Below are positions 1 through 64,000 of a stretch of 64,000 nucleotides of DNA, piece after piece; position 1 is the stretch's first letter; every line of letters starts with the position of its first letter. This DNA comes from Nothopassalora personata (Eukaryota > Ascomycota > Dothideomycetes > Mycosphaerellales > Mycosphaerellaceae). Below the pieces are notes generated by a model that saw only the letters and a list, made by a program, of their open reading frames with translations, was not told the origin of the DNA and ran no database searches. The stretch lies in NCBI GenBank assembly GCA_033816765.1, contig CM066287.1, positions 7,316,001 through 7,380,000 of the forward strand, read 5' to 3'. A program made the translations under genes and the position numbers.

Positions 1-2680
1 AAACATAGTTTTCTAGACATAAGTAATCGTTAACGGACATAAGACTAGTGTTATAATCGACTTAGGAGTAGCGGGGAATTTCATCTCCGAGTCTTTCGTA
101 AGAAGAAACGGGTTAGCTACCCTAAAGAAGAAATAGGGTTACGAGTTAATCGCGGTAAACGGATTATCGTTACCTAGCGTAGAATAGGAGACGACACTAT
201 TACTACTAGCTATCTAATAGCACTACGAGAATATTACCTTAGATGTTATTAATATAGCTAGTTATAACATAGTATTAGGTATGCCTTAGTTAAGAAAGCA
301 TAATCTAGTAATCGACTAGAGAAGAGGAGTACTTACATTTAGGGAATGCGACTACGTTATCGACATTTAGCCTACGTATCGACAGCGGACGATAGTAGAT
401 AAGGTAAAGAAATAGCTTAACGCATTCGAGCTTACGCCAACTAGAAGGATAGAAGAACTACCTTCGACTAGGATAGACACTAGCGTAGGGCCGCCGGGTT
501 ACGAAGTTACTAGTAGCAATAGAAGTAACGCACTATCGAAGGATACTAACATCTTAGAGTTAAGTATTCCTAAGGAGTATCGTAAGTAGTCGCGACTCTT
601 TAAAGAGGAAAGAGGTAAGGATGCCTTACCTAAGTACTAACTATAGAATTATAAGATAAACATTTAGCTAGGGAAAGAGCCTCTATAGGGACCCCTATAT
701 TAAATGTCTAAGAAAGAGCTATAGACCCTACGAGAATAGCTAAAGGAGAAGCTAGCTAAAGGATAGATAAGAAAATCTACCTTAAGTATAGGAACTCTAT
801 ACATGTTCGTTCTAAAAGCAAACGGGAAGTTACGACTCGTATAGGACTATAGGAAGTTAAACGAGATTACGATTAAGAACCGATACCCGCTACCTAACAT
901 CGAAGAAGTATAAGATAGATTAACCGGATCGGACTAGTACACGAAGATTAACCTACGAGATGCCTTCTATACTATACGAATAGTAGAAGGAGAAGAATAG
1001 AAAACCGCTTTTAGAATAAGATACGGACTCTACGAATTCTTAGTTATACTAATAGGATTAACTAACGCACCCGCATCCTACTAGGACCTTGTTAACGAAA
1101 CACTTAGAGACCTACTCGACGTATGCGTTATCGCCTATATAGACGACATACTAGTCTACACGAAAGGATTCCTATAGGAGTACATAAGACAAGTCTAGGA
1201 CGTATTCGAACGACTTACGCGTTTAGGATTTAAGACAGCACCCGAGAAATGCAAATTCTATAAGAAAGAAGTTAAATTCTTAGGCTTTATTATTAGTACT
1301 ATAGGGATAACAATCGACCCTACGAAGATATAGTTAATTAGAGAATAGCTAGAACTAAAAACAGTTAAGGACGTACAATTATTCCTTAGACTAGCGAACT
1401 ACAACCGGAAATTTATTAAGGACTACGTAAGGACAGTAGTACTAATAACGATGCTTACGAGGAAAGACGTTACTTAGAGATAGGGAAAGGAATAGATTAA
1501 AGTATTTAAGAAACTTAAGGAACAATGCGCTTTAGCCCCTACGCTTCGACTATTCGATAGTAGTAAGGAAGTCCACATTAAGACCGATACGTCTAATATA
1601 GTAATAGGCGCGTGTCTAACGTAGATACACGATAGGTAGAGACACCTAGTAGCCTATTACTCCCGGAAAATGACTATAGCGGAATAGAACTACGACATCT
1701 ATAATAAAGAGCTTCTAGCTATTGTTACTACTATATAACATTAGAGAGTATATATCGAGGGCCTACCGAAGTTAACGATTCTTTCTAACTATAAGAATCT
1801 TACGTACTTTACGACGACGAAAGAACTTACCCGAAGGCAAGCCCGCTAGTTGGAGCTACTAGGACAGTATAAGTTCGAAATTAAATATACTCTAGGACGA
1901 GAGAATAGCCGCGCCGACGCGCTAAGCCGAAGAAGCGACTATATAGAAGGAAAAGAACTAGTGTAACACAAAGTACTAAAGACAAACCCCGACGGAAGTC
2001 TTAGTACAAACACGAGAGAATTTAATAACATCGTACGGATACTAGGCAATAAGGACGAACAATTCCCTATATTGTAAGGAAAATACTAGGTACTAAAGGA
2101 TCGAGAAGAAGAATGCATACGATAACATTACGACGGACTAACTTATAGACACCCTAGAACTTTAAAAAAGACAATGGACCTAATACAACGCAGTTTCTTA
2201 TTCCTATAGATAAGACTTAAGGTATTACGCTACATTAGACAATACGTACACTACTAACGAAATAAGGCTACGAGACATACGAAATACAGTTACCTATAGT
2301 TTAGGACACTACCGACGAAACTATAGGACGAAGTTATAATAGACTTTATTACGAAACTCCTACCGTTAAGGGATTAAGTTACGAAATAACTATACGATAT
2401 AATACTAGTTATAATTAATAGACTTATAAAATACGCACACTTTATTCCTACATTAGAAACATATAATGTAGAGTAGCTCGGATACCTCGTACTAGATAGA
2501 CTTATCTAATACTACGGATTCCCTTAAGCATTTATAACGGATAGAGATAAGCTATTTACATTAAACTACTAGAAGACGCTTATAGGAACGATCGGAATTC
2601 AACATAAGCTATTAATAGTATACTATCCGGAAATAGACGGATAAACCGAGAGGATAAACTAAACGCTAGAATAATACCTA
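1..2680 (+). pseudogene. Ty3/gypsy pol, RIP-degraded (copy F, left part)
   Basis: Degraded polyprotein of a chromovirus-type Ty3/gypsy element. Read in frame 1 (about position 20 on), it follows the intact pol of element D from about residue 18: protease (DSG motif degraded, near 56-75), reverse transcriptase (YIDDILVY near 1136-1155), RNase H and the integrase core. Most breaks are Gln-to-stop (TAA/TAG) or Trp-to-TAG changes, the RIP pattern, with few indels. The 5' part, gag and 5' LTR lie outside the window. The reading stops at 2680, in the integrase just after the region matching QTERMNQTLEQYLR, because element O is inserted there; it resumes at 57756. Not functional. Confidence 0.9.
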
Positions 2681-2878
2681 TGTAAGGGCCGTAAGGCTAT
2701 AAGGGGATGTCGTAATGTATAGCACGCCTACGATCTTCTAATTGTAGATAAACTAAAGCTTACTTTCTTCTATCGACGCTATACGCGTCTCCTAGTATAC
2801 GTATACGCGTTACGTACGGCATGCTAAGCCGGGCATAGCCGTATTACATGTAAGGGTTAGCTATAGGCTACCCTTATA
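2681..2878 (-). repeat. O 3' LTR
   Basis: 198-bp LTR matching 57559-57755 apart from RIP-type differences. A purine-rich tract on the minus strand lies directly beside it at 2879-2893, as expected for the polypurine tract ahead of a 3' LTR. Confidence 0.88.
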
Positions 2879-3885
2879 ACTGCCTCCCCTTCTAGGCCGA
2901 GCTACCCTTAGCTCGCGGCTTTAGGAGATTTCTATATAAGTAATCTATCTACTTCTCGTAGATTCCGTTACTATGCGACCCGCCTACGGGTCTCGTACGT
3001 ATCGTTATCGTAGTATAGGTAGGTATAAAGTTATAGTTACCGGGTTAACTAACTCGAGGGTTTAAGAAGCGTACCCTCTCCCTCCTTTTCCTTCTTTTTC
3101 CCTTATACTACGTTCTCGTAGCGTACTACACCCGCACTACTAGCGATCTACTAGCTCCTCGCTAGCGACTACCTAGCGACCCGCTAGTACTACTATAGCT
3201 TTAGAGGAAGCTATCTAAGACTAGCTTCGCTAGGAGGCCCTTATAGGGGGCCTATTAGTACTACTAACACTATTATTAGTACTACGAGTATAGATGTCTA
3301 GCGCGCTCGGCGCACTAGATACGCTAGCGAAGCGTAAGTTTAGCGTACTAGGGCCGTAGACCCCTAAGTCCTTACTAGCTAGGCGCCTAGGTATAGACAT
3401 TAAGATATATATACGGTACCTCCTATACTTCGTAGCTAGTAAGTATTCGCTACGCTCTTCGCTTACGATACGCTTACTAATAGTATAGTAGACGAGTAGG
3501 ATACGTGTAATAGTGTTACTACCGGCGAGTTACTTAAGAAGTGTAGGCGCTATAGAGACATTAGGCACCCCTACGTTAGTAACACTAGCGTCGCTATCGC
3601 GTAGCTAGTAGCTTACCTACGCGCCGCTCGCGCCTAGCGCGATAAGCTTATCTAGGGGCTTAGTAACCCTATTACTAAATAAGAGTAGGATGCTCTAGAC
3701 TAGTAGTACGAGCTCTACGCCTAGCTAGGCGAGTAGATCCTAGAGGTAAGTGCTACGCCTCGCTAGCGCTCCCTACGCTCGCCGTATACGGCGTACTATC
3801 GCTCCCTATATAAATCGGCTAACCTCCTCCTAGGCTAAGAGACAGTTTTCTACCTATAAGAATAAGCGTATAGGCGACACCCGCG
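2862..3885. repeat. About 1,024-bp direct duplication X, left copy
   Basis: Near-identical to 10766-11788. It covers the last 17 bp of the O LTR, the purine tract and the first part of the antisense gene of O, and it abuts element H exactly on both sides. It is far too long for an LTR-element target duplication; see findings. Confidence 0.9.
3108..3885 (+). pseudogene. Antisense gene of element O, RIP-degraded, first copy
   Basis: One + strand frame stays readable over more than 200 codons if in-frame TAA/TAG are taken as mutated Gln. It contains stretches such as YRDIRHPYVSNTSVAIA and a Gln-rich, probably helical part (KLIQGLSNPITKQEQDALDQ with restored Gln). At 3746 the frame meets GTAAGT and resumes after CTAG at 3833, with GCTAAC just upstream, a plausible 88-bp intron. 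The gene lies opposite to gag-pol of O, just inside the 3' LTR. The family is not recognised. It is truncated by H at 3885; the second copy at 11010-12167 runs further. Confidence 0.55.
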
Positions 3886-4268
3886 TGTTATGTCTCGTTC
3901 TAGGGCTAGTCTTAAAGGAGAGATAAGTTAAGTTACGTAGCGGTATTCTTTAGAGAGGCTAAAGTAAGCTAAGCGAAGATAAATGATTAGAGTAAGAGTT
4001 ATATTCTAATTAGTGAGATAGTAACATAAGTTAAACGTATTAGAACTATAAGGGTTTCTAGCGTTCCTAAATATAAAGGAGATTCGCGGCGTAGAGCCTA
4101 TAGCTTAGTATAATTACCTTAATTAGTCCTACTAAGTATACTAATTACACTAATTAGTCCGTAAAGTAATTAGTGTCACGTACGTCTAGATAATTAGTAT
4201 CACGTGTCTCTAAGTAATTAGTGTTACGTATATCTAGTCGGGGCTACCGTTTAGACTAAACCGTAACA
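3886..4268 (-). repeat. H 3' LTR (subtype I, like D)
   Basis: 383 bp, starts TGTTATGTCTCGTT and ends CCGTAACA, close to the 382-bp LTR of D in its first half. The middle contains a different, AT-rich stretch with repeated TAATTAGTGTCACGT-like units not found in D. Confidence 0.85.
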
Positions 4269-4362
4269 CTATCCCCCTTCTAGCCTAGCTTAGTCCCTTA
4301 AGCTTACTTATAACGAACGGTATCCTCTATGTATTCACGTATAGCTTCTTCCTTTTACGATG

Positions 4363-4914
4363 CCTATCCTCTAACGCCCTTCTAGCACTATCCGTCGCCG
4401 CCGTCTCTACGAGTTTGTTAAATCCGCGGAAGAAGTTATAGTTAAGAAATGCTTAACGTGTAAAAAGTATAGTCGCGTGTATAAAGTGCACATTCGTTCC
4501 GGGAAGTATAGTAAGTATCTTCGTCGCGGCTAAAGGTGCGATGTAAGAGTAACTTAGTTGGAGTTTAAGAGGTTAGTAGAGGAGAAGGCTCGTCTTCGTT
4601 AGAAAATCTAGGAGTCTCGGTCCGCTTAGGAGGAGGCGATACGGGTTTATAAGAAGGCTCTCGAGGACCTAAAGATTGCTCGCGCGCGCGAGGAGCGCTT
4701 ACGTTAGTAGATAGATCTAGTGGATCGTCGCGCCGAGGAGTCGATTTCCGTCGAGGAAAGGGAGATCGAGGAGTAGGAGATAGAAGAGGCTTCTTTACTT
4801 CCTTCGGATATCCCTTATAAGGGTCTAGCTCTTAACTTATTACTAGGTACATAGGGTACTATTAAGGGTCTCGGTAACGAGTTCTAGGAGGTGCCCGAAC
4901 TACTTTCCGCGGGT
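4363..4914 (+). pseudogene. Antisense zinc-cluster/coiled-coil gene of H, RIP-degraded
   Basis: Counterpart of the intact genes at 15050-15589 (D) and 47858-48418 (E). The + strand frame from the ATG at 4363 reads a basic N-terminus, then a cysteine-cluster region where several Cys codons have become Tyr (CLTCKKYSRVYKVHIRSGKY), a DVRVT motif and a long charged coiled coil, ending at TAA near 4914. Stops inside are TAG/TAA from Gln or Trp. It sits about 95 bp inside the 3' LTR and is convergent with H pol, leaving only a few bases between the two. Known of the family: nothing certain; the Zn2Cys6-like reading is taken from E. Confidence 0.75.
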
Positions 4915-4924
4915 TAACTTATAG

Positions 4925-7900
4925 GTCTTTATTTTTCTTATAGTATTCTCGGATCTTTTATTAACAGTTTTGTAGGTTCTGTTTTAGTTCCTAGGTATTT
5001 TCTAATTTGTCGTATCGTTTCTATTTAATAAGCTATCGCTAACCTTTCTTATCTAGGATTCTTTCGACTTCGAATTCGTTTTCTACTTCCGGCTCGAAAT
5101 GGAAGCTCTCCTAGTAGGGTGTTTCGGCGTCCGCGGGTTCCAACTTAGAAATATAGAAGACTAGATAGATTTTCGCGTCGGGTAGTAGTCGTAGGCGGTA
5201 GTTAACTAGCCCTATAACTTTATCGATAAAAAATAGTCCGACCTTAACATAATCTAGTTTCTTAGTCTATCTTCTTGTTCTTAAGTTTTTTTATAAGGAG
5301 ATAGACCTTATCCCCCTCTTTTAGTAGAGGTGCCATTTTTCTCGTGTCTTGCCGTTATTAAGACAGTTTATATTATACATCTTCGATCGCCTTACGTGTT
5401 TCTTTATGCACTTCCTTAAGAGTGTCCGTCGTTACGATCGCTCTTTCGGCTTATAGATAGGATCTAGGTGTTCCGAATAGGTTAGGATCTTTCCTAAAGT
5501 TCGCATAAAATAGTGTCGTTAAAGTTATCTCTAATTTATAGTTATTTAGTGCGATCTATACTATTGGTAGTAATAAAACCTAGTTGTCTTATACGTAGTT
5601 AATGTAGTGTCGTAGGTATTGTTCTAGCGTCTAATTTATCCTCTCGGTTTATCCGTCTATTTCTAGATAATATGCCGTTAATAGCTTATGTTTAATTCCG
5701 ATCGTTCCTATAAGCGTTTTCTAGTAATTCAATATAAATAACTTATCTCTATCCGTTATAAACGCTTAAGGGAATCCGTAGTATTGGATAAGTCTATCTA
5801 GTACGAGGTATCCGAGCTACTCTACATTATATGTCTCTAATGTAGGAATGAAGTATACGTACTTTATAAGTCTATTAACTATAACTAATACTATATCGTA
5901 TAGTTGTTTCGTAACTTAGTCTCTTAACGGTAGGAGTTTCGTAATAAAGTCTATTATAACTTCGTCCTATAGTTTTGTTAGTAGTGTCCTAAACTGTAGG
6001 TAACCGTATTTTGTATGTCTCGTAGCCTTGTTTCGTTAATAGTGTACGCATTACTTAATATAGCGTAATACCTTTTGCCTTATCTATAGGAATAAGAAGC
6101 TACGCTATATTAGGTCTATTGTTTTCGAAGTTCTAGGGTACCTATATGTTAGTCCGTCATGATGTTATCGTATGCATTCTTCTTCTCGATCCTTAGGTAC
6201 TTAGTATTTCCCTTACGATATAGGGAATTGTTCGTCCTTATCGCCTAGTATCCGTACGATGTTATTAAATTCTCTCGTGTTTGTACTAAGACTTCCGTCG
6301 GGGTTTGTCTTTAATATTTTGTGTTACACTAGTTCTTTTCCTTCTATATAGTCGCTTCTTTAGCTTAGCGCGTCGGCGCGGCTATTCTCTCGTCCTAGAG
6401 TATATTTAATTTCGAACTTATACTGTCCTAGTAGCTCCAACTAGCGGGCTTGCCTTCGGGTAAGTTCTTTCGTCGTCGTAAAGTACGTAAGATTCTTATA
6501 GTTAGAAAGAATCGTTAACTTCGGTAGGCCCTCGATATATACTCTCTAATGTTATATAGTAGTAACAATAGCTAGAAGCTCTTTATTATAGATGTCGTAG
6601 TTCTATTCCGCTATAGTCATTTTCCGGGAGTAATAGGCTACTAGGTGTCTCTACCTATCGTGTATCTACGTTAGACACGCGCCTATTACTATATTAGACG
6701 TATCGGTCTTAATGTGGACTTCCTTACTACTATCGAATAGTCGAAGCGTAGGGGCTAAAGCGCATTGTTCCTTAAGTTTCTTAAATACTTTAATCTATTC
6801 CTTTCCCTATCTCTAAGTAACGTCTTTCCTCGTAAGCATCGTTATTAGTACTACTGTCCTTACGTAGTCCTTAATAAATTTCCGGTTGTAGTTCGCTAGT
6901 CTAAGGAATAATTGTACGTCCTTAACTGTTTTTAGTTCTAGCTATTCTCTAATTAACTATATCTTCGTAGGGTCGATTGTTATCCCTATAGTACTAATAA
7001 TAAAGCCTAAGAATTTAACTTCTTTCTTATAGAATTTGCATTTCTCGGGTGCTGTCTTAAATCCTAAACGCGTAAGTCGTTCGAATACGTCCTAGACTTG
7101 TCTTATGTACTCCTATAGGAATCCTTTCGTGTAGACTAGTATGTCGTCTATATAGGCGATAACGCATACGTCGAGTAGGTCTCTAAGTGTTTCGTTAACA
7201 AGGTCCTAGTAGGATGCGGGTGCGTTAGTTAATCCTATTAGTATAACTAAGAATTCGTAGAGTCCGTATCTTATTCTAAAAGCGGTTTTCTATTCTTCTC
7301 CTTCTACTATTCGTATAGTATAGAAGGCATCTCGTAGGTTAATCTTCGTGTACTAGTCCGATCCGGTTAATCTATCTTATACTTCTTCGATGTTAGGTAG
7401 CGGGTATCGGTTCTTAATCGTAATCTCGTTTAACTTCCTATAGTCCTATACGAGTCGTAACTTCCCGTTTGCTTTTAGAACGAACATGTATAGAGTTCCT
7501 ATACTTAAGGTAGATTTTCTTATCTATCCTTTAGCTAGCTTCTCCTTTAGCTATTCTCGTAGGGTCTATAGCTCTTTCTTAGACATTTAATATAGGGGTC
7601 CCTATAGAGGCTCTTTCCCTAGCTAAATGTTTATCTTATAATTCTATAGTTAGTACTTAGGTAAGGCATCCTTACCTCTTTCCTCTTTAAAGAGTCGCGA
7701 CTACTTACGATACTCCTTAGGAATACTTAACTCTAAGATGTTAGTATCCTTCGATAGTGCGTTACTTCTATCGCTACTAGTAACTTCGTAACCCGGCGGC
7801 CCTACGCTAGTGTCTATCCTAGTCGAAGGTAGTTCTTCTATCCTTCTATTCGGCGTAAGCTATATTCTATTTAGCTATCTCTTTACCTTATCTACTAGCG

Positions 7901-8342
7901 AACGCTGCCGCTACGTAGGCTAAATGTCGATAACGTAGTCGCATTCCCTAAATGTAAGTACTCCTCTTCTCTAGTCGATTGCTAGGCTATGCTTTCTTAA
8001 CTAAGGCATACCTAGTACGATGTTATAACTAGCTATGTTAGTAATATCTAAGATAATCTCCTCGTAGTACCGTTAGATAGTAAGTAGTAGCGGTATCGTC
8101 TCGCGCTCTATACTAGGTAAGGATAATCCGTCTACCGCGATTAATTTATAACCCTCTTTCTTCTTATAGGTAGCGATCCTATGTCTTATAATAAATGATT
8201 CGGAGGTAAAGTTCCCGCTTACTCTAGAATCTATTATAGCATCTATCTTATGCCCGTTAACGATAATTTTAGTTTAAAATACTATTATCGTTAGTAATGC
8301 TTAAGCCTTTCCTATATTACATAACTCCCTTTAGTCGCTTAT
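4925..8342 (-). pseudogene. H pol, RIP-degraded
   Basis: Minus-strand polyprotein matching D pol from its start (ATG changed to ATA at 8342-8340) to its chromodomain: protease, reverse transcriptase with YIDDI near 7160-7140, RNase H, HHCC zinc finger, integrase core and C-terminal chromodomain near 5060-5090. Many TAA/TAG stops. It lacks the tRNA-like and hairpin segment that D has after pol, so the antisense gene and pol are nearly adjacent tail to tail. Confidence 0.88.
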
Positions 8343-10341
8343 TCCTAAGGAGTCGATCCTTTTCCCTATTCGTATATAGAACGTCGTGCTTCGTGTCTCG
8401 AGGCCTCCGCTTAAACCTAGCGCGAGCCTTTCTATATCTACACCTATATTCGGTAACGTTCCTAGATCTTCTACGTTTCTAAGTAGAGTGCGCGTGCGTA
8501 TTATACTACGTTACGTAATTTATTCGATATAAATGTTCCTAACGGTATAAGATATCCGGTTCTTATTATTCGGCTCCCTATCTGTAGTCGTTCTATAATA
8601 GCGGTTACTAGATTCTCGGTTGTTTCTATAAGTAGGTATCTCTAGGCTATGCCTCGTAGGGTGTTGAGTATCTTATTAAACTTAATAGAGTGTAGCATCC
8701 TTCGTCCGTCTATCTTAGGTAGGAATTCCTCGTGCCTTCTTTATAGGTATACGATTATGTTATATAGTTTCTTAGGTACATTAATCGTAAAGGTTAGTTA
8801 TTTATTGTCGTCGTTAGTGTCGCTCTCTTCTCCTTCGGAGGAATCTTCTTCGCTTAATTCTTCCGGATCCTAATCTTCTTCGATAGTATCTAGCCCGGTA
8901 GTTTCTTAACTTTCTTCCTATGGTTCCGGTAACTATAATCCGTTCTATCCTAGGTCTTAGTTTTCTTTATCGCTTTTATCGTTATTAAAGTAGGATTTAT
9001 CGATGTCTACTTCTCGGAGCGTAGCATTTTGCCTATACGTTACTCCTAAGGTTCCTCTCGGTTATTAAGGCTAATACCCTACGCTTAACTTCGCGGCGTA
9101 GTAGACTTAACACGAGTCTTAGTAATAGAATCGCTAATAAAGGCTTCTATAACCATTTCGAGACTCGGATTCGATCTCGTAGTCGACTCTTCGTGTTATT
9201 ATATTAAACTGTCGTAGTTAGTTCTTCGTATTAAATAGAATAACTACTATTTAGTACCTATAGTATCCTCCTCGTCCTTCTAAGGGGTCTAGGAGAGGCG
9301 TCGTGCTTCTATTACTAGCTCTCTCCCCTACTCTCCGAGTATAGTCGGTATCTCCTTAAGATCTAACGCTACTCTTAGATTTACTAGTTCGGGGTTGCAT
9401 TATGTTAAACTGTTCGCGGCGCACTATATTCTTACCGCGGCAGTCCCTTACTAGGTAGCTAGGTTTACTACATCCGTAGTAAGTTCGTATTTCTTTCGAA
9501 CTCCGGGATGCTCTATTCCCGTTACTATTCCTAATCTTACGACCCTTCTCGGTAACGTCGAGTTCCATTAGCTATAGTCCGTAGTACGGTTTGTCCCTAG
9601 GCTTATTATTATAGTTATTGTAGAAGCCTCTATTACGGTTGTTATAGCCTAGTATGTATCTAGCCTTTCCGGATACCTTAGAATCGTATCGTCGTTCTAT
9701 AGCTCTCTCGTAGAGCTTATCGTTAAGATTAATCGTAACTCTAACGAGGTCGCCTAAGCTATCGATCTTCCGACCGTCCCTTATTAACTCGTCCTTAATA
9801 TACTCCTTTAGTTCTCTCCGGTACATAACTTAAAGTGCTTCGTCGTCCTAATCGGTAAGTTGCGCGTATTCCTAGAATTTAGTAGTATATTCGGTAGTAG
9901 ATGTCTTCTAGGTTAAATGCTAAATAACACGAACGGCAGTAGTAATCTTATTAGAGATACTAAAGACGCTCTTTATAGTATACTTAAGATAGTTATATAA
10001 CCTAAAGATTCCGTCGGTATTGTCTTCTCCGTTACTATCTAGGTATTTCCTAAGGAATAGTTTAACCTAATGTTATGCTCGTCCTCTTAAAAAGGTAGTA
10101 GTAAAGATAGGCTTAAGGTTCTTAGGTATAGAGTTAAATAAGAAGTACATGTCTATCTAAGAGACCTAAGTGTTAAACTTGTCTCGGTCGCTATAGTAGT
10201 ATTCTAGCTTACTAACCTTAAGGGTATCGTTGCCTATATAAGTAGCTAAGGCATTAATAGCATCGTTCGCGGTCTAAGGTCGTCGGGCTCTACTTACTTT
10301 ACTAGGGGCGGGTGTTCCCCGTTCACTCTATCGGTCTCCTA
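8339..10341 (-). pseudogene. H gag, RIP-degraded
   Basis: Counterpart of D gag: capsid-like retrotransposon gag domain (about 10200-9560), nucleocapsid zinc knuckle degraded near 9420-9470 and the acidic C-terminal region near 8820-8880. Fragments without stops survive at 9572-9826 and 9356-9568. The overlap with the pol start is still recognisable at 8339-8342. Not functional. Confidence 0.85.
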
Positions 10342-10361
10342 TCATAGAGGGCGTTTAAAGC

Positions 10362-10765
10362 TATTAGGTTTAGTATAACCTAATAATATTATAAGTTAAG
10401 AAGACAAGCTTAATCGGGTTTATTCTCGGGCCGATAGGAAGTCGAGGGAGAGTAATAAAGTAGTAGCTATCTTATCTTATAAAGACTAAGTAGCAGTAAG
10501 GTAGAGGTTAGGTTATAGTGTATTCTAAACAGTAATATTAAACAGTAAGTTGAACGCTTCGAAACTATAAGGGGTTCTTAGCGTTCCTAAATATAAAGGA
10601 GATTCGTAGATCTCGGTAATTAGTCTAATTATTCTAAGTATAAGTAGTCTAATTAGTCTAAGTATAAGTAGTCTAATCGCTCTAAGTCTAAGCGCTCGGG
10701 TAGGATGAGTTACGTATTTGTCTTATCGTTATAATTCTAGGGTCTATAGGAATCATTCCGTAACA
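10362..10765 (-). repeat. H 5' LTR (subtype II)
   Basis: About 404 bp, ending CCGTAACA at 10765. Its first 200 bp (TATTAGGTTTAG...) differ from the LTR at 3886-4268 but match the LTRs at 58427-58815 and 59528-59990 in reverse complement. The inner neighbour AGGGCGTTTAAAG equals the primer-site region of D, so this is the gag-proximal LTR. Confidence 0.82.
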
Positions 10766-11788
10766 TATAGGCTACCCTTATAACTGCCTCCCCTTCTAGG
10801 ACGAGCTACCCTTAGCTCGCGGCTTTAGGAGGCTTCTATATAAGTAATCTATCTACTTCTCGTAGATTCCGTTACTATACGACCCGCCTACAGGTCTCGT
10901 ACGTCTCGTTATCGTAGTGTAGGTAGGTATAAAGTTATAGTTACCGGGTTAACTAACTCGAGGGTTTAAGAAGCGTACCTTCTCCCTCCTTTTCCTTCTT
11001 TTCCCTTTTACTACGTTCTCGTAGCGCACTACACACGTACTACTAGCGATCTACTAGCTCCTCGCTAGCGACTATCTAGCGACCCGCTAGTACTACTATA
11101 GCTTTAGAGGAAGCTATCTAAGACTAGCTTCGCTAGGAGGCCCTTATAGGGGGCCTATTAGTACTACTAACACTATTACTAGTACTACGAGTATAGATGT
11201 CTAGCGCGCTCGGCGTACTAGATACGCTAGCGAAGCGTAAGTTTAGCGTACTAGGGCCGTAGACCCCTAAGTCCTTACTAGCTAGGCGCCTAGGTATAGA
11301 CATTAAGATATATATACGTTACCTCCTATACTTCGTAGCTAGTAAGTATTCGCTACGCTCTTCGCTTACGATACGCTTACTAATAGTATAGTAGACGAGT
11401 AGGATACGTGTAATAGTATTACTACCGGCGAGTTACTTAAGAAGTGTAGGCGCTATAGAGACATTAGGTACCTCTACGTTAGTAAGACTAGCGTCGCTAT
11501 CGCGTAGCTAGTAGCTCGCCTACGCGCCGCTCGCGCTTAGCGCGATAAGCTTATCTAGGGGCTTAGTAACCCTATTACTAAGTAAGAGTAGGATGCTCTA
11601 GACTAGTAGTACGAGCTCTACGCCTAGCTAGGCGAGTAGATCCTAGAGGTAAGTGCTACGCCTCGCTAGCGCTCCCTACGCTCGCCGTATACGGCGTACT
11701 ATCGCTCCCTATATAAATCGGCTAACCTCCTCCTAGGCTAAGAGATAGTTTAGTACCTATAAGAATAAGCGTATAGGCGATACCCGCG
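10766..11788. repeat. Direct duplication X, right copy
   Basis: 1,023 bp matching 2862-3885. It begins exactly at the outer end of the H 5' LTR, inside what would be the last 17 bp of the O LTR, and ends where the left copy meets the other H LTR; beyond it O sequence continues unduplicated. Confidence 0.9.
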
Positions 11789-12167
11789 TACGCTTTGCCG
11801 GCGCCTTTACTACTACTACCCCCTCCTCCGCCGCCGCTACTACGTCCGTAGTTCTATAGTAAGAGTAGAATAGGGCCCTTAATAGGCTCTTCGAGCTCGG
11901 CCGTGCGGTAAGTAATATACGTGTCGTATACGTGTCCTATACTAACCGTAGTTATAGTTGCTATAGGCTAGAAACATTAATACTACTACGGCCGATAGGG
12001 CCTTCTTACTACTAGCCCTACGGGGCGAGTATAATAAGGAGGATAATAAGGATAATAATAACGAGTAATCGCGCGCTCCACGTATATTAGCCGCCTACTA
12101 CGCGCCTATCTTCTATCTACGTAGCGCCGTAGCGCGCCCTATAAGAGTTTATTTTTAAAATAAATAC
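11010..12167 (+). pseudogene. Antisense gene of element O, RIP-degraded, longer copy
   Basis: Same gene as 3108-3885 but running further. Two apparent introns: 11649-11736 (GTAAGT, GCTAAC, CTAG) and 11908-11951 (GTAAGT, ACTAAC, GTAG). Between them the frame reads through a Thr/Ser/Ala-rich stretch to EQNRALNRLFELGRA with Gln stops only; after the second intron it becomes Gln-rich (repeats of GTATAATAAGGAGG-type codons read as Gln and Gly). Element C interrupts the sequence at 12168 and the last 311 bp reappear at 51881-52191. The splice signals match fungal consensus, but the gene family is unknown to me. Confidence 0.55.
11856..12167. repeat. 312-bp direct duplication Y, left copy
   Basis: Near-identical to 51881-52191. 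The two copies abut the two outer ends of element C exactly, in the same way as X abuts H. Confidence 0.88.
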
Positions 12168-12512
12168 TAATGTCTACTAACTACCCTATGTAGGCCTGTC
12201 CGAGTTATAGTAGTATAGAGCGGTGCTTACGTAAGTAGGGGTATTTACCGGTCCCGGGACCGGGAAATTAGGTTACGTAACGAGTAGCGTAGTAGCTAGA
12301 TAAAATAAGAGGATTAGCGGACCTAAACCCCTATACCCTCTACTCGAGAGGTATGAATTGAATTGTTGCCTTAATGCTACGCTTACAATACTTAACTACG
12401 TAGTATATATCTTAATAGCTATACTAGGTCCTACTAGCTTACCTAAATGTCTAATTAAACCTAAATGAAATTAGGGTAAGTTGGACCTAAGGGACCCCCT
12501 CTAAACCTAAGG
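12168..12512 (-). repeat. C 3' LTR, main part (interrupted by B; remainder 28144-28169)
   Basis: 345 bp here plus 26 bp beyond B gives 371 bp, the same length as the copy at 60518-60888. The + strand begins TAATGTCTACTAACTACC. It contains the GGTCCCGGGACC palindrome at 12243-12268. Confidence 0.85.
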
Positions 12513-12704
12513 TGTTATAAGTAGGTGTAAGCACGTAGTCGGATAAGGTACAAGTCGAATAGACGGTCTATCTAAGAGAGGCGCGGAGAGCGCGAGGTAG
12601 ATATATAAGCGCTAAGCCCTCGGGCCGGCTTAGTTAGCGGCGCGCCCGGGGTCCACGTACGTACGCGCGGGTTTAAGTAAATAATAGGCGCCGGTACGGT
12701 AACA
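12513..12704 (-). repeat. B 3' LTR
   Basis: 192 bp, matching 27947-28138 with a handful of differences, mostly of RIP type. Confidence 0.9.
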
Positions 12705-14592
12705 CTACCCCCCCCTTTTAGAGTACGCTCCGGAGCACTCTTTCCTCTTACATCTATCATTACCGTTACAAATGTCTTATTATCCATTAGGTCGTTATCT
12801 ATTACGTCCATCTCGTTCGTCTTATCGTAGTTTATCTTATCGCTATTTAATGTCTCGTCTACCTCGTAACTATCTATAATGCTACGTAACGTAGGTAAGC
12901 CTCTACGGCGACACGGCGTAGTAACCTCAGTTACTGTCCGGACGGTGTCCTTCTCGGTAGTTATACTAAGCTCGTCGCATAGGCGCCCTATGCCGTAGTG
13001 ACTCGCGCTATCTAGGCGGCTATATACTATATTCTAGTAACTATCGGCATTGTCGCTACTATCGTGACTCGCGCCACTTAGGCGCTTAGCTTTAGGGACT
13101 CGGTCTAATTGTCGAGAAGGATCGTTATCGCGACGCGTATTACTCTCTTTCTTATAAGTCTAGAGGCCTAGTTCCGCCGGTATTAGAGCTATCGCTACTA
13201 CATTAGGATCTATGCGCGCTATGCGCATGCCTATAGCATTCTCATTTACGACCTAGTCTATAGGTGGTTAAAAACTAGGTAGTTTAGGCGCTCTTAGGTA
13301 ATTATAGTAAAAGTCGGCTATAGAGGCGGCGGTAGTCTCGATAACCTAATCCGTAGCTTTATAGGATAGCCGATTGTATCTAACATACTTTACTAAGTAT
13401 TCCTAATACGGTTGCTTGCCTCCGGCTAGTACTCTACTACGCGGCTATCTCTTCTTATAGTCGAGGATTTATTTAACTTCCTACTAGTCGGGCTCGGCTA
13501 GTGTCGCGACGGGTACGTACTATTCGTCGTTAATAATGCGAATCGGCGGAGGTGTAGGTTATACTTATCCTTAAACTAGCGGGTATACTAGTATAAGGAG
13601 ATGCGAATAGAAGTAGTTATCGATATTTATAGTAGGTAGGAGATCCACTTTATAAGCGTTGCCCGGAAGCACCTCCGTAATTACGTACGGGCCTAACTAC
13701 CTAACATCTATCTTTCGTAAAGGTCTCTCTATAGCCTAGTTCTCGGTACTAACCTATACCTTATCGCCTTCCTTATAGAGCGGCGCTAGTGTACGGTTCT
13801 AGTTAGTATACTTAGCTTACACGGCTTAAGCGAGAGCTATCTACTAGCGAAGATATTGCTATATATCGTGCATCTTTACTACGAAGCGGTTTACTACTTT
13901 AGTATCTAAGCGCTACTTATAGGGCATAAGTGGCATTAGTAGATCGAGTTCGAGTTTAGAGAACCTTAGGTTACGACCCGTGTTAGCGTAGAAAGGTAAT
14001 ATACCTATTATAGCCGATACTACGTTATTCGCTATAAAATTAGCGAGGGGAGTCTAATCTAGCTAATTATCCTAGGCGTAGTTAATAAACATACGCTAAT
14101 ACTACTCTATTACCTTATTCGTATTCTCTAACTGTCTATTAGTCTTAGGGTAGTAAGCTAACGAGAGCTTCTACTTAATTCCTAGTAGTACGTAGAGGCG
14201 TCTCTAGAATGCGGAAACCTACTATGTGCCGCGGTCGGAGATAATGCTCTTTAGGAGCCTATGTCTACTAAATATATACCGTAGGTATACGAGAGCTATG
14301 TGTTCTATAGTCATTAACTAAACCGGGATTATATACTTTTCCTTAGTAAGTCGACATGTAACTATTAGGGCATCTTTATAGGTCTGCCCATCTAGCGCGC
14401 TCTTACCCGGTAGTAGGTAGGTTACGAAGTCTATCGTAACATCCTCCTATACTATAAAGGGAATAGGTAAGGGTTTTAGTAGTCCTAGGTATTAGATGTT
14501 CGTACTCTTATTCGTGCGATAGATACGATAGGCTTGTATATACGTCTTAACGAAACGTGCTATACTAGGCTAAACGTAGTTACGTACTACTA
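12705..14592 (-). pseudogene. B pol 3' part: integrase and chromodomain, RIP-degraded
   Basis: Minus-strand reading from 14592 gives the integrase core (DFVTYLLPGKSALDGQ, then SIISDRGT near 14240), followed by a chromodomain-like segment (EYLVKYVRYNRLSYK near 13400-13370) and a long C-terminal tail. The frame stays open to the purine tract before the LTR (an uninterrupted stretch lies at 12572-12811). Element D splits the integrase at 14592/21576. Confidence 0.82.
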
Positions 14593-14974
14593 TGTTATTG
14601 TCTCGTTCCAGGGCTAGTCTCAAAGAGAGATAAGTCAAGTCACGTGGCGGGATTATTCTTTGGAGAGGCTGAAGCAAGCTGAGCGAAGATGAATAATTGG
14701 AATAAGAGTTGTATTCCAATCAGTGAGATAGTAACATGAGTTGAACGCATTAGAACCATAAGGGTTTCTAGCGTTCCTAAATACAAAGGAGATTCGTAGA
14801 TCTCGGTGATCAGTCTGATCAGTCTGAGCATGAGCAGTCTGATCAGTCTGAGCATGAGCAGTCTGATCGCTCCAAGTCTGAGCGCTCAGGCAGGATGAGT
14901 CACGTGTTCGTCTTTGAGTCACGTGTTCGTCTTGTCATTATGATTCCAGGGTCCATGGGAATCATTCCGTAACA
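14593..14974 (-). repeat. D 3' LTR
   Basis: TGTTATTG...CCGTAACA, 382 bp. It contains two perfect tandem pairs: a 24-bp unit at 14817-14840/14841-14864 and a 19-bp unit with a CACGTG core at 14896-14914/14915-14933; another CACGTG lies near 14641. Because the antisense gene starts 75 bp inside this LTR, the LTR may also act as its promoter region (inference). Confidence 0.95.
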
Positions 14975-15049
14975 CCATCCCCTTCTTAGCCTAGCTTCGT
15001 CCCGAAGCTTCTTAAGTCATGTTGTACTTCCTTTTCGTGTCTCGCAACG

Positions 15050-15589
15050 ATGTCTTCTTCCTCCCACAAACGCCGTCAACGACTTGCTTCGGATACTGAA
15101 GTTTCCGGTATCGAAATGGCCCCATGTACGAATTGTCAGAAGTCTCGATCCTCGGGCGCAGTAGTGAGGTGTATCGTGGGCTCTCGGTCTGGGAAGTGTT
15201 CGGCCTGCATTCGAAAAGGCTGTAAGGATTGCGATGTGCGTCTTTCTCGTCCGGAGTGGGAACGCCTTCGCGATTCGCGCGATAAACTCAAGCTGGAGCT
15301 TGAGAGGATCGAAGAGGAGGAGGTGCGGCTGAAGATGCGCAAGATCCGTCTTCGGAAACAGCTACGGTTAGCTGAGCGTCGTACCGATGATGCCGTCGCT
15401 AAGGAGTTGGAGGAGCTCGAGGAAGAAGAGGCGCGCGAGGAGCTAGCGTCCCTTGAACAGGCGTCGGGGGTAGAGGTGCCTCCTTCGCTAGTTCCTTTCT
15501 CGGATATCCTAGAGATGCCCGTAAATGACTGGGCGGCGCTTTCTGGGGCGGAGCCTTGGGGCGAGTCCCTAGGGGTAGAGTCCCTTTAG
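15050..15589 (+). CDS. Antisense zinc-cluster/coiled-coil protein of D (179 aa)
   Basis: Intact frame on the strand opposite gag-pol, between pol and the 3' LTR. The N-terminus is basic (HKRRQR). Cysteines lie at residues 26, 29, 41, 50, 53, 58 and 61: Cx2Cx11C then Cx8Cx2Cx7C, like a fungal Zn2Cys6 cluster with an enlarged first loop. Residues about 70-145 are strongly charged and heptad-like (coiled coil), and the tail is acidic. Homologous in layout and sequence (DVR...W motif after the cluster) to 47858-48418 in E and to decayed copies in H and F. The ATG at 15050 follows a conserved leader with the AGCTTCGTCCCGAAGCTT hairpin. A DNA- or nucleic-acid-binding regulator is an inference; there is no proof of expression. 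Confidence 0.8.
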   Translation: MSSSSHKRRQRLASDTEVSGIEMAPCTNCQKSRSSGAVVRCIVGSRSGKCSACIRKGCKDCDVRLSRPEWERLRDSRDKLKLELERIEEEEVRLKMRKIRLRKQLRLAERRTDDAVAKELEELEEEEAREELASLEQASGVEVPPSLVPFSDILEMPVNDWAALSGAEPWGESLGVESL

Positions 15590-15628
15590 GGTACTTATTT
15601 GTAAGTTGTGTCCCTGTTTCCATTGATC

Positions 15629-15701
15629 GGCTAGGTAGCTCAGTGGTAGAGCGCAAGTTGTCTACACTCTTGAGGTCGTGGGTTCGATTCCTACTCTAGC
15701 T
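15629..15701 (+). other. tRNA-like sequence between the antisense gene and pol of D
   Basis: 73 nt that fold as a tRNA: acceptor GGCTAGG/TCTAGCT (seven pairs, two G-U), D arm GCTCAGTGGTAGAGC (A-box-like), T arm GTGGGTTCGATTCCTAC (B-box GGTTCGATTCC). The anticodon arm is poor: only CAAG/CTTG pairs, with an 11-nt loop containing TTGTCTA (anticodon GUC if decoded). No CCA is encoded. It is absent at the corresponding place in H, F and E. A tRNA-derived insertion or SINE-like head is more likely than a working tRNA. Confidence 0.65.
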
Positions 15702-15708
15702 GCTCCCG

Positions 15709-15753
15709 GCGGACTGGTCACCAATCGGTGACTAGTCCGCTGGCCGCTTTTTT
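15709..15753 (+). terminator. Hairpin plus T6 after the tRNA-like sequence
   Basis: Stem GCGGACTGGTCACC / GGTGACTAGTCCGC (14 pairs, one G-U) with a 4-nt loop at 15709-15740, then TTTTTT at 15748-15753. On the + strand this is the layout of a Pol III transcript end. The pol stop codon lies inside the hairpin, so the last pol residues are encoded by it. Function inferred only. Confidence 0.45.
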
Positions 15754-18700
15754 GGTCTTGTAGTATTCCTGGATCTTTTGCTGACAGTTTCGTAGGTTTT
15801 GTTTTGGTTCCCAGGTATTTTCTGATTCGTCGTATCCTTTCCATTTGACAAGGTATCGCTGACCTTTCTTATCTAGGATTCTTTCGACTTCAAATTCGTT
15901 TTCTGCTTCCGGTTTAAAATGGAAGCTCTCCTGGCAGGGTGTTTCGGCGTCTGCGGGTTCCAACTTGGAGATATGGAAGACTGGGTGGATTTTGGCGTCT
16001 GGTGGTAGTCGTAGTCGATAGTTGACTAGTCCTACGACTTTGTCGATTAAAAATGGTCCGACCTTGACGTGATCCAGTTTCTTGGTCTGTCTTCTTGTTC
16101 TCAAGTTTTTTGTAAGGAGATAGACCTTATCCCCCTCTTTTAGCAGAGGTGCCATTTTTCTCGTGTCCTGCCGTTGTTGAGACAGTTTTCGTTGTGCATC
16201 TTCGATCGCCTTGCGTGTTTCTTTGTGCACTTCCTTAAGAGTGTCCGTCGTCACGATTGCTCTTTCGGCTTGTGGGTGGGATCCAGGTGTTCCAAATAGG
16301 TTAGGATCTTTACCAAAGTTCGCATAAAATGGCGTCGTTGAAGTTGTCTCCGATTTGTGGTTGTTCAGTGCAATCTGCGCCATTGGCAGTAATGAAACCC
16401 AGTTGTCTTGTGCGTAGTTGATGTAGTGTCGTAGGTATTGTTCTAGCGTTTGATTCATCCTTTCGGTTTGTCCGTCTGTCTCCGGATGATATGCTGTCGA
16501 CAGCTTGTGTTTGATTCCGATCGTTCCCATAAGCGTCTTCCAATAGTTCGATGTAAATAGCTTGTCTCTGTCCGTTATAAATGCTTGAGGGAATCCATGG
16601 TATCGGATAAGTCTGTCTAGTACGAGGTATCCGAGCTGCTCTGCATTGTACGTTTCCGATGCAGGAATGAAGTGTGCGTATTTCGTAAGTCTATCAACCA
16701 TGACTAGTATCATGTCGTATGGTTGTTTCGTAACTTGATCTCTTGACGGTGGGAGTTTCGTGATAAAGTCCATTGTGACTTCGTCCCATGGTTTCGTTGG
16801 TGGTGTCCTGAACTGTAGGTGACCGTATTTTGCGTGTCTCGCAGCCTTGTTTCGTTGGCAGTGTACGCATTGTTTAATATAGCGTGACACCTTAAGTCTC
16901 ATCTGTGGAAATGAGAAACTGCGCTGTATTAGGTCCATTGTTTTTGAAGTTCCGGGGTGTCCGTAATTTGGTCCGTCGTGATGTTGTCGTATGCATTCTT
17001 CTTCTCGATCCTTAGGTACTTGGTATTTTCCTTGCGATATAGGGAATTGTTCGTCCCTGTCGCCTAATATCCGTACGATGTTGTTAAATTCTCTTGTGTT
17101 GGCACTAAGACTTCCGTCGGGGTTTGTCTTTAGTATTTTATGTTGCACTGGTTCTTTTCCTTCCATGTAGTCGCTTCTTCGGCTCAACGCGTCGGCGCGG
17201 CCATTCTCTCGTCCTGGAGTATATTTGATTTCGAACTTATACTGTCCTAGCAGCTCCGACCAGCGGGCTTGCCTTCGGGTAAGTTCTTTCGTCGTCGTGA
17301 AGTACGTAAGATTCTTGTGGTCAGAAAGAATCGTTAACTTCGGTGGGCCCTCGACATATACTCTCCAATGTTGCATAGCAGCAACAATGGCTAGAAGCTC
17401 TTTATCATGGATGTCGTAGTTCTGTTCCGCTGTGGTCATTTTCCGGGAGTAATAGGCTACTGGGTGTCTCTGCCCGTCGTGTGTCTGTGTTAGACATGCG
17501 CCTATTGCCATATCAGACGCGTCGGTCTCGATGTGGACTTCCTTGCTACCATCGAATAGTCGAAGCGTGGGGGCTGAAGCGCATTGTTCCTTAAGTTTCT
17601 TGAATGCTTCAGTCTGTTCTTTTCCCCATTTCCAGGTGACGTCCTTTCTTGTAAGCATCGTCATTGGTGCTGCTATCTTTGAATAGTCCTTAATAAATTT
17701 CCGGTTGTAGTTCGCTAGTCCAAGGAATGATTGTACGTCCTTGACTGTTTTCGGTTCTGGCCACTCTCTAATTGACTGTGTCTTCGCAGGGTCGATCGTT
17801 ATCCCTGTGGTGCTAATAATGAAGCCTAAGAATTTGACTTCTTTCTTGTGGAATTCGCATTTCTCGGGTGCCGTCTTGAACCCTGATTGCGTGAGTCGTT
17901 CGAAGACGTCCTGGACTTGTTTTATGTGTTCCTGTAGGGACCCTTTTGTGTAGACCAGTATGTCGTCCATGTATGCGATAACGCATACATCGAGTAGGTC
18001 TCTAAGTGTTTCGTTGACAAGGTCCTGGCAGGATGCGGGTGCGTTGGTCAATCCCATTGGCATAACCAAGAATTCGTAAAGTCCGTATCTTGTTCTGAAA
18101 GCGGTTTTCCATTCTTCTCCTTCTGCCATCCGTATAGCGTAGAAGGCATCTCGTAGGTCAATCTTCGTGTACCAGTCTGATCCGGTTAATCTGTCTTGTG
18201 CTTCTTCGATGTTGGGTAGCGGGTATCGGTTCTTAATCGTGATCTCGTTTAACTTCCTGTAGTCTTGTACGAGTCGTAACTTCCCGTTTGCTTTTGGAAC
18301 GAACATACATGGAGTTCCTGCACTCGAGGTGGATCTTCTTATCCATCCTTTGGCTAGCTTCTCCTTCAGCCATTCTCGTAGGGTCTGTAGCTCTTTCTCA
18401 GACATTTGATATAGGGGTCCCCATGGAGGCTCTTTCCCTGGCTGAATGTTAATCTTATGATCCCATGGGCGGTGCTTAGGTAAGGCGGTTTTGCCTCTCT
18501 CCTCTTCAAAGAGTCGCGACCACTTGCGATACTCCTTGGGAATACTCAACTCTGAGATGTTAGTATTCTTCGATGGTGCGTTACTTCCATCACTTCCAGT
18601 GACTTCGTGACCCGGCGGCCCCACGCCAGTGTCTGTCCCGGTCGAAGGTGGTTCTTCTGTCCTTCTAGTCGGCGCAAGCTGTATCTCGTTTAGCTGTTTC

Positions 18701-19158
18701 CTTGCCTCATCTGCCAGTGAACGCTGCCACTGCGCAGGCTGAATGTCGACAACGCAATCGCATTCCCTAAATGTGAGTACTCCTCTTCTCCAGTCGATTA
18801 CTGGATTGTGCTTTCTCAACCAAGGCATACCTAATACTATGTCATGACTGGCCATATCAGTGACATCCAAGGTAATATTCTCGTGGTGCTGTTGGATAGC
18901 CAGTGGCAATGGTATCGTCTCCCATTCCACGCTAGGTAACGATGATCCGTTTACCGCGATCAACTCGTAACCCCATTTCTTCTTCAGGGTAGCTAACCCG
19001 TTTCTTCTTGTGAAAGACTCGGAGATAAAATTCCCCGCTGCTCCTGAGTCGATCATGACACTGGTTTTGTGTCCGTTGACGATTGCTTGTGTCTGGAAAA
19101 CTGTGTTTGATGTCGATGCGTGAGCCTGAGTGTTGCATAACTCCCTCCGGTCGCTCAT
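15718..19158 (-). CDS. pol: Gypsy pol polyprotein of D (1,146 aa)
   Basis: Copies the element RNA into DNA and inserts it. Order of domains: aspartic protease (VMIDSGAAGNF near residue 33), reverse transcriptase (YMDDILVY near 398), RNase H (ETDASD near 541), HHCC zinc finger (H..H..C..C, about 720-765), integrase D,D,E core (about 799, 863, 899; motif TDGQTERMNQ) and a C-terminal chromodomain (about 1089-1140; EFEVERIL, YLVKWKGY, TWEP). The chromodomain places it in the chromoviruses, which may target heterochromatin marks. The frame is complete. Its ATG overlaps the gag stop as ATGA, so translation by stop and restart, rather than frameshift, is the likely way pol is made. Confidence 0.97.
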   Translation of the reverse strand: MSDRRELCNTQAHASTSNTVFQTQAIVNGHKTSVMIDSGAAGNFISESFTRRNGLATLKKKWGYELIAVNGSSLPSVEWETIPLPLAIQQHHENITLDVTDMASHDIVLGMPWLRKHNPVIDWRRGVLTFRECDCVVDIQPAQWQRSLADEARKQLNEIQLAPTRRTEEPPSTGTDTGVGPPGHEVTGSDGSNAPSKNTNISELSIPKEYRKWSRLFEEERGKTALPKHRPWDHKINIQPGKEPPWGPLYQMSEKELQTLREWLKEKLAKGWIRRSTSSAGTPCMFVPKANGKLRLVQDYRKLNEITIKNRYPLPNIEEAQDRLTGSDWYTKIDLRDAFYAIRMAEGEEWKTAFRTRYGLYEFLVMPMGLTNAPASCQDLVNETLRDLLDVCVIAYMDDILVYTKGSLQEHIKQVQDVFERLTQSGFKTAPEKCEFHKKEVKFLGFIISTTGITIDPAKTQSIREWPEPKTVKDVQSFLGLANYNRKFIKDYSKIAAPMTMLTRKDVTWKWGKEQTEAFKKLKEQCASAPTLRLFDGSKEVHIETDASDMAIGACLTQTHDGQRHPVAYYSRKMTTAEQNYDIHDKELLAIVAAMQHWRVYVEGPPKLTILSDHKNLTYFTTTKELTRRQARWSELLGQYKFEIKYTPGRENGRADALSRRSDYMEGKEPVQHKILKTNPDGSLSANTREFNNIVRILGDRDEQFPISQGKYQVPKDREEECIRQHHDGPNYGHPGTSKTMDLIQRSFSFPQMRLKVSRYIKQCVHCQRNKAARHAKYGHLQFRTPPTKPWDEVTMDFITKLPPSRDQVTKQPYDMILVMVDRLTKYAHFIPASETYNAEQLGYLVLDRLIRYHGFPQAFITDRDKLFTSNYWKTLMGTIGIKHKLSTAYHPETDGQTERMNQTLEQYLRHYINYAQDNWVSLLPMAQIALNNHKSETTSTTPFYANFGKDPNLFGTPGSHPQAERAIVTTDTLKEVHKETRKAIEDAQRKLSQQRQDTRKMAPLLKEGDKVYLLTKNLRTRRQTKKLDHVKVGPFLIDKVVGLVNYRLRLPPDAKIHPVFHISKLEPADAETPCQESFHFKPEAENEFEVERILDKKGQRYLVKWKGYDESENTWEPKQNLRNCQQKIQEYYKTKKAASGLVTDW

Positions 19159-21176
19159 TCCTGGGGAGCTGATCCTTTTCCCGAATGGTATGCGGTTCGC
19201 TGTGCTTCGTGCCTAGAGGCTTCGGCTAGAACCTGTAGCCCGTTGCCCTGTGTCCACACTTGTAATCTATTGCGTTCCTGGATCTTCTGCGTTTCTGAGT
19301 AGAGAGCCCGTACATGCTGTACTGCTGTTCGTAATTCATTCGATATGAATGTCCCTGACGGTGTAAGATATCCGGTTCCTGTTATTCGGCTTCCTATCGG
19401 TGGTCGTTCTGTAATGGCGGTTGCTAGGTTCTCGGTTGTTTCCATGAGTGGGTATCCCCAGGCCATGCCTCGTAGGGTGTTAAGTGTCTTGTCAAACTCA
19501 ATGGAATGTAGCCTTCTTCGTCCGCCTATTTTAGGTAGGAATTCCTCGTGCCTTCTCTGTAGGTAGATAATCATGTCGTACAGTTTCTTAGGTGCATCTA
19601 CCGTGAAGGTAAGTTGTTCGTTGTCGTCGTTAGTGTCGCTCTCTTCTCCTTCGGAGGAATCTTCTTCGCTTGATTCTTCCGGATCCTGTTCTTCCTCGAT
19701 GGTATCTAGCCCGGTGGTTTCTTGACTTTCTTCCTGTGGTTCTGGTGACCATGATCCGTTCCATCCTGGGTCCTGATTTTCTTTGTCGCTTCCATCTTTG
19801 TTGAAGTAGGATTCATCGATGTCCACTTCTCTGAGCGTGGCGTCTTGCCTATGCGTCGCTCCTAGGGTTCCTCGTGGTTGCTGAGGCCAATACCCTGCGC
19901 CTGACTTCGCGGCGTAGTGGATTTGACACGAGTCTTGGTAACAGAATCGCCAATGAAGGCTTCCATGACCATTTCGAGACTCGGATTCGGTCTCGTAGTC
20001 GACTCTTCGTGTCATCATGTTGAACTGTCGTGGTTGGTTCTTCGCATCAAATGGAATGACCACCATTTGCTGCCCATGGTATCCTCCTCGTCCTTCTGAG
20101 GGGTCCAGGAGAGGCGTCGTGCTTCTGTTGCTAGCTCTCTCCTCCACTCTCCGAGTATAGTCGGTATCTCCCCGAGATCCAACGCTGCTCTCAGATTTAC
20201 TAGTTCGGGGTTGCATCATATTGAACTGCTCGCGGCGCACCATATTTTTACCGCGGCAATCCCGCGCCATGTGGCCTTCCTTGCCACAGGCATAACATGT
20301 GAGTTTTCCTTTTCCTTTTAAGGGCTTTCCGTGGCCCCTACTCTTATCGATCTTCCGTCCTCGTTGGGTAACGTCCAGTTCCATTGGCTGTGGTCCATAG
20401 TAGGGTTGGCTTTGTCGTGAGAATTCTCCCTTCGCAACGTATCCTCCTAAGGGTCTGCGGTCCGGAGCATATCCTGCTATTCCTCCTACTTTGGAGTCGT
20501 ATTTCTTCTCCTGGTGTCGTTCCCAGAGCTGGTCATCGATGTTGATCGACGCCTTCATTAGCTCTTCGAGGTTGGTGATCCGTCCCCCGTGTCTCATTAA
20601 CTCGTCCTTGACGGAGTCTTTGAGTCCACGTCGGAACATAGTCATCAACGCCGTCTGGTCCCATCTGGTGATTTGTCCGTACTCTTCGAATTTGGCGGCA
20701 TACTCTGAAGCAGACGTCTTCTGTTTCGGGTGTTGAATGATTCGTATGGCCTGTTGGACTTCGTTCGAGGTTCCAAAGATTGATTTCATCTTTTCTTTGA
20801 AAAGGGTGTAGCTCCTGAACATTCCAGTGGGGTCTAATCGTCCCATACCTTCAAGGTATTCCTTAAGGTAAGGTTTGATCCAGTTCTGCGCACTTCCGCG
20901 AAGGTACGTGATGGCGAAGATAGTCCTCTTATTAGCATCGACTGGGTTGAACATGAGGTACATATCCATCTGACTGATCCAGTCGTCGAACTTGGCTCTA
21001 TCTCCATAGAAGAGGTCTGGCTTAGCAGCCTTAACGTCATTCTTCCTTGGAATAGGCTCGTCATCGTCGTCAGACTCATCGTTCCTCGTAGCGGTCTGTT
21101 GTGGTGGCGCACGGCGGATGCTTCCTGCTTCGCTGGGGGCGGGTGTTCCCCTACCAGCTGCTTGAGTAGCGCTCAT
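19155..21176 (-). CDS. gag: Gypsy Gag of D (673 aa)
   Basis: Structural protein that forms the virus-like particle. The start chosen is the ATG at 21176 (MSATQAAGRG...), 17 bp inside the 5' LTR; the longer frame to 21320 would begin within the LTR. There is an acidic stretch after residue 30, a retrotransposon gag (capsid) domain about 50-220, a nucleocapsid knuckle CYACGKEGHMARDC near 294-307, then an unusually long C-terminal part of some 365 residues with a Glu/Asp/Ser-rich block. Gag of this length past the knuckle is more than most gypsy Gags have. Confidence 0.93.
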   Translation of the reverse strand: MSATQAAGRGTPAPSEAGSIRRAPPQQTATRNDESDDDDEPIPRKNDVKAAKPDLFYGDRAKFDDWISQMDMYLMFNPVDANKRTIFAITYLRGSAQNWIKPYLKEYLEGMGRLDPTGMFRSYTLFKEKMKSIFGTSNEVQQAIRIIQHPKQKTSASEYAAKFEEYGQITRWDQTALMTMFRRGLKDSVKDELMRHGGRITNLEELMKASINIDDQLWERHQEKKYDSKVGGIAGYAPDRRPLGGYVAKGEFSRQSQPYYGPQPMELDVTQRGRKIDKSRGHGKPLKGKGKLTCYACGKEGHMARDCRGKNMVRREQFNMMQPRTSKSESSVGSRGDTDYTRRVEERASNRSTTPLLDPSEGRGGYHGQQMVVIPFDAKNQPRQFNMMTRRVDYETESESRNGHGSLHWRFCYQDSCQIHYAAKSGAGYWPQQPRGTLGATHRQDATLREVDIDESYFNKDGSDKENQDPGWNGSWSPEPQEESQETTGLDTIEEEQDPEESSEEDSSEGEESDTNDDNEQLTFTVDAPKKLYDMIIYLQRRHEEFLPKIGGRRRLHSIEFDKTLNTLRGMAWGYPLMETTENLATAITERPPIGSRITGTGYLTPSGTFISNELRTAVQHVRALYSETQKIQERNRLQVWTQGNGLQVLAEASRHEAQRTAYHSGKGSAPQE

Positions 21177-21193
21177 CCTGAGGGCGTTCAAAG

Positions 21194-21575
21194 TGTTATT
21201 GTCTCGTTCCAGGGCTAGTCTCAAAGAGAGATAAGTCAAGTCACGTGGCGGGATTATTCTTTGGAGAGGCTGAAGCAAGCTGAGCGAAGATGAATAATTG
21301 GAATAAGAGTTGTATTCCAATCAGTGAGATAGTAACATGAGTTGAACGCATTAGAACCATAAGGGTTTCTAGCGTTCCTAAATACAAAGGAGATTCGTAG
21401 ATCTCGGTGATCAGTCTGATCAGTCTGAGCATGAGCAGTCTGATCAGTCTGAGCATGAGCAGTCTGATCGCTCCAAGTCTGAGCGCTCAGGCAGGATGAG
21501 TCACGTGTTCGTCTTTGAGTCACGTGTTCGTCTTGTCATTATGATTCCAGGGTCCATGGGAATCATTCCGTAACA
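21194..21575 (-). repeat. D 5' LTR
   Basis: 382 bp, same sequence as 14593-14974 by eye, including both tandem pairs. The inner neighbour on the minus strand is CTTTGAACGCCCTCAGG, then the gag ATG; this lacks a TGG-type tRNA primer site, and E has a related ACTTTGAGC at the same place. Confidence 0.95.
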
Positions 21576-21980
21576 TACTAGCTCGTACGTCTTTTCGTCG
21601 CCTATGTGTCCTACGACTACGTAATTATAGAAAGCCTAGGTAATGCGGGTACGTACTAGTACTTCACCGTCGTCGAGTACTTCTTCTAACTCTAGCGGGA
21701 CGAATAGGCTATATCCTCTATACACGTTCTTTATGTAGATTATGCCTCCTACCGGCACGGCGTACCGGTTATTAAGACGGTACTTACGTAGTAAGGAATA
21801 GGGTAGGTCGTTCTCTAACTATCGTACCGCTTCCTTAGCGTCTAGTTATATATATAGCTCTCGGATCGTAGCCGTTAACGGGGTAACTACGTTATTCGCG
21901 CTAATGTTTAGAACTCGCGACGACGATAGGTTAAGAATGCGGTCTAGTCCGAGCAGCACCTAATACTATTACTAATTGCG
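21576..21980 (-). pseudogene. B pol middle part (linker before integrase), RIP-degraded
   Basis: Minus-strand reading gives segments such as LENDLPYSLLRKYRLNNRYA and FVPLELEEVLDDGEVLVRTR, fitting the region between RNase H and integrase. It lies between insertions D (left) and T (right). The RT connection and RNase H region expected between this and the YLDD motif at about 23900 is not visible. Confidence 0.6.
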
Positions 21981-21982
21981 TA

Positions 21983-22052
21983 ACGTGCTTCACCACCGAG
22001 CGGGCCACACCACCGAGCGGGCCACTTTTGCCAAGAACTGTACCACTTCCAC
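21983..22052 (+). repeat. T left terminal inverted repeat
   Basis: 70 bp, perfect reverse complement of 23779-23848. It contains two tandem 17-bp units (CACCACCGAGCGGGCCA), likely transposase-binding sites by analogy. Confidence 0.95.
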
Positions 22053-22100
22053 TTTGATTGCGACGGTATCTTAACACGACGACATCCTACAGAATCGTTA

Positions 22101-23768
22101 CTAGGAGGACAATTCCTCTTCAGATTCTTCGCTATCTAGCAAGTCTACTTGACAGGTGCGTACGTTATGCCCCGACTCGCCACATCGCTTGCAGCGTCGT
22201 AGCCTTGGTGCTGGCCGAACACCATCTAGCGACTCTCTACTTACTTCCTGCCTCCTAGTATCCTCTGGAGGTATCAATTGCGACGCCTCATCGAAGTTTA
22301 GAGACCCTCTAGACTGAATATACTTGCGCTTTCGTGCTTTCCGCTGTGTAAGGGCCTCGTTAGACTTGCGTAGCTCACTGATCTCGCTTCGCATAAGAGC
22401 CATCTGATGCGCTATCTCTCTACTCCCTTTCACAAGCTGATGCACCCCTTCCTGTAACGAGTTTGGCGATGAACCTGCCCGGGCACGCATTTTGTTCGTT
22501 ACTAGTGTCGATTGAGAGTCGAATTCTTTTGCAGTTCGTGGTGTCTTCGACTCCCAAGGGGTAGAGTCCGGAGCTGGAGGCGTTGGCGTACGTAGCTTAA
22601 CATCAAGCTTGTCTATCACTGCCTGTGGATTGAATGGAACCAAACCAGCGCCTCTGAAGCTCGATAGGATGTTCTCCTGTCTAAATACAGCGTCATGGGC
22701 AGCCCGGAAGGCGCGTAGGAACTCTACTTTGTCGATATGAGTGATGCGCTGGCGTGCCAAGCCCGAGAGCTGAGCACCGTATGCCTTCTTCAAAGGCGAA
22801 TAGCAACCCACATCCAATGGCTGGAGTAAGTGCGAGGCGTGCGATGGCATACATAGGGCCAAGATCTTGTATTCCTTGCACAGATTCTGGAATGCCTTCG
22901 AGTTGTGGCTCTCGTGGCCATCGATAATGAGCAGTCTCCATGCCCCAGTCGTACGAGCTACAGTATGCTTCTGGAAATGCTCCAGCCACCGTATACCGAA
23001 CTCATTGTTGGTCCAGCCGTTCTCTGTTAGCCCGATTGTCCAGTCTGGACCCAAGTTGCCGTCTTGGTACCAGGTACTGATGTGCTGTTTGCCTGCAAGG
23101 ATGACGTAGGGTGGGAGCGCTGTTCCGTCTGCACAGATGGTCTCAATCACTGTTGCCCATTCTCTGTTGCCCTGTTGGACGACCTTCCTCTTTCCACCAC
23201 GCCTTTCTGAACCCGTAACGACGCTCTGCGACGTAATAACACCCATCATAAACCCTGTCTCGTCAAAGTTGTAGGTGTCCTGGTCGAGGATGCCATATTT
23301 CTCCTTCATATTACGCACAAGCAAGAACCACTTCTCGATAACGTCTGGATCTTCCATTAGGGCTCGCTGACGATCGTATCCACGTGTCATGCGAACCTTT
23401 AGCTCACGATGCCGCCCAATGAACCTGTCTGTCCAATTGAGACCAGCGGGCTTGAGGCCCTTCTCTTGTAGCAATGAATCGGCCATTGCTCGTACGCTAG
23501 CCTTTGATGGCGGGAAACCTCTAAGATCCAGCTCGAGTATGTACTCAAGTATCACCCTCTCTTCTAGCTCTGTAAGCTTCTTCGAATTGGGCTCGCAGTC
23601 ACCCCGAGGAGGTCGTCCATTCAATCGATACCCTAGTGTGGTTCGAGACGCGTCGTATACCTTTGCAGCAAGTCGATTCGTGATTGTCGCGTCGCGTTTC
23701 GTGGCCTGGACAGCTAAGGTCAGTTTGGCCTCGTTTGAAGACAATACACGCTGTAATGGTGGTTGCAT
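22101..23768 (-). CDS. Pogo-like DDE transposase with C-terminal zinc knuckle (555 aa)
   Basis: Cuts and reinserts the transposon at TA. The start at 23768 ([11 protein letters not shown]) is preferred over the upstream in-frame ATG at 23846, which lies in the terminal repeat. N-terminus: psq-like helix-turn-helix (about 10-55) and a CENP-B/Tc5-type helix-turn-helix (about 65-135). DDE_1 catalytic domain: Asp in FDETGF near 168, Asp in IIDGHESH near 282, Asp in LLQPLDVGC near 318. The C-terminal part has a helical stretch and a CCHC knuckle [14 protein letters not shown] near 525-538, then an acidic end. No stops or missing catalytic residues; probably functional. Confidence 0.95.
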
Positions 23769-23778
23769 AGCTGTATCT

Positions 23779-23848
23779 GTGGAAGTGGTACAGTTCTTGG
23801 CAAAAGTGGCCCGCTCGGTGGTGTGGCCCGCTCGGTGGTGAAGCACGT
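23779..23848 (-). repeat. T right terminal inverted repeat
   Basis: 70 bp, perfect reverse complement of the left end, including the two 17-bp subterminal units; followed by the TA duplication. Confidence 0.95.
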
Positions 23849-23850
23849 TA

Positions 23851-25700
23851 ACCGTTTAAGGACTTTTATAACATGCTCTATATGTTCTTCACGAGTCTTA
23901 CTAAAAACTAGTGTATCGTCGAGGTAGTATAATACGAAGTTATCTAGGAACTTACGAAGCGTGTCGTTAATAAATGACTAAAACGTGCTAGGGGCGTTAT
24001 ATAGGCCGAAGGGCATAACAATATATTTAAACTACCCGTACCTCGTTATAAAGGCCGTCTTCTATTCATCGCCCGCTACGATACGGATACGGTTAAATGC
24101 GGCAATAACGTCTAGCTTAGTGAACCATTGCGCTCCTACAATACGATCTAGTGTCTCTTAGAAGAGGGGGATAGGATATCTACTCTTAGTCGTAATCGCA
24201 TTTAGTGCTCGGTAGTCGACGTAGACCCGTAGTCTACCTCCTAGTTTCTTAACTATTAGGACAGGTGCTACTACTAGTAATACGCTACGCTAGATCGCGC
24301 CCTTCTTAAGCTAACTATCTAGCCATTTCTTAATCACCTCGTTCTCTCGTATAGAGAAGGAGTATAGTCTCCTAAATGGCGGAGTCTAACCTACTTTAAG
24401 CTTAATCTTATAATCGACTCCTAGCCGTCGTAGGGGAACTTTATCTACCTCCTTACGGCTAAATAGTCTTACTATTTCGCGAAACTCGGGTAGTAGTAAC
24501 GGGATTAGATCCTAGTCCTTATCCTTCGGATTTATAAAGCGTTAGTAGTCGTCGGCTAATATAGCTAAAGCGTTCAATTTACGCTAGGTGTAATTACCCT
24601 AGGTGTCTTATTACTTCTTACTATCTATAAACGCTTAGGTGTTACTATCTATAGGCATCGCTACGCTACCTCCTTATACTAGCTTCGCCCTTATGCTAAA
24701 CGCCTTTAGTGCACACGTAGATAGGGGATTACGAGCCACCTACCTATCTAAGTCTTCCTTTAGATCGAACATCTACATTATGTAAATCTCACACCCCTTA
24801 AAACCCTTCCGCCTACTTATACGTCTAAGGGCCTCTATAGTAATAGGTTAGATGTCGATTTCCGGCTCTAGTTCTACTAATGCCTTCTTATTAGTGCGGC
24901 GTGCTAGTCGTTTTAAGGTCTCTAGGCTATTAGCTAGTAATGGTTACCGGACGTAGTATAATAGCTCCGACTCGTCTTACATATTTACCGGTAACGCATG
25001 TCTTATAGCGGCTTTCGTAGAGTACGTCTCCTACACTACCGCTAGCTCTTCGTCTTCGACATAGGGCTTAACGTAACCTGTCGAAGCTAGTAACGACTCG
25101 GGCACGGGTATCTCTATCTATAGGATGCCTACTAGCGTAATGCCCTTATCGTTAATAGACTATACGTACATAGGTTCGTCGCTATATATGTAGTTCTCTC
25201 GACAATATTGTGAAAATAGGGTTATGGTTCCTAACGTATAGTGGAATACAGGCTAATGCTCGTCGTACTATAGACGGCCGAGGATAATATTATATTCTAG
25301 CGATGTGTAGTAACTAACTCGCGTCTTAACGTAATTGCCGATTTAGATCTATATCGTTGTTTTGTAAGTAATTAGTTCACTAGTAGGTTAGCTATTACTA
25401 ACATTAGTCCCATTAGGTTAGGTAGCTCGACTAGATTAAGGTCGTTCTTATACGTAAAGTCGATGTTAAAGTACGTAGAGTTAGTACTATTATTATAGAA
25501 GGACTAAGTAGGGATCTTTCTATTTACTATGTATAGCATAACTAGGTAAGAAGCTATTACTAGGTTGTGTTTATCTACAGAATGGTTAGCTGCTAGTAGG
25601 GAGTATACCGATATACTTAAAACCTTACCTCTATCTAGAGGCTCCTTCTTATACTCGTAATCTCGTAACTCTCGTACTAACTCGTCTCGTCTACTATGTA
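23851..25700 (-). pseudogene. B pol 5' part: protease and reverse transcriptase, RIP-degraded
   Basis: The minus-strand frame reads an RT palm with [19 protein letters not shown] near 23950-23890, a conserved [17 protein letters not shown] block near 24240 and the loop before it near 24360. Upstream (about 24800-25500) is a protease-like region with many TAA/TAG. T is inserted 23-60 bp after the YLDD motif. Confidence 0.78.
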
Positions 25701-25714
25701 TTACGCTTATAGAG

Positions 25715-27790
25715 TAGACTATGCGTTTTCCGAACCGCCGCCGGTGTTGCCGTTACGTCGGTTAGTACTTAGGTTATAGCCTAGCGCGTATAGGCGCCGG
25801 CTAACGTCCTTTAGTAGGTACTAATTGTAGTCGATACGGCGGTAACCTACCTCCTCGCACTTTATGCACTTATTCTAATCGATGCATTCTTACGCCTTAG
25901 TAGTATCTAGTAGCTATAGGTGCTAGTACTTCTACGGACGGTCGGCCTACTTAGTCTTAGAGTTAGGGTTAGTAGGAGCATTAGTACTTCTACCTCTACC
26001 TATAGCACCGTCCTTCTTATTATCGTTACCCTTAGTATACTTAGGCTTATTAGCGGACTACTTCTTATGCTTAAGGTCGTACTACTTAAACTTGTCCTCG
26101 TAAGTATATAGCGTAGACACGACCTACTCGAGGGTTACATTCGCCGTGTTCTTACTTATGATGCGGTTATCGTATCTCGCGTTTAGCTTACGTAGTAGGA
26201 AGTCCTTCTTAAGCTTCTTATCGGCAGTACCGGCATCTAGGTTAATAATGTCTACGTTCTCGCGGAAGATAGGGTAGAACTCGCTAAACTTCTACTTCTC
26301 GCCCTAGTCTAGTATAGTAAGCTTAGTTATAGTAGTAGCGTACGTATTACGAGTGCCGTAGCGGGCTACTAGATCGTCTATTATGTTATTAACCGAGGCG
26401 TAAGCTAGTGTCGTACCGTTTGTAACCTTAGTAAGACTAGGGATCTTAGAGTCGATATACTTCTAGGCTAAGTTCTTAAGCTAGCTTTAGATATTCTATA
26501 GTAAGGCCGTAATAGTGCGGTACTTGGACGCTACTAGCTTAGCTTCAGCGGCACGCTACTACTCTTTGAACTTAATGCCCTTCTTATCTAGGGGGTCGAA
26601 CTCCTTCGGTACCTTCGGCTCGCTTAACGACTTAATGCTAGTAGTTATCGTAGAGTCGTATATAGTGTAGCGGGACTTCGGTCCCTTACTCTTCTTCTTA
26701 GACTTAGAACCCTTACGCTTACTACTACGACGGTAACCGCGCTCGTTATTACTATCGGAGGAGTCGGAGTCGGAGTCGGAGAAATCTAATAATAGGTTAT
26801 CGTCTTCGCTAGTTAGTTTTAGCTTATCGCTATTACGACGACGCTCTAGCGACTCCTTAGATTCGGTGCGTAGAGGCGGTAACTCCTTACGTAAGTCCTT
26901 ACGCTACTTAGATCGCCTACGCTTCTTACGCTTCTTACGCTTCTTATACTTCTTACGTCTCTCCTTCTCCTTCTTCTTAAGCTCTTCGATGCGCTTCTTA
27001 GCGTTAATAAGCTTAGCCTTAGCTACCTTGTACTAGATGCGATATAGCTTCCTCGCTTCCGTAGTCGTAGCTAACTCGGCCTTAACCTTATCTAGCTTAT
27101 CCGGGTCGATAACGACTTTGTCGGTGTACTTCGCGAGCTCTACTTTTAGCTTATCTACCTTAGCTTATCTCTAGTCTACTTTAGCTTATATAGTACTAGC
27201 TTCGTCCTCGAGTCGATCTATCTACTCCTTCGTATCCTTAGCCTTACGTATATTAATGCAGTTAGCGAGTTAAAGAGCCTTAATAGTCTTATATGCTCGT
27301 CGGTAGTCGGACTCGATATCGATAAGGATCTTATAGACCTCCTTAGGGTAGTCGTTAACTCGCTTCTTAAGCTTCTCCGAGCTTAGCCTATTAAGGGACT
27401 CGAAGGCGTCTTGAAATTAGTCGATAGTAACCCTCCTCTTCTTCGTGCCTAGGGCAAGAGCCTCGCTCTCATCCTTAGTAATGTCCTCGATGTACTTATC
27501 CCTATATAGGTTAGCTAAGTTAAGCTCGGTCTCGACATCCTCTTCCTCGATCTCTTAGAGTCGGTCGAAGACCTTCTTATGCTACTTGTAGTAGGTGTTA
27601 TCTTTAGCCGTTAGCTACTTTAGAACCTCCTCCTCTCTACCTTAGGTCTATATCGCACCCGTGTCGCTGTTTATCGCGTCGCGGTCGGGCGGTAGGACGA
27701 AGAGGGAGGATCTAGTAATGTTCGCGCGATAAACGCGGCGGTTAGTAGTCGCTATGTCGTCGTCGTTAGTATTGTTCTTTCTCGCTATTA
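25715..27790 (-). pseudogene. B gag, RIP-degraded
   Basis: Minus-strand frame of nearly 690 codons interrupted only by Gln/Trp-type TAA/TAG. The N-terminal half is a long charged coiled coil (KKRIEELKKKEKERRKK and many Lys/Arg/Glu), then a Ser/Asp-rich SDSDSDSS stretch, a retrotransposon gag domain (about 26600-26150) and a C-terminal knuckle, now KCEEVGYRRIDY with one Cys and the His changed to Tyr. The long coiled coil before the capsid domain is unusual for a gypsy Gag. Confidence 0.75.
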
Positions 27791-27946
27791 GCTATCGTAT
27801 TAGCCTTAGACTTACTTAAGGTACGACTCGATTCGAGTCTAGTACCTAATATCTTAGTACTCCTAGGTACTGTCGCGTTTACTTATATGATCTCCCGATC
27901 GTAGCTTCTCGTGTCTCTCTACACGTTAGTAATAGTCTATTCGAAG

Positions 27947-28138
27947 TGTTATAAGTAGGTGTAAGTACGTAGTCGGATAAGGTATAAGTCGAATAGACGG
28001 TCTATCTAAGAGAGGCGCGGAGGGCGCGAGGTAGATATATAAGCGCTAAGCCCTCGGGCCGGCTTAGTTAGCGGCGCGCGCGGGGTCCACGTACGTGCGC
28101 GCGGGTTTAAGTGAATAATAGGCGCCGGTACGGTAACA
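27947..28138 (-). repeat. B 5' LTR
   Basis: 192 bp matching 12513-12704; right TSD TAAGG at 28139-28143, then the last 26 bp of the C LTR. Confidence 0.92.
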
Positions 28139-28639
28139 TAAGGTTAACATAACCTATTAGTCGTTAATATATCCTCCCCTATTACGAACCTATCCTTAGG
28201 TTCTAAAGTAGTAAGCCCGGGCACTATAGGTAGCTTAGTTAGTCGCTAGAAGCTAAGGTAGTCTTATAGTAGTATAGTAGCTTACCCTACCATTTAGCTT
28301 AATATATAAGATGTTAGGCAATCCTAGGGCCTACTAGCGATAGTTTATAAAGGTCGAAAGGATTTCTTTAATAGAGACCGTAATAGTAACGTTAATAATC
28401 CGCGACTCGCGCCCGTCGTACTACGTTAACGTATACTACGAAACTAGCGAGGGATTAGGTAGCTATGTTAGTATTAATCGAACGGGCTAGATAGTCGAAT
28501 AATGTAAACGCTATTTATAAGATAAGTAAGTGTTAGTACTAGTAACCTAATAAATCTAAAGACGAGTCTATCGCGTAGCTAGAAAGTAAGTTAAGGGAAG
28601 GTAAGTAACTATAAGAAACAAGTAAGATCTAAGGACTAG

Positions 28640-31600
28640 AAGTACCCGTACCCGAAGCATTAACTAGAGTTAGAACTAGAATTAGGACTAGAAACCTATA
28701 GGCTATAGCTATAGCCGGAAATTTAACTAGAAACTAGGAGGCTATAAACCCGTACTAACTACTTAGTTTCACTTATTCTTACATAACTCCTTTGTCTAGA
28801 CCTACTCGTTATCGTAGCTAATACTAGTCTTACTAGACGCGTCCCTAAGTAGCTAGCTAGTAAAGTTCCTATAGTAGTTACGGAAGAAGCTCTTATTACG
28901 CCCTTCGCTTATAAAGCATATCTACTCGAGAGTAGTAACTAAGCTAAGCTACTTATCTATTAATTTTATAGCTCGGACGCGCTAATTATGTATCTTCTTA
29001 TAGAAGAGCTCCGAGTCTAGGCGGACCGTAGCATTAAGCCACCTTCTAGCATTAAGGATAACTTCGTTATCGTTCTAAGACTTTAAACCCGCTAGGGCAT
29101 TGGATAGAGGGCTAATGCTACTAAGGTGTACGGCCGTAGGAAAAGGATAGCCGGGTACTAGGCGTCGATACTTAAACCCTATAGCGCTCTTACTTAGCGT
29201 CTTAAAGTCACGATAGAGGTCTATTACCTAGTGCATACTCTAGCTTCTCTAGAGTTTAAGATAGTTATCGTCGCGGATCTCGATAAAGTAAGGGTTAATC
29301 TAACGTAGCGTCTTCTTATATGCGGCCTACCTTATTAGGACGCCTATAGTAGTCACCCACATTTGCCTAGCGCTTAGGTCCTCTCTAAACTAGCTAATGC
29401 TATTCTTACTTAGGTAATTCTAAACCCTAACCGAGAAGAAACGCTTAAATCGGCCGTCTTCTATATAGTCGTTAATCCGGCACTACTAGATAAACTCTAT
29501 AGCATTCCCTTACTTATAAAAACCGTATAAAAACTCCGGCCCACTAGTGCCCTCTAAGTTAAGAGAGTACAGTATATTAAGCCGGTTACTAGTCTAGTAG
29601 TTTTTAATTTCGAGGTTTAAGTTAACCCTAGCATACTGCACTATAGCGTTCGCATTACCCCCCCCCTAATAAGCCCTATTAAAGCTAAAAATCGTAGGCC
29701 TAGGGAAGGAGATAAACCAAGTATAGTATTAAGGGTATAGCGCTACTTATAAGAGCTATAGCCCGGGGTCTTATCGCATAATCTATTAGCTTAGAGAATA
29801 CTATATGTTCTAGTAGACGCCGCCGTTACTAACCTTATTCAATTCTCGTAGGTACTATCGGTACACGTCGAATTCTCGACTCATTATTTCTCTAACTATT
29901 TTAACCCGCGGTGCTAGTTTAGCGTTATTATACTAGTATAGCATGTTACCATTAATGTAGGTACCGGTACTATTAAGATCGGCTTAGTTAGCTTCATTAA
30001 TGCCGAATTTATCGAGGATCTAGTTATAGTTAGTATACGTAACGATACTACTCGTAGTACCGACTTTACCTCGAATACGGAGGTAGCTAAGCGGGTTAAT
30101 AGTCTTCTAACTACGCTTATTAGGGCGAAACCACGACCCATTCTTTACCTTAATAGCTAAAAAACTCTTACCTTTAAAGAGCTAGTCTTAGACCTTAAGC
30201 GCGCGCTTATATAGGGTATTAGCGGTAATACCGGGATTTGTAACGAAGTAGAGGGCCTTATAGTAGAAATCTCGAATATACTAATCGCACATTATAGCGC
30301 TAACCTTACTATCCCTCTTAAGAACGTCCGAGACAGCATATTCGAGTATCTTAAGGCCCGCTATCCGGTACTTAGGTAGCTAGTTAATGCTATCTACATT
30401 AATCGAGTTTCTAAACTTAATGCTATAGTACCGCTTATTGTAGGTACAGTTAGCGCGCTTAATCCGGAGGGCCTCGTCTTCTTATAGGATCTAATCCTTA
30501 AAGACTAATACATCCCTAATTATAGCCGAAGGTAACATAGTAAGTATCGGATTACGATTCTTAGTTAAGGCCGGAGTAGATCGTAGGGTGCTAACCGGTG
30601 TACCTAGCGGACTGCCCTCGCGTATAGGTGCGCTATCTAGCGTTCGGTTAGGCGAGGATCGAGTAGGCGCAGTTATACCCTCACCTATGCTCTCGCCTAT
30701 ACGGAGCTACTTAAGTCGACTCGACTTACGACCGCCTCTCGATAGGACTGTAGGCTAGGTAGAAGCTAGTAGTAGAGTTAGCGTAGTACTCTTTACACGT
30801 CCTTTACCTTTACTACCCGGTAGCTAACGTAGCTAAGGCTATTGCTAGCTAGATAGTCTAGGTTAATCTATACTATCCTCTACGGACGCGGACTTCTTAG
30901 TAATAGTACCCTCTATAAAGTATAGAAGGCTATCCTTATAGACGGCTAGGCGGTGTCATCTAATAATCTCCCTACTCTTAGCCGACTACGGATTAATGCT
31001 ACGTGCTTTAGCCTCCCTATCGCACCGGGTAAGATTACTAGGTTCTAGAATTCGCTTACGATCTATGCCCTTACGGCCGATCCTTATACGCTAGATTAAT
31101 GCCCTCTGAATTCTACTAATAGCCCTACTATAGTCTAGGTACTTATTAATAAAGGCTATAAGCTAGCGGCGCCCGCTATTAGTACTACAAAGCTCGGAGA
31201 TAACGCGTCGATTAAGAATCTTATTGTCTATCTACTATAGCTAGTAGCGAGTAAGCGTAGCTCGAAGAGTCTTCTCTCGGTTACGAATCTCTAAAGCGGT
31301 CTTACGAATCTTACCGACGATAGGAAATAAGACATCGAGCTTCTTATTACTAAGGAATTCATCCTAGTAGCTCTTGCCTATGCCGCCCTTAACTTCCTCG
31401 AAAAACAGGTTAACCTAGACGGAGTAGTCTTCGAACACCTTCTCGAAGCCCTTATAGAAGTCCTTTAACACCTTAACCCGCTTCTAAGGACTAAGCTCTC
31501 GGAACATAATATTAGCGGCGGACTTCGGCGTGTTCGTGTTAGTAAGGACATGCTTAACGTTGTCCGGTAGGCGAAGGGACTCGAACAAGGTCTAAGGTAG

Positions 31601-31800
31601 GCGGGTAAGCCTAGTAATAGTGCTAGTAAGCGCTATGCTCGAGCTAGCCGGGCGTAACGATAGACTAGCTAAAGCTATAATAACTAGGATTCGCTATTAG
31701 TAAGATCGTAAGAGCTAGCTATCTCGTAGTGCTACTCTAGAGTGTTAGTAAGCTTTAAAAGCTTAGTATCGGGGTAGGGGCTTTAAAGAAGGTTAAGGTC
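28640..31800 (-). pseudogene. Third long reading frame of C, RIP-degraded, family not recognised
   Basis: Between integrase and the 3' LTR of C, one minus-strand frame stays readable for roughly 1,000 codons with stops almost only of the RIP type (TAA/TAG). Features: a basic, helical N-terminal part (ELSPQKRVKVLKDFYKGFEK, IGKIRKTALEIRNREKTLRA), a Ser/Thr/Pro-rich middle, then YRRLVPGYPFPTAVHLSSIS and RRWLNATVRLDSELFYKK, and a Gln-Phe-rich C-terminal repeat. No protease, RT, integrase or clear membrane anchor is seen. The position is that of an env-like or accessory gene, but no function can be named. The segment 28170-28640 up to the LTR holds further decayed, unassigned sequence. Confidence 0.55.
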
Positions 31801-32285
31801 GTAAAGAGAGAGAGGCTAAAGAACCGTCTAATATGTATAGTAGTAGATAGATATGTTAGTAGCTCTAATAATGGTGTTAGTGTTCGAAGAAAAAGAGAGG
31901 AAGTAGTAGGTAGAGAGCTACGCTTAAGTATACCTCTTAGCGTATGTCCCTATAACCGTTATAAGGCAGTAGCGCCGAGACCGGTCTTATAAGTAGTAAG
32001 AGTAGTACTATTAAGGTTACACTAAAGGTCCGATATCCCTACATGTAACCGAAAACCAGTGCTAGTAACCACCTAGGTAAGCATTCGGTAGAGGCATGCT
32101 ACGCCATCACGTGATCCGATTTACCGGTCCCGGGACCGGTAAATGTAACTCTACTAACTAAGGTCTAACTAAGGTAAGAACACCCTATAAAGTGAAGTCT
32201 AGATAACCGAATCGGCTTAATAAACTAAAGGGCATATGTAACACATGCCTAAGGGAAGTGAACTCCGTACGCCATTACTAACTAA
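31801..32285. other. C spacer between third frame and pol
   Basis: No convincing coding frame. It holds a perfect 26-bp palindrome at 32119-32144 next to a CACGTG-like TCACGTGAT; otherwise AT-rich decayed sequence. Confidence 0.5.
32119..32144. repeat. Perfect 26-bp palindrome
   Basis: ATTTACCGGTCCC followed by its exact reverse complement. Versions with one to three changes occur at 12243-12268, 35937-35962, 51562-51587, 60593-60618 and 62770-62795, always in C-family DNA; the core GGTCCCGGGACC (AGTCCCGGGACC at 35937) is kept. Confidence 0.9.
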
Positions 32286-35200
32286 TTAGTTCTTAGCCTT
32301 AATTCTACTAAACTGTGAAATTTCGGCTATAGAAAGGTCATAAGGCCTAACCTATAGCTTCTTAGATTCCGGTTTAGGATCCGATCCCCTTTCGTTAACT
32401 CCTATAGGTAGTACGTCTTCGTCGGCGATAGGCTCGATCTCGTTCAAATTACTACTGTCTTCGCTATTAGCGACTTCTCCCTCCCCTATTACGAGATCGG
32501 TCCCATTATCTAAGTTTAGTACTCCTATGTTATCCGGGCGAAGCTCTAGAACTAGCTTAAGGTTTTCCCGTACCTAAACACCCTTTATTAGCGCGCTATT
32601 AAGTTCCTTAAGAATATAGGTACTAAATTCCCTAGAGACACTAGACACCCGATATAGACCTTACTATCGGTAACCGATCTTACGTAAGAAGTTATCCTTA
32701 TATAGCTTATCGAACCTTATAATAAGGTCGCCCTTCTAGAAACTAATAAAGTTAACATTCCGGTAAGAATTAAAGTAGTCCTTACTAAGTTCTCTTAGTC
32801 GCTTCCTTCGAGCATGTAGCTCTTCTAAACTAAGGTCTCGAGCCTAGAGTTAACGCGTACGTATAGTAAGTAGGTCCTTAGTCGTTCTTACCAATCCCTA
32901 TTAATAATTCGCCTACGTCGGGTACTTAACCTCAATTGGTAGAATCGTGCGATAGCTATATAGGACCTAAGCTAGCGTTATTCTAGTAGTACGACAGGTC
33001 GTGGTCCTATTAGCCTATAATATAGCGGGTACCTATTATTCCTATCCGCGGTATATGTTCCTTATAAGCTTTACTAACGCTATAAGAATCGGACGGTGTC
33101 TAACCTCGACCGGAGCATTAGATTACGGATAGTATGGCAATATTCGGATCCTTCGAATACTAAGTCCTACGAGTAACCGCTTAACCTTAGCCGTATAAAC
33201 CGTAGCGTTATTAAGTACAATTTTAGTATAGTAGCCGTGCCTATAGAAGACATCTTCGTATAGAAACTTAGTAACCGTCTTAGAGCTAGGAGGTGCCCTT
33301 ATTACTCTAGCCTCGATCTAGTTGCTAAGTGCTTCGCGCGTAACTAGGAGGTATCTATTTTTATGTACCTAGACGGGGTCCGAGTACCACTTTTCACTAA
33401 TAACCTAAGGGCTCGATAAGTAGAGCTTACTAGCGCGCTAGTTGCCTTCGCGAAACCTATAAGGAGCATAACTTCAAACCTACGTAGAGACATCGGCGAA
33501 GTACCCGTCCTAGTAATACCGATTAGAAATGAGGTTATACACGACCTTAGCGCTACGGTAACCGTGTCTCTTATGGCATTCTATAACGATCTCCTTCTAA
33601 GCCTTATTATCGTTAATTATAAGTTATAACGGTGCTCCTCGGCGCTTCTAGAAGAATAGCAATTGGTCCCGGATAAAGAAATTAACGCTCTTCTTTACTA
33701 GTCGCCGGTATTTAGTACGGGTAACACTATCGGGCCGGGTCCTAGTTTCTATAACCTAAGTAAGTTGCTAAGAGCTTTTAGAATATTAGTACCCGAGATG
33801 TCGTGTTTTCTAGATTTTAACTAGATAGGTGTCGACCGGCTCCGGATACCCGAATAGCTTATTATTAATTATCAGGTCGACTTCGTCTTCGTTAGCTTCC
33901 CTAGGTTCCTAAGGTGTAGAGGGCCTACGAGATAGGGAATCTAGGCTAGTATACCTAGCTCCCGTAACGTACTTTACTTCGAATGTAAATAGCCTAATCT
34001 ATACGACCTACCGGGCTATTGCCGAGTTCGGTAGGTCCGAAGCCGGCCAGTTAAGCTACTATACAAGTGTCTTAGCATTAACCTTAAGGACAAAATTAAC
34101 GCTAGTAATATATCTCTAGATCTTCTTAAGCCCCTTAAGGACCCCGAGGCATTCCCGCTTACTAGTATTATATCTAGATTCTAACGCGTTCTAGATTCTA
34201 CTCTTATACCGCACCGGGTGACGCCGTCGAGTACTATCTATTAATTCTTAAGAAACGATACATCCCTATCTAGTGCCGCTAGCATTAACTAAGATAAAGA
34301 TAGACCTAGTACTAGGTAAGTAGTAGAGGGTAACTAAGGCTAGAGCCTACATAAGGTATCTAGTAACCTCTTCTTTTAAGAACTGCTTATTTTCTATCTA
34401 GGTGAACTCGGCGTCCTTCTTTAGTAGCTTATACATTAGTCGAGCGATAATAACGAACTAGGGGATCTATATCCGGAAGTACATATATAGCCCTATATAG
34501 GTACGGACCTCCTTAATATAGGTAGGCGTAGGCTAATCTAGGATCTTAGCTACAACCTTTAGGTTAGGATAGTAACTATCCGGGCTAGTAACGTACCTAA
34601 CAATCTTAAGCTTTTCGTATAACTATTAGGATTTGCCTCTAGTAACTACCGTACTAGCTCTCTCTAGGTTAGTAAGAACTAGATCTAGGGAGACGATGTA
34701 CTTAACGACCAATCTCCTTAACCTAGGCTCTACTTCGGCATTCCTATAGTCCTCGGTTAGTCCCTTAATACCGATGTTATCGAGAAACGGCTTCGCTCGA
34801 TGCGAGATATAATTAAGTAGAATCTTTGTTATCGTACGTACGAACTAGGCAACTGAATTAGTAGCTCCTTAAGGTAGAGTCGTATTGCGTACTAGGCTAA
34901 GAGGGGTTATAAAGGCTATTAAGTCCCGGTAGGACTCATCTAAAGTGATCTAGTTATAACCTAAAAACAGGTCTATAAGTGAAGCGACTCGGCACCCGGT
35001 AAAATGCTCTAAGAAGCTATCCGTGTCCGGTAGAATGTTAGTATCGCGTATAGTAACCTTATTTAGGAGCATAGCTAAGTTAATTAACCGATATAGCACA
35101 TCGCTTCTAGAGGCATTAACCTTCTTTACGACTAGGAACTAGCTATTAGAGTATACCCCTTATAAGTATTCTAGGATGTTGTTCTTAATCCGGGCTCTAA

Positions 35201-36460
35201 TCATACGCTTAACAATTGCCCTAAGACTTAGGTATAACCGGATAGAGCGTGCCTACTATAGCCTATAAGGGACCGTATTAATCTTCTAAGGTAGTATAAC
35301 GTCGTGCCTAATTTGCCTTATGTAACTGAAATCCTAAGCGAGGACTACCTCCCGGTTATAGAGCATCTTATCGAATAAGGCCCTTTCTATTAGTAATAGC
35401 TTAATACTAACCTTAATTAAGGTAAGTCGTTCTAGAGTAATTCGGCTACCTCGCTTAATACTTGAGAATTTCTTAGTTCAGTACTTCCCATCGAACGGAC
35501 CTTATCCTTTAGGCATCTTAGATTCTAGGTATAGTGCCCTACGCTTCCATTCTATATCTCCCTTAACTCGTGATTCTAGGCGTTCGTGAACGCTCGCGTC
35601 TACTAGCTTCTTCTTGTCCGCCTTACGCTTACACATCGTAAAGACCTACGGTATCCTAATATTAGCTATATGTTAGCCTACTTGTTACTTTCGTACCTAA
35701 GCATTCAATGTAGACTGCCTTAGGATCTCGGTAGGCTAATCCCCTTAAACTAAATAAACATTAGTAATAGAATCTCCCTTAAACACGCCTATTCCAATTT
35801 CTACAACTCGTTCCTTTACTCTAGTAGTCCTAAGCAATCCTAATAAGTAAGCTAAATGGTTGCTAGGCGTTAGAGCCTTACTGGGTTCCTATAGATACGT
35901 CGTGTCGTAGTCGTATCCGTTTTCCTTACTATAGCTATTTACCAGTCCCGGGACCGGCAAATTAAAGTCCGAGGTTTCTCCGAGATAGTGCGAGAACCTT
36001 ACCGATTTTATTAAATCCGGCTTTAGCAAGTCGGTAGGTTAAGCGCCGTATCTTAACCTACCCTTCCATTTCCCGACGCTTTTAATAGTTCTTAAAGGGT
36101 CTTACACCTATCCGAGCTAACTAGGGTAGTAAACATAACACTTTTACCTTTACGGCTAGTAATAGTCCCCTCCTATAAACTATTATCGCAGTTACGGGCA
36201 GTAAGCCGCACCTTACGGGCCTACGGGCGTCCTAGGATTGTTAGTAAGTTTAGATCCGAGGAGATAAACATGTCTACTTAGTAGTAAACCCTAAATACCT
36301 AAACATCCAAATTGCCTATAACACCTTTAAACTAGGCCCGCCCTCTAGTACCTCGAAAGGTAAGCTAAGTACTCGACATTACCGGTAACCTAAATCTATA
36401 AGCATTCCTCTAGCCGATGATATTTACCTCGGAACCCTCGTTAATTAGGCACCTAATCTA
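32286..36460 (-). pseudogene. C pol: protease, RT, RNase H, integrase, RIP-degraded
   Basis: The minus frame begins in an aspartic protease (GSEVNII near 36430, LTILGRP near 36230), then RT (FLVVKKVN, later LPQGATNSVAQF, AKPFLDNIGIKG near 34790), RNase H (FILVNASG near 34280; LDSLSRRPS near 33930), the linker and integrase, ending at TAA 32288-32286. The FLDNIGIKG box instead of the usual Y-x-DD in the form xDDI(L/I)V assigns it to the gypsy branch known from basidiomycetes and ascomycetes with a large RT. K is inserted at the protease border, so protease and gag are now 10 kb apart. Confidence 0.8.
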
Positions 36461-36465
36461 GTTCT

Positions 36466-36603
36466 AGATAATGTGAGTAGATTGATGTATTGAGAAGGAT
36501 CTACGAGAATGCGAAGAACAGCTAGCTATAAGAAAGTGCAAGAAAGCGCGCTAGTGGCTTGGCATCCAAAGAACTGCTGGGACACAGCCAGCCAGCATCA
36601 AGT
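36466..36603 (-). repeat. K 3' LTR
   Basis: 138 bp, same sequence as 46173-46310. The ends are not TG...CA in the usual way (the minus strand reads ACTTGATG...CATTATCT). A G5 run lies just inside (minus GGCATGGGGGTG). Confidence 0.88.
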
Positions 36604-36886
36604 CACCCCCATGCCGAGGCTCTAGGTGCTTGAAACAGGTGTATACACCCCACAGAAAGCATGCCGCCCCTCGCTCTCACCATGTCACTGTCCTCCATGT
36701 CGTCATACCGTTGGTTGCGCGGGAAGTGCCGGTGTAGCAGTGCGGCTGCTGTTGCTGAATGTTGAAGGTGTTTCTCGTGCGCTAATTGGCTGCACGGACA
36801 CCGCGGTCCTCAGTAAGTAACCGCCGTTGAGTTGAGTCGATTGGCGCAGTGTTGCTGTCGTCCAATGAGAGGCCTGAGAATAGGTG
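36604..36886. other. Unassigned segment between copia fragment and K LTR
   Basis: 283 bp of clean sequence, minus frame closed directly after RWVYAIKPG of the copia RT. It does not look like copia RT, nor like the 628-bp LTR. It may be the 3' untranslated end of K. Confidence 0.4.
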
Positions 36887-39800
36887 TCAACCAGGCTTGA
36901 TAGCATAGACCCATCTGCCACGCAGCACACGTGTGCCAGTTGGCAGTGTTGTCTTGTCCTTGTACAGCCATGTCTCGTATTGCTCGAGACTGGCGAATTC
37001 AGCTTCTTCGGCTGCACGCCACTCGGCGTGTTGTGGTGTTGCCATTGCGGCCTTGTGGCTCTTCGGTATGAGCACCGTTGCTGGATCTGGCCAGTCGGTT
37101 GCTGCCATGAAAGCAGTCACAGTCGCATGTGGCATCTCAGCAAGTTGCTTGCGGGTCGTCTTGCTGAGTGAGTGACACAGGGCCCTACGCTGCTTGCGGT
37201 TGGCTTCATATTGATAGCCGTTCAATGGGTCTCGAACTTCCGCAGGAGGGCGACGATTGCGCTGTGGCCGACCTGATGGCGTAGGTGGCACAGGTTGCCG
37301 AGCTGGCTGTGCCGGAGGTGTCGTGAAGTCGTCTTCATCGTCATCCTCAACAGAAGGTCTCGGAGGTGTTGTTGGTTGCACTTCCGGAAAGTCGTCAGGC
37401 GTCTCATCTTGATAGGAGTCCACTACTTCCTGTGAAAGGTCCTCATCCGACTGCTCGAGTGGTGAGTCCGCTGGACGGTCGATGACGGTGATGTTCTTCG
37501 GTGCTGTAACACCCCCAGAATCACCACCCCCAGGAGTCACACCGCGCTCAGCACCTGCTCGCCGTAGTCCTGTCTTGCGGTTGCGCTCCACTGGAAAGAT
37601 GTCTTCTCGAGTGATGAGCTCGTCGTCTTGATCTTGCTCAGTCTCAGAGTCACCGTCTTGGGCTGCCATAGGGTCGTTGCCCTCGATGAATTGAACGTCC
37701 TTGGTTCTGAACACTCTATGCGCCTTAGCAACATAGGCACGGTAGATGGTGCGGCTTTCGTATCCAACAAGCTTGCCCTGCAACGAGCGGGCGTCAAACT
37801 TCTCACCGCGACCGACGTTATGGTCGTACACGAAGGCGCGGCAGCCGTATGCTTTGAGGTGTGACAGGGAAGGCTTCACTGGTTGAGTGCCCTGCCAAGC
37901 GTTGATAACTTCTAGTGGTGACAGGCCCTTGATTGCTGCACTTGGTGTCAAGTTAAGAAGATAGACCGAAGCTTTCACTGCTTCTGGCCATAGGCTAGGT
38001 GGAAGGCCAGCGTCGATGAGCAGCTTACGTGCCATGACACAAACGATGTGGTTGCTGACTTCCGCACCACCATTCTGCTCTGAAGAATGAGGTGCTGTGA
38101 CTTGAAGAGCGAAGCCCTCATCGCGTGAGAGCTGCGTGAGTGAGTGTCCTCCATATTCGCCACCCCCATCTATGCGGAAGATCACAATTGCTGTGCCATA
38201 TTGTGTCTTCACATGACGGTGGACCACTCGAATATGCTGCGCAGCACCGTCCTTCTGTGCGGAAGCGAATACTGTGCGTTGTAGGCTGGCCAGGCAGGTG
38301 AATAGCGTGAAGTAACGCTCCTTGCCAATGCCAAGGTTGCGGACCGTGACAACATCCACAGCAACAATATAGTATGGTGTTGTTGGCCGCACCATCGGAA
38401 TGCGGTTGTAGACCTTGTGACCCATCCCCTTACGACAGGGGATGCACTCGCGTGGGTGCTTGCTGAGGTCGCTATCACTGTTGCCAACAATGGTGATGCG
38501 CTTGTCGTTGTGAAGCTGCAGCAACTTGCGGCTGTGGATGTGTCCAAGTCGGCGGTGCCACAGGTCTCCTGTAGCAGCTGTCGATGGCTCGACCTTGGAC
38601 GAAGTGAGGGCTGTCGCTGAGTCCTTCATCTTCAAGAATGGCAGTCCATTGTGGGTGTAGCAGTGTGCCACCGTACGCGCAGAAGTCCCCTTTGTGAATA
38701 GGATCTGCTCGTCGTTGCGATAATAGACACCCTTGCGGCGAAGAGCCTCTGTCGAAATCAGATTGGCTGCAAGGCCTGGTACGTACAACACCTGTGAGAA
38801 GCCAGTGATGCCGCATCCATACAGATCCAGTTGGACGATGCCACAAGCTGTAGCAGTGATGGTGCCACTGCCTGTCTTGATAAGAACAGTGCAGGGCCGG
38901 TAGTCCATCATATTGCTCAGCTTGTTTGTCATGTGAGAAGTGCAGCCAGAGTCCACAACCCAGTCGGTGTTGCTCTTCGCTGCAAGCAGCGCTGAGGTGT
39001 CTTGAATGATGTCGTCCTGGCCCACAGTCATATACATGCTGTGAGAGCCGTTGAATGGAGTCATCAAGTCCTCGAAGTTGGTAGCGCCGTGAGCCGCAAA
39101 CTGTGCGGTCTCAGTGTGCTGTGCGTCAGTGGTGTTGTTGACTTGCTGACGCTGTTGTTGATTGCCCTGCTGCTTCTTCTTCCAGGTAGCAGGTGCAAGC
39201 TCAGGGTGTAGGTTCCAGCAACCAGCTGGTTGGTGAGTGGTCATGCCACAACCACTGCAGGGGTCGTATTGAGGCTTCTGCTGTTGGTTGTTGTTGCCAC
39301 CACCATTCTGATTACCACCACGAGCGCCGTTGCCGTTGCCGCGGCCTCCACGACCTCCTCGTCCGCCGCGTCCGTTACCACGTGGTGCGCCGCCGCCGCG
39401 AGGGGTGTTGCCGTTGCCCTGTGGGTTGGCAGGGTTGGCGTTGTTTTGTTGCTTCACTGCGAGATTGGCTGACTCGGACTGTTGCGCAGTCGCCTCATCA
39501 AGCAGATCACTGATCACCTTGTCGAGTGTGATAGTGGTACTGTCCTCGATCTTTCCAGTAAGCTGCCTCATCTGTTCACGCTTTGAGGACGCGAATGTTG
39601 GGAAGTATGGTGAGATCTGATACAGGAAGCGGAAGAGAGCTTGAGCCTTTGATATGGCTAACTCGGTGTTCTTGAGGTTGGCCAGCTTCGACTGATATTG
39701 CTGGCAGAACTTGTCAAGGTTGGAGCCACCATATGTGTGTGACTCGAAGTCCAGGTACAACGAGTACTCTTCGGACTTGCCAGTTTGACCGTATGTGGAC

Positions 39801-40270
39801 TTCAGATGGTCCCATAGGTCTTCCGGTTGTTGGTAGGCTTTGCAGTTGTCTGCAATAGACTGACTGCAGTTAGCAATAATGAGGGCGCGGGCTTGATACT
39901 TCTTTGCCTCCCATGCCTCGATACGCTCTTCGAGTTCATAGTCTTCCTCATTCTTGCGCTTCGTGGGCTTCGGCTTGAGGGCAGTCTTGTCGACAAACCC
40001 CCATAGCAGGTCACCTCGCAGGACTGACTGTAACATATCAGCCCATCTCGAGTAGTCGTCCTTGCCTTGAAGTTTGGAGACACCAGGGGTGCCGTTGTTG
40101 TTACGGCCGACCATGTTGCTAAAGCCGCGAGTTGATACAGCAGGCTTCTTGGTCTTTCGGGTAGCAGCCGACTCGGTCTGCTGTTGTTGCTGGCTCGGAG
40201 TGGCGACAGACTGCTGCGCCAGCGGTATTTCGAGTCCAGTGAGGTCAGTGTTGTTACCGTCAGTATCCAT
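36887..40270 (-). CDS. Ty1/copia gag-pol, truncated in RT (1,127 aa)
   Basis: Single frame: UBN2-type copia Gag (about residues 60-260), Gly/Asn-rich linker, zinc finger CSGCGMTTHQPAGC (C-x2-C-x4-H-x4-C, about 335-350), protease WVVDSGCTSHM, gag-pre-integrase LWHRRLGHIH, integrase (VDVVT, RIDGGGEYGG, SSEQNGGAEVSN: all three acidic residues visible), then the RT N-terminus WRAAEEAEF...LRGRWVYAIKPG and stop. A full copia element would have another 500-600 residues of RT and RNase H, which are missing. The frame is otherwise intact, so the break is recent. It cannot move on its own but could still yield Gag and integrase. Confidence 0.9.
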   Translation of the reverse strand: MDTDGNNTDLTGLEIPLAQQSVATPSQQQQQTESAATRKTKKPAVSTRGFSNMVGRNNNGTPGVSKLQGKDDYSRWADMLQSVLRGDLLWGFVDKTALKPKPTKRKNEEDYELEERIEAWEAKKYQARALIIANCSQSIADNCKAYQQPEDLWDHLKSTYGQTGKSEEYSLYLDFESHTYGGSNLDKFCQQYQSKLANLKNTELAISKAQALFRFLYQISPYFPTFASSKREQMRQLTGKIEDSTTITLDKVISDLLDEATAQQSESANLAVKQQNNANPANPQGNGNTPRGGGAPRGNGRGGRGGRGGRGNGNGARGGNQNGGGNNNQQQKPQYDPCSGCGMTTHQPAGCWNLHPELAPATWKKKQQGNQQQRQQVNNTTDAQHTETAQFAAHGATNFEDLMTPFNGSHSMYMTVGQDDIIQDTSALLAAKSNTDWVVDSGCTSHMTNKLSNMMDYRPCTVLIKTGSGTITATACGIVQLDLYGCGITGFSQVLYVPGLAANLISTEALRRKGVYYRNDEQILFTKGTSARTVAHCYTHNGLPFLKMKDSATALTSSKVEPSTAATGDLWHRRLGHIHSRKLLQLHNDKRITIVGNSDSDLSKHPRECIPCRKGMGHKVYNRIPMVRPTTPYYIVAVDVVTVRNLGIGKERYFTLFTCLASLQRTVFASAQKDGAAQHIRVVHRHVKTQYGTAIVIFRIDGGGEYGGHSLTQLSRDEGFALQVTAPHSSEQNGGAEVSNHIVCVMARKLLIDAGLPPSLWPEAVKASVYLLNLTPSAAIKGLSPLEVINAWQGTQPVKPSLSHLKAYGCRAFVYDHNVGRGEKFDARSLQGKLVGYESRTIYRAYVAKAHRVFRTKDVQFIEGNDPMAAQDGDSETEQDQDDELITREDIFPVERNRKTGLRRAGAERGVTPGGGDSGGVTAPKNITVIDRPADSPLEQSDEDLSQEVVDSYQDETPDDFPEVQPTTPPRPSVEDDDEDDFTTPPAQPARQPVPPTPSGRPQRNRRPPAEVRDPLNGYQYEANRKQRRALCHSLSKTTRKQLAEMPHATVTAFMAATDWPDPATVLIPKSHKAAMATPQHAEWRAAEEAEFASLEQYETWLYKDKTTLPTGTRVLRGRWVYAIKPG

Positions 40271-40292
40271 ACACTGCAGAGCACCAACTAGG

Positions 40293-40920
40293 TGTCACTG
40301 CGATACTTGCCGCGTTGCCCACTGGGTCGCGACTTTGTCGTTTGCTATTTGCTGCAGTCGCGTTTTGTCGCAATCACCAACCAGGCGTTGTCGACATACA
40401 CGCGATCAGCAGGATCACATACAGGGCGAAAGCCTGGCTTGGAACTGAGAGTGAAAACTGAAATGCAAATGCGAAGTGCAAGTGCAAAAGGTATGGTCTA
40501 GTAGCTACACAGAACGAAAGACGAAGAGGAGAAGAGAGGCCTGGGGGAAGGCCGACTATTTAAACCCCCGCGTTGCGCGTGCGCGTCCCTGCATCACCGC
40601 AAATAGCCGGGCCCTGGGGTGAGTCACAAACCTTATTCTTAGCCACCCCACATCTCGCACCTTCCACGTGCTTCCATTCACCCCTCGGGTACTCGCGGGT
40701 CTTCTCTAAGTCGCGGGCGGTGATGTAGTGAAGACCCGAAGTGAATCCCTCAACAGGTACTCGAGATATCGTATGCTGGGGCTGGGTCCCGCAGTGAATC
40801 TTGTCGGGCATGTGATTCTTTGCAATCACATGCAAACTTGAACATTCACTTCCAGTCTCTCTTGGGCCAGAAGGCTTCTCAGCACCTACACTCTGTATCA
40901 CCTGAGGAGAGACCGTGACA
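40293..40920 (-). repeat. Copia-type LTR (single) inside K
   Basis: 628 bp with inverted ends TGTCAC...GTGACA on the minus strand. It is preceded by a G8 purine tract (complement of 40925-40932) and followed by CCTAGTTGGTGCTCTGCAG and the copia ATG at 40270, so it fits as the 5' LTR of the copia half. The minus strand has TTTAAATAG near 40560, a possible TATA element. Its partner 3' LTR is absent. The last part of the K pol frame (to 40560) runs into it. Confidence 0.7.
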
Positions 40921-43900
40921 GTAGCCCCCCCCAAGTAGGCTGAGTTCCCACGAAGCCCTAGGAGGTGCAAATATCGAGGATGTTCATTCTCCGTGCCTGG
41001 TGTTGGTCTCATGTCACGGTCGATGCACCATTGGTACACTGGGTCGAAGATCTCTGACTCGTATACACGGCCGAAGTTGGGGATATCGGCATCGCCGGCA
41101 GCGTTGGTGTGGAACTCTTCAATAGGGCCTCTGTTGTAGACAATGTGCTGGATTGGTTCCCAGGTAGTATCCCATGCTTCTGCATTTTGCCATTGCACAT
41201 GGTACACCATTCCTGGTAGCCCTGCGACTGGGTTAGGTTCCCAGCGGAAGCCAATGATCTTGCGGACGTTTTCTTCTTGTTCCGTGTCATCAGAATAGTC
41301 TTCTCCTTCAGCAGGAGGCTCAGGCATATCTTGGTCTTGATTTGGGAACGGGTCGTTGCCAGCCGGCCGTAGGCGGACCGCATGGAAGACGTCGTGGATA
41401 CGCATGTGTTCCGGGAGAGCTAGACGATAGGCGTGAGAACTTACTTTCTCAGTAACTTGAAAGGGGCCTAGTCGCTTCCAGTCCAGCTTCTTGCAAGGTC
41501 GATCTGTCTTGATATCCTTTGAGTCTAGGTAGACCATGTCGCCTACTTGGTAGTCAGGCGCAGGCTGGCGTCGGCGGTTGGCATAGTGTTCCTGAACGGC
41601 TTGTGCATAGCTCATCTCGTCTTGAATCTCTTGGTGGATCTCATGGAGGTGGAGAGCTAGCTCGTCTGCTGCTTCTTCCTTGAAATTTGCTGGTGGGGGA
41701 AGAGGATCTTCGGGTTCTGCGCCAGAGCGAGGGTGATAGCCCCTCGTAGCGTAGAACGGCGAGTATCCTGTGGTATCTGAATCCCAATTCCGAGCGGCAA
41801 ATTCAACAGACGGGAGGTGACGAGCCCAGTCCTTCTGGTGGTAGTCAACAAAGCAGCGGAGGACTTGCTCGAGCATAGCGTTCATAATCTCCGTCTGCCC
41901 ATCCGTTTGAGGCTGGTAGGCAGTCGAGAGATAGTGCTTGATGCCAACAAGGACCATAAGTCGCTTCCAGAAGTCAGAGGTGAACTGCGTGCCTCGATCA
42001 GAGATAATGCTGTCGGGTAGGCCAATATGGCGGTAAACAAATTCAAAGAAGAGTCTAGCTGTCTCTTTGGCGGTCATGCTCCAGCAAGGAATAAGGAACC
42101 GGTCCTTTGTAAGCCGATCCACAATCACAAGGATAGCGCGAGCTTTGAAGCCAAAGTAGGTCGTACTGGTAGGTAGACCTGTGATGAAGTCCATAGTAAT
42201 ATGCCTCCAGGGACGGTCAGGAGCTGGGAGAGGCTTCAAGAGGCCATGAGGCCGAGAACGGTCAGTCTTAACCCTACTACAGATAGCGCAGTTCTTGACG
42301 TAGCGGCGGACTGTCTTCCAAGAGTCTTGCCACCAGTAATGCCTAGCGAGGAGTCGGTGGGTCTTTGCCACTCCTGGGTGACCAGCTGAAGGAGCATCGT
42401 GTACGGCTTGAATAATCTCTGCTCGAATATTGGAGCCCTCGGGCTCAGGAACGTACAGGCGTTTTCGGTAATAGACGACGCCCTCTTGAAGTTCGCACTC
42501 AGACAGTGAGAAGCCAGGGAAGGTCCTTGCCCCTGATTCGAGGGCTTGAATCAAACCTTGAGCTCCCTCGTCTGCCTCGTACGCACGGCGAATGCGACGC
42601 ATGAGCCCTTCAGGCTCTTCTTCATCTTCAAAGCCTTCAAAGTCTGATTCGGAAGAGCCTTCTGAAGTTACTGAGCCTTCTTCGTCGTCGTTCAAATCTT
42701 CAAGGTCGCTATCGGGCTCAGACTCACTATCACTGTCATCAAAGGATGCAGGAGCGAGTAGGAGCGTTGCGAAAGAGGCAGAGAGGTACGAAGTATCTGT
42801 ATTGGCTTCTTCCTTCAATTCTTCAGCGAGGTTGTACTCTTTGAGCACTGTCTGCTTAGCAATGTGCTGCCCAACGCCACGGTCAACAGGCAGGTCGCCG
42901 GGGCGTCGAGTAAGAGCGTCGGCAAGCGTATTAGCCTTGCCAGGAGTGTACTGGATCACGAAATTGAACCGTGAAAGGTACTCGCTCCAGCGAGCCTGCC
43001 TACGGTTTAGGAGCTTGCTTTTCATGAAATACACGAGGTTCTTGTGATCGGAGCTGACCTGAATTGGCATAGCGGAGCCTTCAAGTTCCGGGCGCCACTC
43101 TTCAAATGCCTTGACGATAGCGAGGAGCTCTTTGTCGTAGATCTCGTAGTTGCACTCAGCCCCAGTCATCTTCTTTGAGAGGTAGGCAACAGGCAACCAC
43201 GGGTGTTCTGGCGAGCGACGCTGCAAGAGCACGCCGCCAACAACACCGTCCGATGCGTCAGTCTCTACGCGGGTCTCCAGTTCAAAGTCGAAGTGCTGGA
43301 GGATAGGGTTCTCAACAAATTTTGCTTTTAGCAGTTCAAATGCTTGTTGGCACTCAGGGGTCCATTCAAAGCGTTCTCCCTTACGCGTCAGCTTGTGCAT
43401 ACAGCGGACAACGCTGGAGAAGCCATGGATAAAGCGGCGGTAGAAGTTGGCAAAGCCAAGGAAGCCCTGAACCTCCTTAACGTTCGTAGGAGCAGCCCAC
43501 TTCTTGATAGCCTCAATCTTCTCTGGATCCATCTTGATACCCTTAGCCGAGATAATAAGGCCGAGGAACTTGACTTCGGTCTCGATGAACTCGCATTTGT
43601 CGATATCGAGCTGCACGCCGGCATCGAGGAGCTTCTGAAGCACCTTCCGGACGTGGATGTTGTGTTCTTCAAGAGTCTCACTGAAGATCAAAATATCATC
43701 AATATAGGCGGTAGCAAATTCGTCAAACTCTCTCAGTAGCTCGTTGATGAAGTGCTGAAAGGTGCCGGGCCCGTTACAGACGCCAAAAGGCATAACGTTG
43801 GACTGGAACAGCCCGTAACGAGTACGGAAAGCTGTTAGCCACTCGTAGCCCTTTGCCATTCGTAGCGAATTGAAGGCAGCAACGATGTCGAGTTTGGTGA

Positions 43901-44861
43901 AGTACTTGGCTTTGGAAAGGCGTTCGAGTGTCTCCTGGATTAAAGGTATTGGGTATCTGTTCTTCTTGGTAACAGCATTCAAGCCGCGGTAATCTACGCA
44001 GAGGCGTAGGCCACCACCGGGCTTCTTGACGAACATGACGGGACTGCTAGCCTGAGAGACGCTTGGCTCAATGAACCCCTTTTTTAGGTTCGTCTCGAGC
44101 CATTTCTTAAGTACAATGAGCTCTTCACGAGACATAGAGTAGAGGGGTCCCTTTGGAGGGTCAGCACCTTCCTCTAGCTCGATTTTCATGTCGAAGCCAG
44201 GACGGTGTGGCGGTAGGCTTTCCATTTTGGCGGGATCGAATACACCTAGGAGGTCGTGCCATTGCTCGGGCACTTTCTCCTTTGGGTCGGTAGGGCTACT
44301 GTTGGGATCCAGCTTCTTTATAGCTACGGCAACATCATCCATAGATGCAGCGGCTAGCCGGATGTCCTCTTGCTGGGCTCTTGATCGTAGAGGCCTTGGA
44401 GGAGCCTGAGGCGAAGCGGGAACACTGCTAGAATCTTCGTTGTTTGCTGGATAGTCCTCGTATCCAGAGATGGTGAGGTTCTCCCAGTCAACAAGAGGTT
44501 TGAATTTCTTGAACCAGGAGAGACCAAGGACGAACTGGTACTTCGGGAGCTTCGAGATATATGCCATGACGGGCATTGTCCTTCCTGCGAGAGTCACTGT
44601 TGTGTGAACAACATGAGTGATCTTCTCGGCGGAGGGAGTACCGTCAAACATAAGCAAGGTACGAGGGTATCTGAGTTTTTGGAGCTTCAACTTATGACGA
44701 GAAGCACATTCAGGGTCCATGAATGTCTCCGTCAGGGCGCCGGTATCCAGGAAGGAAGTAGTAGAAAGTTGTTTAGGATTCTTCAGTTTTGAGCCTATCT
44801 GTACTTCGGCGAGGAATGGCTTAGAAATCTTGCCATCGCCGTCATCAAATAGCTCAATCAC
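40560..44861 (-). CDS. pol: Gypsy pol of K (about 1,430 aa, read by -1 frameshift)
   Basis: Protease (FLDTGALTETF), RT (YIDDILIFS), RNase H (VETDASD), HHCC zinc finger (H..H..C..C in HDAPSAGHPG...CAICSRVK), integrase core (DFITGLP, SDRGTQFTSDFW, HPQTDGQTE) and a C-terminal chromodomain-like segment (VYHVQWQ...TWEPI). The codon at 44861 is GTG, not ATG; the frame is open upstream to the slip site at 44945-44951, so this is the pol part of a Gag-Pol fusion. The last about 120 codons (after NSAYLGGA) come from the copia LTR and are unlikely to be native. Confidence 0.92.
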   Translation of the reverse strand: MIELFDDGDGKISKPFLAEVQIGSKLKNPKQLSTTSFLDTGALTETFMDPECASRHKLKLQKLRYPRTLLMFDGTPSAEKITHVVHTTVTLAGRTMPVMAYISKLPKYQFVLGLSWFKKFKPLVDWENLTISGYEDYPANNEDSSSVPASPQAPPRPLRSRAQQEDIRLAAASMDDVAVAIKKLDPNSSPTDPKEKVPEQWHDLLGVFDPAKMESLPPHRPGFDMKIELEEGADPPKGPLYSMSREELIVLKKWLETNLKKGFIEPSVSQASSPVMFVKKPGGGLRLCVDYRGLNAVTKKNRYPIPLIQETLERLSKAKYFTKLDIVAAFNSLRMAKGYEWLTAFRTRYGLFQSNVMPFGVCNGPGTFQHFINELLREFDEFATAYIDDILIFSETLEEHNIHVRKVLQKLLDAGVQLDIDKCEFIETEVKFLGLIISAKGIKMDPEKIEAIKKWAAPTNVKEVQGFLGFANFYRRFIHGFSSVVRCMHKLTRKGERFEWTPECQQAFELLKAKFVENPILQHFDFELETRVETDASDGVVGGVLLQRRSPEHPWLPVAYLSKKMTGAECNYEIYDKELLAIVKAFEEWRPELEGSAMPIQVSSDHKNLVYFMKSKLLNRRQARWSEYLSRFNFVIQYTPGKANTLADALTRRPGDLPVDRGVGQHIAKQTVLKEYNLAEELKEEANTDTSYLSASFATLLLAPASFDDSDSESEPDSDLEDLNDDEEGSVTSEGSSESDFEGFEDEEEPEGLMRRIRRAYEADEGAQGLIQALESGARTFPGFSLSECELQEGVVYYRKRLYVPEPEGSNIRAEIIQAVHDAPSAGHPGVAKTHRLLARHYWWQDSWKTVRRYVKNCAICSRVKTDRSRPHGLLKPLPAPDRPWRHITMDFITGLPTSTTYFGFKARAILVIVDRLTKDRFLIPCWSMTAKETARLFFEFVYRHIGLPDSIISDRGTQFTSDFWKRLMVLVGIKHYLSTAYQPQTDGQTEIMNAMLEQVLRCFVDYHQKDWARHLPSVEFAARNWDSDTTGYSPFYATRGYHPRSGAEPEDPLPPPANFKEEAADELALHLHEIHQEIQDEMSYAQAVQEHYANRRRQPAPDYQVGDMVYLDSKDIKTDRPCKKLDWKRLGPFQVTEKVSSHAYRLALPEHMRIHDVFHAVRLRPAGNDPFPNQDQDMPEPPAEGEDYSDDTEQEENVRKIIGFRWEPNPVAGLPGMVYHVQWQNAEAWDTTWEPIQHIVYNRGPIEEFHTNAAGDADIPNFGRVYESEIFDPVYQWCIDRDMRPTPGTENEHPRYLHLLGLRGNSAYLGGATVTVSPQVIQSVGAEKPSGPRETGSECSSLHVIAKNHMPDKIHCGTQPQHTISRVPVEGFTSGLHYITARDLEKTREYPRGEWKHVEGARCGVAKNKVCDSPQGPAICGDAGTRTRNAGV

Positions 44862-44938
44862 GTTGAGTCGTAAAGCCTTTCTCTTCTTTCCTTCCTGTTC
44901 AACACGTAGAAGGTCTTCTTCGCGACTTGGAAGAAGAC

Positions 44939-46168
44939 CTAGGCTTTTCCCTGGTTGGTAGGACCAGCTGGAGCAGCCTCAATCTGAGCAGCAGCATGAG
45001 TGGTAGCGCGAGCGTTGCGAGCAGCGAGGTTTGGGCAAGTAACAGCGATGTGGCCAGCGCCACCGCAGTACGAGCAGAGGCCATTCTGGCGGCGACGGAG
45101 CTTCTCTTCAGCAGTCAGCTTTCCACCTACGAGTCCTTGGACTCGAGGGGTAGCAGCACCTGCGGAGAGGTCCATCGGGTCGCTAGTAGCTGGAGGAGCG
45201 GTAGCTGCGCGGACTAGAGGGCCAGGAACAGGGCCCGGAGGGGTGGAGGTGCTAGCCGGGTTACGGGGTTGCTTGCCGTTACCGCGGGCAGCGAGGATTG
45301 CGTTGGTACGCTTCATGTTCGAGTCGAGGGCCTGGCACTTAGCTGCGAGCTCCTGGTAGGTCATGTCCTTGACGTCCTTGTCTTCGAGTGCGTGAAGAAG
45401 TTCTGCAGAGAGGCCTTGGTACAACAGAGATCGCTTGGCCTCCTCGTCATAGCCGGTGTACCCAATCTCACGGGAGAAGGTCGAGTAGTAGTCGAGGAAG
45501 CTCTTGTTCTTCTGCTGGAGGTTGGCGATGTTCTGCTGGGCAGTTGCGCGACGGTCTGGGTCGCCAAAAGCAGCAGCAAGATCCTTGAGAAGAGTAGCGG
45601 TGTTGGGGCAGGTAAGAGACTGTGTGCTAGAGTCGATGTAGTGCCGGACCTGGTCGAGTGCCTTGTCACGAAGGAGGGAGAAGACGTAGGCCATCTTGTG
45701 TTCTTCAGTCAGGAAGTGATCACCATTGGCTAGAAGCTTGACAGTAAGCTGGGTTGTGAAAGCCTCGTACTTGCTCTTGTCTCCTGTGAACTCGTCCGGG
45801 TCGTTGACCTTCTTGCTAACTCGAGGATGACCACTACCATTACCGCCCCCTCCCATCTGGGTACGGTTGATGTGATCAAGGATGCCTTGGAGGTTGTTGA
45901 TCTGAGCAGTCTTCTCGTTACTCTTGTTGATTGCTTCCTGTGCCTGGTTTGCCGTGTTCTCAAAGGAGGTGTACGTGCGTCGAAGGAGGCGGAAGGCGAG
46001 CTCGGGGTTGGCGGCAGTCCAGGTTGCGTAGCCTGCTGCGTCCGTAGGTACGTCGTCATACTCGCTGAAGTTGAATGGAGCGTCGTTGTCGGGTTGCACG
46101 CCTTCGGGCGCACCGTCGGCTCCAGTGTCCATGTTGAGGATGGACGGGTGTGTTGATGTCGGGCTCAT
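44939..46168 (-). CDS. gag: Gypsy Gag of K (409 aa)
   Basis: ATG at 46168, five bases from the LTR. The capsid-type gag domain is about residues 105-250 (VNDPDEFTGDKSKYEAF... FGDPDRRATA), with a CCHC knuckle CSYCGGAGHIAVTC near 370-383 and a short Ala-rich tail. It ends at TAG after QGKA; the heptamer GGGAAAA covers the last Gln, Gly and Lys codons. Clean and complete. Upstream CTGGTTATG next to the LTR is a possible primer site. Confidence 0.93.
   Translation of the reverse strand: MSPTSTHPSILNMDTGADGAPEGVQPDNDAPFNFSEYDDVPTDAAGYATWTAANPELAFRLLRRTYTSFENTANQAQEAINKSNEKTAQINNLQGILDHINRTQMGGGGNGSGHPRVSKKVNDPDEFTGDKSKYEAFTTQLTVKLLANGDHFLTEEHKMAYVFSLLRDKALDQVRHYIDSSTQSLTCPNTATLLKDLAAAFGDPDRRATAQQNIANLQQKNKSFLDYYSTFSREIGYTGYDEEAKRSLLYQGLSAELLHALEDKDVKDMTYQELAAKCQALDSNMKRTNAILAARGNGKQPRNPASTSTPPGPVPGPLVRAATAPPATSDPMDLSAGAATPRVQGLVGGKLTAEEKLRRRQNGLCSYCGGAGHIAVTCPNLAARNARATTHAAAQIEAAPAGPTNQGKA
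44945..44951 (-). promoter_or_regulatory. -1 ribosomal frameshift site GGGAAAA between K gag and pol
   Basis: In the gag frame the bases are G GGA AAA GCC TAG, i.e. an X-XXY-YYZ slippery heptamer two codons before the stop. The -1 frame is open from here into pol. Such heptamers (GGGAAAA, GGGAAAC) are established -1 slip sites in retroelements; use here is inferred. Confidence 0.8.
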
Positions 46169-46172
46169 AACC

Positions 46173-46310
46173 AGATAATGTGAGTAGATTGATGTATTGA
46201 GAAGGATCTACGAGAATGCGAAGAACAGCTAGCTATAAGAAAGTGCAAGAAAGCGCGCTAGTGGCTTGGCATCCAAAGAACTGCTGGGACACAGCCAGCC
46301 AGCATCAAGT
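46173..46310 (-). repeat. K 5' LTR
   Basis: 138 bp identical by eye to 36466-36603; a minus-strand TTATAGCTAGC lies in its middle. TSD GTTCT follows at 46311-46315. Confidence 0.88.
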
Positions 46311-46315
46311 GTTCT

Positions 46316-47460
46316 TATTTATCCCGAACTCCGCTACTACCTAAGGACTAGGGACTATAGTAAAGTTGTTAAGGACACTAGAGAGCCCGATTTTCTTAAC
46401 GTCCTTATAAAGCTTAGTAGTAGGGACCGTACCTTTAGAGCAAAGCATAGTTAAATACACTCCGATATACTAGGCTTAACTATCTTCGCGGAAGACCTCC
46501 TTATTATACTTAGGTTCATCTTTATAGGTGACCACTTATCTAGTACGAACCTTAGGGTCCTTTCCTATAAGGCGTCGCACTATAGCGAGCTTCTCCTAAA
46601 GAGTAGGGGTGTTAGTAACGCGACCGAAGAGGGTAGCCTCGAACTAGCGACTATATCGAAACTAATCTTAGGCGTTCATATTAGGAAACGTTATCTAGAG
46701 GATCTAATTAATCTAGTAGATAATACCCTCTTCCTTTATAACCGGACTATTACTAGCTAAACTATATTGTCGGACGTAGTTATTAATCCTTATAGTCTTA
46801 GTATTCTATATACGCTTCCTTTGTGCAAACGGGGCGTTCACGGGACTAATAGGCATATCCTTAGGCAGTCCTTTATTAGCATCGTTCCCTAATTTATTCG
46901 GTTAGGTATTATTTCCCCTTCCTAGGGTTACCCCGGATTTAGCTAATGATTAAGTTTCGCTTATTTAAGCATTAACTTCGTTAATTATTTTAACCTCCTA
47001 CTAGTTAATCTTAGCTTACCGGATCTCCTATTCTAATTGTAGGCGAACTTTCTTAGTAGCCTTAGCTCGGGCTCGTAGATCCTAGGCTAAGGACCGGGTC
47101 CTCGGGTGCGGATTCTTTAGAATGCCTACGGGTACCTTCCCTTTCACTTTATTAGACTACATAGGATAGGTAGATACCTCGTTAAGTTCGCCTAAGTCGA
47201 CCGCCTACTCTACTTTACTTTCTCCGAATAAGACCTAATATGTACTAGTAGCCTTCTCCGTTTAGCTAGACCGTGCGTCCTAAGGACTATACTCTATTAA
47301 ATGCCTAAAGTTAGGAGGGGGCTTAGAATGATTAGGAGGCGTGACCTTTATTACCCTAGTATAGTCCCTACCTATCTATTACTTACGTAGTACGGGAATC
47401 TTATACTAGTTATTAAACTCGATCGGCCTATAATGTTCTTCGAGTAGAGGGAGCATGTAG
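46316..47460 (-). pseudogene. C gag/nucleocapsid-protease region, RIP-degraded
   Basis: Minus-strand reading (EKLAIVRRLIGKDPKVRTR, CSKGTVPTTKLYKDVKKIG, NNFTIVPSPQVVAEFGINKN) leads in frame across the K insertion into the protease at 36440, with Gln-type stops only. Exact domain not assigned; its place between capsid and protease suggests the C-terminal half of Gag. The + strand of the same stretch is also open for over 50 codons, but in the mirror phase. Confidence 0.6.
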
Positions 47461-47465
47461 AGCAG

Positions 47466-47784
47466 TGTTAGGAACCGCTGTACGTTATCCCAACTGGGCT
47501 TGGATCTTTGCAGTGATGTCTCTGACTCGTTGAGAAGGTAGTGGTCCCAAACAGTATATGGTGTATACTTGAAATGAGTTGAGCACGAGGCTCCTATCTA
47601 CTTGCAAAAGAGCGTCGTCTATATAGTGCCGTGTCTTGGCGTGATCTTTCCTGCTCTCTCTGCTCTCTCTGCTCTCTCGAGAGAGCACCCGAGAGCACTG
47701 AGAGCACTCTGCATATCGGGTGCATCCGCTGGTCTGCTGGCATCGATTGGTTGGCTACGGGCTTCCCCAGACCGATCCGTAACA
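47466..47784 (-). repeat. E 3' LTR
   Basis: 319 bp, TGTTAGG...CCGTAACA; same sequence as 49547-49865. Confidence 0.95.
47652..47728. promoter_or_regulatory. Cluster of inverted repeats in the E LTR
   Basis: Three tandem TGCTCTCTC units (47652-47678), the last forming a perfect 18-bp palindrome with GAGAGAGCA (47679-47687), followed by two GAGAGCAC units, then CGG-N6-CCG at 47717-47728. CGG inverted half-sites are the known target form of Zn2Cys6 proteins, the type of cluster encoded next door. Repeated in the other LTR. Binding is a hypothesis. Confidence 0.45.
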
Positions 47785-47857
47785 CCATCCCCCTTCTAGC
47801 CTAGCTTCGTCCCGAAGCTTACAAGATGTCATTCCTTTCCAACTTTGTCATCCAACG

Positions 47858-48418
47858 ATGTCTTCTTCTTCCCTTTCCCTTCCCGTCACCAAAACCAGTA
47901 CGCATCGTCGCAAGAAGCTTGCCAAGTTCATTCGAGAGAACGGGATTACTATGGTCAAGTCGTGCTCTTTCTGCACTCGTGAGGAAAAGGTGTGCCGTGT
48001 CCACATCAAATCGGGCCGCTGTTCGGAGTGCAACGAACACAACATCAAGGGTTGTGACGTGCGAGTCACTCCTGCTGAGTGGAAGTCCCTTCAGTCCGTA
48101 CGGGACAAGCTCACCCGTGAGCTTGAAGCGGTCCGTCATGATCTCGTTCGCAAGAGTGAAGAGATCGCGGCAGCCTATGCGAAGGAGGCGCGTCTTCGTC
48201 GTCAGCTTGAGCTGCACGAAAAGCGCGAGGGCGAGGCGATCGCTGTCGAGGAGGCGAGCATCCAAGTGTTAGAACAAGGGGAGCTCGAGGCCGCTCCGCC
48301 TTCCATCCCGGAAGACTGGTGGTTTCCTGCCTCCGATCCTTCGGTCTTCGACCCTAGCTTGTCCTTGGATGGGAATCTCCTCCTTCCTGAATCCTTCTCG
48401 GAGTTGGTCTCGTCGTAA
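47858..48418 (+). CDS. Zn2Cys6-like coiled-coil protein of E, antisense to gag (186 aa)
   Basis: Cysteines at residues 36, 39, 46, 55, 58 and 66: C-x2-C-x6-C-x8-C-x2-C-x7-C, which falls within the Gal4-type Zn2Cys6 consensus. A basic stretch (HRRKKLAKF) precedes it. Then DVRVTPAEW, and a charged coiled coil about residues 78-150, acidic and Ser/Pro-rich end. Homologue of the D gene (15050-15589). The start ATG is 73 bp inside the LTR behind the conserved leader. Typical fungal Zn2Cys6 factors are much longer, so this would be a minimal DNA-binding plus dimerisation protein. Role (self-regulation, host mimicry) is open. Confidence 0.82.
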   Translation: MSSSSLSLPVTKTSTHRRKKLAKFIRENGITMVKSCSFCTREEKVCRVHIKSGRCSECNEHNIKGCDVRVTPAEWKSLQSVRDKLTRELEAVRHDLVRKSEEIAAAYAKEARLRRQLELHEKREGEAIAVEEASIQVLEQGELEAAPPSIPEDWWFPASDPSVFDPSLSLDGNLLLPESFSELVSS

Positions 48419-48521
48419 GTTCGTCCTTTATCTGTTTTCCGTGTCGTAGTGTTGACTTCTGTGTCCTAGGTCATCAAATCAAGAAGCCGCTGTTTGATGC
48501 CTCGTCATCAGGTTGTTTCTG

Positions 48522-49520
48522 CTAGGCAGATTTCGAGAAGAAGTTCTCGCATTCCTGGTATGTATTCTCTTCGCGAATCATTGCGTTGAACTCGCGGCTA
48601 ACTATGTTCTTTTTCTTGCAGTTCCTTGCATAATGGCCTTGCTCGCCACATACGTAGCAGGTGGAACCTTTGCTCTTCAGCCCCCTTCCTGTCCTACGAT
48701 CCGTTACGTCCAATTCCATTGGGTCTCCGTAACCATTAGGGTCCTGACTTCTGGCCTTGAAGCCCCCTCTTCCGCCCGCGGCGGGTCTCTGGTATCCAGG
48801 CTGTACGTGTCGGTCGTACCTCAACTCCTGGAGCCTTTCGTCGATCTCCTTTGCTGCCTTGATCATCGCCCCTAGCGTAACGACGCTGGCGTTTCGGGAT
48901 AGTTCGGCTTTGACGTTGTCTTTCAGCCCGAGGTAGAACTGCGATCGCAAAGCTGCGTCGTTCCATTCCAGGTCGGCGGCATATCCTTGGAATTCTGAGG
49001 CGTACAGCGCTACAGAAGTAGTCTGTCGAAGTTGTCGGATATGTCGGTCGGCGTATACCTCCTCATTTGGTATCCCGTATAGATCATCGAGTTTCGTCTC
49101 AAACTCGTCGTAGTCGTGGAAAATTTTTCGAGTTTCCGTTTTCGGTGTTTCTCCCTCGCCCTGGTTGTGTAGCCAGTCCTTGAGGTATGGTCGGAATCCT
49201 CTAGCTGCTTTTCCTCGTAGGAAGGATGCGGCGTACAAGACTTTAGAAGCCTCGCCTTGAAACTGGTGTGCGTTGAAGTGAAGGTACAACTGAACCTGCA
49301 GTTGAAAAGCCTCCAGTTTGTCCTTGGTCCCGTCGAACGTCTCCGGCGTAGACACCTTAGGTGCACGGTGGTGGTCCAATGGGTTCAGCATACCCATAGG
49401 AGTGTTGTTGTTCTTGCTGCTTCCTGTAATCGACATTTCGCTCATTCGTTCCGTGATGCCAGTTGACTGTGGCTGTTGTCGTGACGGACTCCGGGTAGCG
49501 TCTCTCCCAGACATATGCAA
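48522..49520 (-). CDS. gag: Gag of E (332 aa)
   Basis: Capsid-type retrotransposon gag domain (about residues 55-240; FDGTKDKLEAFQLQVQLYLHF, YLRGKAARGFRPYLKDW), knuckle CYVCGEQGHYARNC near 288-301 and a short tail. Clearly related to D Gag (YLRG.A, GLKD.VK.EL, DPMELDVT/PMELDVT) but half as long, lacking the acidic C-terminal region. Complete frame; start at 49520 (MHMSGRD), a second ATG two codons in is equally possible. Confidence 0.92.
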   Translation of the reverse strand: MHMSGRDATRSPSRQQPQSTGITERMSEMSITGSSKNNNTPMGMLNPLDHHRAPKVSTPETFDGTKDKLEAFQLQVQLYLHFNAHQFQGEASKVLYAASFLRGKAARGFRPYLKDWLHNQGEGETPKTETRKIFHDYDEFETKLDDLYGIPNEEVYADRHIRQLRQTTSVALYASEFQGYAADLEWNDAALRSQFYLGLKDNVKAELSRNASVVTLGAMIKAAKEIDERLQELRYDRHVQPGYQRPAAGGRGGFKARSQDPNGYGDPMELDVTDRRTGRGLKSKGSTCYVCGEQGHYARNCKKKNIVSREFNAMIREENTYQECENFFSKSA

Positions 49521-49546
49521 AGGGCCCTGGTGGTGGTGCTCAAAGT

Positions 49547-49865
49547 TGTTAGGAACCGCTGTACGTTATCCCAACTGGGCTTGGATCTTTGCAGTGATGT
49601 CTCTGACTCGTTGAGAAGGTAGTGGTCCCAAACAGTATATGGTGTATACTTGAAATGAGTTGAGCACGAGGCTCCTATCTACTTGCAAAAGAGCGTCGTC
49701 TATATAGTGCCGTGTCTTGGCGTGATCTTTCCTGCTCTCTCTGCTCTCTCTGCTCTCTCGAGAGAGCACCCGAGAGCACTGAGAGCACTCTGCATATCGG
49801 GTGCATCCGCTGGTCTGCTGGCATCGATTGGTTGGCTACGGGCTTCCCCAGACCGATCCGTAACA
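49547..49865 (-). repeat. E 5' LTR
   Basis: 319 bp equal to 47466-47784; inner neighbour on the minus strand ACTTTGAGCACC resembles the same place in D. Confidence 0.95.
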
Positions 49866-49870
49866 AGCAG

Positions 49871-51245
49871 TTTCGGTTTACTATAGTCCCTCCGAAAGTT
49901 AAACTTAGTAGGACGTGGATCGCCTTCTTTCCCTAGATACTACTAGTTATTCGGGGCGAGGTATACGTAGCCCCGGGATATTAAGGACCTTATCGCCCTA
50001 TAATTGCTAGCCTAGTGCTTCGAACTGCTATAGTTGTAGCAATAACCATCTATCGCTTTAGACTGTTCGCGATTCTACGATAGGGGGCGCTATATTACGT
50101 AAACCTACAGTTTAGTGTCTAGGTCGTGCCTCTCCGGTTACATAGAGCGTTAATTCTCGCTCGGGTAGAAGGTACCCGCGTCCGCGACGCGACCGCGCTA
50201 GTATGCACGTATACTTATTTTAGCTACCTTCTAGATTAGGTTATTATTAATAACAGTCCTAGAGGTAGCCTTCTTAAGCGTATTAATCTTAGGCTTAAGG
50301 CGCGGCATTTACTTTACGACTAAGCGGTGTAGCTAAGGTAAAGTAAGAGGGAAATCTATATGCATAGCTTTCTATCCCTCCTCACTATCTACGATACTAG
50401 TAGCTTTATCGAGAATCCTCTAAAAGTCCCTAAACTTCTTAGGTTACTTTAGGTAAAGCCCGCAAGCCTTGTAGACCGCTTTCGCGACTCCCTCTAGTAA
50501 TCCCTAAAGGAGGAGGCGACTGCGGGAGCTGTTATCCAAATCATTAGGTTCAATTAGGTCACTTAAGGATATAAATAGGCGGATGAATTCCTTTACATCT
50601 TGTTCTTTAGGCCTCTTACCTTACTACGCCCTAATAATCTCCTTAAGATATTCCCGACTCCCTAACATCGAGTAGGCGTTAAACCTTAAGAACTCTAATA
50701 AGAACGCCCTCCTAAAACGTGCCTTATTAGTAAGCTACCTAGGCAGCCTTATAACTACGCGCCGGATAGTAGTTTCGCAATTGCGCTTAAACCTGCCCTA
50801 GAAATCATCCTTCTTAATAGATGCCCGAGGCGGATACTAGTCTATTAGGTCGCTAAACCGCTCCTAGAACTTAGTAGCATTAGTACTATTAAAGAACGGA
50901 TTCTTAGCACCTCCTAGAGGTAGAAAGCGAGGGCTAGCGTTTTCCATTACTACTGCTAATCGTCTAAAGAGGGTAGTTATAGTATCTATTCCAATTATAC
51001 TATTCGTTCCTATACCTATACCCAATTTAGCGGCGCTAGTTCCGCTTCTCCCTTCTTTACTGGATTTAGGTGTTTCCCCTTCCTCCGATTCCTCTATCCC
51101 CTTATAAGGGACAGAATCCCTATAGACCCCTTCTATTTTCGTAGGGTTTATAGACTATTCGTAGCCTCTACCTATGTCGGTAAAGGTGCTAAGTTTTTCT
51201 AGTAATGTAGCCGTATCTATTATTGCGTAGTACTTACTTTAGAAT
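49871..51245 (-). pseudogene. C gag 5' part (capsid), RIP-degraded
   Basis: The minus frame equals the + strand frame at 63127-64000 in the other C copy: an N-terminal low-complexity part, then GGAKNPFFN, FRRAFLLEFLRFNAY, KEFIRLFISLSDLIK and LLEGVAKAVYKAYGLHLK, a retrotransposon gag-like helical domain. Stops are almost all TAG/TAA for Gln. Continues past E at 47460. Confidence 0.72.
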
Positions 51246-51300
51246 GTACTAATACTAGTTGTTACTTAATAGGACCTTATAACCGTAATTGTTACTAAAT

Positions 51301-51420
51301 ACCTTAGACCTTAAGTGTTTTCGACCTTAGTCGACCTTAACCGTAAACCTTAACCTTAAACCTTAACCTTGAGTAATAACCTTAACCGTGAACCTTAGAC
51401 CTTAAACCGTGATTTTAACC
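51301..51420. repeat. Degenerate AACCTT/TTAACC hexamer array in the C leader
   Basis: About 15-20 imperfect copies of ACCTTA(A/G)-type units between LTR and gag; the same array is at 62950-63083 on the other strand. Confidence 0.7.
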
Positions 51421-51486
51421 TTATAAACTAGATGCTAATACGCTACCGGGTATATACTTAATAACCCCCCTTATTAACTACTAAAA

Positions 51487-51880
51487 TAATGTCTAGTAAC
51501 TACCCTATGTAGGCCTATCTAAGTTGTAGTAGTATAGAGCGGCGCTTATGTAAGTAGAGGTATTTACCGGTCCCGGGACCGTGAAATCAGGTCACGTGAC
51601 GAGTAGCGTAGTAGCTAGATAAAATAAGAGGATTAGCGGACCTAAACCCCTATACCCTCTACTCGAGAGGTATAAATTGAATTGTTGCCTTAATACTATA
51701 CTTACAATACTTAACTACGCAGTATATATCTTAATAGCTATACTAGGTCTCGCTAGCTTACCTAAATGTCTAATTAAACCTAAATGAAATTAGAGCAAGT
51801 TAGACCTAAGGGACCCCCCCTCTAAACCTAAGGTCGACATAACCAAACCTAAGGCTAACACAACTAATTAGTCGTTAATA
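51487..51880 (-). repeat. C 5' LTR
   Basis: 394 bp; same family as 12168-12512, 60518-60888 (371 bp) and 62478-62870 (393 bp). The extra about 23 bp is a local duplication around 51833-51855, shared with the copy at 62478. Confidence 0.85.
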
Positions 51881-52191
51881 ATAGTAAGAGTAGCATAGGG
51901 CCCTTAATAGGCTCTTCGAGCTCGGCCGTACTATAAGTAATATACGTGTCGTATACGTGTCCTATACTAACCGTAGTTATAGTTCCTATAGGCTAGAAAT
52001 ATTAACACTACTATGGCCGATAGGGCCTTCTTACTACTAGCCCTACGGGGCGAGTATAATAAGGAGGATAATAAGGAGGATAATAACGAGTAATCGCGCG
52101 CTCCACGTATGTTAGCCGCCTACTACGCGCCTATCTTCTATCTACGTAGCGCCGTAGTACGCCTATAAAAGTTTTTTTTTAAAATAAATAC
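51881..52191. repeat. Direct duplication Y, right copy
   Basis: 311 bp matching 11856-12167, beginning at the outer end of the C 5' LTR. It repeats the 3' part of the antisense gene of O; its second-intron donor is mutated from GTAAGT to ATAAGT. Confidence 0.88.
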
Positions 52192-52440
52192 TCTTCTCTC
52201 TACTGTTCTCTCTCCTTACCTCCCTCTCTAATGTTATTACTATCGGGGGTGTTCGCTCGACTAAGTAAGCGAGTCTTTTAGTCCGATAGAAGACACTATA
52301 GGTTAGTGTCTTCTATACTAGTTATAGCTAAGTTTACTATCGGGGGTAGAGGTCCTTATATCTAGCTACCGAAGGGTTAAGGCCTAAATACATAACCTAT
52401 ACCCTTGTTTTAGCGCCTTATACTACCTTCGTAGGTACCT
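52192..52440. other. O spacer with direct repeat and hairpin
   Basis: Noncoding. TTACTATCGGGGGT occurs at 52237-52250 and 52334-52347; the 83 bp between hold a perfect 11-bp-stem hairpin (AGAAGACACTA / TAGTGTCTTCT, 52288-52314). A small insertion with a 14-bp duplication is possible. Confidence 0.45.
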
Positions 52441-55400
52441 TATATTCGACTACTATACGCGTAGCCTTCGCGGATTCTTCCGCCGGCTCATACCGTCTTC
52501 GCTAACGCCTTATATTCGGCTACTATGCGCGTAGCATTCGCGAGTCCTTATACTAGCTCCTAGCTATCGTACTCTTCTAGCTAGCCCTTCTATCGTACTA
52601 GGTACTACACTTTACCCTTATACTTACGCTTTCCTAGTACTGCCTCTACTTTATATTTCCCGTCCTTATTAGCGAGGGCTATAGTGCCTCTATCCTTCTC
52701 GCTACCCGCGTACGGCTCGAGGAGGGATATATAGAATACATTATAGATTCTTAAGTCGGCTAGTAGTACTAGGCGGTACGCCTACGAACCGATAGCGTCG
52801 ATAATACGGTATAGTCTAATAAACTTCGGACCTATCTTCTTCTTCGGCAATACTAACCTTAGGTTCTTCGTAGATAATAAGACTATATCGCCTACGCGAT
52901 AGCTCTTAGCCTTATAAGTCTTATTATAGTAGCGAGTCTAATCGGCTACTACAATTTCCTAACGCTTCGTAAGTATAGCGCGCATCTCTCGTATACGGTT
53001 AACTAAGTCTACCGCTACTAGTACCTCCCCTTCCCGGATCTCGCCTCGAGATCCTATAGGTATTAGGGTAATCTTAGGTCTCTAACTATGCGCTATCTCG
53101 AATAGGCTTATACGTAGCGTAGGGTAGACGCTATTATTACATGCGAATTTAGTAACAGCTAGCTACTTAGCCTACTCTATCTAGTTCTCGCTATAGTAAT
53201 AACGAAGGTACTGTTCTAAGGTTTAGTTTATCCTCTTAGTCTAGCCGTTAGTCTAAGGGTAGAAAGCTATAGATAGCTTACGCTTTACCTACGCCTCGAA
53301 GTAGAAGTTACTCTAGAACTTACTCGTGAACACTAACCCGCGGTCCCTTACTATACCCGCTAGTATACTATAATGCCGCACGCCTTCGTCTCGTAAGATC
53401 CTCGTAAGCTCCGCCGCTATATATGTCTTAGTCGTAGGAATGTATAAGTTCATTTTAGAGTAGCGGTCGACGATTACTAGGATCGTATTATACACGCATT
53501 CTCCTCGCTTACTTAGCGGTAGGTCCGTAATAAAATCTATAGTAATTTCCTACTATAGACCGTCTAGCCTAGGTAGTAGCTATAGCTTACCGTAGGGTCG
53601 ATAGCGCCTCGCCTTCGAGGTCTAATAAGCCCTACAGTTTCTAACATACTCCCTTATATCCTTACTAAGTAATTCCTACTAGTAATAACGTCGTAGTAGC
53701 TCTTTAGTCTTTACCTTACTAAAGTGCCCTACTAGTAGGTCGTTATAATATATGTAGAGTAGCTATACTCTTACTATATAGTCTTCGGGTACTATAATCG
53801 CGTTCCCGCGATAGACTAACCCGTCTTTTATATACTAGTCCTTAGCGTCCCCTTCGCTAGGCGCCTACGATAAGTATATAACGTACCTATCGTCTCTCCC
53901 CTATACGATTTTTATTAGTAGTGTAAGTAGTTTACCTAGGCCGCCCTACATTATTATAGCGTATACTCTTACTAGTAGCGATCGGGTCTCCTACGGCTCG
54001 TAGGCTCCTACTACTATTATCGTCGCCTTATCCTATATCTTCTCGTAGGTAGCGGTTACGCGCCTTACTATAGGCTCGTCCTCTCTTAATAGGGATTCCT
54101 TCTAGAAAGATAGCTTACTTTATAGCGTAGGAAGCAAGTTCGACGTCTACTACGCTACGCGTACGTAGTTACTACGTCGCGATAGCGCATCGGCTAGGTT
54201 ACTCTTCCCCGACCTATACTCTACTACGAAGTCGAAAGGTTATAGAAACGTCGCCTATCGAGCTTACCTCCCGTTTAGCTACTTTACTATTATAAAACCC
54301 TATAGGTTCGTATAGTCGACTAGTACCTAAACCGTATACGATGCGCCTTCGAGGTACGGTCGCTAATGCTTAAATGCCTCTACTACTACTAGTAGCTCTT
54401 AGTTATAGGTCTTATAATTATACTCGGTAGGTATTATCTTACGAGAATAGAAGGTAATTAGATGCTACTTAGTCCTAAATAGCTAAGAGATAATACCTAT
54501 AATCGTAGAACCCTACCTCCTTTCTTAGGCGCTTCCTTCTTAATATGTGCGAGCTCGTAACGTCGTGTAGGTCTCGTGCCCTATCTAGCGTCCAAACCTT
54601 AATTAATTAGTGGAATAGGCGAGAGCTCTCGCAAAATGGAGCGCTCTAATTAGCTAAAACAACCCTATCTAACTAAAAGCGCGCTAACTTTTACTTAGAG
54701 CCGCTAAGCGGGCGCTTCCGCGCCCGCACCTACTTTGCTGCACACGGGGATGAAAATAGAGATAGGTAGAACCTAAGGTATCCGTCTTAACCCTCGTACG
54801 TAACGAAGGATCGAAGTGCCTTAGGATAGGCGCTCCGAGGAACCTAGCTTTTAGCCGTTAGAACGCTTACTCCTCGTAAGCGGACTATATAAGAGGCCCT
54901 TACTTCTTACTATTCTTACATCCCTTTAGTAGGTCTATTAATAGCTTCGTAATCCTCGAGTACTCTTCGACGAAGCGCCTATAGAAGTTGTAGAATCCTA
55001 GGAAGGATTGAACCTTCCGAAAACTTATAGGCGTAGGCTATTCCTCGATTGCGGCTACCCTACTCCTGTCTATCGATACGCCTACGACACTTACGATAAA
55101 TCCTAGGAACTCGGCATTCTCCTAGAAGAAGCTACACTTCTCTAGGTTCGTAAATAGGGCGAACTTTCGTAGCCTCTCTAGTACTGCGCGTACGGCTCGC
55201 ACGTACTCCTTACGCGTTACGCTATAGATAAGGATGTTATCTAGGTAGAAAGCTACGTAGATGTTATCTACTAACCTAGTAAGGGCCTTATTAATGTACC
55301 CCTAAAAGGTAGCTAGTACGTTAGTTAACCTAAAAGGTATAACTAAGTACTCGTAGTAACCGTATCGCGTGCGAAACGTAGTCTTCTACTCGTCTCCTCG

Positions 55401-56370
55401 CTTAATAGGAATACGGTAGTAGGCATCCTATAGGTCGATTATAGTAAAGAGCCTAGCTCCCTATAGCCTATCTAAGGTCTTACTAATTAGGGGTAGTAGG
55501 TACCGGTTCTTTACTATAATCTTATTTAGGCCTCTATAATCTATATAGAGCCTAAGAGTGCTATTCTTCTTTAGTACGAACAGGATAGGCGTACCCGCCT
55601 CGCTTACGGATCGCCTAATCCACCCCTTCTCTATTACTTACGTAAGGTACTCCTTTAAGGCCTCTAGCTTAGTTAAGGACTAGTAGTATAGCGGCTTAAA
55701 AGGGGGTTTCTTTCCTTTAACGAGATTAATCGTATACTTAACCCCGTCGGGCATCTTACGCTTCGCCTACTTATTAGGTACGTATACATCTCGGAAGTCT
55801 ATAAATTCTTTAGGCTACGAGGGGCCCTCTCCTTCGGGTACTACTATAGTAATAGCCCGAACACTTATCGCATAAACCTACTTTAAGCTCTCGAGATCCT
55901 TAAGGAACTCGCGTACGTTACGCTACTAAATCGTAGGCGTCTCTATACCGTAGTACTACTAGTTATCCTTATCGGCCTTTACTATCCAATTACGATACCG
56001 CTAGGGTCTACCTAAAATAACTAACGGCCTACCTATAGGCGCTACATAGTAGATAGCGTCGCTTACGCGCTCTACTCCTACATCGTTAGCTAGTCGTACG
56101 CAAACCGTATAGGCGCCGTAGTAATACCCCTAGTCCTACGCGTACGACTCTAGATTTAGAAGCTTTATACTACTAATAGGCTATATCTAGTATCGGAGTA
56201 TATACTCGTACGATACTAAGCTTAAATCTATACCGTTATCTAGAAGAAAGGTAGCCTCGCGAAAGCCCTTACGCGTCTCGACGGCGCCTCGTAAGTAACG
56301 CGCTAGACTCGTATCGACTTACCTTAAGGGGTCTATATAGAAACTCGGAATTAGAAGCAACCCTTACCTA
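52440..56370 (-). pseudogene. O pol, RIP-degraded
   Basis: The minus frame reads protease region, RT (AFYLDNILIYSVTRKEYV near 55260-55200; [16 protein letters not shown] near 54990), RNase H (VKTDTLGSTIIGIIS, split by a small insertion at 54513), HHCC finger, integrase (VIVDRYSKM, RDRGLVFTSKF near 53500-53310) and a chromodomain (YKVEAVLGKRKYKGK...YLVR near 52660-52560). A chromovirus, different from the D family. Many TAA/TAG. Confidence 0.82.
54513..54765. mobile_element. 253-bp MITE-like insertion with 8-bp TSD in O RNase H
   Basis: GTAGAACC is present at 54505-54512 and 54766-54773; removing one copy and the insert restores the RNase H frame exactly. Ends CTACCTC and (reverse complement) CTATCTC, i.e. 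short imperfect inverted repeats. An 8-bp duplication is typical of hAT transposons. No coding capacity. Confidence 0.7.
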
Positions 56371-57540
56371 GTCCTCTACCTTTTCCCTATTCGCCCTTCT
56401 TAGTTAAAGCCTCGATAGTTTCTAACCTACGAACCGCTTACGCGTCGCGGTCTTTCTATAGGTGTCTATTCCGGCACTCCGTCTTATAGTAACCCTTCCT
56501 ACCGTAGCCGTAGCACTCTACTTTCGACTTCTAGCTAGTTAAAGACGAGCTACCGGCGTCTCGCTACTAACTCGTACCCGAGGCGCCCGGTACTTAACTC
56601 GACTTCTATTACTTTAGGCGATCGGCCCGCTTATGTACGCCCTTAGCTTTACGCTTACGACGTATATACTACCCGCGGTCGTGCCCTCCGCTACTACCTC
56701 GGCGCTCGGTACTTTCGATACGCGAGGCTAGGACTACTAGGTCTTCTCTAGTCGTAGGGATATTATAGTAGCTAACGATAGCGGACCGTAAGCGAGGCGT
56801 AAGCTTCGCTAGTAGGTACCGTATATATTACGCTTCCGAGTAGTTACCTAACTAGTCCTCTATAACATCTAGCTTAGTCGCGAACTGCCGCGCTATCTAG
56901 TTATCCTTCTATCTCGTAACCTCGTACTCTAATATAACGTTAAGTACGCAATTTATAGGATCGCCGTATACGTCTCGGTAGAACTCCTTAAAGTCCTAGT
57001 ATATATACCCTATAAGGTTAACGGCGCTATAGTTAGTATACTATCGCTCGCTTACCTCTCCGCTAAGGTACATAACCCTATATAGGACCTTTAATTCGTC
57101 TATCGCGTATATAGTACCTAAGAGGGCGAAGATAAGTAAGAGCTCCCGAAGGAATACCCTTACCTTCCTTATCGAATTCCCTCTAAAAGGCGTCGGCTCT
57201 TTTAGACGCGGTCGCGTCGTATACGCTACGGCCGCGCCTCGTACTATAATATTATCGTTAGTAGTTATAGAGATAGAGGTAGGGGTTATAGTAGGGAGGT
57301 AATCTTCTCTCCTCCCTCCTATATGCTCTAGAGGCGGTACGCTTATAGCGCGTAAGATCTCTAGCCGCTCGATCTCCCGCTGTATCTCTTACTCTTTAAT
57401 CTTAGCCCGTAAGGCCTCTCTTCTCGTAACTAAGGCTATACGACGCGCCTACTACTATGCTCTAGGGCTTAGGGGCGGCGTAGGCGACTCGCCGTCGTAT
57501 GCGTCGCGATCGGGCTCTATAGCGTGTATAGATTATAACG
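56350..57540 (-). pseudogene. O gag, RIP-degraded
   Basis: The minus frame from near the 5' LTR carries a gag-type domain (about 57200-56800) and a degraded knuckle ECYGYGRKGYYKTEC (CxxC and His partly changed to Tyr) near 56520-56470, then a charged tail leading into pol. Confidence 0.7.
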
Positions 57541-57558
57541 AAGGGAAGCTTTAGAACT

Positions 57559-57755
57559 GTAAGGGCCGTAAGGCTATAAGGAGATGTCGTAATATATAGC
57601 ACGCCTACGATCTTCTAATCGTAGATGAACTAAAGCTTACTTTCTTCTATCGACGCTATACGCGTCTCCTAGTGTACGTATGCGCGTTACGTGCGGTATA
57701 CTAAGCCGGGCATAGCCGCATTACATATAAGGGTTAGCTATAGGCTACCCTTATA
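57559..57755 (-). repeat. O 5' LTR
   Basis: 197 bp matching 2681-2878; TSD ACCTA at 57756-57760. Confidence 0.88.
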
Positions 57756-58880
57756 ACCTACGACACTATATTAACTACGTATAAGACAACTAGGTTTTAT
57801 TACTACCGATAGCGTAGATCGCACTAAACAACTATAAATTAGAGACAAATTTAACGACACCATTTTATATAAACTTTAGAAAAGATCCTAACCTATTTAG
57901 AATACCTAGATCCTATCTATAGGCCGAGAGAGCTATCGTAACGACGGAGACTCTTAAGGAAGTGTATAAAGAAGCACGTAAGGCAATCGAAGATATATAA
58001 TATAAACTGTCTTACTAACGGTAAGACGTAAGAAAAATAGCACCTCTACTTAAGGAGGGGGATAAGGTCTATCTCCTTATAAAAAACCTAAGAATAAGAA
58101 GAAAGACTAAGAAACTAGATTACGTTAAGGTCGGACTATTTTTTATCGATAAAGTTATAGGACTACTTAACTACCGCCTACGACTACTACCTAACGCGAA
58201 GATCTACCTAGTCTTCTATATCTCTAAGCTAGAACTAGCGGACGCCGAAACACCTTACTAAGAAAGCTTCTATTTCGAGCCGGAAGTAGAAAATGAATTC
58301 GAAGTCGATAAAATCCTAGATAAAAAGGGTTAGTAATACCTTATTAAATAGAAAGGATACGACGAATTAGAACATACCTAGGAACTAAGAACTAATCTAG
58401 TAAACTACTACTAGCTTCTACGATAGTATTACGGAATAATTCCTATAGGCCCTAGAATTATAATAACGAGACAAGTACGTAACTTATCCTACCTAAGCGC
58501 TTAGACTTAGGGCAATTAGACTGCTTATACTTAGACTAATTAGACTAATTAGACTAATTACCGAGATCTACGAATCTCCTTTATATTTAGGAACGCTAAG
58601 AATCCCTTATAGTTTCGATACGTTTAACTTACTATTTAATATTACTATTTAGAATATACTATAATATGACCTCTACCTTACTACTACTTAGTCTCTACGA
58701 GACAAGATAGCTACTACTTTATTACTCTCCCTTACCTTCCTATCGGCCCGAGAATAAACCTAATTAAGCTTATCTTCTTAACTTATAATATTATTAGGTT
58801 ATACTAAACCTAATAGACAGTTCTAGAAGTAGCGCTAAGATTCCCGGAAATAAGAAGCTTAGGAACGGAGAGTAAGCCTA
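57756..58880 (+). pseudogene. Pol of F, right part: integrase C-terminus and chromodomain
   Basis: Resumes exactly where 2680 stopped (matching D pol HYINYAQDN...): TTPFYANFG, LKEGDKVYLL, PVFHISKLEPADAE and a chromodomain (EFEVERILDKKGQ...). Interrupted by the solo LTR at 58427-58815 and ending near 58880, tail to tail with the antisense gene of F. Confidence 0.85.
58427..58815 (+). repeat. Solo LTR (subtype II) in F pol
   Basis: 389 bp, TATTACGG...CCTAATA (RIP-altered TGTTACGG end), flanked by GATAG (58422-58426) and GACAG (58816-58820), a TSD that differs by one RIP-type change. It matches the H 5' LTR in reverse complement. Solo LTRs arise by recombination between the two LTRs of an element. 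Confidence 0.82.
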
Positions 58881-59465
58881 GATTAGACTAGAAGTTATCT
58901 AAGATACCCTTATATAAGGACTAAGTAGGAGGGGTAAGAGATAGCGAGGAACCTAGGACCGCGTCTTCGTCCGGAAGCTCTATAAGGGCAGCCTCCTCTA
59001 CTATAATTGCCTCGGTCTCTCGACGCTCTAGAAGCTCTAGCTCCCTTTAGAGACGAGCCTTCTTCTCCTAAGTAGTAGCCTCTTCCTTATATATCCTCCG
59101 ACGTACGACCTCCTCTTCCTATATCCTTCGAAGTAAAGCCTCGTACGCTTTATTAAGCTCCCGTATCTTTCGACGATACTTTAATATCTTTTTCTCGAGA
59201 GCCTCGCGCTAATAGCGTAAACGCGACTATTCCGCCTCTATAACCTTAATATTATAGTCGCGACGATTTTCCTTTATATAAACACTATACCGACCGGACC
59301 TAACATAGATACGGTAAACCGACTTCGTCTCGCGATAGTAGAGATAGGGACGGACTATAATTTTACCTAGAGCTTCGATTTTCTCGGATTAACGAATGTA
59401 ACGTTCGGTACTAGAAGATTTTAGCTTAGGTATATCGAAGGAAAGAAGAGAGCTATAACGACCGC
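58880..59465 (-). pseudogene. Antisense zinc-cluster/coiled-coil gene of F, RIP-degraded
   Basis: Fourth member of the family seen in D, E and H. The minus frame reads VRPYLYYRETKSVYRIYVRS then GRYSVYIKENRRDYNIKV, where every expected cluster Cys is Tyr (TGY to TAY by RIP), then AEWSRLR-like motif and a long Arg/Glu/Lys coiled coil (KYRRKIRELNKAYEALLRR). It has few stops. It starts about 65 bp from the F 3' LTR. Confidence 0.75.
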
Positions 59466-59527
59466 TTATACCGAAGAAACATCGATTATTTATAAGCTTA
59501 GGATAAGCTAAGCTAGAGAGGGGATAG

Positions 59528-59990
59528 TATTACGGATTAGAGACGGCCGAAGGAACAATAGCTAATTAATAAGCCCGTACTAATAACGGGCGCGGCCTAT
59601 AGCTAGGCGGACATAACCGCTATAGAGTGCCTAGAGTGCCTAGAGTGCCTAGAGTGCCTAGAGTGCCTAGAGTGCCTAGAGTGCCTAGAGCGCCTACGGA
59701 CTTAGGTATAGTAGGCACGATAGGTACGGTAGGTATAGGAAAGGAATAGAACGCCCTTTGTATTTAGGAACGTATCGTACCCTTATAGTTCGAGGCGTTT
59801 AACTTACTGTTTAATATTACCATTTAGAATATACTATAACCTAACCTCTACCTTACTACTACTTAGTCTTTATAAGACAAGATAGCTACTACTTTATTAC
59901 TCTCCCTTAACTTCCTATCGGCCCGAGAATAAACCCGATTAAGCTTATCTTCTTAACTTGTAATATTATTAGGTTATACTAAACCTAATA
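59528..59990 (+). repeat. F 3' LTR
   Basis: 463 bp, TATTACGG...CCTAATA, preceded by the family purine tract (GCTAGAGAGGGGATAG). Its 3' half matches subtype II; it is longer because of a unique 5' part with a minisatellite. Confidence 0.82.
59623..59694. repeat. 9-bp minisatellite in F LTR
   Basis: Eight tandem copies of TAGAGTGCC, the last with one change (TAGAGCGCC). Not seen in the other LTRs of the family. Confidence 0.95.
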
Positions 59991-60517
59991 CCTCTCCGCA
60001 ATTCTTCTCTTAGCGAGTTAGATAAAGGGACACTACCCCCTATAGGGGCCTTAGGTAGCTCGGCGGTTAGGCTAAGCCGTACTATATATAGTATAGAGTT
60101 AGGTAATAATCTTATAAACCCCTACTAGTATAGATGCTCTATCTAACTAGATATGTCCCTATATATAGGTAATAGTCTCCTATATAGACTCTATCTACAT
60201 ACTTATATATACGTACTATACACCTATCTTATTACACTGTTATTATAGCTAAGGGTCGCCTATTTACACCCTTCGAGAGGGGCTAGATATAGGCTCTTTA
60301 TACGTACGCCTACTAGTTACTTTAAGGTATTACTAAGAAGCTAGATACTATAAAAGGAGCTATCTCTTAGGTTATCTTACGTATAGAACGAGAGCTACGT
60401 ACACTACTACGAAGAGAACGACCTCCTATACTTACTACCCGTAAGCGACGTCGTCTTATAAATAGAGTAAGTGCTAATATAAAGTAGTAGATATAGGAGA
60501 GTATTACCTATATATAC
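59991..60517. other. Unassigned RIP-degraded sequence between F and C copy 2
   Basis: TpA-rich, no repeat shared with the rest of the window that I can see. A + strand frame is fairly open near 60310-60510 (Leu/Tyr/Glu-rich), perhaps a remnant of a still older transposon; not recognised. Confidence 0.3.
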
Positions 60518-60888
60518 TAATGTCTACTAACTACCCTATGTAGGCCTATCCGAGTTGTGGTGGTATAGAGCGGTGCTTACGTAAGTAGGGGTATTTACCG
60601 GTCCCGGGACCGGGAAATTAGGTCACGTAACGAGTAGCGTAGTAGCTAGATAAAATAAGAAGATTAGCGGACCTAAACCCCTATGCCCTCTACTCGAGAG
60701 GTATAAATTGAATTGTTGCCTTAATGCTATGCTTATAATGCTTAAATACGTAGTATATATCTTAACAGCTATACTAGGTCCTACTAGCTTACCTAAATGT
60801 CTAATTAAACCTAAATGAAATTAGGGCAAGTTAGACCTAAGGGACCCCCTCTAAACCTAAGGTTAACACAACCTATTAGTCGTTAATA
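60518..60888 (-). repeat. LTR of C copy 2
   Basis: 371 bp, same length as the reconstructed 3' LTR of the main C copy; carries the palindrome at 60593-60618. Confidence 0.85.
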
Positions 60889-60988
60889 TATCCTCTCCTA
60901 TTACGAACCTGTCCTTAGGTTCTAAAGCAGTAAGCCCGGGCACTACAGGTAGTGCAGTTAGCCGCTATAAGCTAAGGTAGTATTATAG

Positions 60989-61748
60989 TCGTCCTATAGA
61001 GAGCGCCTTCACGCGGCGGACGACGTAAGTATCTTCGTTACGACGAAGAGAAACTAAGACTCTCTCTCTCGAAAAATACAAGCCTACTCGACTCGAAACA
61101 AGAAAAGACAGGTCGGACGAACCGAACGAACGAGATACGCTCAAAATCTACAAACAAGAACTCCGGAACTGCGAGAAGGGAAAGCGACGTACATAGCGTA
61201 CACGTCGCTCGAACAACGAAGGCGCTGTCTACCTGTCGTCCCGGCAAACCACGTAAACTGCCGGCTGGAACCAAGAGAGGCGTTTAGGGGCGCAAACCAC
61301 GTATACTGCACGGCTGGAACCAAGAGAGGCCGAGGGGGGGACGACAGCGAGGCCACTGCGACCGAGGAGCTACACTCGAGACCGGAGAACGCGACTGGAT
61401 TGAAACAGAGGCAACGGGTGTTTCTTGGGATTTTGCTCGGTGCGTACGGGTACGGCCGGCTTGGCTTTTTAAAACAAAACGAGACACGGGCGCAAAACTT
61501 GTCTCGCCCGGGGCAAGGCGACAAACCGCAATTCTCGACAAGACACGACTACCGGGTACGCGCGTACTACGCCGCAATATATTCGATTTACGGTTCGAAT
61601 AGCGAGCGTTGCTCGCATCTTTTAAGGAGTTTTTACGTCCGGGGTACGACGGGGCTTTTCTCCTTCTCTCAAATTTTGGTCTCGTTCTCGAGACCCGTGT
61701 TGCATAGTCTTTGACTCAAATAGCACGTTAATGGAATAATCAATCAAT
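60989..61748. mobile_element. Clean 760-bp insertion S with 15-bp TSD
   Basis: AAGGTAGTATTATAG stands at 60974-60988 and 61749-61763, and the C sequence continues without loss. The insert is GC-richer, keeps TpG and CpA, and so is younger than RIP of its host. No terminal inverted repeats; the right end is ...AATAATCAATCAAT. The long TSD points to a non-LTR retrotransposon fragment, SINE or retrocopied RNA. It contains a 48-bp near-tandem pair (about 61243-61282 and 61291-61331). Overlapping minus-strand frames of 78-127 codons show no known domain. Confidence 0.65.
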
Positions 61749-62156
61749 AAGGTAGTATTATAGTAGTATAGTAGCTTACCCTACTATTTAGCTTAACATA
61801 TAAGATGTTAGGTAATCCTAGGCCTACTAGCGACAGTTTATAAAGGTCGAAAGGATTTCTCTTAATAGAGACCGTAATAGTAACGTTAATAATCCGCGAC
61901 TCGCGCCCGTTGCACTACGTTAACGTATACTACAAAACTAGCGAGGGAATAGACAGTTATGTTAGTATTAATCGAACGGGCTAGATAGTCGAATAATGTA
62001 AACGCTATTTATAAGATAAGTGAGTGTTAGTACTAGTAACCTAATAAATCTAAAGACGAGTCTATCGCGTAGCTAGAAAGTAAGTTAAGGGAAGATAAGT
62101 AACTATAAGAAACAAGTAAGATCTAAGGACTAGAAGCACCCGTACCCGAAGCATTA

Positions 62157-62342
62157 ACTAGAACTAGAACTAGAATTAGAACTAGAATTAGAACTAGAAT
62201 TAGAACTAGAATTAGAACTAGAATTAGAACTAGAATTAGAACTAGAATTAGAACTAGAATTAGAACTAGAATTAGAACTAGAATTAGAACTAGAATTAGA
62301 ACTAGAATTAGAACTAGAATTAGAACTAGAATTAGAACTAGA
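62157..62342. repeat. 12-bp minisatellite in C copy 2
   Basis: About 15 copies of AGAACTAGAATT. On the minus strand, in the frame of the third reading frame of C, it reads Phe-stop-Phe-stop, i.e. (Phe-Gln)n before RIP. The main C copy has only about three units at 28665-28700. Confidence 0.9.
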
Positions 62343-62477
62343 AACCTATAGGCTATAGCTATAGCCGGAAATTTAACTAGAAACTAGGAGCCTATAAACC
62401 CGCACTGACTACTTAGTTCCACTTATTCTTACACAACTCCTTTGTCTAGACCTACTCGTTGTCGTAGCTAACACTAG

Positions 62478-62870
62478 TATTAACGACTGATTAGTTGTGT
62501 TAACCTTGGGTTTAGTTGTGTCGACCTTAGGTTTAGAAGGGGGGTTCCTTAGGTCTAACTTGCCCCTATTTTATTTAGGTTTAATTAGACATTTAGGTAA
62601 GCTAGCGGGACTAGTATAGCTGTTAAGATATATACTACGGAGTTAAGCATTGTAAGGGTAGCATTAAGGCAACAATTCAATTTATACCTCTCGAGTAGAG
62701 GGCATAGGGGTTTAGGTCCGCTAATCCTCTTATTTTATCCGGCTACTGCGCTGCTCGTCACATGACCTGATTTCACGGTCCCGGGACCGGCAAATACCTC
62801 TACTTACATAAGCACCGCTCCACACTACCACAACTTAGACAGGCCTACATAGGGTAGTTAGTAGACATTA
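62478..62870 (+). repeat. 5' LTR of C copy 3
   Basis: 393 bp; reverse complement of 51487-51880 apart from RIP-type differences; palindrome at 62770-62795. Confidence 0.85.
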
Positions 62871-62949
62871 TTTTAGTAGTTGATAAGGGGGGGTATTAAG
62901 TATACACCCGGTGGCGTATTAGTATCTAGTTTGTAAGGTTAAAATCACG

Positions 62950-63083
62950 GTTTAAGGTCCAAGGTTTACGGTTAAGGTTATTACTTAAGGTTAAGGCTTA
63001 AGGTTAAGGTTCAAGGTTAAGGTTTACGGTCAAGGTTCACGGTTAAGGTCGACTAAGGTCGAAAACACTTAAGGTCTAAGGTA
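62950..63083. repeat. Degenerate TTAAGG hexamer array in the C leader
   Basis: Imperfect (T)TAAGGT/TTACGGT units, the counterpart of 51301-51420. It could be mutated TTAGGG-like repeats or a simple leader repeat. Confidence 0.7.
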
Positions 63084-63126
63084 TTTAGTAACAATCACGG
63101 TTATAAGGTCCTATTAAGTAACAACT

Positions 63127-64000
63127 AGTATTAGTACATTCTAAAGTAAGTACTACGCAATAATAGATACGGCTGCATTACTAGAAAAACTTAGCACCTT
63201 TACCGACATAGGTAGAGGCTACAAATAGTCTATAAACCCTACGAAAATAGAAGGGGTCTATAGGGATTCTATCCCTTATAAGGGGATAGAGGAATCGGAG
63301 GAAGGGGAAACACCTAAATTCAGTAAAGAAGGGAGAAGCGGAACTAGCGCCGCTGAATTAGGTATAGGTATAGGAACGAACAGTACAATTGGAATAGATG
63401 CTATAACTACCCTCTTTAGACGATTAGCAGTAGTAATGGAAAACGCTAGCCCTCGCTTTCTACCTCTAGGAGGTGCTAAGAATCCGTTCTTTAATAGCAC
63501 TAATGCTACTAAGTTCTAGGAGCGATTTAGCGACCTAATAGACTAGTATCCGCCTCGGGCATCTATTAAGAAGGATGATTTCTAGGGTAGGTTTAAGCGT
63601 AATTGCGAAACTACTATCCGGCGCGTAGTTATAAGGCTGCCTAGGTAGCTCACTAACAAGGCACGTTTTAGGAGGGCGTTCTTATTAGAGTTCTTAAGGT
63701 TTAACGCCTACTCGATATTAGGGAGTCGGGAATATCTTAAGGAGATTGTTAGGGCGTAGTAAGGTAAGAGGCCTAAAGAATAAGATATAAAGGAATTTAT
63801 CCGCCTATTTATATCCTTAAGTGACCTAATTAAACCTAAGGATTTGGATAACAGCTCCCGGAGTCGCCTCCTCCTTTAGGGATTACTAGAGGGAGTTGCG
63901 AAAGCGGTCTATAAGGCTTACGGGCTTCACCTAAAGCAACCTAAGAAGTTTAGGGACTTTTAGAGGATCCTCGATAAAGCTACTAGCATCGTAGATAGTG
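63127..64000 (+). pseudogene. Gag of C copy 3, RIP-degraded, incomplete
   Basis: About 290 codons in one + strand frame to the window end with only about eight TAG/TAA stops. Gly/Ile-rich N-terminal part, then MENASPRFLPLGGAKNPFFN, a helical gag-like domain with KARFRRAFLLEFLRFNAYSI, KEFIRLFISLSDLIKPKD and LLEGVAKAVYKAYGLHLKQP. Best-preserved copy for rebuilding the family consensus. Confidence 0.75.

Follow-up and report, generated by a model that had tools for sequence, protein, structure and literature searches.

LTR retrotransposons of the fungus Nothopassalora personata carry, next to the 3′ LTR, a gene that reads against gag-pol and that, judging from comparisons among related elements, behaves together with the adjoining U3 sequence as one exchanged cassette. 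The inferred product is apparently laid out like a small activator of the Gal4 type, with a Zn2Cys6-like cluster followed by a long coiled coil and then an acidic tail, and we put the chance that it is a self-encoded, DNA-binding transcription factor of its own U3 at somewhat better than even. Open copies of the gene are present in two elements, D and E, in the 64,000-nucleotide stretch of contig CM066287.1 that was analyzed (positions 7,316,001 to 7,380,000; hereafter the window). Coordinates below are those of the window.

Element D is a complete Ty3/gypsy chromovirus with gag, a chromodomain pol, identical 382-bp LTRs, and a 5-bp target site duplication (TACTA). It lies on the minus strand, with its 3′ LTR at 14593–14974 (the left end on the plus strand) and the identical 5′ LTR at 21194–21575. 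Counted along the plus strand, positions 1 to about 200 of the 3′ LTR would be U5-R and the remainder U3. The U3 contains a putative TATA-like anchor, CTAAATACAAAGG (minus strand CCTTTGTATTTAG; 14777–14789, minus strand), which is common to families D, L039, L040, L045, and L058, and an array of CTGATC/CTGAGC half-sites (14808–14889, with a second copy at 21409–21490) that is a candidate operator or upstream activating sequence. The gag gene, with a zinc knuckle, occupies 19155–21320 on the minus strand (as an open reading frame listed from a TTG; the frame starting with ATG has 673 amino acids), and pol occupies 15718–19158 on the same strand (1146 amino acids, comprising protease, reverse transcriptase, RNase H, integrase, and chromodomain). 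On the opposite strand, between the pol stop and the 3′ LTR, lies the antisense gene (15050–15589, plus strand; ATG 15050, TAG 15589), an open frame of 179 codons whose product has a cysteine cluster (C26–C61), a helix (residues 67–139), and an acidic tail. A chromodomain pol with an antisense gene before the 3′ LTR is an arrangement of the Boty/brtn kind, to which we return below.

Element E is bounded by identical 319-bp LTRs (3′ LTR, 47466–47784; 5′ LTR, 49547–49865; both minus strand) and a target duplication, AGCAG, and contains gag (48522–49520, minus strand) without pol. Its antisense gene (47858–48418, plus strand; ATG 47858, TAA 48418) is open and encodes 186 amino acids if unspliced, with a cluster (C36–C66), a helix (72–144), and an acidic tail; its U3 array, again a candidate operator or upstream activating sequence, consists of TGCTCTC/GAGAGCA repeats (47651–47711, second copy 49732–49792). 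Because the antisense gene opposes gag only between the E LTRs, E is a 2.4-kb gag-only element. E and members of two further families, L044 and L047, each have an LTR pair, a target duplication, and gag without pol, and we take them to resemble non-autonomous elements of the TR-GAG type, from which they differ in retaining a candidate regulator gene in antisense. These three were examined as whole elements and L051 to L058 as about 2 kb each; adjacent copies of L052 and of L056 lie about 2.1 kb apart. By eye, the sequence immediately inside the 5′ LTRs of D and E (21185–21193 and 49537–49546) is without the usual TGG start of a tRNA-primer site, and priming may be of another kind. The window also holds another element, at 36466–46310, with identical 138-bp terminal repeats and minus-strand frames of 1127, 1433, and 409 amino acids, in which tblastn found no homologue of the antisense gene.

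The antisense proteins of D and E are homologous, with 51 identical residues in 155 aligned columns (33%; BLASTP, 2e-19). An earlier, sequence-only reading of this DNA had described both genes as lying between pol or gag and the 3′ LTR and had counted elements H and F as further members; the first point holds, and tblastn with the family proteins recovered H and F as decayed relatives. The gene in H (4360–4914, plus strand) belongs to family L045, being 79% identical to an open L045 gene, and is interrupted by nine TAG and two TAA stops. The gene in F (about 58879–59430, minus strand), also interrupted by stops, represents another, distant family (best E-value 1.8e-13, 35% identity), and its U3 contains a (AGGCACTCT)n array. 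When 15 family proteins were compared with the window (E up to 1e-4, best three rows per bin), the matches listed fell at the D, E, H, and F places only, the match at the E place extending on to 48522. Other plus-strand frames of 131–154 amino acids also occur over minus-strand frames in the window, and an open antisense frame alone is therefore no evidence of a gene. Homology, codon-position bias, and the number of families make this one more than a chance frame.

Seven protein searches of the N. personata genome (54.5 Mb, 40 contigs) revealed about 14 families of the antisense gene with uninterrupted frames. Since the best 150 of 541–863 candidates were scored in each search, the counts of families and copies are lower bounds. 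Open copies number at least 27 for the E family (with at least five more having one stop), 19 for L052 (plus at least three of an L054 type with a shifted start), 16 for D, and 15 for L039; at least 14 each for the L040 group (including a copy with a frameshifted start, L046, and in addition to at least 10 with one stop), L047, and L056; at least nine for L051 and eight for L058 (which has at least 13 more with one stop); and at least four for L045 (at least one more with one stop), three each for L044 and L057, two for L053, which is 86% like L052, and one for L055. Many further matches in the same genome are interrupted by several stops, predominantly TAG, the outcome expected of RIP. One set of 14 decayed copies (80% identical to L047) shares an identical score and identical stops; these copies (G000:C9:5367, C9:20171, and contigs C20, C21, C30, C31, C33, C34, C39, and C40) sit on small contigs and near one contig end, as if a repeat region had multiplied after RIP.

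Homologues are also found well outside these elements. A profile of 19 proteins retrieved at least 60 (E up to 0.01) and a profile of 37 proteins at least 258 (E up to 0.001, the best 120 being listed), both searches scoring only the candidates with the most shared words. Among the matches listed, named sources include Elasticomyces, Cladosporium, Cercospora kikuchii, Hortaea, Oleoguttula, Bathelium, and Xanthoria, of which Cercospora and Bathelium are Dothideomycetes and Xanthoria is a lecanoromycete. Most listed homologues are nameless or called "hypothetical protein"; the name of one in UniRef begins "Zn(2)-C6 fungal-type domain-". No relatives were found in viral contigs with queries P0002 and P0026.

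Zn2Cys6 clusters follow the pattern C-x2-C-x6-C-x5-12-C-x2-C-x6-8-C. The spacing in E (C-x2-C-x6-C-x8-C-x2-C-x7-C) conforms to it, as does that of the other proteins that we call type I (L039, L040, L044, L045, L056, P0004, and others). D (C-x2-C-x11-C-x8-C-x2-C-x7-C) has an enlarged first loop, and the type II proteins (D, L047, L051, L052, L055, L057, and L058) have six cysteines with a first loop of 11–13 residues and fall outside the pattern. The spacings reported earlier for E and D were thus read correctly, and the enlarged loop recurs in half of the families. As in activators, the cluster is accompanied by a coiled-coil helix and an acidic region, and an acidic tail is present in 47 of 47 homologues. 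Matches to the Pfam Zn_clus model (PF00172) stayed below its gathering score (best 13.8 bits, E 0.064, against a cut-off of 21), with sub-threshold matches (E up to 1) in nine of 47 members and none in 10 further homologues or in D and E themselves. Structural matches listed for folds predicted for type I proteins include Zn2Cys6 factors (Gal4, Hap1, Leu3, and Pho7); in Foldseek the D model gave one row (E 6.9), which was no Zn2Cys6 protein. Sequence searches of the PDB gave no Zn2Cys6 protein among the matches listed, and NCBIfam gave coiled-coil and other chance-like matches (best 25 of 29 families listed). The TRP28 domain (PF04195) was absent from the Pfam matches of D and E (E up to 1) and from those of 10 + 10 homologues, the best 25 of 81 families being listed for the wider set. 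At one locus, L063 (G000:C6:4935200–4936700), a broken chimeric gene combines an L058-type start with a D-type coiled coil, the second half of the cluster being missing, and adjoins an L058-type U3.

Purifying selection on the antisense gene is evident in the two pairs of families that permitted its measurement. L052 and L053 differ at 13, 15, and 72 sites in the first, second, and third codon positions, with dN 0.070 and dS 0.848 by NG86 (dN/dS 0.083) and dN 0.080 and dS 0.520 by YN00 (0.15); for L047 and L051 the differences are 60, 41, and 111, with dN 0.297 and dS 1.834 by NG86 (0.16) and dN 0.297 and dS 1.788 by YN00 (0.17). These were the usable pairs among 16 pairs of open-frame families: in distant pairs dS was saturated or undefined, pairs within the L040 group had too few differences (0–4), and the differences of L046 (NG86 dN 0.088, dS 0.12) come partly from its frameshifted start. 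Selection on the gene had been suggested from its conserved architecture, and ratios this far below 1 bear the suggestion out; likewise, the homologue search proposed at the time has yielded at least 60 and at least 258 proteins, so that two of the outcomes then named as refuting, a dN/dS near 1 and a lack of homologues elsewhere, did not occur. The codon-position bias and low dN/dS indicate that the antisense frame yields a protein and serves a function.

A predicted intron points the same way. In E it spans 55 nucleotides at the end of the frame (48415–48469, plus strand; GTAAGT..TTGAC..CCTAG). A donor is found at the same place in seven of the nine families that share the gag chassis, where the final base of exon 1 together with the stop codon of the frame makes up G|TAAGT or G|TAGGT, with a TTGAC branch site downstream and YAG after 54–61 nucleotides. 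Splicing would yield a common end, ..SNQEAAV (in E, ..SSSNQEAAV). L051 ends ..HQESAV without an intron, and no such donor was found in L056. A search for the gag-chassis acceptor found no intron in D, L039, L040, or L045. Since branch site and acceptor belong to the shared backbone, it is the donor that provides the more independent support. Retrotransposition leaves an intron in place if it lies antisense to the genomic RNA.

How the gene and U3 are related is seen by comparing elements with a common backbone. D, L045, and the L040 group have a common gag-pol (92–100% identity; 93–100% for L045 and L040 against D), and the first 250 bases of their LTRs (U5-R and part of U3) are 88–92% identical to those of D, whereas windows 251 to 1000, where the remaining U3 and the bulk of the antisense gene lie, show 52–69% identity. 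Similarly, E is 95–100% identical to L044 and L047 in gag and 80–99% in the first 200 LTR bases, whereas the gene windows are 39–62% identical. The gag of E is 95–99% identical to that of eight other families; the antisense proteins of these nine have a median identity of 38% (28–86%, 36 pairs). In L058 an R-U5 of D type (97%) occurs together with a gag piece of E type (99%). L039 is an exception, its gag-pol windows being 55–93% identical to those of D. Given shared backbones with divergent U3 and antisense gene, these two adjoining segments (39–69% identical) appear to have been exchanged as a unit, as would be expected from template switching between two RNAs in one particle, a process discussed for the crapaud element of Podospora (PMC10787394).

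In most families the interval from the TATA-like site to the polypurine tract contains short repeats that occur in both orientations. The repeats are CTGATC/CTGAGC in D and L052, TGATCA/ACTGAT in L045, GAGAGC in E, L040, and L051 (with GAGATC additionally in the last two), CAGATC in L039 and L056, and GGTCG in L057 and L058. The half-site GAKC is enriched over shuffled sequence (z of 2.2 or more) in 11 of 13 U3s, the failures being E (z 1.3) and L057 (−0.3). For the top 6-mer, no more than 10 of 200 shuffles attain the observed count in 10 of the 13 U3s (one of 200 for the array of E), and L044, L047, and L055 fail this test; arrays and half-site had been read from the same sequences on which they were tested. 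A CCAAT/ATTGG box, a possible promoter element of the antisense gene, is present within 90 nucleotides of the LTR inner end in eight of 13 families (E, L039, L040, L044, L055, L056, L057, and L058).

Similar proteins tend to adjoin the same array on different backbones (L057 and L058; D and L052; E and L040). A Mantel-type test of whole-cluster against U3 similarity across backbones (5 × 8 families, 13 in all, L053 left out) was not significant (r 0.15, p 0.17, Spearman 0.03), and the best U3 partner of L045 differs from its best protein partner. For a one-residue code, one column of the alignment separates three CT from seven xA families perfectly, in a comparison of 10 of the 14 families (L053, L055, L057, and L058 left out) that labels L044 as A despite mixed flanks and L047 despite a CT minority; seven of 120 relabelings separate equally well over 20 columns. 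In 10 held-out decayed loci (eight families), scripted counts agreed with the code in six of eight families and inspection by eye in five, the array of L067 (F) being GAGTGC-like. L069 went against it (1:4; its sibling L065, 3:2), as did L070 slightly (1:2). The RIP-tolerant patterns used for counting were settled on once the sequences had been seen, several families are kin of in-sample ones, and the prediction was recorded together with the retrieval of the loci. Given the relabeling result, the post hoc patterns, and the kinship, the code is suggestive only. We offer as a tentative proposal, one we think doubtful as it stands, that the elements carry exchangeable matched modules, in which a private Zn2Cys6-type regulator and its U3 array are swapped as a unit between gag-pol backbones, with specificity residing partly in one residue four places past the fifth cysteine (Asn with xA-GAKC, Gly with CT-GAKC, and a VDVR subtype with GGTCG). 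Such modules would be akin to those of heteroimmune phages.

Two other features adjoin the gene. Between the polypurine tract and the antisense ATG lies a palindrome of 6–9 pairs with a TCC-like loop, which is AGCTTCG-TCC-CGAAGCT in both D (14993–15009) and E (47803–47819) and which all 16 sequences examined contain, including two from decayed copies. Five of seven pairs are changed on both sides across families, 94.5% of cells pair, and there are 16 double changes as compared with 4.4 in shuffles (none of 500 as high); the pairing is lost when the partner is shifted along. Further pair types occur in unremarkable numbers (177 of 500 shuffles), and the alignment places L057 and L058 out of register by one column. 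Because the palindrome is common to families with different arrays, it is not a family-specific site; it may serve in plus-strand priming, in packaging, or in the antisense leader. A tRNA-like sequence, between the antisense and pol stops in D (15629–15703, plus strand; ARAGORN; Rfam, 52.5 bits), follows the antisense gene in D and five of seven L040-group elements (not L041 or L049), and ARAGORN found none in L039, L045, E, L044, or L047. By eye, the D sequence has intact A and B boxes and an irregular anticodon arm, and it shows a compensatory pair in the acceptor stem relative to L040. It is followed by a 17-pair hairpin and TTTTTT (all within 15629–15753). Of 40 scored matches from 393 candidates, 36 adjoin antisense genes found by other searches. 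A suppressor tRNA (anticodon CTA, the stops of decayed copies being mostly TAG) was considered and dropped in view of the irregular arm and these 36 matches.

We picture the favored transcription factor as follows. The protein would dimerize through its coiled coil, its zinc cluster would bind the family-specific array in the U3 of its own LTRs, and its acidic tail would activate transcription from there. In the 5′ LTR the array would lie immediately upstream of the gag(-pol) TATA-like site, and in the 3′ LTR the same U3 would drive the antisense gene, creating positive feedback. Because U3 and gene are neighbors at the 3′ end of the genomic RNA, a single template switch during reverse transcription could carry both onto another gag(-pol) backbone, and matched factor-operator pairs would be exchanged as a cassette. 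Tat, Tax, and HBZ are regulators encoded by their own elements, and the likeness we draw to them is one of function; by membership, this is an antisense gene of fungal chromoviruses with a Zn2Cys6-like protein. The sequence-only reading had already proposed a self-encoded regulator. The protein plan and the coupling to U3 speak for that part of the proposal, and from them we infer DNA binding and regulation.

Given its acidic tail, the factor is probably an activator rather than a repressor. The main rival, which we rate as rather unlikely, has the same DNA-binding module acting as a copy-number and immunity factor that shuts off both its own gene and its own U3 in the 5′ LTR. A U3 and gene newly combined would then escape the resident copies and burst, as heteroimmune phages do. 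Escape from family-specific repression would produce what is seen here, numerous families that each consist of near-identical copies and differ in the cassette set on one backbone, and gag-only elements each retain their own gene instead of borrowing one. Yet the tail found in all 47 homologues resembles an activation domain, and the sequence gives no sign of repression. We regard as less probable still a nucleic-acid-binding partner acting after transcription (in RNA or cDNA binding, nuclear import, packaging, or integration targeting), with the arrays being host-factor sites that travel as neighbors. Neighboring sequences are exchanged together whatever their function, whole-cluster similarity was no significant predictor of U3 similarity, and the covarying palindrome by the polypurine tract is another selected structure in the region, all of which this view accommodates. 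The Zn2Cys6 fold, however, which is predicted for type I proteins, is of a DNA-binding class, the proteins have an acidic tail, and U3 changes along with the gene whereas R-U5 changes far less.

That the functional product is the antisense RNA, through interference or double-stranded RNA against gag-pol, seems very improbable to us. The frame does overlap the 3′ end of pol in L039 and L045, but the genes of D and E overlap neither pol nor gag, and both the codon-position bias with its low dN/dS and the preservation of frame and cysteines down to 28% protein identity point to a protein. Least probable of all is a captured host gene or a chance frame without a role: although antisense frames of similar length arise by chance in the window, homologues in several ascomycete genera, purifying selection, and some 14 families argue against it, and a chance frame is ruled out by the dN/dS values.

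Among known regulators, the fungal Zn2Cys6 factors Gal4, Hap1, Leu3, and Pho7 resemble the type I proteins in cluster spacing, long helix, and acidic tail. The proteins described here differ in being encoded by mobile elements, in their size of about 180–240 amino acids, and in scoring under the Pfam Zn_clus cut-off; also, the sites of Zn2Cys6 factors are CGG triplets, whereas the repeats here are GAKC-like or GGTCG. HBZ of HTLV is an antisense bZIP protein. To our knowledge, the HTLV antisense gene is not exchanged together with U3, and the HTLV proteins differ further in being bZIP rather than zinc-cluster proteins and in belonging to a mammalian retrovirus. They are alike in coming from a gene driven by the 3′ LTR and in acting on transcription, which is what we propose here; PMC11963269 and PMC7264820 refer to APH-2 and to an antisense promoter located within the 3′ LTR.

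Antisense genes at this place are known in plants (PMC7264820, PMC11963269). That of plant Retand elements shares its place, orientation, and suspected DNA-binding or regulatory role with ours but encodes a TRP28 (PF04195) protein in a non-chromovirus lineage, and exchange of regulator and U3 is unreported in the portions of these papers at hand. Whether such genes had been described was left open by the sequence-only reading, and the answer is a partial yes: brtn is the antisense gene of the Boty-like chromoviruses of Botrytis cinerea (Zhao et al. 2011, Virology 417:248, as cited in PMC7264820, PMC8365987, PMC4227169, and PMC5987419). Like D, Boty is a fungal gag-pol element with a chromodomain and an antisense gene between pol and the 3′ LTR; compared by description only, it differs in that a zinc cluster, U3 arrays, and cassette exchange are unmentioned in the citing passages. 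The name BRTN is absent from those of the 60 and 120 listed homologues, most of which are nameless. The chromodomain LTR element crapaud of Podospora comprises 14 subfamilies that differ in U3 and have R-U5 and most of the inner region in common, the cause being left open in the text available (PMC10787394). It thus resembles the present elements in U3 divergence over a shared backbone, but the word "antisense" does not occur in its main text and a figure legend gives two ORFs. No description of a Zn2Cys6-type antisense protein, a protein-U3 match, or cassette exchange was found in searches of the open-access literature, which omits most subscription papers. An antisense gene in this place is therefore known from plants and Boty, whereas the zinc-cluster plan, the coupling to U3, and the exchange as a cassette are apparently new.

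Our findings suggest that every family comes equipped with a control system private to it. With about 14 pairings of antisense protein and U3 occurring naturally in one genome, mostly on backbones that are shared, it becomes directly testable whether each protein binds and drives its own U3 and not that of others. As a natural series of paired proteins and sites, these combinations would be useful for learning the specificity of Zn2Cys6 proteins, and they might explain the U3-only diversification of fungal LTR families such as crapaud. If our interpretation is true, retrotransposons can depend on a transcription factor of their own and thereby escape cross-control by their relatives.
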